Shown here piece after piece: positions 1 through 32,254 of a DNA stretch of 32,254 bases (its first letter is position 1; the number at the start of each line of letters is the position of its first letter). A program made the position numbers and the translations under genes. The DNA comes from Lacunisphaera sp. (GTDB lineage Bacteria; Verrucomicrobiota; Verrucomicrobiia; Opitutales; Opitutaceae): contig SIBQ01000026.1 in assembly GCA_009695095.1 (NCBI GenBank), positions 1 to 32,254 of the forward strand. The letters are read 5' to 3'. Below the pieces are notes generated by a model that was not told the origin of the DNA, made no database searches, and saw only the letters and a list, made by a program, of their open reading frames with translations.

Positions 1-615
1 GGCCAGCTGCTGCTCACGCTGGGGGTCGACGGCGTTCCCGGTTGCGACGCCACGCATTTCTTCCAGCCCACGCATGTCTGCGTGCTGCCGAGCGGCGAGT
101 TCTTCATCACCGACGGTTACGGCAACTCGCGCATCGCGAAATTCGGCGCAGACAACCGTTTCCAGTTCGACTGGGGTCGCCGCGGCACGGCCCACGGTGA
201 ATTCCACACGCCCCACGTGATCACGCTCGGCGCCGACAGCCTGCTCTACATGACTGACCGTGAAAACGACCGCATCCAGGTCTTCCGCATCGATGGAACC
301 CACGTCGCCACCTGGCCCGACCTCCACTCCATTGATGGACTTATCGCCGCGCCGGACGGATTTCTCTACGGCACCTGCGCCCTCGACAGCGCGATCCTCT
401 GCCTCGACCTGACCGGCCGCGTGCTCGACTGCTGGGTGCTCGGCGGCCGGGTTGCTTCCCCACACGGTATCGCCGTCGCCAAGGACGGCACAATCTACGT
501 CGCGGAGACCGGCGACCTCTGGCGCATCACCGGCCGCCGGCCCACCGAGCGCGAGCAGCTGCCCCGCGCCGGGGCCGAGCACAGCGCGTTGACGAAGCTC
601 GTGCGCTCCCTCTGA
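1..615 (+). CDS. NHL-repeat beta-propeller protein, 5' end outside window
   Basis: The frame is open from base 1, so the true start lies upstream; the GTG at 82 is internal. The visible 204 residues carry NHL/six-bladed propeller repeats. Each repeat has a short DGYGNSRI-type or DRENDRIQVF-type strand followed by a PHxI/PHGIAVA turn, as in peptidyl-alpha-hydroxyglycine alpha-amidating-lyase-like proteins. Such proteins in Verrucomicrobiota and Planctomycetota are usually exported and of unknown substrate, so a lyase activity cannot be claimed. It ends two bases before the next start and is probably co-transcribed with the glycosidase-like protein and MFS transporter that follow. The fold call is good; the function is open. 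Confidence 0.85.
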   Translation, partial: GQLLLTLGVDGVPGCDATHFFQPTHVCVLPSGEFFITDGYGNSRIAKFGADNRFQFDWGRRGTAHGEFHTPHVITLGADSLLYMTDRENDRIQVFRIDGTHVATWPDLHSIDGLIAAPDGFLYGTCALDSAILCLDLTGRVLDCWVLGGRVASPHGIAVAKDGTIYVAETGDLWRITGRRPTEREQLPRAGAEHSALTKLVRSL

Positions 616-617
616 CC

Positions 618-2486
618 ATGGGGCAGGACAGCACACGTCAGGCGGCGGACCTCTCCGCTCCGACCACCCTGACGCGCCGCGACTTTCTGGGCTCCGGCGC
701 GCTGGCCGGTTCCTTGCCGGCTTTGTCCCAGACTATGCCCCCCTCGCTGGGCGCCGCCGAGTCCGTGCCCGCGGGACCGCGCCGTTTGTCGGCGCACCGC
801 AATCTCTTCAACGGCGACTGCAACTTCCTCTTCTACAATCCGGAGCTCTGGCAGCCGGAAGGCGGGGCCTACAGCGCCCGGGCCATTCACCGCTATCTCG
901 GGACCATCGCGGACAGCGGCGTCGACACCCTGCTGATCAATCCCAACACCCAGGTCGCGTGGTATCCGACGAAGAAACTGGAATACCTGCTCCAGGACTA
1001 TCGCCGGGGTGATGTCGCATTCACGCGGTCAGTCGCGGCGGGTCTCGCGGGCATGGCGCCGGAGCTGGCGGAGAAGTTCGCCCGGAACATGGTGGAGATG
1101 CTCGATCTCTACCTGGATCTCGCCGAGGCCGGCGTGGACTGGCTGGCGGAGTGCGCCCGGGCCTGCCGCGCTCGCGGCATCAGCCCGTGGCTGAGCTACC
1201 GGATGAATCCCACGCACTTTTCCAGCGCGCCGGAAAGCCCTGTGAACTGCCGGCTTTTCCGCGACCCGCGCAACCGGCTCTCCGGCCGCGTGCCCGACGC
1301 CACCGGCAGCACGCAGGCGGCCTGGGTCGGCCTGAACTACGGCCAGCCGGCCGTGCGCGACCACATGTTCGCGATGATCCGCGAGGGCGTTGAGTCCCAT
1401 GATTACGAGGGACTCGAGCTGGACTGGCTGCGCCATCCGCTCTGCCTCGAGGCGCCCGCCTCCCAGAAACAGATCGACGGGATGACCGACTGGTTCGCCG
1501 CGATCCGCGCCCTCACCAAGGCCCGCCGGCCCGACTACATCCTCGGCGTGCGCGCCCCGGCCAACCTGCCCTACCTGCGCAGCATCGGCATCGACCTCAA
1601 GGCCCTGGCGCGGCGCGGTCTCATCGACTGCTGCACCTTCAGCAATTTCTGGCAGACTTCCTGGGAAATGCCGCTCGACGAATTACGGCGCGAGCTCGGC
1701 CCCGACCTCGCCATCTACGGCGGCATGGAAGACGCGCCCAACTGGCTCGAAACTCACGCCCCCTCCCTCACTGAGCGGCCGGCGGGCCCCGACGTCCAGC
1801 TCGCCGGCGACAACGCCTTCCATGCCAAGAAAAACCAGGAGGGCGCCCTGCGCGTGCGCGGCACCCGCTACCTGACGGCCAGCGCCGAGCTGATCCGCGC
1901 CAACGCCGCGGGCAAGCTCGTGCTCGGTGCCGACGGCCTGGAACAGTTCAACTTCTTCGTCACCGACCAGGTGCGCGTGCCCGGGCTGCGGGCGGACTAC
2001 TCCGCGCTCCGCCGGCTCGCCGACCTGGAATTCCTGCGCGGCCAGGAGAAGCACTACGCGTTCAACACCGCCTCGGTCCTGACGACGAAGATATGGGATG
2101 TGGCCGAGCAATTGCCGGTGCGGATCGCGCCGCGCCAGCGGCGCGCGCTGCGCTTGCCGATGTGCGCCGAGCCCGCCGGCGCGGACCTGATGCTCGTAGT
2201 CCAGCTCGTGCTGGACCGCGCTCAGCCTGGTGAGGCTTGCGGGATCAGCCTCAACGGCGCCTGGCCGGTCTTCGAGCGCACGGAGACGGGCAATCTCCTG
2301 TTCCCCGCGGGACCCTACACAAGGCACGTCGAGGAGCACCGCGCCTGGAATTACATCCTGGATTGCGGCACGATCCGCGACGGCTGGAACGAGATCGTCC
2401 TCTACAATGAGTCGGCGGGGGAGCTATCCGTCGCCGGCTTGGAGCTGGGCCTCAAGCGCCGGGGCGGGCCTGTCGAAAACCCATGA
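618..2486 (+). CDS. Tat-exported TIM-barrel glycoside-hydrolase-like protein
   Basis: This 622-residue protein has a twin-arginine signal (R20-R21 in TRRDFLGSGALAG), so it should be exported folded. The mature part begins with a FNGDCNFLFY strand, then TIM-barrel-like segments. The DYEGLELDWLRHPL segment (about residue 265) resembles the catalytic strand of glycosidase-like families related to GHL10/DUF4434. Asp and Glu in ELDW are candidate catalytic acids. From about residue 490 a beta-sandwich-like region (SLNGAWPVFER, WNEIVLYN) looks like an accessory domain. The start follows the upstream stop by two bases and the stop overlaps the MFS start as ATGA, indicating translational coupling. 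I cannot assign it to a numbered CAZy family; export plus a coupled transporter suggests release of a sugar outside the cytoplasm. Confidence 0.75.
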   Translation: MGQDSTRQAADLSAPTTLTRRDFLGSGALAGSLPALSQTMPPSLGAAESVPAGPRRLSAHRNLFNGDCNFLFYNPELWQPEGGAYSARAIHRYLGTIADSGVDTLLINPNTQVAWYPTKKLEYLLQDYRRGDVAFTRSVAAGLAGMAPELAEKFARNMVEMLDLYLDLAEAGVDWLAECARACRARGISPWLSYRMNPTHFSSAPESPVNCRLFRDPRNRLSGRVPDATGSTQAAWVGLNYGQPAVRDHMFAMIREGVESHDYEGLELDWLRHPLCLEAPASQKQIDGMTDWFAAIRALTKARRPDYILGVRAPANLPYLRSIGIDLKALARRGLIDCCTFSNFWQTSWEMPLDELRRELGPDLAIYGGMEDAPNWLETHAPSLTERPAGPDVQLAGDNAFHAKKNQEGALRVRGTRYLTASAELIRANAAGKLVLGADGLEQFNFFVTDQVRVPGLRADYSALRRLADLEFLRGQEKHYAFNTASVLTTKIWDVAEQLPVRIAPRQRRALRLPMCAEPAGADLMLVVQLVLDRAQPGEACGISLNGAWPVFERTETGNLLFPAGPYTRHVEEHRAWNYILDCGTIRDGWNEIVLYNESAGELSVAGLELGLKRRGGPVENP

Positions 2487-3871
2487 TCTTCCCGACCAAA
2501 CAGCGCGACCCCGAGCTTTATCCCTACCGGCGCGGGTTCTACTTCTCGTTTTTCAACGCGCTCAACTGGCAGGTGGCCATTGGGACACCCACCGTGCTCT
2601 TCATGCAGCAATTGGGCGCCAATTCCTTTCAGGTGGGACTCGTGTTCTCCTGGACTTTTTTACTCACGCCAGCCCAAGTTCTGTCCACCACGCTGCTGTC
2701 GCGTCACGGCTACAAGCGGTTGACCATGGCGGGTTGGGGGGCACGCAGCGTCTGCCTGCTCGTGCCCATCGGCCTTTGCCTGCTCGCCCCGTCCGACCCG
2801 GTGCCGTGGATGATCAACGCCATGGTGGGGGCGACATTCTTCTATTGCCTCCTCCGCGCCATCGGCACCTCCGCTCTCACCACCTGGTTCTACCAGATTG
2901 TGCCGGCGGAGCTGCGCGGCCGCTACTGGGCGACCGACCAGCTCACCACGGGAGTCGCCATCGGCGTGTCGCTGCTGGTCTATGCGGTTTTCTTCACCGT
3001 GCTGCCGCCCTACCAGGCCTTCATCCTGCTCTACCTCATCGCCGTGCTCGGTGCGCTCTTCGCCTACCAGCAGCTGCGACAGCTGCCCGACGCGGAAAAA
3101 CCCAAGCCGATCAGCTTCGAAAAGGTCCTGACCGAGACGCCGCGGCTGATGACGACGCCGAGTTTCTTCCGCACCTACCTGTGGATCTCGGTCGCCTTCT
3201 TCGCCGGGATCACGCCGCTGGCCCCGTTTGCCGCCTATTATCTGAAGACTTCCGCCGGCGTCAGCTCGGCCCAGATCATCCTCCTGACGATGTTGACTTA
3301 CGTCGGCCTGATCGTGGCGAACATCGCGATGCGAAAGCACATGGATCAGATCGGGGCGAAGCCCTTCTTCAAAGGCGCCTTCCTGTGTTACGCGCTCATC
3401 TCCGTCGCCTGGATCGTGTTTCTGTTCACGGGCGGCCGGGCTTACTGGACCCTGCCGCTGCTTTTCTTCCTGCAAGGAGTGGGTTCCGGCTTCTGGAATT
3501 CCGCCAACCTGAGCTACCTCGTGAAGATCCTGCCCGAGCACGACCGCGCCCTGCCCGTCTCGATCCACGGCGCCGTCATGACGTTAATCGGCGGCTGCAC
3601 GCCCGTGCTGTGGGGCCTGTTCCTCAAGGCGCCGGGCGCGGTGCCCGCCGTCGATGTGCCGGTCTTCGAGGGTTACTATGCCAGCCTGCTGGTGATGTGC
3701 ATCGCCATGCTGTTTTTTGTCCGCAAACTGCCCGAGACCGCCGGCCCCGTCGGCCCCATCTTCCAGGGCAGCTGGGTGCTGCGGCCCTTCCGTGCCGTGG
3801 CGACGCTCGTGAACTTGATCGAGGACGACTCCATCCACAAAGAGACCAAGAAGCCGGACCCGGGCGCTTAA
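2483..3871 (+). CDS. MFS transporter
   Basis: This 462-residue polytopic protein has about 12 hydrophobic segments split by a cytoplasmic loop near residues 195-225 (KPISFEKVLTETPR), the usual two-times-six MFS layout. An RGRYWATDQ motif after a transmembrane segment resembles the R-G-R/K loop of sugar-type MFS porters. The ATG at 2483 overlaps the stop of the exported glycosidase-like gene by 4 bases, so uptake of that enzyme's product is the obvious guess. The stop codon interlocks with the stop of the convergent aldolase remnant in a shared TTAA, leaving no room for a separate bidirectional terminator. The substrate cannot be read from sequence. Confidence 0.88.
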   Translation: MIFPTKQRDPELYPYRRGFYFSFFNALNWQVAIGTPTVLFMQQLGANSFQVGLVFSWTFLLTPAQVLSTTLLSRHGYKRLTMAGWGARSVCLLVPIGLCLLAPSDPVPWMINAMVGATFFYCLLRAIGTSALTTWFYQIVPAELRGRYWATDQLTTGVAIGVSLLVYAVFFTVLPPYQAFILLYLIAVLGALFAYQQLRQLPDAEKPKPISFEKVLTETPRLMTTPSFFRTYLWISVAFFAGITPLAPFAAYYLKTSAGVSSAQIILLTMLTYVGLIVANIAMRKHMDQIGAKPFFKGAFLCYALISVAWIVFLFTGGRAYWTLPLLFFLQGVGSGFWNSANLSYLVKILPEHDRALPVSIHGAVMTLIGGCTPVLWGLFLKAPGAVPAVDVPVFEGYYASLLVMCIAMLFFVRKLPETAGPVGPIFQGSWVLRPFRAVATLVNLIEDDSIHKETKKPDPGA

Positions 3872-4122
3872 TGCGCGGGGACGAGGCGCAGCAACTCCAC
3901 CGGATCCAATACCACGCCGCCGTGAATCACCCGGTGGATGCGGCGGGTGTTCCGGATATCCGCCAGCGGGTCTGGTGGGATCTTACGGTGCTCAAGGCAG
4001 AGCCAGAGGGCTTCGACGACGCCGGAGGCCATGAGCTCGACTAGCTCGGGATCCTGGTAACACACCTTGGCGGAGATCGCCTCCCCGCCTGCAGCCAGCT
4101 GCTGTTTCACGCGTGAGTTCAT
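3868..4122 (-). pseudogene. N-terminal remnant of an HpaI/HpcH-type aldolase
   Basis: The start is ATG at 4122 (a TTG two codons upstream is also open), giving 84 residues. Residues 15-45 (AISAKVCYQDPELVELM, then VVEALWLCLEHRKIP) align by eye with residues 18-50 of the intact HpaI-type aldolase at 30740-31561, including the EH dipeptide that supplies the family's general base. The following IRNTRRIH and VIHGG segments look like compressed versions of IRAARVHN and VARGS. The protein then stops, about 170 residues short of family length, without the Glu and Asp metal ligands. It cannot be an active aldolase. It lies 27 bases after the dehydrogenase gene, as a normal last operon gene would, and its stop interlocks with that of the convergent MFS gene, so a deletion or rearrangement probably removed its 3' part. 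Confidence 0.65.
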
Positions 4123-4149
4123 AGGCAAGATGGCAATCGCCGCAGCGGC

Positions 4150-5160
4150 TCATTCGCCAGCCGGTTGGGCGGCCGAGATAATGTTCAGGAGCGGACGGCC
4201 TTCGTCAAAGCGCGCGAGGTTCTGCGCGAAGATGTCCCAGAGCCGCCGTTTGAAGTGCGGGCTCAGGCTCGAGCCGGAGATATGCGGACTGAAGATGACG
4301 TTGGGAAAACGCCAGAGCGGATGCTCTGGCGGCATCGGATAGTGGTAGTGCGTGTCGATCGCCGCCCCGGCAATCCAGCCTTCGCGCAGGGCGCGGAGCA
4401 GCGCCGCCTCGTGCACGATCGGCCCGCGGGCCGGATTGAGGAGGAAGGCATGGTGTGGCAGGGCCTGTAGCTCGCGTTCGCCGATCAGGCCTTCTGTTTG
4501 CTTCGTCAGCGGCACGGCCACGATGAGAAAATCCAGCCCGGCGAGAAACTCCAGCTCCTCGCCCTGCCGGAACACTCGGTCCGGCAGGACACCGTCCGCG
4601 TCCCCGGTGCCGGGCACGGTGTAAATTTCCTCCCGGGGGCCGGCCCCGTTCCGCGTGAGCACATGCACGCGCAGACCCATGGCCTTCGCCAGCCGGGCGG
4701 TCTCGCGCCCGATGCCGCCATAGCCCCAAAGCCCGACCGTGAGCCCGCGGATCTCCCGCTGAAAAATAGCCGAGCGGTCCCACACCGCCGCCTCCTGGTT
4801 GCGGAGCATCTGCCGGAAATCGCGCGCCAGGTTCACCATCATCGCCACGTTCCACTCGGCGATTGGCACATCAAAACAGCCGCGGCAATTTGTGGCGCGC
4901 ACATCGCGCGCCGGCAGATCGAGGCCGAAGAGCTGGTTGTAGCCGGTGGAGGCGAGCTGCACCCACTTCCAGGCGGCCATCACCGGATGGTTGCTCGGGG
5001 GGAACGTGCAAAACAGGACGTCCGCATCGGCCACCAGTTCGGCCGGCAGCGCCCGCGCCGTCTCGCCCGGAGGATTGATCACCTCGAAGCGGTGTCGCCC
5101 CGCGGCGCGCAGCCGGGCAAGAACCGCTTCCTCGACGGGAACATCGATGACGATCTTCAT
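4150..5160 (-). CDS. D-2-hydroxyacid dehydrogenase with Tyr in place of catalytic Glu
   Basis: This 336-residue protein has the two-domain plan of NAD(P)-dependent D-2-hydroxyacid dehydrogenases. The Rossmann loop is G146-Y-G148-G-I-G151, the substrate Arg is R245 (NPARGPIV) and the catalytic His is H293 (SPHISG). The acidic position, normally Glu in an EP dipeptide, is Y274-P275 here (IDTHYHYP), so the usual His-Glu relay is missing. A PGTGD insertion at about 183-187 is shared with the paralogues at 8826 and 17646. The gene follows an enolase-superfamily dehydratase by 6 bases, suggesting it acts on that enzyme's 2-keto product or a related 2-hydroxy acid. Substrate and direction are unknown. 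Confidence 0.85.
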   Translation of the reverse strand: MKIVIDVPVEEAVLARLRAAGRHRFEVINPPGETARALPAELVADADVLFCTFPPSNHPVMAAWKWVQLASTGYNQLFGLDLPARDVRATNCRGCFDVPIAEWNVAMMVNLARDFRQMLRNQEAAVWDRSAIFQREIRGLTVGLWGYGGIGRETARLAKAMGLRVHVLTRNGAGPREEIYTVPGTGDADGVLPDRVFRQGEELEFLAGLDFLIVAVPLTKQTEGLIGERELQALPHHAFLLNPARGPIVHEAALLRALREGWIAGAAIDTHYHYPMPPEHPLWRFPNVIFSPHISGSSLSPHFKRRLWDIFAQNLARFDEGRPLLNIISAAQPAGE

Positions 5161-5166
5161 GCCCGG

Positions 5167-6405
5167 TCAGTCACGGAGGATCTTGCCGGGGACGCTGTTG
5201 AACTCTCCGCTGCCCGGCTTGAAGGGATAGCGGCGCTTGATTTCGTCGGTCAGCACCACGCCCCAGCCCGGCCGGTCCGGCGGCAGCATGTAGCCGTCCT
5301 TCATCACGAGCCCGCCGTCGATCAGATCGGAGTGCAGGCCCGCGTAGTCCGGCGCGACCTCCAACATGCAGGTGTTGGGCGCGGCAAAGCCCGCGTGGAT
5401 GTTCTGCATGAGCGAGGCGCCGGCTCCCCAGGCGTGCGTTGCGATCTTGCGGCCGCGCTCCTCCATCATCTTGGCCACTGCCATGAACTCGCCGATGCCG
5501 CCGGTGAAGGACGCGTCCGGCTGGCCGATGTCGAAGCAGTCCTGCGAGACGAAGACCTTCCACTCGTAGGAGGCGGTTAGGCACTCGCCGCCGGCGATCG
5601 GCGTCGTGGTGGCCCGGCAGAGCTCCGCATAGCCCCACGGATCGGTGTAGTGCAGCGGCTCCTCGAAGAAGACTAGGTTGAACGGCTCCACCGCCTTGGC
5701 GGCCGCGATGGCGATTTCCACCGTCCAGGTCTGGCCCGGGCTGTTGCCCATGTGGCCGTCGAGCATGAGCCACGCCTCCGGTCCGGCGTGCTTCCGCATG
5801 AAATCCAGTTTGTCCGCCTCGAAGTCGGCGGCGGCGGCCGGCGTCATCGGGGTGAACCAGCCCGCATCGGGCGTGCGGCTGCCGGTCGCGACCTTGAGGC
5901 CGCGGAATCCGAGCGAGAAGTAGTGGTCGATTTTTTTCGCCAGACGGTCCTTCGGGTAGTTGGCCGGGCCGCCGGTGGCGTAGCACGGCAAGCGCGTGTG
6001 CTGGCAGCCGCCGAGCAGCGCGTGCACCGGCTGACCCAGGAGCTTGCCCTTCAGGTCCCAGAGGGCGGCCTCGATGCCGTTGATGACCGAGGCGCCCAGC
6101 CCGACTCGGCACCAGAAGTTGCCGCACTGATACATCCGCCGCCACAGCTCGGGGATGTCGTCCACCGTCTGGCCGATGAGGATCGGCTTGAAGAACTCGA
6201 CGATGGCCGGCACGGCCTCGGGGCAGAAATAGCCGGCGTAGGTCTCGCCGATGCCGGTGTGCGGGCCATCGGTCAGGATCTCGATGAAGGCGGCGCTGCG
6301 CAGCTTGCGGGCCTCGCGGATAAACGGATCGTTGGTGCACGGGCCGGTCAGGAGCGTGGTGTGGACGTCGGTGATCTTCAAGGGAGTGGAAATAATCCGG
6401 CTCAA
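5167..6405 (-). CDS. Enolase-superfamily sugar-acid dehydratase (mandelate racemase/MLE type), module 1
   Basis: This is a 412-residue protein if the TTG at 6405 is used, which overlaps the preceding remnant's stop by 4 bases. A TTG at 6381 would give the LKITDV start that matches the MKITD/MKITG starts of its paralogues; I cannot decide between them. Numbering from 6405: capping domain 10-135, barrel Lys K171, metal ligands D216, E248/E249 and E274, and H324. D216-G-H218 gives the DxH arrangement seen in D-galactonate and mannonate dehydratases, where the His is the acid that expels the C3 hydroxyl. A dehydratase making a 2-keto-3-deoxy sugar acid is therefore likely. It is closely related to the protein at 9828 and precedes a D-2-hydroxyacid dehydrogenase by 6 bases. 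Confidence 0.87.
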   Translation of the reverse strand: MSRIISTPLKITDVHTTLLTGPCTNDPFIREARKLRSAAFIEILTDGPHTGIGETYAGYFCPEAVPAIVEFFKPILIGQTVDDIPELWRRMYQCGNFWCRVGLGASVINGIEAALWDLKGKLLGQPVHALLGGCQHTRLPCYATGGPANYPKDRLAKKIDHYFSLGFRGLKVATGSRTPDAGWFTPMTPAAAADFEADKLDFMRKHAGPEAWLMLDGHMGNSPGQTWTVEIAIAAAKAVEPFNLVFFEEPLHYTDPWGYAELCRATTTPIAGGECLTASYEWKVFVSQDCFDIGQPDASFTGGIGEFMAVAKMMEERGRKIATHAWGAGASLMQNIHAGFAAPNTCMLEVAPDYAGLHSDLIDGGLVMKDGYMLPPDRPGWGVVLTDEIKRRYPFKPGSGEFNSVPGKILRD

Positions 6406-6686
6406 TAGACCGCGCGGCCGCTGGTGAGATCGAAGGTGAAGCCGGTCGTGAAGGAGGATTCCGGCGAGACGATGAACGCCGCCATCGCGGCGGCCTCGTC
6501 GAGGGTGCCGCAGCGTTTCATGGGGATCTTGTCCGTGTTGGCCTTGACCTGCTCCGGCGGCATGGCGTCGACCAGCGGGGTCTGGTTTACGGCGAGCGTC
6601 GCGCCTTCGGCGCGCAGGCGTCGCGCGATGGCGAGGCCCGCGGTGATGATGGCCTTCTGGTCCTTGAAGCGGGAATAATTGTTCAT
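6402..6686 (-). pseudogene. Internally deleted short-chain dehydrogenase
   Basis: The 94 residues are the two ends of a classical SDR of about 250 residues joined in frame. The N-terminus (KAIITAGLAIARRLRAEG) lacks the middle of the TGxxxGxG cofactor loop, as if about 5 residues had dropped out between two glycines. After ATLAV the sequence jumps to NQTPLVDAMPPEQ, which belongs near residue 185 of an intact SDR, then continues to a normal C-terminus (SPESSFTTGFTFDLTSG). The catalytic Ser, Tyr and Lys are gone, so it cannot be an oxidoreductase. The frame is intact and the stop overlaps the next gene's start by 4 bases, so it may still serve translational coupling. An assembly artefact is the other explanation. 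Confidence 0.8.
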
Positions 6687-6698
6687 GGGAATTGCGGC

Positions 6699-7601
6699 TC
6701 AGGCCCGGCGCCAGCCGGCGGGCACGGCCGCCTTGAAGACCTCGAAGTCCGCCTCGGTCGCACCGGCGTAGGGCGGGAGCAGGCGGAGCGGGAACGTGGG
6801 GTCGCTCATCCGGTAGAGCATCTTGTCATAGGCCCCGTCGATGTGGAACTTGCCGCCCGCGGCCTTGAGGCCCGCGACCACCGCCTTGAGTTCCTCCACG
6901 TCGGCCGCGCGCCGGGCGTCGGTTCCCGCCACGAACTGCTTGGCGCGCTCCGGGTGGATCGAGGCGAGCGAGATGAGCAGCCCCACGTCGTGGGTCCGCC
7001 GGGCGATGGTGTAGCCCATCTCGGTGATGTAGAAACGCAGGCGCGGCGTCATGGTCATCAGGTCGGCGATGACCGCCGGATCCGTGGTGCTGTTCTTGAC
7101 CGCAATGAGGTTCGGGTGCGCGGCGGCTAGGCGGCGGTATTCGACGGAAGTCAGCAGACGCTTCGTCCGCATCAGGTTGTAGTGATGGAACTGGCAGTCG
7201 GGAAACCGCCCGCAGGTCTCGGCGAAAAACCGGTCCACCTCACGGTCGTTCAAGGCGCCCCATGACGGCAGCGAGAGCTGAAACAGGCGGAAGCCGAGCG
7301 CATAGCAGCGCTGGATGCGCTCGATGATGGTGGGCAGTGACAGCGAGATCAGGCCGACCATCGGCGTGACCTGCGCTTCCCGGGCGCTGCCCCAGAAAGC
7401 CCGGGTGATCTGGTCGAACTGCGACTCCGTGACGGCGTAGCCTTCGCCCGCCGTGCCGAAAACATAGAAATGACGCGTTAGCTCGCGGGCCAGGGTGTGC
7501 ACCTGGCGGCGAAACTGGTCTTCCTGGAATTCAAAGCGGTCGTTCCAAGGAACGACGGCGGTGGCGAGGATGGCGGGGGCGGTTTCGGCGGTTGTTTTCA
7601 T
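6699..7601 (-). CDS. DapA/N-acetylneuraminate lyase family aldolase
   Basis: I chose the ATG at 7601: it overlaps the upstream gene's stop by 4 bases and gives 300 residues, the normal family length. Sequence upstream in this frame is low-complexity antisense. The TIM-barrel aldolase has the conserved G52-E53 (GTAGEG) carboxylate-binding loop, catalytic Tyr Y141 (HHYNLMR) and Schiff-base Lys K169 (LIAVKNS). The family includes dihydrodipicolinate synthase, N-acetylneuraminate lyase, KDG aldolase and 5-keto-4-deoxyglucarate dehydratase. Its position among sugar-acid dehydratases favours pyruvate-yielding cleavage, or dehydration, of a 2-keto-3-deoxy acid rather than lysine biosynthesis. HHYNLMR instead of the common YNxP suggests a distinct subgroup. 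Confidence 0.87.
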   Translation of the reverse strand: MKTTAETAPAILATAVVPWNDRFEFQEDQFRRQVHTLARELTRHFYVFGTAGEGYAVTESQFDQITRAFWGSAREAQVTPMVGLISLSLPTIIERIQRCYALGFRLFQLSLPSWGALNDREVDRFFAETCGRFPDCQFHHYNLMRTKRLLTSVEYRRLAAAHPNLIAVKNSTTDPAVIADLMTMTPRLRFYITEMGYTIARRTHDVGLLISLASIHPERAKQFVAGTDARRAADVEELKAVVAGLKAAGGKFHIDGAYDKMLYRMSDPTFPLRLLPPYAGATEADFEVFKAAVPAGWRRA

Positions 7602-8359
7602 GGGAGGCGATGGGCTGGGAGAATAGTGGTGATGGTGGCGGCCACCTGGTCCGCCAGTGCCTCGCAACCTTCCGGGGTGAAATGAACGTTGTTCGGGCGC
7701 TGGAGGTGAGGACGAGAGGTGACGAAGGCATGGAGGTCGTCGCAGGTGACGCCCGTCTCGCGCATCACCTGCTCGGCGGCGGTGTTGTAGGCACGCTCGC
7801 TGCCGGCCAAGCGACCGACCGTGCCGCCGGGCACCGGCGTCGTGTTCGCGAAAACCAACCGGGCGCCGGTGCGCTGGAGCCGCCCCACCAGTTGCCGGAG
7901 GTTCGCGGCATACTCCAACGGCGTGGCCAGCGGGCGATCTTTCGGCCCCGGCACGATGTAAGTGCCGGCAGAGTCCATGAACTTCAGGTCGTGCAGGCCG
8001 AAGCTGAAGTAAACCACGTCCCACTTCCCCGCCCCGAGCCAGCCGTCCAGCTGTTCCAGGCCGAAGACCGTCGGTCCGCAGTTGTCCGGCGGACGATGGA
8101 CATTCGCCCGGCCGGCCAGCCGATGGCGGACCTCCCGGGTGTAGCCGATCGAGATCGAATCCCCGATGATCAGGACACGCGGGAGTCCCGGCACGTCTTC
8201 GACTGGCAGAAGCGCCGGGGCCAACGAGGCGTCGAGGGCGGCGCTGAGGCCGATCTTGTTGCGGTCGATTTTGGCTTGGAGGGAATTCATGGTGGCAAGG
8301 AGCAGGAAGCCGCACACCAGAGCGGAGGTTTTAGCCGGGAAGTTGAGGTGTGTGCTCAT
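7598..8359 (-). CDS. Exported SGNH-hydrolase (esterase) family protein
   Basis: The ATG at 8359 overlaps the upstream YhcH stop as ATGA and gives 253 residues. Residues 10-29 form a hydrophobic signal-like segment ending LQA, so the protein is probably periplasmic. Block I is GDS with nucleophile S68 (LIIGDSISIGY); H226 lies in NNVHFTPEG near the C-terminus. The canonical acid three residues before that His is Asn here (N223), so the triad may be altered. Members of this fold remove acetyl or other acyl groups from sugars. Next to an anomerase and a DapA-type aldolase, a sugar de-esterase is plausible but unproven. Both ends overlap neighbours by 4 bases. Confidence 0.82.
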   Translation of the reverse strand: MSTHLNFPAKTSALVCGFLLLATMNSLQAKIDRNKIGLSAALDASLAPALLPVEDVPGLPRVLIIGDSISIGYTREVRHRLAGRANVHRPPDNCGPTVFGLEQLDGWLGAGKWDVVYFSFGLHDLKFMDSAGTYIVPGPKDRPLATPLEYAANLRQLVGRLQRTGARLVFANTTPVPGGTVGRLAGSERAYNTAAEQVMRETGVTCDDLHAFVTSRPHLQRPNNVHFTPEGCEALADQVAATITTILPAHRLP

Positions 8360-8811
8360 ACCATCACCTTCACCACGACTTTCAGCACCTCGGTGGGAGC
8401 GTCCCACGCGCAGGAGGGTGCGTGACCGTCCTCGGGAAACAAGAGCACGAATTGTCCGGGCCGCACGGGCACCGGCACCATGTCCGGTATGCCGCTGAAG
8501 AGCGCGGCGTCGACGTTGGGGTCGAAGGGCATCGTCACGTGGGTGAGCTGGGCCAGAGGCGCCCAGTAGATGATTTCGCGCCCCTTCACGACGTATTGGA
8601 TGTCGATGTATTTGCGGTGCGCTTCCAGCTGTTTTTCCGCGACGGGCTTGGTCATGTGTTGCTGCACGAAGGCATAGATCTCCTCGCCGTCGATCTCGTG
8701 GCGGCCGATGGACGCATTGTCCGGCAGATCGCGGAGAAAAGCGAAGGCGCGCGCAAAGCGCGGCGAGAGGGGGGTGTATTGGGAACAGTTGGCGAGGGTG
8801 TCGAGGATCAT
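8356..8811 (-). CDS. YhcH/YjgK/YiaL (DUF386) family sugar anomerase-like protein
   Basis: At 151 residues this is the family's usual length. The hallmark segment is LEAHRKYIDIQYVVKG (E63, H65), with a second metal-site segment PEDGHAP (H130) and a C-terminal KVVVKV strand (K144, K148). These form the cupin-like metal site. The E. coli relative YhcH (NanQ) interconverts ring forms of sialic acids, and other members are encoded in sugar-acid loci. Here it would help open cyclic 2-keto-3-deoxy acids for the aldolase or dehydrogenases (inference). The protein has no signal peptide and should be cytoplasmic. It follows a D-2-hydroxyacid dehydrogenase by 14 bases and overlaps the SGNH gene by 4. 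Confidence 0.9.
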   Translation of the reverse strand: MILDTLANCSQYTPLSPRFARAFAFLRDLPDNASIGRHEIDGEEIYAFVQQHMTKPVAEKQLEAHRKYIDIQYVVKGREIIYWAPLAQLTHVTMPFDPNVDAALFSGIPDMVPVPVRPGQFVLLFPEDGHAPSCAWDAPTEVLKVVVKVMV

Positions 8812-8825
8812 GATGATGGAAAGAA

Positions 8826-9824
8826 TCAGTAACCGTAACGGTGATTGACGGGGTTAAGCAACGGCGCCCCGGCGCAGAAGCGTCGGAGATTTTCCGCGAT
8901 CAGCCCGACCATGAGGTCCCAGAAGCCGTCGTAGACGCCTGACATGTGCGGGGTCATGATCAGGTTCGGGGTGGAGAAGAATTCATGTGGCCCGTTCAGC
9001 GGCTCCTTCACGTAGCAATCGACAGCGGCTCCGGCCAGCACCCCGGAGCGCAGGGCCTCGGCCAGGACCGGTTCCGGCACGATACCGCCGCGAGAGATGA
9101 TGATGAGGTGGGCGGAACGCTTGAGGAGTGCGAGTTGGGCCCGGCCCAACATGCCCTCGGTCTGCAGCGTGCTGGGCACGGTCACGACAACGAAGTCGCA
9201 CTGCGGGAGAAACTCCGCCAGTTGCGCGGGCCCGAACCAACCGGCGGGGATCTGACCCTCGGGATCGCCGGTGCCGGGCCAGACGTTGTAACCATCATCT
9301 CGGTGGGCCTTCGGATCACGCTTCAGGCAAAGCACGTTCATTCCTAGGGCGGAGAGCTGTCGTGCGCACTCCCGGCCGATACTGCCGTAGCCAATGATGC
9401 CCACCTTCTGGCCGCGCAAGAGCCGCCCGGCCAGGGCCAGCCGGTTGGGCCATTTCTGCGTCTCCTTGTATTGCAGCACCTGAGGCATGCTATGCGCCAG
9501 CATGAGGACGGCGCAGGTCACATACTGCGCGATGGGGACGCCGTGCGTGCCGCTGGCCGTCGTGACCGGAAGGGCGGTGGCCCGGATCGGGTGGCCGGCC
9601 AGTTGGTTTGAACCCGCCGAGAGCAACTGGACCCAGCGCAGGCGGCCCCAAGCCTCCAAATTCCGGGGCACCGGTTCGGTGACCAAAATATCCACGTCCG
9701 ATCCGTCGAGCTGCTCGACCGTGCCGGCGTTTTGCTCCACGAGTTCTAGGCCCGGGCAGGCCGCCTGCAGCAAAGCGCGGTGGGCCTCGCTGAACTTGAA
9801 GACTGTGTTGAGGAGCAGCTTCAT
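8826..9824 (-). CDS. D-2-hydroxyacid dehydrogenase, module 2
   Basis: This 332-residue enzyme keeps the full catalytic set: R245 (SRGGIV), E274 (YVKEPL) and H293 (MTPHMSG), with the cofactor loop G145-Y-G-S-I-G150. Like the proteins at 4150 and 17646 it has the PGTGDPEG insertion near 183-190. Extended identity with the 17646 protein (GYGSIGRECARQL, IIISRGGIV, ENLRRF) marks them as paralogues. It starts 3 bases after the stop of a dehydratase gene, the tightest of the three dehydratase-dehydrogenase junctions. A 2-keto acid/2-hydroxy acid interconversion with NAD(P)H is expected; the physiological substrate is unknown. Confidence 0.9.
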   Translation of the reverse strand: MKLLLNTVFKFSEAHRALLQAACPGLELVEQNAGTVEQLDGSDVDILVTEPVPRNLEAWGRLRWVQLLSAGSNQLAGHPIRATALPVTTASGTHGVPIAQYVTCAVLMLAHSMPQVLQYKETQKWPNRLALAGRLLRGQKVGIIGYGSIGRECARQLSALGMNVLCLKRDPKAHRDDGYNVWPGTGDPEGQIPAGWFGPAQLAEFLPQCDFVVVTVPSTLQTEGMLGRAQLALLKRSAHLIIISRGGIVPEPVLAEALRSGVLAGAAVDCYVKEPLNGPHEFFSTPNLIMTPHMSGVYDGFWDLMVGLIAENLRRFCAGAPLLNPVNHRYGY

Positions 9825-9827
9825 CCG

Positions 9828-11033
9828 TCAGGTGCGTTCGCCGGAATTTGATTTGGAGGCGAACCGGGTGAGGATTTCCGGCGTGAGCCGGACGCCCAAG
9901 CCCGGCGCGGTGGGCAGGCCGACGGTGCCCTCGCGGACCGTGAAGGGGTCGAGCAGAATGGCGTCCTGGATGGACTTGGCCGCCAGCACATGCTCCAGCC
10001 AGTCGACCGAGTGCGAGGCGGCGGCCAGATGCCACGAGGCCGCGAGCGAGGGGCCCATCGAGGCGCCGGTGTGGATCGCCGTGCTGAGGTTGAAAGCCTC
10101 GGCGTGATGGATGATCCGGACGGTCTCCTGTAAACCGCCCGCAAACCCGAGGTCGGGCTGGATCACATGGACGGCCTGGCGCGTGATGAGCGGATGGAAC
10201 TGGTCGAGGCCGCACAGACTTTCGCCGCCGGCGATCGGAATGCGCGAGCGGGCCCGCAGCTCGCAGTAGCCGTCGAGGTTGGTGTAGGCGAGCGGCTCCT
10301 CGTAGAAGCGCAACCTGTGGGGTGCCAGTGCCTCCGCGATCGCGACCGCCTCGCTGACCGGGATCGGATTTGGCACGCCGCCCTGATGCCCGTCGATCGC
10401 GAGGTCCATGGCGCCGCCAAATTCCCGGCGCAACCGGGCAAACACGCCCTCGAGCACGGTCAGTTTTTCCGCAAACGGGAATTTCACGGGCTCCAGCCGG
10501 GCCTGCCGGTCGCCGGCGGGCGGCGGCAGATTAAAAAGACCGGTGGAAAGCTTGGCGGCGCGGTAGCCGCGCTTCGCGTAGTAATCGATTTTCCTGACCG
10601 TGTCCTCCACCGGCCACAGCGCCGGCCCCCCCGAGGCATAGACCGGAATGCGGTCACGGACCCTGCCGCCCAACAGCTGATAGACCGGAACGCCCAGAGC
10701 CTTCCCCTTCAGGTCCCAGAGGGCGAGTTCGATGCCGCTGATCACGCTGCGGCCTGCGCCGGAGCGCGCCCACCAGACCGAATCATCACAAATCGCCCGC
10801 GTGACCTCGAGGATCTGCAGCGGATCGCGGCCGACCAGCACCGGCGCGAAGTAGGCCACCATGGCCGGCACGGCATCCGGGGCGAAGTAACCCCAGGTGC
10901 ACTCCCCCAGCCCATCCAGGTTGCCATCCGTCTCGATGCGGATGATGGCCGTCGAGTGGGCTGAGTTGGGGAACGACGGATCGTCGGTCCATTGGGTGGT
11001 CAGCAAATGAGTCCGGACACCTGTGATCTTCAT
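9828..11033 (-). CDS. Enolase-superfamily sugar-acid dehydratase, module 2
   Basis: This 401-residue protein starts MKITGVRTHLL. Catalytic positions: K161 (AAKLSTG), D214 with H216 (AIDGHQ), E245/E246 (YEEPL), E271 (AGGESL) and H321 (IHTGAS). The DxH pair plus a later His matches dehydratases of the D-galactonate type rather than racemases. Capping-domain features (GYFAPDAVPAMV, SGIELALWDLKGK) match the module 1 enzyme at 5167 (GYFCPEAVPAIV, NGIEAALWDLKGK), so the two arose by duplication. The insert after K161 (about 165-188) has a different length and sequence from that of module 1, which may reflect a different substrate. The product should be a 2-keto-3-deoxy acid, used by the dehydrogenase encoded 3 bases downstream (inference). 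Confidence 0.88.
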   Translation of the reverse strand: MKITGVRTHLLTTQWTDDPSFPNSAHSTAIIRIETDGNLDGLGECTWGYFAPDAVPAMVAYFAPVLVGRDPLQILEVTRAICDDSVWWARSGAGRSVISGIELALWDLKGKALGVPVYQLLGGRVRDRIPVYASGGPALWPVEDTVRKIDYYAKRGYRAAKLSTGLFNLPPPAGDRQARLEPVKFPFAEKLTVLEGVFARLRREFGGAMDLAIDGHQGGVPNPIPVSEAVAIAEALAPHRLRFYEEPLAYTNLDGYCELRARSRIPIAGGESLCGLDQFHPLITRQAVHVIQPDLGFAGGLQETVRIIHHAEAFNLSTAIHTGASMGPSLAASWHLAAASHSVDWLEHVLAAKSIQDAILLDPFTVREGTVGLPTAPGLGVRLTPEILTRFASKSNSGERT

Positions 11034-11042
11034 GGGAATGAC

Positions 11043-12008
11043 TTAAGGGCGGACGATGCGCAGGAGCGGCTCGCCCTGGACGAGGCGGCTGATGTTGCCC
11101 GCGATGGCGCGCCAGCGATAGGCCATGGTCTCGGCCGTGGGCTTGTGCGGTGTCATGATGATGTTGTCCAACTCGTGAAACGGGAGCTTCGCCGGACGCT
11201 GCGTCTGGCCGGGTGCCGCGGGATACTGATACCAAACGTCCAGTCCCGCCCCGGCGATGCGGCGGGTGCGCAGCGCGTCATAGAGCGCCTGCTCGTTGAT
11301 GACCGGACCGCGGCCGACGTTAACGATGAAGGCCGAGGGTTTCATGAGCGCAAACTCGCGCGCGGAGATGAGATCGACTGTGCCAGCGGCTGCGGGAATC
11401 GCCACGACGACAAAGTCCGCCAAGGGCAAGTGGCGGGGTAGTTCATCGAGTCCGCCCAAGTGGCGCAGGCCGGGCCCGACCCTATCCGCCGCGGGCCGGC
11501 GCGTGAGCACCGACACCTCCAGGCCGAGGAAACGCCCCCAGCGCACCAACTCCCGGCCGATCTGTCCGGCCCCAAGCACGAGCAGACGACGGCCGATCAT
11601 TTCCGGCAAATACGGTTGCCCGGGCAGCCAGTCGCCTTGGCGCAACGCGGCATCGAGCCGGAACAGGCCCTTATGGAGAGCGAGCAGATGCATGAATGCC
11701 TGCTCCGCCACGCCGCGCTCGTGGCCGTAGACATTGCAGACGGTGCAACCGGCGGGAACGCTAGGAAAATCGATGCCATCGACGCCCGCACCGGGCGAAT
11801 GAATCAGGCACAACGGCGCACCGGCCGCGGGTTTCCAGGCCGGCCGGTAGGCGGCGTTGACCAGCACGTCGGCATCGGCCAGGAGGGCCGCCATGGCTGC
11901 GTCATTCTCCCCGCCGAAGGGCACCAATACATGCGGCACCGTCAGTTGGGCCCCAAAGTCGGAGGCAAACAGGCGGGGGACAACAATCCCCAGCGGGCGC
12001 GTGGTCAT
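11043..12008 (-). CDS. Divergent D-2-hydroxyacid dehydrogenase lacking the usual Glu, module 3
   Basis: This 321-residue protein has cofactor loop G146-A-G-Q-I-G151, Arg R233 (NVGRGPV) and His H288 (MTPHKPT). The acidic position reads Y262-P263 (LDVWYQYP) instead of Glu-Pro, the same change as in the protein at 4150. It lacks the PGTGD insertion of the other three dehydrogenases and has a longer linker before the His (about 264-282), so it is from a separate branch. It sits 6 bases after the module 3 dehydratase and 9 bases before the module 2 dehydratase. It is probably an active NAD(P)-dependent oxidoreductase with altered acid-base chemistry, but this is not proven. Confidence 0.84.
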   Translation of the reverse strand: MTTRPLGIVVPRLFASDFGAQLTVPHVLVPFGGENDAAMAALLADADVLVNAAYRPAWKPAAGAPLCLIHSPGAGVDGIDFPSVPAGCTVCNVYGHERGVAEQAFMHLLALHKGLFRLDAALRQGDWLPGQPYLPEMIGRRLLVLGAGQIGRELVRWGRFLGLEVSVLTRRPAADRVGPGLRHLGGLDELPRHLPLADFVVVAIPAAAGTVDLISAREFALMKPSAFIVNVGRGPVINEQALYDALRTRRIAGAGLDVWYQYPAAPGQTQRPAKLPFHELDNIIMTPHKPTAETMAYRWRAIAGNISRLVQGEPLLRIVRP

Positions 12009-12014
12009 GGCAGT

Positions 12015-13250
12015 TCAGTCGAAGAGGGCTTCGCCCGGAGCGAGGTGCTGGCGGCAGACCTCGCGATCAAGTTCCACCCCCAGGCCCGGTGCATCGGTCA
12101 TCACCACCTGGCCGTCGCGGAAGAGCGGCACGTCGCGCCGCACAAAGGAGCCGATCCACGGTGTTTCAATGAAGTGGTATTCGAGGCCGAGGAAGTTGCG
12201 CGAGGCAACGCCGACATGCGCCGCCGCAATGGTTGCCAGCGCTCCGCCGTTGCCGTGAAAGGCGACCGGCAGGTGGTTCAGTTCGGCGAAATCCGCGATG
12301 CGCCGCAACTCGTGCATGCCGCCGCAGAACATCACATCGGGATGCAGGATATCGCAGGCACCTGCGTCGACAAACAGGCGGAACTGCTCGGCGATAAACA
12401 TCTCGCCGATGCAGATCGGCACCGGGCTCTTGGCCCGCACCTGCGCGCAGGAATCCGGGTTGGTGATCGGCACCGGGTCCTCCAGCCAGAGGAGGTTCAG
12501 GGGGCGCAGCCGCTCCAGCAGGCGGATCACGTCCGGCACGTTATACTGCATGTGGCAGTCGGCGCAGATTTCGAACTCTGGTCCCGCCGCCTCGCGCACG
12601 GCGGTGAGCCGCTCGACGATCCGGTTCATCTGTTCCAGTGACAGGCTGCGGTTCCAGACGTCGCGGACGCACTCGGGTGCCATGAAGTCGATGTCGAACT
12701 TCATCTGCGTAAAGCCGCTGGCGACCGTATCGCGGGCCATGGCCCGCCAGGCGCCAAGATCCGTGACATCATCCGGGGAACTGCGATCGAGATAGACCTT
12801 GGCCTGCTCGCGGAATTTGCCGCCGAGCAGGTTGTAGGCCGGGGTCTTGAGCGCCTTGCCGATCAGGTCGCAGAGCGCGATGTCGACACCGCTCGCCGCC
12901 CACACCACCGGGCCCCACGGCGTCGCGGTCGGAGCGCACATGCTCACGGCGATGATGTTGTTCTTCCCCATCGGGCCGCGCGGCACGCCGGGCGGATTCG
13001 GCGCCTGCGTGCCGTAGAGCATTTCCGAGACGATCGCGTTCGCCGCAAAGGGATCGCGTCCGAGGAAATACTCGCGCATGTAGGCGATGCCCTGGCGCAC
13101 TCCCATGAAGTCGTCGACCTCGCCGAGCCCGTGGATCCCGGCATCGGTATCCACCATCACGACGACCTTGGCGATGCGGGCTGTGCCGCCGCCGACGCCG
13201 TGATTGCGCGGCCCCCAGAGCCGCATCATCCGGATATCCGTGATTTTCAT
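12015..13250 (-). CDS. Enolase-superfamily dehydratase of mannonate/galactonate dehydratase type, module 3
   Basis: This 411-residue protein starts MKITDIRMMRLWGP. Barrel residues: K184 (MKFDID), metal ligands D231, E257 (LEDPV) and E283 (IGEMF), acid candidate H233 in D-C-H, and H332 (FHGNGG). A long insert at 77-117 in the capping region, with PPGVPRGPMGKNN, recalls the specificity loop of the mannonate/galactonate dehydratase subgroup. It is a different subgroup from the dehydratases at 5167, 9828 and 14241. Reaction expected: dehydration of an aldonate or uronate-derived acid to a 2-keto-3-deoxy acid, with Mg2+. It is paired with the dehydrogenase encoded 6 bases downstream. Confidence 0.87.
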   Translation of the reverse strand: MKITDIRMMRLWGPRNHGVGGGTARIAKVVVMVDTDAGIHGLGEVDDFMGVRQGIAYMREYFLGRDPFAANAIVSEMLYGTQAPNPPGVPRGPMGKNNIIAVSMCAPTATPWGPVVWAASGVDIALCDLIGKALKTPAYNLLGGKFREQAKVYLDRSSPDDVTDLGAWRAMARDTVASGFTQMKFDIDFMAPECVRDVWNRSLSLEQMNRIVERLTAVREAAGPEFEICADCHMQYNVPDVIRLLERLRPLNLLWLEDPVPITNPDSCAQVRAKSPVPICIGEMFIAEQFRLFVDAGACDILHPDVMFCGGMHELRRIADFAELNHLPVAFHGNGGALATIAAAHVGVASRNFLGLEYHFIETPWIGSFVRRDVPLFRDGQVVMTDAPGLGVELDREVCRQHLAPGEALFD

Positions 13251-13279
13251 AAGCAGAGCGTCTGCGCCGGCGCCTTATT

Positions 13280-14194
13280 TCAGGGACCGCCCTGCCCGAG
13301 CAAGGCCTTGGCCCCGCCGATGCGGGCGTCGGCCTCGGGGTGATCCAAGAGGGCGAGGAACACCTGCGCCGACGGCGCGGGTTCGAGATGGGTGATGACC
13401 GTGGCCAGTTCCAACGTGGCGGCCGCGCGGCCCGGCAGCGTAAAGGACGCCACCGCTTCCTCGCGCCAGCGGCCGGTCTGCGCGGGATCGGCCCTCAGGC
13501 GCAAGGCCGCGGAAAGCAGATAGGCGCGCGCGGGCGAGTCGGACGGTTCCTTGGCGAGCGCCGCGGCCACGGCGGCCCGCGCGGTCGCGTCGGACGGCAC
13601 AATCATCCGGAGCGCGAACCCCGCGCGCAGGCGCGTGATCGGGTCGGCCGATCCCAACGCGGCCAGCAGCGCGGGTTGCGCCGCCGGATCCCCGGCGAGA
13701 TGCAGCATCCAATGCCCGAAAGGCCGGGCCGCCTCGGGTGCCGCGGCTGTCCAGGCGCGCACCGCCTCCAAGTCGGTGCCGGCCGGCACCACGCCGAGCT
13801 TGGCGAGGCTCTCCAAGGCGTGGAGCCGGTCAGGAGCCTTTGCGTCCAGGAAAATCTCCTGGATGCGTGCGATCCACTTCGCACGCTCGGCGGCGCTGCC
13901 AGCCGCATGGGCGAGCACACGCAGCGCGATCACGCGCGCGGGCGACGGATAGGACAGCGGGTCGGCGGCCAGCAGCTCGGCGCGGACCGGGCCGCCCTCA
14001 CCGGCCATGGCGAGTGATTCGCCCGCCCGAAGGCGGGTTATTTCCTTTTCCTGCGCCCAGACGCGGCGAAGCGTTTCGAACGCCTGGTCGCGAGGCGCGA
14101 GATCCGCCGAGGCCGGCGGCACGAGTGACAGGGTCAACAAACCGGGCGCCCAAAAGCTGAGTCGTCCGAACGAGGAGAAACAATGAGGTCTCAT
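13280..14194 (-). CDS. Exported HEAT-repeat protein
   Basis: This 304-residue protein is Ala- and Leu-rich. An N-terminal hydrophobic segment (about 11-31, ending PPASA) looks like a Sec signal peptide. The rest is helical, with repeated units of about 30-35 residues such as PSPARVIALRVLAH, DRLHALESLAKLG, DPITRLRAGFALRM and DARIGGAKALLG. This is the pattern of HEAT or HEAT-like repeats, which act as binding scaffolds. No enzyme motif is visible. It lies between two dehydratase genes (gaps 46 and 29 bases) on the same strand, so it is probably co-expressed. Its role in sugar-acid use is unknown. Confidence 0.75.
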   Translation of the reverse strand: MRPHCFSSFGRLSFWAPGLLTLSLVPPASADLAPRDQAFETLRRVWAQEKEITRLRAGESLAMAGEGGPVRAELLAADPLSYPSPARVIALRVLAHAAGSAAERAKWIARIQEIFLDAKAPDRLHALESLAKLGVVPAGTDLEAVRAWTAAAPEAARPFGHWMLHLAGDPAAQPALLAALGSADPITRLRAGFALRMIVPSDATARAAVAAALAKEPSDSPARAYLLSAALRLRADPAQTGRWREEAVASFTLPGRAAATLELATVITHLEPAPSAQVFLALLDHPEADARIGGAKALLGQGGP

Positions 14195-14240
14195 GGCGAA
14201 GCAGTTGTAGGAAGGGGGCGAAGTGATCGCAGCCCGCGAG

Positions 14241-15368
14241 TCAGGTGGAGCTTTTCATATAGTGCCGCAGTTTTTGCTCATCCACCGCCACACCCAGGCC
14301 GGGGCGAGTGGGAACGGTCACGTGCCCGTCCGAGATTTGGAGCGGTTCGACCAGAAGGTCGTCGCGGAAGGGGTTTTCCACGTGGTCGAGTTCGAGCATC
14401 GGAGGCTCGGTGGTCCGGCCCCATGAGGCGTCGGGCAGCAGCGAGATGAGATGGGTCGAGGCGGCGATGACGAGGCCGCCCGCCCAGCAATGCGGCATGC
14501 ATTGCACGCCCCAGAGCCGCGCCAGCTCGGCGATGAAGAGGACCTCGCCGATGCCGCCCGCGAGGGCGACGTCGGGTTGTGCGATGTCCATGACCCCGCG
14601 GCACAGCGCCTCCTTGAACCGGGCGCGGGAAGTCAGGCCCTCGCAGGCGGCGATGGGAATGTCGAGGGTGTCAACCAGTTTCTCGTAGCCGGCGTAATCG
14701 GGTGCGCTCTGCGGCAGCGGCTCCTCCCACCAATAGTAGTCCAGCTCCTCGAGTGCACGGCCCATCTTGATCGCGCCGCCGAGGGCATACGCGCCGTTGC
14801 CGTCGGCCATGAGCTTGACGTCGGGGCCGACGGCGCGGCGCACGGCCTTGGCGGCAGCCAGGTCGCGGTCGTGGGGCTGGCCGCCGAGACGCATCTTCAT
14901 CGCGCGAAAGCCCGTCGCAGCCAGTTTCTCGGCCTCGCGCGGATAATACTCGGCGGGATCCTCGCCCTCGATGTAGTTCATCGCGGAGGCGTAGGCCTGC
15001 ACGCGGGGGCGCAGGCGGCCGCCGTAGAGCTCGGCGATGGGCAGGCCGAGGATCTGGCCGCGCAGGTCGTCGAGCGCGATCTCGACGCCGCCGATGGCCA
15101 TGCCGTTGCCGAAGCTCTGACCCCAGAGTTCGCGAGTGAGGGCGCGGCGATCGCAGGGGTCGCGGTCGCGCAGCAGCGGCGCGCAGTGGTCATCGATGAC
15201 GCCCTTCACGCCGGGCAAGGCGACGGTCTCGCCCCACCCTACCAGACCCTCGTCGGTCTCGATCCGGATGATGAGTGTCGTGCGCGTGCGGTAGTAGAAA
15301 TTCGCCGGCCCGGTTGGCTTCGACATCGGGTGGCTCAGCAGAAAGGTCTTCAGGTTTCTAATTTTCAT
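14241..15368 (-). CDS. Enolase-superfamily enzyme of mandelate racemase/MLE type with KxR motif
   Basis: This 375-residue protein starts MKIRNLKTFLL. Barrel residues: K158 and R160 in MKMR (the KxK/KxR general-base motif of the racemase/MLE branch), D189 (MADGNG), E215/E216 (WEEPL), E243 (ACEGL) and H293 (PHCWAGG). It has Asn (N191) where the other three family members here have the DxH His, so its acid-base machinery differs. The KxR plus His arrangement fits dehydratases or racemases acting on acid sugars. Unlike the other three it is not followed directly by a dehydrogenase; an exported HEAT protein comes next. The exact substrate is not predictable by eye. Confidence 0.87.
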   Translation of the reverse strand: MKIRNLKTFLLSHPMSKPTGPANFYYRTRTTLIIRIETDEGLVGWGETVALPGVKGVIDDHCAPLLRDRDPCDRRALTRELWGQSFGNGMAIGGVEIALDDLRGQILGLPIAELYGGRLRPRVQAYASAMNYIEGEDPAEYYPREAEKLAATGFRAMKMRLGGQPHDRDLAAAKAVRRAVGPDVKLMADGNGAYALGGAIKMGRALEELDYYWWEEPLPQSAPDYAGYEKLVDTLDIPIAACEGLTSRARFKEALCRGVMDIAQPDVALAGGIGEVLFIAELARLWGVQCMPHCWAGGLVIAASTHLISLLPDASWGRTTEPPMLELDHVENPFRDDLLVEPLQISDGHVTVPTRPGLGVAVDEQKLRHYMKSST

Positions 15369-15416
15369 GAGAATCGTGGGATTGAGCTTTGGGCGGAAGT
15401 TGAGGGAAAATCTGAT

Positions 15417-16319
15417 TCAGGCCAGGCTTGCGGCAATCGTATCGGGATAGCGCATTTTTATCCCGTTTTCCCCGGTCACTCCGATGACTTCGGGTCCAAG
15501 GAGCAGGAACCGGGTGTCGGCGAGGCCGACGGGCAGTTCGCCGACCACCTGCGTCTCTCCGGACCGGGGATCCACGCTGATGATCTGGGTGAGGAACCGG
15601 TCGGTGTAGCCACCAAACACGACCAGCCGGTCGCCGACGACTACTCCGCAGGCCCCCCGCAACGCAAACGGCAGGCGCGCCAGCGTCGACCATTGGTCGC
15701 GCCGGGGATCATAGGCGAGAATGTCGTCGAGATTGCACACCTTGCCGGCTTCGGGCGTGCAACCACCCACGACGAGCACCTTGCCGCCCACGGCGCCGAC
15801 CGAAGCGGTGAACCGCGCCGGGCCGGGCATGGGGGCGCGATCCTGCCAGGCTTCACCCGGCTTGGCGGCCCACACGGTGCTGGTGACGGAGGCAAAATCG
15901 CTCCCCGTTCCGGTGAGCCCGCCCATCAGATAAATGGTGCCCTCCAGCACGACCGCCGCCGAAGAGCGCCGGGGCGCGGGCAACGCCATCCGTGAGACCA
16001 CGCTCCAGGCCCCCCGCTGGTAACATTGGACTGATGACTGCGCCACACCGTCGGCTCCGCCCCCGAAGATATAGAAATTCTCGCCCACGACCACCGCCGG
16101 GGCATCGCCCCAAGGTTGGGGCAAGGGTGCCAGCGGTTGCCAGTGATCCGCCGTCGCATCATAGGCGTCGACGCGCTTGTCCCAGAATTTCTTGTCACCC
16201 ACCCAGTAGGTGCCGCCCGCCACCACCAGCTTGCCACCCACCACGCCCGTGGCACAACCGGCCCGCGGCAAGGCGAGAGGCGCGCGTGGCTTCCAATTCA
16301 CCAATTTTAGAGGAGTCAT
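15417..16319 (-). CDS. Kelch-repeat propeller protein (NanM-like fold)
   Basis: This 300-residue protein has at least five kelch blades, each marked by a di-glycine strand (KLVVAGG, FYIFGGG, IYLMGG, VLVVGG, LVVFGG) with Tyr and Trp residues four to fifteen positions on (WQPLAPLP, WSTLARLP). N-acetylneuraminate epimerase (NanM) is a kelch protein of similar plan. That makes a mutarotase role attractive next to the YhcH-type protein in the same operon, but kelch propellers are also common in proteins with no enzyme activity. No signal peptide is visible at this ATG, whereas NanM is periplasmic. The gene lies 16 bases after the MFS gene and 48 before a dehydratase gene. Confidence 0.8.
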   Translation of the reverse strand: MTPLKLVNWKPRAPLALPRAGCATGVVGGKLVVAGGTYWVGDKKFWDKRVDAYDATADHWQPLAPLPQPWGDAPAVVVGENFYIFGGGADGVAQSSVQCYQRGAWSVVSRMALPAPRRSSAAVVLEGTIYLMGGLTGTGSDFASVTSTVWAAKPGEAWQDRAPMPGPARFTASVGAVGGKVLVVGGCTPEAGKVCNLDDILAYDPRRDQWSTLARLPFALRGACGVVVGDRLVVFGGYTDRFLTQIISVDPRSGETQVVGELPVGLADTRFLLLGPEVIGVTGENGIKMRYPDTIAASLA

Positions 16320-16335
16320 GATTTATTCGTCGGGG

Positions 16336-17616
16336 TTAGGACCCGTTTTTCTTTTTCTCGGCCATGTTCAGGCCCACATTGACCAGCCAGAGGGAGAGTG
16401 CGCACAGGACGGCGCCGAATCCTGCGAAGGTCAGGATGAAGTTGACGCCGATTTTCGCGTCGCGCAAGGCACCGGCCCCGTAAACCGCTAGGCCACCACT
16501 GACGGCGGCGCAAAGATTGGATACCCCCATGGCGGTCGCGCGATAGCGCGTATCAACGGTCAGGCAGATTATCGGCATCAAGTTCGCTCCCGCGATACCC
16601 ACGGCCAGTCCCCACAGGCTCAGGCTCAGGAGGGTAAAGGCCAGCATCGGAAACCATCCGGTCAGAAAGAACACCGGGGCCGCGCACATAATGGCCAGCG
16701 CCGGCAGGATGATCCGGGCGCGCGGATTGACCAGACTCAAGCGGTCGGACCAATAGCCGCCGGCCAGCAACCCGACTATTTGCATAAAATAAAGGAACCC
16801 GAGCGCGGAAAATCCCGCCGCCCCCTGCCCCATGGCGAACTGTTCCCTCATCTGCGTCGGCATCCAGCCGATGATCATCCAACTGACCGCACCTTGCACA
16901 AGCGAGAAGGCCATCATGGCATAAAAGGGTCCCGGCCGGGCCAGGCTCAGCAAAGCCTCGCCGAGCCGGATGCCGGGCAGTCCGCCGCCAACGGCCGGCT
17001 CGGCCACCCCCTCACGCGATGGGTCCCGCAGGAAGAAGCAGAGCACCACGCCGAGCGCGAGGTTGGGCAACGCGATGATCTCATAGGCCTGGCTCCAACC
17101 CTGTTCGGCCGCCAGCCAGCCGCCAGCGGCGCCCAGCGTCGAACCGGCGACCGTCCCGGTCACGTGAATGCCCGCCGCCAAGGCGCGGGTCGACCCGCGG
17201 TGATAGTCGATGATCAAGGCGACGGCCGCGGGAATGTAACAGGCCTGGCTCAAGCCAAGCAGAGTGCGCAGGGCGAAAAACTGCTCGAAGGTTTTCACAT
17301 AGGCCGTGAGCAGGGTGATTGCTGACCAGGCAAACACGCTGATGATGATCACCCGGCGGCGACTGAACCGATCGGCGAAAAAGCCCGCGACGGGACTGGC
17401 AAAGGCGTAAACCCAGAGGAATCCCGACGTGAGCAAGCCGAACTGCGCGTCGCTCATGGGGATCTCCTCCAGAATCGATCCGCGCATCGTCGTCAGCATC
17501 GTGCGCGTGAGGTAATTGGACCCCCCCGCCAGCCAGAGCACCGCCACCGCGATCCACGCCGCTGAAAGCAGTGGATACTGGGCCCCGGGATTTCGGGCGT
17601 AGGTCGGCGTGGTCAT
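16336..17616 (-). CDS. MFS transporter (anion:cation symporter/hexuronate-like)
   Basis: I chose the ATG at 17616 (MTTPTYARNPG), giving 426 residues; the longer frame upstream is antisense to the dehydrogenase gene. About 12 hydrophobic segments are visible. After the second is the MFS motif region GFFADRFSRRRVI, preceded by SDAQFGLLTSGFLWVYA, a pattern typical of hexuronate, galactonate and related acid-sugar transporters. A Lys-rich tail (AEKKKNGS) ends the protein. In this operon it most likely imports a sugar acid. It lies 29 bases after a D-2-hydroxyacid dehydrogenase gene and 16 before the kelch gene. Confidence 0.87.
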   Translation of the reverse strand: MTTPTYARNPGAQYPLLSAAWIAVAVLWLAGGSNYLTRTMLTTMRGSILEEIPMSDAQFGLLTSGFLWVYAFASPVAGFFADRFSRRRVIIISVFAWSAITLLTAYVKTFEQFFALRTLLGLSQACYIPAAVALIIDYHRGSTRALAAGIHVTGTVAGSTLGAAGGWLAAEQGWSQAYEIIALPNLALGVVLCFFLRDPSREGVAEPAVGGGLPGIRLGEALLSLARPGPFYAMMAFSLVQGAVSWMIIGWMPTQMREQFAMGQGAAGFSALGFLYFMQIVGLLAGGYWSDRLSLVNPRARIILPALAIMCAAPVFFLTGWFPMLAFTLLSLSLWGLAVGIAGANLMPIICLTVDTRYRATAMGVSNLCAAVSGGLAVYGAGALRDAKIGVNFILTFAGFGAVLCALSLWLVNVGLNMAEKKKNGS

Positions 17617-17645
17617 GGCAGTTTGCTGTTCGGTGAGGGACGCGG

Positions 17646-18686
17646 TCAGTAGCCGAGCCGCTTGTTGGCCTGGTTGAGCAAAGGCTGGCCGAGTCGGAAC
17701 CGCCGGAGATTTTCCGTGAACAGGCTGATCATCGCCGGCCAGAAGCCCTCGTAGGCTCCCGCCATGTGGGGTGACATGATGAGATTCGGGGTGTCGTAGA
17801 ACACGTGTTCCGCCGGAGGTGGTTCCTGGACAAAACAGTCCACCGCCGCGCCGGCGAGGTGGCCGTCGCGCAGGGCCGCCGCAAGCGCGGATTCGTCGAC
17901 GATCCCGCCGCGGGAGATGATGATGACCCGCGCGCCTTTTCTGAGCTGGGCCAGCTCGGCCGCGCCGATAATCCCGCTGGTGTGCGGGGTCAGCGGTGCC
18001 GCCACCACGAGCACGTCGCAGAGCGGCAACATCTCCTTCAGTTGCGCTGGTTTGAACCAATGCGCGGGCAAAGTGCCTGCCGGATCGCCCGTGCCCGGCC
18101 AGAAATTGTAACCATCATCACGCCGGCCGGCCGGATCCAGCGCGGCGATGTGCAGGCCCAGCGCGTGCAGTTGCCGGGCACACTCCCGGCCGATGCTGCC
18201 GTAGCCGAGGATGCCCGCCGTCTGCCCGCGCACCAGGGATCCGCGCAGCGCCCAGCGGCTTTCCGGCCAGCGCCGGGTGGCCTGCACCTTTCCCATGGCG
18301 GGAAACTGGTGCACCAGCATCAACAGCGCCCCCGTGACGAACTGCGCGATCGGCACGCCGTGGAGGCCGCTCGCGGTGGTGACGGGAATGTCGGATTTCG
18401 CCAAGGGAAGATCCGTGACCTGGTTGGCACCCGCCGAGACCAGCTGCACCCACTGGAGATTGGGACATTGTGTGAGATCCGCCGGCACCTGCCGGTCGGT
18501 GATGATGATGTTCACGTCCCTTAAATCCGCATCCTTCTGGCCGCTCCCGGCGACGCCGGCCTGCACGATCTCGACGTCGGGACAGGCGGCTTGGATCCCT
18601 GCGGTCTCCGCCGCGGTCAATTGATAGGGCACATCCGTGTGGAAGAGGATGCGCGTGCGGTGCTCCGGTGTCATTTTGGATGGCAT
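17646..18686 (-). CDS. D-2-hydroxyacid dehydrogenase, paralogue of the 8826 protein
   Basis: This 346-residue protein has cofactor loop G161-Y-G-S-I-G166, Arg R259 (SRGGIV), Glu E288 (FVQEPP) and His H307 (MSPHMAG), so all three catalytic residues are present. It carries the PGTGDPAG insertion near 197-204. Its similarity to the protein at 8826 runs almost full length, down to matching ends (LLNQANKRLGY versus LLNPVNHRYGY). Unlike the other three it is not preceded by a dehydratase; its upstream neighbour is a Gfo/Idh oxidoreductase gene (gap 40). An alternative start four codons in (ATG at 18674) is possible. Confidence 0.9.
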   Translation of the reverse strand: MPSKMTPEHRTRILFHTDVPYQLTAAETAGIQAACPDVEIVQAGVAGSGQKDADLRDVNIIITDRQVPADLTQCPNLQWVQLVSAGANQVTDLPLAKSDIPVTTASGLHGVPIAQFVTGALLMLVHQFPAMGKVQATRRWPESRWALRGSLVRGQTAGILGYGSIGRECARQLHALGLHIAALDPAGRRDDGYNFWPGTGDPAGTLPAHWFKPAQLKEMLPLCDVLVVAAPLTPHTSGIIGAAELAQLRKGARVIIISRGGIVDESALAAALRDGHLAGAAVDCFVQEPPPAEHVFYDTPNLIMSPHMAGAYEGFWPAMISLFTENLRRFRLGQPLLNQANKRLGY

Positions 18687-18726
18687 GGATTGGGCTGGGG
18701 CAATGCGCGGCGCCTTGCTCGCAGGA

Positions 18727-19767
18727 TTACAAGGTCACGATCCGGTTTTCTGCGTTTGAGGTCAGCATGCCCAGGCAGGCGGCGAGACCGGCGCGGCCAT
18801 CCGCCCCGGTGGCGACCTCCGAGGGCTTGCCGTTCACCCGGTCGATGAACGACTGGATCTGGTTGTTGAACGCGAGCATGCGCCCGATTTTGTAAGCCGA
18901 CTCCGGATCATCGGCCATCACCGGAGGTTGGGTCGAGATGCGCCGCCAGCCCTTTTCCCGGTCGGTCTGGTGCAAATCGCCGAAGCCGTCCATGTCCAGG
19001 CTGCCCTTGCTGCCATTGATGATCACCCGGGCCATTTCCCCCGCGAAGAAACCGTGCGAGGCCTGGGTCGTGTGCACCGAGCAGATGGCGCCGTTGTCAA
19101 ACTCCAGGATGCCGACGGTGGTGTCCTCGATCGCCCGTCCCGGCGTGTAGGTGCGGCAGAAGCCGGCCACGCGCCTGACATTGGCGCCGGTGGCCCAGCG
19201 CATGGCATCGATGCCGTGCGGCAGACCGTCGATGACAAAGCCGATGGCCTCAGGCTGGTTGACCCAGCCGGTTTTGTTGCCCCCGAAGTTTCCGACATTC
19301 GCCATCTGTCGGATCATGGAGAAGTGCATGCTCTGGATGCTCCCGATCTCGCCGGCGCGGATTCGGTCGCGCATGATCGGGAGGTTGATCCGGAAGCGCA
19401 GGTTGTGGGCCACGCCGGTGACGAGGCCGTGCTTGGCCGCGGTCGCGAGCATCTGGTCGCAGTCCTCCACCTTGGTCGCCATCGGTTTCTCGATCAGCAC
19501 ATGTTTGCCGCCCTCGAGCGCCAGCATCACCTCCTTGATGTGACAATGATGCGGGGTGGTGATAACGACGGCGTCGATATCCTTGCGTTTCATCAGACCC
19601 TCGAGCGTCGGCTCGTGAGCCGCGCCGCAGCTCTGGGCCAGGCCGGCGGCGCGCGTGCCGCCCCAGATGGCGACCAGTTCGGCCGTCGAGCTGAGATTTT
19701 TGATGGCTTCGGCGTGGGTGCGTCCCATGTAACCGGAGCCGGTGATACCAAATCGTATTTTTTTCAT
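18727..19767 (-). CDS. Gfo/Idh/MocA family oxidoreductase
   Basis: This 346-residue protein has the dinucleotide loop G10-S-G12-Y-M-G15 and the family EKP motif at E93-K94-P95 (LIEKPMA), whose Lys contacts substrate and cofactor. The C-terminal alpha/beta domain has DGLPHGIDAMRW near residue 180, where family members place the D-x-x-x-H catalytic pair. Members oxidise or epimerise sugars, inositols and sugar acids with NAD(P). No signal peptide is present, so it should be cytoplasmic. It sits between the SSS symporter gene (gap 53, the widest in the operon) and a D-2-hydroxyacid dehydrogenase gene. The specific substrate is unknown. Confidence 0.9.
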   Translation of the reverse strand: MKKIRFGITGSGYMGRTHAEAIKNLSSTAELVAIWGGTRAAGLAQSCGAAHEPTLEGLMKRKDIDAVVITTPHHCHIKEVMLALEGGKHVLIEKPMATKVEDCDQMLATAAKHGLVTGVAHNLRFRINLPIMRDRIRAGEIGSIQSMHFSMIRQMANVGNFGGNKTGWVNQPEAIGFVIDGLPHGIDAMRWATGANVRRVAGFCRTYTPGRAIEDTTVGILEFDNGAICSVHTTQASHGFFAGEMARVIINGSKGSLDMDGFGDLHQTDREKGWRRISTQPPVMADDPESAYKIGRMLAFNNQIQSFIDRVNGKPSEVATGADGRAGLAACLGMLTSNAENRIVTL

Positions 19768-19820
19768 TTTTTCAGGTTGGGTTGAAGGAAAGCGAGGTCA
19801 GGCGGGAGCCCGGGAGCGGC

Positions 19821-21491
19821 TTAGGGGCGCAGCAGCAGGATCAGCAGGGGCCAGGGCAGCAGCACGACCGTGGCGTAGGCGGTCAGCACACGGAAAGATT
19901 TACCCCGGGTCGGCATCAGGCTGAAGAGGCAGCCGGCCGCGATTGACACCGTCAGCGCGCAAGGTGCGATCCATTGGAAACTCAGGGCCTGGCCGCCGGT
20001 GAACATATCCCAATATCCGACCAGCAGCGCCGTCACAAAGCTGTAGATCGCCCCCATGATCGCGCCAAAGGGTGTCGCAAAGGGCACCCACAGGGCGAGG
20101 AACAACACCCCGAACAACGGACAGAGAAATAGATTCACCATCTTCCCGCCCAGTTCGACCAGATTGCCCGGTATCAGGTCGGCCAGCAAGCTCGCGGCGA
20201 TCGCAGCGACGCCGACCCCAAAGGCCAGCAACCGGGCATGTTTCACGCGGGTGGATTCCGTGCGCTGCCCGTCGGGCGCGAGCGTCTCGATAAAATCCTT
20301 GGTCAGGACGGTAGCGCTGGAGTTGATGCCCGAACTCAGGCTCGACATCGCCGCCGCGAGCAGACCGGACACCACCAGCCCCGGCAGACCCACCGGCAGG
20401 AAATGGCCGACAAAATGTGGAAACAGCGCGTCACCATTCTTGGCGAGGGACAAATGCGAAGGAACGAAATCAGGATTGGCCTGATAGAAACCGAGCACCG
20501 CGAATCCCACGAGGCAGAGGACGACCACGACGGAACCGGCGGCGATGCAGTTGTGGAGCAAGGCACGCCGCGCCGCCGGCACATCGCGCGTGCTCAGAAA
20601 GCGCTGGACGGCCATCTGGTCGGACGCCGAGGTGCAGACCCACCAGATGATCGTGCCCACAAAGGTGCCAACCATGGTCACCCGCACATGGGGATCCGTG
20701 CTGAAAAACGGTTGCGGCGCCCAGTGCCCCGACCATTGCGTCGGCCACCAGGTGCCCACTCCGCCCATGAGAACCGTGACGCAGACCACCGTCGCGATCG
20801 CGCCCAGCAGCAGGATGAAAAACTGCAGCACGTCCGTGATCACCACCGCCGCATATCCGCCCACCAGCGAATAAGTCGTGGTGATCACCCCGGTGATGAG
20901 CGAGATCAGCGGGATCCAGGCGGGATCCCACCCGAGCACCGTCACCAGGATCAGCGAGGTCGTGTAGAGCATCAGCCCCATCCACACGAATCGCGTCAGC
21001 AGGAATGCGGCCGAGGTCGCGAGCCGCACGTGGAATCCAAGCCGCTGTTCCAGCAACTCGTAGACGCTGGTGACCTTCAGCCGCATGATGAGCGGAATCA
21101 CCCGGTAGCCCACGACCAGGTAGACGACCGGAAAAGCCGCGAGGGTCAGCAGGAGGTAGACCGGGCCGTTTTGCACGACCTCACCCGGCAGCCCGAGATA
21201 GGTCAGCGTGCTGCAGATCGTGGCATAGAGCGAAATCCCGACCAGGAATGGCGACATGTTCCGATCCGCCATGAAGTAATTTTCCGCCGTCTTCTGCCGG
21301 CGGGAATAATAGGCGCCGATCCCGATGAGCAAGGCCGCGATCCCCACCAGCACCAGCCAGTCCACCGCCCCCAGTCCCCGCAACGGCGCCTCGCCGGAAT
21401 CGGCCGCATAGGCCGTGCCTGGTCGGATCACCGCCGCCAGCAGCGCCCCGATCCGGATTGGCCCACAACAGTAAGAGCGGGGCGGCGTCAT
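19821..21491 (-). CDS. Sodium:solute symporter (SSS family)
   Basis: This 556-residue protein has about 13-14 hydrophobic segments. SSS hallmarks include the first-helix region DWLVLVGIAALLIGIGAYYS followed by an ENYFMADRNM loop, SLYATICSTLTYLGLPGEV and YSLVGGYAAVVITDVLQF. It should import a sugar, sugar acid or sialate-like compound with Na+. The first 30 residues (MTPPRSYCCG to AYAAD) resemble a signal peptide ahead of helix 1, which is atypical for most SSS proteins. A later start is possible, but the ATG at 21491 overlaps the upstream gene's stop by 4 bases, which supports it. Confidence 0.9.
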   Translation of the reverse strand: MTPPRSYCCGPIRIGALLAAVIRPGTAYAADSGEAPLRGLGAVDWLVLVGIAALLIGIGAYYSRRQKTAENYFMADRNMSPFLVGISLYATICSTLTYLGLPGEVVQNGPVYLLLTLAAFPVVYLVVGYRVIPLIMRLKVTSVYELLEQRLGFHVRLATSAAFLLTRFVWMGLMLYTTSLILVTVLGWDPAWIPLISLITGVITTTYSLVGGYAAVVITDVLQFFILLLGAIATVVCVTVLMGGVGTWWPTQWSGHWAPQPFFSTDPHVRVTMVGTFVGTIIWWVCTSASDQMAVQRFLSTRDVPAARRALLHNCIAAGSVVVVLCLVGFAVLGFYQANPDFVPSHLSLAKNGDALFPHFVGHFLPVGLPGLVVSGLLAAAMSSLSSGINSSATVLTKDFIETLAPDGQRTESTRVKHARLLAFGVGVAAIAASLLADLIPGNLVELGGKMVNLFLCPLFGVLFLALWVPFATPFGAIMGAIYSFVTALLVGYWDMFTGGQALSFQWIAPCALTVSIAAGCLFSLMPTRGKSFRVLTAYATVVLLPWPLLILLLRP

Positions 21492-22660
21492 TTCCAGAGA
21501 ACCGTGCGGTCAATCGAGGCGATGGTCGGACAACCGAGCAGCGACATGGCCATGAGGAGTTCCTGCCGGAGGATCTTGAGCACGTGCGTGACCCCGTCGG
21601 CGCCACCGCTGGCCAGACCGTAGACATAGGGCCGGCCGATCTGCACGGCCGAGGCGCCGAGCGCGAGCGCCTTCACGATGTCGGTGCCGCGGCGGATGCC
21701 GCCATCCACGATGACGGGCACGCGGCCCGCCACCGCCTCCACCACGCGCGGCAGCACCTCGATGGTGGCCGGCAGGGTGTCAAGACAGCGGCCGCCGTGG
21801 TTGGACACGATGATGCCGTCAGCGCCGGCTTTGAGGCCGGTCCCGGCATCGGCCGGGTTCATCACGCCCTTGAGGAGCATCGGCACTTTGGTGAAGGATC
21901 GCAGCCACTCGATGTCCCTCCACAGGAGGTTGGCCGGCCGCACTGTATCAAGCGTCTGGATCGTGTAGGCATCGCGCAGGCCCGCGTAATGCGGGAAGCC
22001 GACGCCGGGCGGGAGTTCATAGGGGGTCCGCATCTGGCGATTGCGCGCGCCATCGAGGGGGGAGTCCACGGTCACACACAGCGCCTGCGCGCCGGCGGCC
22101 TGCACCCGCTCGACCAGTTCGCGGGAGAGGCCGCGGTCCCTGAACACATAGAGCTGGAACCACACGGGATGGGAGGCGACCGCCATCACCTCCTCGATGC
22201 TCTTGTTTGAGCCGGAGCTGAGGACCATGGTCGCGCCAAAGGCGCCCGCGCCGCGCGCGGTGGCGAGTTCCGCCTCGGGGTGGGTCAGCGCCTGGACGCC
22301 CGTCGGCGCGAGTATGATGGGTGTGCTCATCTTCTTCCCCAGGATCGTCGTGGAGCAATCCAGGGCGGAAATATCCCGGAGCGCCTGTGGCAGCAGGCGG
22401 ATTTCGCGGTATTTCTCCCGGTTCCAGCGCAGGGTGATCTCGTCCGCCGCGCCCCCGGCGACGTAGGCATAGGCCGACGGCAACATGACGTTGCGGGCCA
22501 CGGCCTCGACGTCATCGAGGCAGAGCAGGTCGGACAATCTGGCGGCCGGCGGCGGTTTGGCCGCCGGGGCGGAAGGCGTGTCTTCCGTCGCCGCCTTGAG
22601 GACGTGGGCTCCCAGCGCGCCGGCCCCGATGGCCGTGGTCAGGAATGTTTTCCGGTTCAT
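21488..22660 (-). CDS. FMN-dependent alpha-hydroxyacid oxidase/dehydrogenase, probably exported
   Basis: This 390-residue protein has the L-lactate dehydrogenase/glycolate oxidase barrel. Key residues: YAYVAGGAADE near 64-74, Y171 (WFQLY), K264 (LLKGV), base H288 with R291 (SNHGGR) and the FMN phosphate site DGGIRRG near 319-325. It should oxidise an L-2-hydroxy acid to a 2-keto acid. The N-terminus is unusual: NRKTFLTTAIGAGALGA resembles a twin-arginine signal with Lys as second basic residue, followed by a Pro/Ala-rich linker to about 40. The next gene upstream, 6 bases away, encodes a small cytochrome c that could take the electrons. Confidence in the family is high; export is an inference. 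Confidence 0.88.
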   Translation of the reverse strand: MNRKTFLTTAIGAGALGAHVLKAATEDTPSAPAAKPPPAARLSDLLCLDDVEAVARNVMLPSAYAYVAGGAADEITLRWNREKYREIRLLPQALRDISALDCSTTILGKKMSTPIILAPTGVQALTHPEAELATARGAGAFGATMVLSSGSNKSIEEVMAVASHPVWFQLYVFRDRGLSRELVERVQAAGAQALCVTVDSPLDGARNRQMRTPYELPPGVGFPHYAGLRDAYTIQTLDTVRPANLLWRDIEWLRSFTKVPMLLKGVMNPADAGTGLKAGADGIIVSNHGGRCLDTLPATIEVLPRVVEAVAGRVPVIVDGGIRRGTDIVKALALGASAVQIGRPYVYGLASGGADGVTHVLKILRQELLMAMSLLGCPTIASIDRTVLWK

Positions 22661-22666
22661 GGGATA

Positions 22667-23056
22667 TCAGGGGGTGTAGGTTTTCAAGTAGGCGATGAGA
22701 TCGCGGCGATCGGCCGGCAGGGGCAGACCCGGAAATGGCATGGCATTGCCGGGCATCATTTCCTGAGGCTCGGCCAGGTAGGCATCGAGGGTGGCCTCGT
22801 CCCAGACGATCCGGGCATTCTTCATCGCGCGGCTGTAGCGGAAGCCCGGCACCGTGCCGCTTTTCCGGCCGACCACGCCGCGCAGGTCGGGGCCGGTCTT
22901 GGTCGGCAGGCCCGGATCGTGGCAGGCCGCGCAGGTCGCGAAGACTCTGCGCCCATTCTCGATGTCGCGCAAAACCGCGGAGTCCGCGGCCACCGCCGTG
23001 GCCAGTCCGGCGGCCAAGTAGACCGAGAATGCACCGGACTTGATCGGCGTGCTCAT
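22667..23056 (-). CDS. Periplasmic class I c-type cytochrome
   Basis: This 129-residue protein has a likely Sec signal (about 8-24, AAGLATAVAA), one haem motif C42-A-A-C45-H46 and probable sixth-ligand Met M106 in PGNAMPFPG. The GPDLRGVVGR segment is typical of cytochrome c family proteins of about 100 mature residues. It lies between the GMC subunit gene (4-base overlap) and the alpha-hydroxyacid oxidase gene (6-base gap). It is therefore the natural electron acceptor for the GMC dehydrogenase, and perhaps for the oxidase too, passing electrons toward a terminal oxidase. Confidence 0.93.
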   Translation of the reverse strand: MSTPIKSGAFSVYLAAGLATAVAADSAVLRDIENGRRVFATCAACHDPGLPTKTGPDLRGVVGRKSGTVPGFRYSRAMKNARIVWDEATLDAYLAEPQEMMPGNAMPFPGLPLPADRRDLIAYLKTYTP

Positions 23057-24816
23057 GAGAGGTGCCCTGGATTTTTTACGTAGCGCGCGATATCATCGCC
23101 CAGCCGCAGGGCGAGCGCCGCCAGCGGCCCCGTGGGGTTGAGACCGGAATTATGCGCAAAGACCGACGCACCCACGACGAAAAGATTCTCGGAGTCCCAG
23201 TGCTGTAGGCGGGGCGATACGACGCTGGTCGCCGGGTCGGCGCCCATGCAGGTGCCACCGGTGATATGCGTGCCCTGATACAGGCGTGTGTCAAAGGGAC
23301 TGGTGCGCGGGACAACCGGACCGAGCTGGGTCGCGCCCATGGCGCGGGCAATCTGCTCGGCTCGCCCCGTGCAAAAGGCCGAGACCCGCCGCTCGTTTTC
23401 GCGGATATCGAAATTCATCCGGACGAGCGGCAGCCCGAAGGCGTCGGAATAATCGGGGTCGAGGTCGAGGTAGTTTTCCCGGTGCGGATAGCAGCTGCCC
23501 TGCACGCCGATGGCGCAATTGTGGGCATACCACTCGGCATTGGCCCGCTTCCAAGCCGTGCCCCAGCGGGGCGTGCCCGGCGGCAGCCGCCGCGCGTTGA
23601 TGGGCCGGCCCGAGATGACACCCACCCCGATGCTGCCGCCCCCGAGGAAGCCCAGGCCGGTGTGGTCGAAGTTGTCGTCGTCGAACTCCTCCATGATGGT
23701 GCTTGTGCAACCGGCGGCGAGAAACGGGTTGAGCCACCGGTCGCGCAGGAAGATCGAGATCCCCGAATTGATCTGGTAGCAAAAATTCTTCCCCACCACG
23801 CCCTCCCCTTTCACCGGATCGTAGGGCCGGCCGATGCCGCCGGTGAGGAGCAGCTTGGTGTTCGTCATGGTGAAGGCCGCCAGCACCACCACCCCGCCCG
23901 GCTGCAAATATTCCTCGCCGGTGATCAGATCCAGATAACGCACTCCCCGCACCCGGCCCGCGGCGCGGTCATAGTCCAGCCCCAGCACCTGGCAGTGACG
24001 CCGCAGCTCGAAGTGCGCCTGCCGCTCCAGCCACGGATACAGCAGCGCGTCCGGCGTGCCCTTGGCATTGGCCTCGCAGATGAAGCGGTCGCAATGCCCG
24101 CAATACTGGCAGGCTCCAAGCCGCATGCCGTCGGGATTCACGTAGGTTCCGGTGGAATTTGCCCCCGGCGAGGGGAACGGCCGGTAGCCGAACTCCCGCT
24201 CGGCCGTTGCCTTGAAAATCAATCCGGCCTCCGTAGTCTCCAGCGGCGGCTGTGGATACTCGTTCTGCCGCGGCGCTTCGAACGGGTTGCCGCCCGGCAT
24301 AATCTTGCCCCGGATATTGCCGGCGCGACCGGTGACCCCGAACAGTTTCTCAAACAGGTCGTAGTAGGGTTCGAGTTCTTCATGCGACACGCCCCAGTCC
24401 TGCAGGGGCATGTCAGCCGGAATGGCGTCCTGGCCATAGCGGGCCGTGAAATGGGAGCGCAGCGCCATGTTGCACGCGGCCCAGCGCCACACCTGCCCGT
24501 TCCAATGGCTGCCCGCCCCGCCCACGCCCGTGCCGGGCAGGAACGCGCTGAGCCGGCGCATCGGTCGGGAGGGTTCCGGCCGGGAGCGGCGCAGGGTGTA
24601 GGTCTCGCTCGCCGCATCCTGCATCAGCCCGAGCCGGATGTCCCACCGCAGCTCATCGCGCTGCGTCGGAATCCTGCCCGCAGCCTCGGCGCGATGATCG
24701 CCGCCCCGTTCGAGCACCACGGTGTCGATCCCCTGGTGCACCAATTGCCGCGCGAGAAGCCCCGCGGCCATCCCGCCGCCGACTATCACCACGCTGCGCT
24801 GGGGGAGAGGCTTCAT
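23053..24816 (-). CDS. GMC-family flavoprotein, gluconate 2-dehydrogenase-like large subunit
   Basis: This 587-residue protein has the FAD loop VVIVGGGMAAG at 9-19 and the GMC signature region GTGVGGAGSHWNG at 95-107. C-terminal catalytic residues are H517 (THITGGTCMG) and N560 (GLNPTGP), matching the GMC His-Asn pair. A four-Cys motif, C236-x2-C239-x2-C242-x5-C248, resembles the iron-sulfur-type cysteine cluster of FAD-dependent sugar dehydrogenase large subunits. There is no signal peptide; large subunits of this type are exported with a Tat-bearing small subunit, which here is the gene just upstream. Expected role: oxidation of a sugar or sugar acid in the periplasm with electrons to cytochrome c. 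Confidence 0.9.
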   Translation of the reverse strand: MKPLPQRSVVIVGGGMAAGLLARQLVHQGIDTVVLERGGDHRAEAAGRIPTQRDELRWDIRLGLMQDAASETYTLRRSRPEPSRPMRRLSAFLPGTGVGGAGSHWNGQVWRWAACNMALRSHFTARYGQDAIPADMPLQDWGVSHEELEPYYDLFEKLFGVTGRAGNIRGKIMPGGNPFEAPRQNEYPQPPLETTEAGLIFKATAEREFGYRPFPSPGANSTGTYVNPDGMRLGACQYCGHCDRFICEANAKGTPDALLYPWLERQAHFELRRHCQVLGLDYDRAAGRVRGVRYLDLITGEEYLQPGGVVVLAAFTMTNTKLLLTGGIGRPYDPVKGEGVVGKNFCYQINSGISIFLRDRWLNPFLAAGCTSTIMEEFDDDNFDHTGLGFLGGGSIGVGVISGRPINARRLPPGTPRWGTAWKRANAEWYAHNCAIGVQGSCYPHRENYLDLDPDYSDAFGLPLVRMNFDIRENERRVSAFCTGRAEQIARAMGATQLGPVVPRTSPFDTRLYQGTHITGGTCMGADPATSVVSPRLQHWDSENLFVVGASVFAHNSGLNPTGPLAALALRLGDDIARYVKNPGHLS

Positions 24817-24826
24817 AAGGCCGGAG

Positions 24827-25558
24827 TCAGCTGAAATCCTGGATGGATTTCGGGTGGCGCGCCCCGGGGAAGGGCTTGCCCCGATACTTGACCATGTTGA
24901 GGCCGTTGACCGCCGGCAGCCCCGGATAACCGATCATTTTCCAAAACACCTTGTCCTGGTTTCCGCCATAGATCGGGTCGGCGAAACAGGCCTGGATAAA
25001 CAGTGGGTAGACCAGATCGTTGAACCATTCCGCCAGCGCCATGCGGCTGTGGGCGATCTTGCCCTCCGCCAGAGCAGATAAAAAAGAATCGGCGACCGTC
25101 GTTTCCAGATCCGCGAAAGAGCGGCCATGCTGCTCGCGGCAGGCTGCATCCGCCGCGGCCAAACCGGTTTTGAAGAATTGCTCCGGCGCCATGGGCAGTT
25201 GGTAGCCATCCTGCGGCAAACCTGGGCGCCACGGCCCGCGCAGGTAGAGCCGCTCCCCCCGCCCGAAAGCGCCGGCCAACTGACGGTCGATGAAGACCGC
25301 CAAGCCGCAGTCGACACCGCTCGGCGTTAACTCGTCGGCGGGGCACAACACATTTATCATCGCCTCGACAAACGCCGCCTCTTCCGGCCCCAAGGACAAA
25401 TAGCCCGTTGCCGGTGATTCCACTGGCGGCAACTGCGACGGCGTCGCAGCGGCCTCCGTCCCCCACAACGTCGTCGACACGGATGTCAGTCCGGCGGCCA
25501 GCGCGGCATGGCGGAGGAATTCCCTGCGACTGGGCCCGGAGTCACGCGGCAGGTTCAC
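24827..25558 (-). CDS. Gluconate 2-dehydrogenase subunit 3 family protein, Tat-exported
   Basis: This 243-residue protein starts at GTG 25558; no in-frame ATG lies upstream before a stop. The twin-arginine signal is R11-R12 (SRREFLRHAALAAGL). The mature part shows subunit 3 features: FVEAMINVLCPADELTPSG near residue 64 and CGLAVFIDRQLAGAFGRG near 84. The family is the small subunit of periplasmic GMC dehydrogenases, carrying the large subunit through the Tat system. It is the first gene of the long minus-strand run and lies 10 bases before the GMC gene. A TATAAC hexamer lies about 15 bases upstream of the start. Confidence 0.9.
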   Translation of the reverse strand: MNLPRDSGPSRREFLRHAALAAGLTSVSTTLWGTEAAATPSQLPPVESPATGYLSLGPEEAAFVEAMINVLCPADELTPSGVDCGLAVFIDRQLAGAFGRGERLYLRGPWRPGLPQDGYQLPMAPEQFFKTGLAAADAACREQHGRSFADLETTVADSFLSALAEGKIAHSRMALAEWFNDLVYPLFIQACFADPIYGGNQDKVFWKMIGYPGLPAVNGLNMVKYRGKPFPGARHPKSIQDFS

Positions 25559-25572
25559 GCAGTGGGCAGGAG

Positions 25573-25596
25573 GTTATACGGTCATCCTAGAATGAC
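25573..25596 (-). promoter_or_regulatory. Candidate promoter/operator in front of the 20-gene run
   Basis: On the minus strand TATAAC (25573-25578) lies about 15 bases before the GTG of the subunit 3 gene. The 16 bases at 25581-25596 form a near-palindrome (14 of 16 positions symmetrical, arms GTCAT and ATGAC), placed where a repressor could block a promoter. No good -35 hexamer is seen. This is the only real gap at the head of the minus-strand run, so a control site here makes sense, but the call rests on inspection alone. Confidence 0.3.
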
Positions 25597-25602
25597 GCCG
25601 AT

Positions 25603-25647
25603 CCGCCGGTTCGCACGCCGAAGACCGGGCTTGGCGCGAACCGGCGG
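25603..25647. terminator. Perfect 12-bp inverted repeat, possible terminator of the TonB receptor gene
   Basis: Arms CCGCCGGTTCGC (25603-25614) and GCGAACCGGCGG (25636-25647) are exact inverse complements with a 21-base spacer. They lie 21-65 bases after the receptor's stop and ahead of the subunit 3 gene. A strong GC hairpin would form in the leftward transcript. No T-run follows on either side, so it is not a textbook intrinsic terminator. It could instead be a partial attenuator or mRNA-stabilising hairpin that lets some transcription continue into the dehydrogenase genes. Confidence 0.5.
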
Positions 25648-25667
25648 AAGACACATCGCGATCAGAA

Positions 25668-27866
25668 TCAGAATTTGTATTCGGCGTGGAACGTAAAGCT
25701 GCGCCCGATGTTGGCCTCCATCAGCGTCGCCGAGTTGATGGCCAGAGGACTGAGCCCGTCGAAGACATTTTCCAGCTCGAGCTTGAAGGACCAGTTCTTG
25801 TTCAGGGTATAGTTGGCGAACATCTTGATGACAGGATCCGATTGGTTGGTGATGAAAAACGTCCCAGCGGGCTTGGCGGCGTAGGCGAGCGTGGCGGCGC
25901 TCGTTACGCGCCCGGTGGTGCGATAACCGCCGGCGCCGAGGGAAAGCCCCTTGGCGGCTCCGTCTTGGAATGTATATTTTCCGACCACGCCGATCGTGGA
26001 TTTGTAGGAGTCATCCACGGGTTTGCCGTTCTGGTCTTCGACCGTGCCGGAGTAAAAATTCGTGACCAGCTCGAATTGCCTGGAAAGACTGATCGTGATT
26101 TCACCGTCAAACCCCTTGGACTGCGTCTTGCCGATCAGGACGTTAAAGCTGCGGCCATCGGGGAGAACGCCGCCGAAGACGGCCAAGCCGGTGGTTTCGA
26201 GGTCAAAGTAGGAGAGGGTCGTATTGAGCCTGCCGTCAAGCATACTCAACTTGACCCCAAACTCCTTGCCGTCTCCGGTGGCTCCCGGCGCCGAGCTGCC
26301 ATCCGCCAGGATCAACGTGGGGCTGCGCGGCAACTGGGTGTTGCCGTTCATGGCGTAAAGGGCCACCTTCTTGTTGAGAAACTGGGCGACCACGCCAAAT
26401 CGGTGGAGGTTGGCGCTGTTCGCGATGGACGAGGCGGCGGTGGAGGTGATGTTCGTGATGTTGGTGGTCTCTTCCTTGAATTTGGCTACCCCACCGACGA
26501 GGATCAGGCGGTCCTTGATGACTTCGACATTCTGCTGGAAATAGAAGTTCGAGTATTCGCTGCGGACGCGGCTGCCCGGATTGGCCGGCACCACGTAGGA
26601 GTCGAAGGGCAGGACCGGCAGGGTGTTCACATTGGGGTTGTCGATGGGGCGAACATTTCTTTGGACGCCCGGCCCGCCGAAATTGGGATTTACATAAAGT
26701 TTGGTGACCGCTTTCTGCACTGCGATCGTAAACCCGAGAGTGCTCTGGTGCTTCATGCCACCCAGCTCATAGCTCCCGTTGGTGTCGAAGGAAACCGAGG
26801 CGTTTTCCAAGTTCAGGTCATTGCGCCGGTTGAGGAAACTGACCGTGCGGGCGTCCCAATCGACGTTAAGGGGAAGCACCACGCTGCCGGTGCGGTGCAT
26901 GTTGTTCCAGTCCAAGCCCAGCCTGCTCTCCCAGTTGCGGGAATACTGGTGCACCACATTGCCGCGGACACCGCGATGCTCATGGGTCTCGGCCGCGCCC
27001 GGTGGCAGGAGGACACTGTTCTCCCGCCCGCCCCCGGTGAACATCTTGCCATTGGTCTGCAGCACGCCTGTGGGATTCGAGGGCCGGGTAATTTTCTGCC
27101 AGTCGTAAGCCAGCATAACGCTGGTCCTTTTGTAATCCCACTGCAAGGAGGGGTGGAACATCGTCCGATCTTCAACCGTGTTGGTGAAATAAGCATCCCC
27201 TCGGGAGAGCCCGCCGAGCAAGCGGTAGTTGAGCTGGCCTTCGCCGATTTTTCCGATCGGGCCCGTCGCGTCACCCACCACCCGGTGGAGGCCGTAATCC
27301 GTAATGCTGGTCTTGATCGAGGCCATCGGCTTCGCCTGGGGACGCCGGGTGGTCTTGTTGATGACGCCCTGAAGCTGGGAGTTCGGATAGAGCAAGGCGG
27401 CCGGCCCGCGGATGATCTCGATCGAATCAATGAACATATTGTCCATGTAAACCGTGCGGCTGATCTGGCCATCCACGATCGGGTAGGTCGAAGTGGCGTT
27501 GCTGCCGCGCAATTGGTAAAGCTCGCCACCAAATTTTGGCACCCCGCCCACGTAAACCAGCACTTTGGCCAGATCAACCTCACTGATATCGTCAATCAGG
27601 TCCCGCGTGAGCAATGTGATGGACTGCGGGATGTCTACTATCTGCTGTTTCGTCTTGAATGGCGTGGCCGACTTGGCACCGTAGCCCGTTTCCTGAGTCG
27701 AAGTTACTCTATATACTGACAACTCAACGGTCTCTTCCTTGGCCGCCTCGGTGGCGACTGGAGCTAACTGAGCGGTCAGCGGGACTGCGGCGAGCACGCA
27801 AACGGCACTTACCCCGAAAATCCATCGCACTGACATAGCCAAAACTTTCATGAGACACATAATCAT
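25668..27866 (-). CDS. TonB-dependent outer-membrane receptor
   Basis: This protein has 732 residues from the ATG at 27866; ATGs at 27860, 27851 and 27836 are alternatives, and I cannot choose by ribosome site. A signal peptide (about 13-32) ends LTAQ. A short Opitutaceae-style segment follows (EETVELSVYRVTSTQETG), then a plug domain with VDIPQSITLLTRDLI, GGELYQLRGSNAT and IEIIRGPAALLYPN. The beta-barrel runs to a C-terminal Phe (FTFHAEYKF). The plug resembles siderophore-type receptors, but in Verrucomicrobiota this type often sits in carbohydrate loci, so a sugar-derived ligand is possible. It is on the same strand as the dehydrogenase run and separated from it by a hairpin. Confidence 0.92.
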   Translation of the reverse strand: MIMCLMKVLAMSVRWIFGVSAVCVLAAVPLTAQLAPVATEAAKEETVELSVYRVTSTQETGYGAKSATPFKTKQQIVDIPQSITLLTRDLIDDISEVDLAKVLVYVGGVPKFGGELYQLRGSNATSTYPIVDGQISRTVYMDNMFIDSIEIIRGPAALLYPNSQLQGVINKTTRRPQAKPMASIKTSITDYGLHRVVGDATGPIGKIGEGQLNYRLLGGLSRGDAYFTNTVEDRTMFHPSLQWDYKRTSVMLAYDWQKITRPSNPTGVLQTNGKMFTGGGRENSVLLPPGAAETHEHRGVRGNVVHQYSRNWESRLGLDWNNMHRTGSVVLPLNVDWDARTVSFLNRRNDLNLENASVSFDTNGSYELGGMKHQSTLGFTIAVQKAVTKLYVNPNFGGPGVQRNVRPIDNPNVNTLPVLPFDSYVVPANPGSRVRSEYSNFYFQQNVEVIKDRLILVGGVAKFKEETTNITNITSTAASSIANSANLHRFGVVAQFLNKKVALYAMNGNTQLPRSPTLILADGSSAPGATGDGKEFGVKLSMLDGRLNTTLSYFDLETTGLAVFGGVLPDGRSFNVLIGKTQSKGFDGEITISLSRQFELVTNFYSGTVEDQNGKPVDDSYKSTIGVVGKYTFQDGAAKGLSLGAGGYRTTGRVTSAATLAYAAKPAGTFFITNQSDPVIKMFANYTLNKNWSFKLELENVFDGLSPLAINSATLMEANIGRSFTFHAEYKF

Positions 27867-27948
27867 AAGGGTATCTGATTTAAGGTTAAAGATCTTAGCG
27901 GATATACCTCTGGCATTAAGTGGTGTGTAGTGTTAACTATCACATGAG
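27867..27948. promoter_or_regulatory. AT-rich spacer between divergent TonB receptor and truncated Gfo/Idh gene
   Basis: These 82 bases are clearly more AT-rich than surrounding coding DNA and must hold the receptor's leftward promoter. A TATATC-like hexamer on the minus strand (about 27911-27916) is a possible -10, without a convincing -35. An imperfect inverted repeat GTGTAG/CTATCAC at 27925-27943 surrounds the 6-base palindrome GTTAAC. The right edge is probably also the breakpoint where the neighbouring Gfo/Idh gene lost its 5' half. Confidence 0.3.
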
Positions 27949-28479
27949 GTGTATTACTCCAAGACTTATTATCGCGACCGGAAGACGGGCGGCGGGGCCA
28001 TCCAGGATGCGCTCACCCACACCGCCAACTGGTTTGAAAGCATCCTGGGTCCGACCGACAGTGTCTTGTGCGACTGTTCCCACCAAGCGCTGCCCGATGT
28101 CACGGTCGAGGACACGGTCAGCATCAGCGCCCGAAATGGCAGCGCGCCAGTCAATTACACCCTCAACCAGTTCCAGGCCCCGAATGAGTCCACCTATCAG
28201 TTCAATACCGCGCAGGGCAGCGTGAAGATCGAGCTCCACAACCGCCGCTGGGGCTGGTTTCGACTGGGTGACAAGGACTGGACTTGGAGCGAGGTGCCGC
28301 CGGCGGACCGGGACATGTCTTTCATTGAGCAGGCCAACCGTTTCATCGATCTCATCGAGGGCCAGCCCTCGCGCCTGTGCTCGCTCGAAGCCGCGGCCCA
28401 AACCCTGCGCTTCAACCTGGCCGCGCTCGCCTCCGCCGATTCGGGCGCCCGGGTCTTTTTCGCCAAGGTCATCAGCTGA
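27949..28479 (+). pseudogene. C-terminal half of a Gfo/Idh/MocA oxidoreductase, 5' truncated
   Basis: From a GTG at 27949 the frame gives 176 residues; a stop lies just upstream at 27934-27936. The sequence begins inside the second domain: TGGGAIQDALTHTANW is the family's G-G-x-x-x-D-x-x-x-H segment, normally near residue 170-190. The following strands (VEDTVSISAR, SVKIELHN) and the C-terminal LCSLEAAAQTLRFNLAAL helix fit the family. The NAD-binding Rossmann domain and EKP motif are absent, so it cannot be a working dehydrogenase alone. It is the first gene of the right-hand plus-strand cluster and lies 14 bases before the diiron gene. Deletion at about 27940-27960 is the simplest explanation. 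Confidence 0.8.
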
Positions 28480-28493
28480 TCCCCTCCCCGCCC

Positions 28494-29759
28494 ATGAAGA
28501 CCGTCCCTCGTTCCCGTTCCTTCGCCACCCGTCGCCCGACCACGCGCCGCCCGGCGAAGCGCACCATTGACATCGACGCGAACCGACGCCTGTTGAACAA
28601 TTACCGCTACGTCGAACACGAGGCGATGCTGCATCTCGCCGGCTGGCTGCCACGCGCCGCGACGTTCGAGCTCAAGTGCGAGATGGGGCGCTCGCTCTGG
28701 GAATACTCCCAGCACGTCAACTCCCTCTATCTGCGGCTGCGCGAGATCCAGTCCCCGGCCTTCCAGAAGCCCGGGGACCAGGCACTTGTCACGCTGATGG
28801 CCGAAGTGCTTCACGCCCCGGACGAGTTCGCGTTCGCCTCCGGACTTTATCGGGTCGTCATCCCCAGCCTCATCTCCTCCCTCGAGAACCACGAGACCGC
28901 GACTTTTCCCAACAGCGACCAGCCGAGCGTGCATGTGATCGCCCACGCGCTCCTCGACCTGCGCGCCCAGCTAACGCGCGCCGAGCCGATCCTCGCCGCC
29001 GCGGAAAAGGCCGGCAAGTTCACGCCCGCCGCCCGCGCCTGGGAACGTTACCTGTGGCAGTTGCTCGCGGCCTGCGGCGGAGTGAGCGGCCTCGACCGGC
29101 GCCGCCCCGCCCCGTCCGGCACCCCCTCTTGCCGCGTGAACTTCGTCGCCCCCCGCGAAGCGGCCCGCGATGAACGCTTCCCCAACCGTCTCGGGGCAGT
29201 GGGAGTCAGGCCCACCGAGGAGCAATACGCCGAGCATACCTTCGACGAATTCGAACGCTATTCCACGGAGATGCTCGCCGCCGAGACAGTGGCCCTCGTG
29301 CTCTTCGCCGTGCGCGGCATGCCGTGGGAATTCGAATACGACACGGCCCGCCACCTCCACGACGAGGTCCGTCACTGCCTCATGGGCTACGAATGGATGC
29401 GGGCCCATGATGTCGACCCGTTCAAATCGCCACAATTCCTCCACATCTACAAGTGGCGGTGCCAGTTTCCGCCCCTGATGCAGTATTGCATGCTCACCAT
29501 GGGCAACGAGGTGCACGCCTTCCCCTACCGCCACCGTCGCGTCAAGGCCCACGAAGCATCCGGGGACAAGTTGAGCGAGCAGTTCGTCCGCTACGACATT
29601 GCCGACGAGACCCAGCACGTGCGGTTCGGCAAACGCTGGCTGCCCGAGCTGATCAAGCACCTCGGCGAAAAAAGGTCGTTCGAGCAATACACCACCGAAG
29701 TGCTCGGCGTCTGGGAACGGGAATATCGCACCGGCAAGTTCCCGATCACCGTCGAGTAA
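28494..29759 (+). CDS. Diiron ferritin-like protein, function unknown
   Basis: The ATG at 28494, 14 bases after the preceding stop, gives 421 residues. An Arg-rich, low-complexity N-terminus (1-23) is followed by two helical halves. The second half has a canonical diiron carboxylate set: E264 (LAAETVAL), E291-V-R-H294, E339 (GNEVHAF) and E372-T-Q-H375. The first half has weaker Glu/His-rich helices (E41-H-E43, E70 and H74, E131-N-H-E134) and may be a degenerate copy of the domain. It resembles DUF455-type ferritin-like proteins but is longer. No signal peptide is present. Diiron proteins of this fold range from iron storage to oxygenases; next to sugar-acid oxidoreductases an oxidative step is conceivable. 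Function is unassigned. Confidence 0.75.
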   Translation: MKTVPRSRSFATRRPTTRRPAKRTIDIDANRRLLNNYRYVEHEAMLHLAGWLPRAATFELKCEMGRSLWEYSQHVNSLYLRLREIQSPAFQKPGDQALVTLMAEVLHAPDEFAFASGLYRVVIPSLISSLENHETATFPNSDQPSVHVIAHALLDLRAQLTRAEPILAAAEKAGKFTPAARAWERYLWQLLAACGGVSGLDRRRPAPSGTPSCRVNFVAPREAARDERFPNRLGAVGVRPTEEQYAEHTFDEFERYSTEMLAAETVALVLFAVRGMPWEFEYDTARHLHDEVRHCLMGYEWMRAHDVDPFKSPQFLHIYKWRCQFPPLMQYCMLTMGNEVHAFPYRHRRVKAHEASGDKLSEQFVRYDIADETQHVRFGKRWLPELIKHLGEKRSFEQYTTEVLGVWEREYRTGKFPITVE

Positions 29760-29769
29760 TGCCCCAGCC

Positions 29770-30729
29770 ATGAGCCTCGTCCCGCAACCCCACGCCATCC
29801 GCCTCGCCATGCTCGGGAGCACGCCGGGCAACGGCCACCCGTATTCGTGGAGCGCCATGTTCAACGGCTACAACCGCGAGGCCATGACGAAGGAATGCCC
29901 GTTCGCCGGCATCCCGGTCTATCTCAACAAACAGCCGGCCGAGGGCTTCACCATCCCCGGCGCGAAGGTCACCCACATTCATTGCGAGGGCGGCGGCGGC
30001 TTCACCGCCGAGCATGTCGCCAAGCTCTCGCTCATCCCGCATGTGGCCGCGAAGGCCACCGACGTCATCGGCCAGGTCGATGCCGTCGTGATTGCGACCG
30101 ACATCGGCAGCGAGCACGTCACACGCGCCAGACCCTTCGTCGAGGCGGGCGTTCCGGTCTTTATCGACAAGCCGCTTACGGACAATGTGGCCGACTTGAA
30201 TGTGTTCCGCGACTGGGTCGCGCAGGGCAAAGCCATCATGTCATCGAGCAGCATGCGTTACGCCAAGGAATACCTGCCCTACCGCATCTCGACCCGCGAG
30301 CTCGGCGATCTTCGTTACGTGAGTATCACCACGCCCAAGAGCTGGGAAACCTACGGCATCCACGCCCTTGAGGGCATGTATCCGATCCTCGGTCCCGGCT
30401 TCGTCAGTGCCCGCAACACCGGCACCAAGGAGCGCAACCTCGTGCACCTGAAGCACCGCAACGGCGCCGACGTGGTTGTCGTGGCCAACTACGACATGTT
30501 CGGCGGGTTTGGCTGCCTCCAGCTCATCGGCACAGCGGGCCATGTGAACCTCACGACCGGCGACACTTTCTTCTCCTTCAAGTCCCAGCTTGAGGCCTTC
30601 ATCGGCTACCTCCGCACCGGTGTGCGACCGTTTCCCTTCGCGGAAACGGTCGAGCTCATGCAACTCCTCATCGCCGGCCTCCGCAGCCGCGACGAGGGCG
30701 GCCGCGAAGTCCTTCTCTCTGAAATCTAA
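29770..30729 (+). CDS. Gfo/Idh/MocA family oxidoreductase, non-canonical cofactor loop
   Basis: This 319-residue protein starts 10 bases after the diiron gene. The first strand leads into MLGSTPGNGHPYSW rather than the standard GxGxxG loop, so cofactor binding may differ. The Lys motif is D133-K134-P135 (VFIDKPLTD), with DAVVIATDIGSEHV before it as in the family. C-terminal strands (VVVVANYDMFGGFGCLQLIG) fit the sheet domain. Members act on sugars, sugar acids or cyclitols. The truncated family member at 27949 lies two genes upstream, suggesting this cluster once had two such oxidoreductases acting in sequence. Confidence 0.86.
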   Translation: MSLVPQPHAIRLAMLGSTPGNGHPYSWSAMFNGYNREAMTKECPFAGIPVYLNKQPAEGFTIPGAKVTHIHCEGGGGFTAEHVAKLSLIPHVAAKATDVIGQVDAVVIATDIGSEHVTRARPFVEAGVPVFIDKPLTDNVADLNVFRDWVAQGKAIMSSSSMRYAKEYLPYRISTRELGDLRYVSITTPKSWETYGIHALEGMYPILGPGFVSARNTGTKERNLVHLKHRNGADVVVVANYDMFGGFGCLQLIGTAGHVNLTTGDTFFSFKSQLEAFIGYLRTGVRPFPFAETVELMQLLIAGLRSRDEGGREVLLSEI

Positions 30730-30739
30730 TCCATCCATT

Positions 30740-31561
30740 ATGAGTGCTCGCCCCAGCCGTATCCTGAAGCTCCTTCGCGAGAACCAGCTTCCCACCGTCC
30801 TCAAGGTCAACCTCTCCGAGCCGCGCGTCATCGAGATCGCCGGGCTGTGCGGGGTCGACGCCGTCTGGCTCTGCACCGAGCACGTGCCCAACGACTGGAT
30901 CGGTCTGGAAAACCAGATCCGCGCCGCCCGCGTGCACAACATCGATTCGCTCGTGCGCGTCGCCCGGGGCAGTTACAGCGACTACATCCGCCCCTTCGAG
31001 GCCGGGGCCACGGGCATCATCGTGCCGCACGTCGCCAGCCGCGCTGAGGCCAATCAGATCGTCGAGTGGGTGCGCTTCCATCCCGTGGGCAAACGCGCGC
31101 TCGACGGCGGCAACATCGACGGCGAGTTCTGCCTCCTCCCCATGGATGAGTATATCCGGCACTCCAACACCGAGCGCATCGTCATCCTCCAGATCGAGTC
31201 CCCCGAGGCGTTGGAGAACGTCGAGGAGATCTGCGCCGTCGCTGGTTTCGACGGCATCCTCTTCGGCCCGGGTGATTTCAGCCATCGCATCGGCAAGGCC
31301 GGGCAGATCGACGCCCCCGAGGTCGTCGCCGCCCGCCAGCGCGTGGGTGCGGCGTGTCGCAAACACGGCAAATTCGCCATGACCGCCGGCCTCATCGCCC
31401 CTCTCCCCCAGTTGGTCGAGGAAGGCTACCGCGTGGTTGGCATCGGGGCCGATGTCGTCGCCCTCACCGGCTACGTCAAGCAGCGACTCGAGCTCGTCCG
31501 CGGCCTCATCTCGGAACTGCCCGCCGCCGTGCGCCCGTCGGTGCGCTCGCCCTACGCCTGA
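30740..31561 (+). CDS. HpaI/HpcH-type class II 2-keto-3-deoxy acid aldolase
   Basis: I chose the ATG at 30740 (10 bases after the preceding stop), giving 273 residues, a normal length. Conserved positions: general base H48 (LCTEH), R73 (SLVRV), metal ligands E153 (QIESPEA) and D179 (GPGDFS), and the GATGIIVPHV segment at 89-98. Family members cleave 2-keto-3-deoxy acids (such as KD-rhamnonate or KD-glucarate) or 4-hydroxy-2-oxoheptanedioate to pyruvate and an aldehyde, using Mg2+ or Mn2+. With the dehydratases on the other strand it could complete a non-phosphorylating sugar-acid pathway. A decayed copy of the same family lies at 3868-4122. Confidence 0.9.
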   Translation: MSARPSRILKLLRENQLPTVLKVNLSEPRVIEIAGLCGVDAVWLCTEHVPNDWIGLENQIRAARVHNIDSLVRVARGSYSDYIRPFEAGATGIIVPHVASRAEANQIVEWVRFHPVGKRALDGGNIDGEFCLLPMDEYIRHSNTERIVILQIESPEALENVEEICAVAGFDGILFGPGDFSHRIGKAGQIDAPEVVAARQRVGAACRKHGKFAMTAGLIAPLPQLVEEGYRVVGIGADVVALTGYVKQRLELVRGLISELPAAVRPSVRSPYA

Positions 31562-31579
31562 TCGCCGACCCTCCTCGTC

Positions 31580-31741
31580 ATGGGCCTGTCCGACCAAGTT
31601 GCCATCGTCACCGGCGGAGCCGCCGGCTTCGGCGAGGCGATCTGCCGCTCCTACTGCGCCGAAGGCGCCCGGGTCGTGGTGGCCGACATCAACGCGGACC
31701 TCGGGGAGAAGACCGCGGCCGCTCTTTGCGCGGCCGGATGA
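31580..31741 (+). pseudogene. N-terminus of a short-chain dehydrogenase, cut by an insertion sequence
   Basis: From the ATG at 31580 the 53 residues start as a classical SDR: first strand VAIVTGGAAGFGEAI with the TGxxxGxG loop, helix CRSYCAEGA, then VVVADIN whose Asp marks NAD preference, and a DLGEKTAAALCAAG helix. The gene then meets the insertion sequence, whose first bases TGA supply the stop codon at 31739-31741. The catalytic Ser, Tyr and Lys are missing. It lies 18 bases after the aldolase gene and would have been the last or a later gene of that cluster. The remainder may continue beyond the element, outside the window. Confidence 0.85.
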
Positions 31742-32254
31742 CGGGGACGCGGAATTGGAGCCAGAGGCAGTGTTAGTCCGGTAGGTTGGTTGATGTGACG
31801 GAAAGAGGTGAGTTTAGCATTCCCTCGTGGAGGGAGGCCGGAGGCCAACCGGAGTCGGAGATCGAGAGAGTTGGGCGGCGTAGTGGACTGGGCTGCGGTA
31901 ACCGAGCGAGCTGTGGGGTCGGGCCGAGTTGTAGTCCTGGCGGAAGTCTTCGATGACCACGCGTGCCTCGGTCAGGGTCCAGAGCTGTTCGCGGTTGAGG
32001 CACTCGTCGCGGAAGCGACTGTGGAAGCTCTCCACAAAACCATTTTCCCAGGGACTGGCCGGGGTGATGTAGATCGTCTTGATGTGCTGGTCAGCCAGCC
32101 AGCGCTGGAGTTCTTTGGCGATAAACTCCGAGCCGTTATCCGAACGGATAAATTCAGGGACGCCGTGTTGCGCCATCGCTCCTCTAACCAGCGCAATCAC
32201 GTCGCCTGACTTGAGGGCCCGGTCGGCTCGGAGCACATGGCATTCCCGCGTGTA
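31739..32254 (-). mobile_element. IS3-family insertion sequence, one end and partial transposase
   Basis: The left boundary is placed at 31739, where SDR coding similarity stops and a TGACGGGG sequence begins; IS3-family ends often begin with TG. Bases 31739-31813 are the non-coding terminal part. The transposase reads leftward and continues past the window end, so orfA, the other terminal repeat and the target duplication cannot be seen. The boundary is inferred from loss of coding similarity, not from paired repeats. Confidence 0.8.
31814..32254 (-). CDS. IS3-family transposase (OrfB, integrase core), 5' end outside window
   Basis: The frame is open to the window edge (YTRECHVL precedes the GTG at 32236), so the gene is partial and that GTG is internal. 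The visible part has the second catalytic Asp in RSDNGSEF and the Glu in ENGFVESFHSRF with 35 residues between them, the DD(35)E spacing, and an Arg seven residues after the Glu. The ARPHSSLGYRSPVHYAA segment near the end is typical of IS3-family OrfB proteins. The first Asp would lie upstream, outside the window. Confidence 0.93.
   Translation of the reverse strand, partial: YTRECHVLRADRALKSGDVIALVRGAMAQHGVPEFIRSDNGSEFIAKELQRWLADQHIKTIYITPASPWENGFVESFHSRFRDECLNREQLWTLTEARVVIEDFRQDYNSARPHSSLGYRSPVHYAAQLSRSPTPVGLRPPSTREC

What the first reader, a model, noticed from the sequence alone, without database searches (positions are those of the whole stretch)
4150..13250. Three repeated dehydratase plus D-2-hydroxyacid dehydrogenase modules
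Three times on the minus strand an enolase-superfamily dehydratase gene is followed within 3-6 bases by a D-2-hydroxyacid dehydrogenase gene (5167/4150, 9828/8826, 12015/11043). Modules 1 and 2 are related in their dehydratases; module 3 has a different dehydratase subgroup and a different dehydrogenase branch, yet the same order and spacing. Independent recurrence of the pairing suggests a functional unit: dehydration to a 2-keto-3-deoxy acid, then reduction at C2 to a 3-deoxy-2-hydroxy acid (or the reverse). Standard sugar-acid pathways phosphorylate or cleave the keto acid instead, so this may be an undescribed reductive branch, with each module serving a different sugar acid.
Basis: partly seen in the sequence, partly recalled or inferred. 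Interest (0 to 1): 0.78.

Follow-up and report, generated by a model that had tools for sequence, protein, structure and literature searches.

The report
Paired reductase–dehydratase genes for sugar acids
A bacterium carries several copies of a two-gene unit, a sugar-acid dehydratase next to a keto-acid reductase, which probably work one after the other to break down an unusual keto sugar acid; the pairing recurs in bacteria of many kinds, but its substrate is not known.

Summary
Three dehydratase-dehydrogenase pairs lie on the minus strand with gaps of 6, 3 and 6 nt. The same gene run holds a fourth, split pair (DH4, DEH4). The pairing is a real unit: a dehydratase homologue is immediately adjacent in 68 of 80 DH1 loci with titles from about nine phyla, against 2 of 56 control 2-hydroxyacid dehydrogenase loci. 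DEH1 and DH1 occur in the same 7 of 288 genomes of the phylum.

The cluster encodes an aldolase with the N-acetylneuraminate-lyase active-site residues, which should consume the dehydratase product, and, convergent with DH1, a GH156-sialidase relative that keeps the carboxylate-binding residues. I favour reduction of a 2-keto sugar acid to the (2R)-aldonate, dehydration to the 2-keto-3-deoxy acid, then aldol cleavage (0.45). Substrate and direction are inferred. DH1 and DH3 carry Tyr in place of the usual catalytic Glu (79 of 79 readable DH1 relatives). The enzyme families are known; my ten literature searches, in an open-access library, showed no account of the pairing.

The parts
4150..5160 (-). 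DH1, D-2-hydroxyacid dehydrogenase family; Arg245 and His293 kept, Tyr274 at the usual catalytic Glu position
   Evidence: Pfam 2-Hacid_dh_C 2.2e-45; residue table over 80 relatives
5167..6405 (-). DEH1, enolase-superfamily (MR_MLE) dehydratase; TTG start, 5' end uncertain
   Evidence: Pfam MR_MLE_C 3.8e-45; K171, D216, H218, E248, E249, E274, D297, H324 in 65 of 65 rows, own copy included
6699..7601 (-). ALDO, DHDPS/N-acetylneuraminate-lyase-type aldolase (likely ATG at 7601; the longer 538-aa frame is not the gene)
   Evidence: Pfam DHDPS 7.5e-5, 22.0 bits, just under the gathering score 22.1; GxxGE, Tyr-Asn and Lys in 11 of 11 rows, own copy included
7598..8407 (-). SGNH/GDSL-type esterase
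   Evidence: Pfam Lipase_GDSL_2 3.7e-12
8356..8811 (-). DUF386 (YhcH/YjgK/YiaL), related to N-acetylneuraminate anomerase
   Evidence: Pfam 1e-41; NCBIfam acetylneur_anom 103.7 bits, under its cut-off 160
8826..9824 (-). DH2, D-2-hydroxyacid dehydrogenase family, catalytic Glu kept
   Evidence: Pfam 8e-43; alignment
9828..11033 (-). DEH2, MR_MLE dehydratase
   Evidence: Pfam 2.3e-48
11043..12008 (-). DH3, D-2-hydroxyacid dehydrogenase family, Tyr at the Glu position
   Evidence: Pfam 3e-40; alignment
12015..13250 (-). DEH3, MR_MLE dehydratase of another subgroup
   Evidence: Pfam 3.7e-54
14241..15368 (-). DEH4, MR_MLE dehydratase; best solved match 5olc (galactonate dehydratase)
   Evidence: Pfam 3.6e-63; phmmer 7.4e-70
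15417..16319 (-). Kelch protein, NanM-like
   Evidence: Pfam NANM 7.9e-20
16336..17673 (-). MFS transporter (start approximate)
   Evidence: Pfam MFS_1 1.9e-45 on the longer ORF 16336-18060; start by comparison with G013
17646..18686 (-).
   Evidence: Pfam 8.2e-45; alignment
18727..19767 (-). GFO/IDH/MocA oxidoreductase
   Evidence: Pfam 3.1e-26
19821..21491 (-). sodium:solute symporter
   Evidence: Pfam SSF 4.2e-38
21488..22660 (-). FMN-dependent 2-hydroxyacid dehydrogenase family
   Evidence: Pfam FMN_dh 6.6e-126
22667..25558 (-). cytochrome c, GMC oxidoreductase and gluconate 2-dehydrogenase subunit 3 (three genes)
   Evidence: Pfam
25668..27866 (-). TonB-dependent receptor
   Evidence: Pfam Plug 1.3e-8
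618..2486 (+). ORFa, GH156-family-like glycosidase with a twin-Arg-type N-terminus by eye; no Pfam match
   Evidence: profile of 10 homologues vs 6rzd E 1.2e-44; Foldseek 7e-32 to 6s04
2483..3871 (+). MFS transporter following ORFa, convergent with DH1
   Evidence: Pfam MFS_1 2.5e-22

Best explanation
Each pair is a dedicated reductase-dehydratase couple in the catabolism of 2-keto sugar acids. The 2-hydroxyacid dehydrogenase (for DH1-DH3 probably with NADPH) reduces the C2 keto group of an imported 2-ketoaldonate that still has its 3-OH, giving a (2R)-aldonate. The enolase-superfamily enzyme next to it removes the C2 proton and the 3-OH, giving a 2-keto-3-deoxy acid. Net effect: reductive loss of the 3-OH, turning a keto acid that a pyruvate aldolase cannot cleave into one that it can. 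The products would feed the N-acetylneuraminate-lyase-type aldolase of the cluster. The DUF386 and Kelch proteins would set the anomeric form. A secreted GH156-type enzyme may release the keto acid from a glycoside. Shown: the pairing, its conservation, the families and the residues named below. Inferred: direction, cofactor, substrate, order of steps.
For: Pairing: in 68 of 80 DH1 loci an MR_MLE homologue is immediately adjacent on the same strand (65 upstream, 3 downstream, the 3 in Paenibacillus), against 2 of 56 control 2-HADH loci. DEH1 and DH1 occur in the same 7 of 288 genomes; DEH3 and close DH3 relatives in the same 2 of 288. Partner change: the G001:C91 DH is 60% identical to DH2 but its dehydratase is 27% to DEH2. 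Direction: ALDO keeps GxxGE, Tyr-Asn and Lys in 11 of 11 rows and lies in one run with DEH3-DH3 in G002 and near DEH1-DH1 in G155 and G229. DEH1 keeps the metal ligands, His-Asp dyad and Asp-x-His in 65 of 65 rows and has Ala or Gly where mandelate racemase has its second Lys; by recalled mandelate racemase logic that suits (2R) acids, the configuration that D-2-HADHs make. Arg at the cofactor position, read as NADPH-type (recalled), in 78 of 80 DH1 relatives and in window DH2 and DH3. A D-2-HADH family enzyme with 2-ketoaldonate reductase activity exists: GluC (PMC4870679, passages); 9m0t, 'Probable 2-ketogluconate reductase', is among the solved relatives of DH1, DH2 and DH3. ORFa homologues keep R129, H134, R202 and N346 of GH156 in 10 of 10.
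Against: No activity has been measured. DH1 and DH3 have Tyr instead of the catalytic Glu, so ordinary keto-acid reduction is not assured; DH4 lacks the NADPH-type Arg. The acids shown with EnvSia156 are 3-deoxy (Neu5Ac, Neu5Gc, Kdn); for those this scheme fails, because there would be no 3-OH to eliminate. The aldolase was found in only 15 of 80 DH1 loci and ORFa in 12 of 80 (many loci are cut by contig ends, but of 39 loci with 7 kb on both sides only 18 have any of ORFa, ALDO, DUF386, Kelch). Six of 80 DH1 loci have no dehydratase homologue in the stretch held, and in G162 the two genes are 11 kb apart on opposite strands. Residues of EnvSia156 near the glycerol tail (Asp132, Tyr135) are Pro and Phe in the window copy.
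Confidence: 0.45

Rival explanations
1. One reading: the dehydratase acts first on an aldonate and the dehydrogenase reduces the 2-keto-3-deoxy acid to a 3-deoxy-2-hydroxy acid, as an end product or for export.
For: The gene order is dehydratase first in 65 of 80. A synthetic pathway does dehydration then reduction (D-threonate to 2,4-dihydroxybutyrate; PMC10079672, passages). The aldolase was not found in 65 of 80 DH1 loci.
Against: An aldolase with the family's active-site residues in the same cluster competes for the keto acid. The product would be a dead end unless another pathway uses it; none was recognised. The order is reversed (DH first) in three Paenibacillus loci and in G001:C39, C91 and C14.
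Confidence: 0.2
2. The dehydrogenase works downstream, on a small keto acid such as pyruvate, hydroxypyruvate or glyoxylate made after aldol cleavage, as a redox outlet.
For: Solved relatives of all three DHs include glyoxylate and hydroxypyruvate reductases.
Against: Three or four different DHs, each tied to a dehydratase, are not needed for one common product. DH1 and DEH1 co-occur in the same 7 of 288 genomes.
Confidence: 0.13
3. The dehydrogenase reduces a 3-deoxy ulosonic acid (sialic, Kdn or Kdo type), and the enolase-superfamily enzyme is an epimerase, or dehydrates the aldonate made from the aldose after aldol cleavage.
For: GH156-like ORFa, DUF386, NanM-like Kelch and an N-acetylneuraminate-lyase-type aldolase in or next to the cluster. 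ORFa lies directly upstream of DH1, with no dehydratase homologue in the stretch held, in L114 and L119.
Against: NanE reaches the cut-off in 0 of 9 genomes examined; the other type of epimerase was not sought. The dehydratases keep Asp-x-His (DEH1-3) and the His-Asp dyad.
Confidence: 0.15

Closest known systems
Fungal 2-keto-L-gulonate reductase GluC (D-glucuronate pathway)
   Same: D-isomer-specific 2-hydroxyacid dehydrogenase family; reduces a 2-ketoaldonate to an aldonate
   Different: NADH-dependent and fungal; makes L-idonate, for which the paper suggests oxidation to 5-keto-D-gluconate, not an enolase-superfamily dehydratase (PMC4870679, passages)
Galactonate, arabinonate and mannonate dehydratases of the enolase superfamily
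   Same: MR_MLE domains, metal ligands, His-Asp dyad; DEH4 matches 5olc galactonate dehydratase best
   Different: All four score far below the NCBIfam equivalog cut-offs; substrate not assigned
Nan-type sialic acid catabolism (lyase, anomerase, NanM mutarotase, sialidase)
   Same: Related aldolase, DUF386, Kelch and GH156-like genes in or next to the cluster
   Different: NanE over the cut-off in 0 of 9 genomes; dehydratase/dehydrogenase pairs are not part of the nan pathway as I recall it
Synthetic D-threonate to 2,4-dihydroxybutyrate route
   Different: Engineered; the reductase is a malate dehydrogenase variant (PMC10079672, passages)
SAR202 enolase-superfamily expansions
   Same: Many MR_MLE paralogues in one genome
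   Different: The paper proposes racemisation of recalcitrant organic matter; the term 2-hydroxyacid dehydrogenase does not occur in it (PMC6946804; listing, passages)

Membership tests
Enolase-superfamily (MR_MLE) acid-sugar dehydratases | MR_MLE N and C domains over Pfam cut-offs | tested here: met
   DEH1-DEH4
Enolase-superfamily (MR_MLE) acid-sugar dehydratases | three metal ligands and His-Asp dyad | tested here: met
   18 of 18 rows by eye; 65 of 65 rows for DEH1, own copy included; roles recalled
Named dehydratases (galactonate, arabinonate, mannonate, rhamnonate and others) | score over the NCBIfam equivalog cut-off | tested here: not met
   best scores 158-179 bits; cut-offs of those best models 311 or 650
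D-2-hydroxyacid dehydrogenases | NAD-binding domain 2-Hacid_dh_C | tested here: met
D-2-hydroxyacid dehydrogenases | catalytic Arg and His | tested here: met
   window DH1-DH4; 79 of 79 readable DH1 relatives
D-2-hydroxyacid dehydrogenases | catalytic Glu (recalled as usual; Gln in formate dehydrogenases) | tested here: not met
   Tyr in DH1 and DH3; Glu in DH2 and DH4
N-acetylneuraminate lyase / DHDPS superfamily | GxxGE, Tyr and Schiff-base Lys (recalled) | tested here: met
   11 of 11 rows: window and the 10 homologues over 700 nt
N-acetylneuraminate lyase / DHDPS superfamily | Pfam gathering score | tested here: inconclusive
   22.0 bits against 22.1
GH156 sialidases | sequence and fold similarity to EnvSia156 | tested here: met
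   E 1.2e-44; TM to target 0.75 on a model of mean pLDDT 64.6
GH156 sialidases | Arg129, Arg202, Asn346, His134 | tested here: met
   10 of 10
GH156 sialidases | general base Asp14 | not tested
   outside the stretch aligned; D67 is a candidate
Classical Neu5Ac catabolism | NanE epimerase in the genome | tested here: not met
   0 of 9 genomes over the cut-off, one weak match in G316; several genomes are incomplete
2-ketoaldonate reductase plus aldonate dehydratase route | activities on 2-ketoaldonate and aldonate | not testable with these tools
   needs enzymes

The most novel reading that the evidence does not exclude
A previously undescribed catabolic route for ketosidically bound 2-ulosonic acids that are not 3-deoxy: a secreted GH156-type enzyme frees the keto acid, and a dedicated NADPH reductase (with Tyr in place of the family's catalytic Glu) plus an enolase-superfamily dehydratase together strip the 3-OH so that a sialate-lyase-type aldolase can cleave it. 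The two-gene unit is spread over about nine phyla, has arisen or re-paired several times, and recurs as paralogous modules, perhaps for different epimers.
Probability: 0.2. Interest if true: 0.78.

Novelty: new variant of a known kind. Interest (0 to 1): 0.6.

Why it matters
The pairing is a strong handle on orphan enzymes. Many enolase-superfamily dehydratases and 2-hydroxyacid dehydrogenases have no assigned substrate; a partner fixed across phyla means that finding one substrate assigns the other. If the proposed order holds, it gives a compact way to turn a 2-ketoaldonate into an aldolase substrate, and points to an unrecognised class of natural keto sugar acids in the habitats of these bacteria.

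Tried and rejected
1. Plasmid records: no DNA match to 4100-16350. Protein searches with DH1 and DEH1 found only relatives under 60% identity; not followed.

2. A 538-aa fused aldolase frame (6699-8315) was dismissed: GDSL covers its first half in another frame, and the aldolase begins near 7601.

3. A second structure model, of an unnamed 511-aa protein found near DH1 in 14 loci by the blast (13 rows aligned; mean pLDDT 84.6), gave only a generic five-bladed glycosidase-type fold (TM to query at most 0.43 in the 50 rows shown); no substrate clue.

4. PF02826 search in 24 genomes of DH1 loci: the table was cut before the useful rows; not used.

5. Clusters of ORFs around DH1 include antisense frames; I set some aside by position and gave 10 representatives and 10 further neighbour ORFs to Pfam. 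Matches: BNR sialidase-like, DHDPS, PhyH, SDR, AXE1-like and other alpha/beta-hydrolase esterases, GDSL, HpcH/HpaI aldolase, aldo-keto reductase, GFO/IDH, FAD oxidoreductase, 6-bladed propeller; 6 of the 20 had none. BNR proteins are too varied to name the substrate.

6. C2 inversion by FMN_dh then DH4 was considered for module 4 only: FMN_dh stands beside DH4 in G013 and G001, but no FMN_dh homologue was labelled in the 80 DH1 loci.

7. Literature: ten searches showed no account of the pairing in their listings or in the passages that I opened. The library is open-access only. Passages of PMC2063504, PMC6254351, PMC10570557 and PMC7315737 were seen and add nothing on the pairing.


Full report
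What is there. The window is one contig (G000:C29) of a 2.14-Mb, 41-contig genome. Its genus looks like Opitutaceae (Verrucomicrobiota): contig G001:C31 of the same genus has the same length (19794) and the same DH1 coordinates as JAEUGX010000048.1, titled Opitutaceae; this rests on a record title. Minus-strand genes run from 27866 to 4150. Order of transcription: TonB receptor; gluconate 2-dehydrogenase subunit 3; GMC oxidoreductase; cytochrome c; FMN_dh; SSF; GFO/IDH; DH4; MFS; Kelch; DEH4; a protein without Pfam match; DEH3-DH3; DEH2-DH2; DUF386; GDSL; ALDO; DEH1-DH1. On the plus strand, convergent with DH1, lie ORFa and an MFS gene.

Gaps within pairs are 6, 3 and 6 nt, and DH3 ends 9 nt before DEH2. 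The subgroup statements hold. Chance is excluded: 4 neighbouring domain pairs in the genome against 0.07 expected, 17 in ten genomes against 1.36 (lower bounds, as the MR_MLE list was cut). Pairing is not a general habit of these families: G028, with 51 listed MR_MLE and 19 2-Hacid_dh domains, has none; nor have G017, G021, G031 and G037.

Conservation. (1) Within 288 genomes of the phylum, close relatives of DH1 (over 350 bits; the next hits are DH2 and DH4 and their orthologues) occur in 7, and relatives of DEH1 (E up to 1e-60) in the same 7. They are adjacent in 6; in G162 they are 11 kb apart on opposite strands. Close relatives of DH3 (74% or more) and of DEH3 occur in the same 2. (2) In 21 genomes of the genus, 5 have DH1 at 74% or more (own included), each with DEH1 next to it. 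(3) A scan of one genome per species with an alignment of 10 DH1 relatives kept the best 80 of 214 matching loci. An MR_MLE homologue is immediately upstream in 65, immediately downstream in 3, on the same strand but farther in 4, and not seen in 6; 2 are cut by the contig end. Record titles name Verrucomicrobia, Acidobacteria, Planctomycetes, Armatimonadetes, Bacteroidetes, Firmicutes, Trueperaceae, Chloroflexi and Acidimicrobiia; MAG labels were not verified, and a few loci share a genome. (4) Controls: 56 distinct 2-HADH places, out of the 90 loci after dropping own, orthologous and duplicate places by hand, have an MR_MLE homologue within about 1.5 kb in 2. Eight wider stretches around less close relatives of DH1-DH4 (L098-L105, about 18-19 kb) were also read: 2 of 8 have an MR_MLE gene beside the DH (L100, L102), and L102 has a Kelch gene too. 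So looser pairing extends beyond the DH1 clade.

Independent recurrence. Four pairs lie in the cluster, and other genomes of the genus have more: G001:C39, G001:C91, G001:C14 and G006:C96/G002:C36, all in the order DH then DEH. Trees are incongruent: DH2 and DH4 are sisters (55% identity) while DEH2 and DEH4 are not (33%), and the C91 DH (60% to DH2) is paired with a dehydratase 27% identical to DEH2. Some deep nodes of the dehydratase tree are weak (0.18 and 0.51). Partners have been exchanged, or pairs have formed more than once.

Active sites. 65 rows of DEH1 (64 adjacent copies over 900 nt plus the window's) all keep K171, D216, H218, E248, E249, E274, D297 and H324, and have Ala or Gly where mandelate racemase has its second Lys (motif roles recalled). 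Among 80 DH1 relatives Arg245 and His293 are kept in 79 of 79 readable, and Tyr replaces the usual Glu in 79 of 79. DH3 also has Tyr; DH2 and DH4 keep Glu. The cofactor-site residue is Arg in 78 of 80, and in window DH2 and DH3 but not DH4; I read this as NADPH preference from recalled rules.

Neighbours bearing on the route. ALDO matches DHDPS just under Pfam's cut-off (22.0 against 22.1 bits), but it and ten homologues from the 15 DH1 loci that have one (those over 700 nt) keep GxxGE, Tyr-Asn and Lys (11 of 11). Counts by blast in the 80 DH1 loci: ALDO 15, ORFa 12, DUF386 9, Kelch 8, at least one of these four in 33; of 39 loci with 7 kb on both sides, 18. In the 56 control loci none of the four appears, but with narrower flanks. 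In G002 the run is DEH3-DH3-DUF386-GDSL-ALDO. ORFa is a GH156 relative by profile (1.2e-44) and by fold (a modest model, mean pLDDT 64.6). By the alignment and the residues named in PMC6811678 (passages), the carboxylate-binding Arg129, Arg202 and Asn346 and the acid His134 are conserved in 10 of 10. Asp132 is Asp in 8 of 10, Pro in the window copy and Ala in L120, and Tyr135 is Phe or Gly. So a ketosidic acid, perhaps with a different tail, is likely. ORFa stands directly upstream of DH1 in L114 and L119 and upstream of DEH1-DH1 in four Larkinella loci. NanE is over the cut-off in 0 of 9 genomes examined, so the E. coli route for Neu5Ac is probably not the companion; the other type of epimerase was not sought.

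Reasoning on order. An enolase-superfamily dehydratase needs a C2 hydrogen and a 3-OH. If DH oxidised C2 first, DEH could not act. If DH reduced the DEH product, the aldolase would lose its substrate. Reduction first is the only order of these three enzymes that puts them in one line, provided that the starting keto acid has a 3-OH. GluC shows that the family can reduce a 2-ketoaldonate (PMC4870679, passages), and 9m0t, 'Probable 2-ketogluconate reductase', is among the solved relatives of DH1, DH2 and DH3. I put this at 0.45 and not higher: no substrate is known, the Tyr substitution is unexplained, and the acids shown with GH156 are 3-deoxy.

Verdict. The pairing is real, ancient or often remade, and I saw no account of it in the papers that I could search. 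The enzymes belong to known families and the scheme recombines known steps, so I file it as a new variant of a known kind.

Noticed in passing
window 618-2486 (+): GH156-like protein that no Pfam family matches; nine relatives 42-66% identical from records titled Verrucomicrobia/Opitutaceae, Bryobacterales and Larkinella. The window and L120 copies lack the Asp near the catalytic His.
   Followed up: partly
window 4150-5160 and 11043-12008 (-): Tyr replaces the usual catalytic Glu in two separate branches of 2-hydroxyacid dehydrogenases (DH1 and DH3), while DH2 and DH4 keep Glu.
   Followed up: partly
window 14241-27866 (-): GMC/cytochrome c/FMN_dh/GFO/DH4/MFS/Kelch/DEH4 block conserved in G013 and, without the three pairs in the stretch read, in G001:C106: perhaps a separable pathway block.
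   Followed up: partly
window 13280-14194 (-): Protein with no Pfam match between DEH3 and DEH4; in G013 a TonB receptor gene lies there instead and a 37% homologue lies elsewhere.
   Followed up: no
window 31814-32254 (-): Part of an integrase-core (rve) transposase gene at the contig end.
   Followed up: no
L193 and L190: Paenibacillus sp. and Verrucomicrobia loci with DH1 and two MR_MLE homologues each; in L193 one of them is beside a DH2-like gene.
   Followed up: no
G028 (whole genome): A 2.6-Mb genome of the same order with 57 MR_MLE_C matches; none of the 51 listed is next to a 2-Hacid_dh domain: a large unpaired expansion.
   Followed up: no
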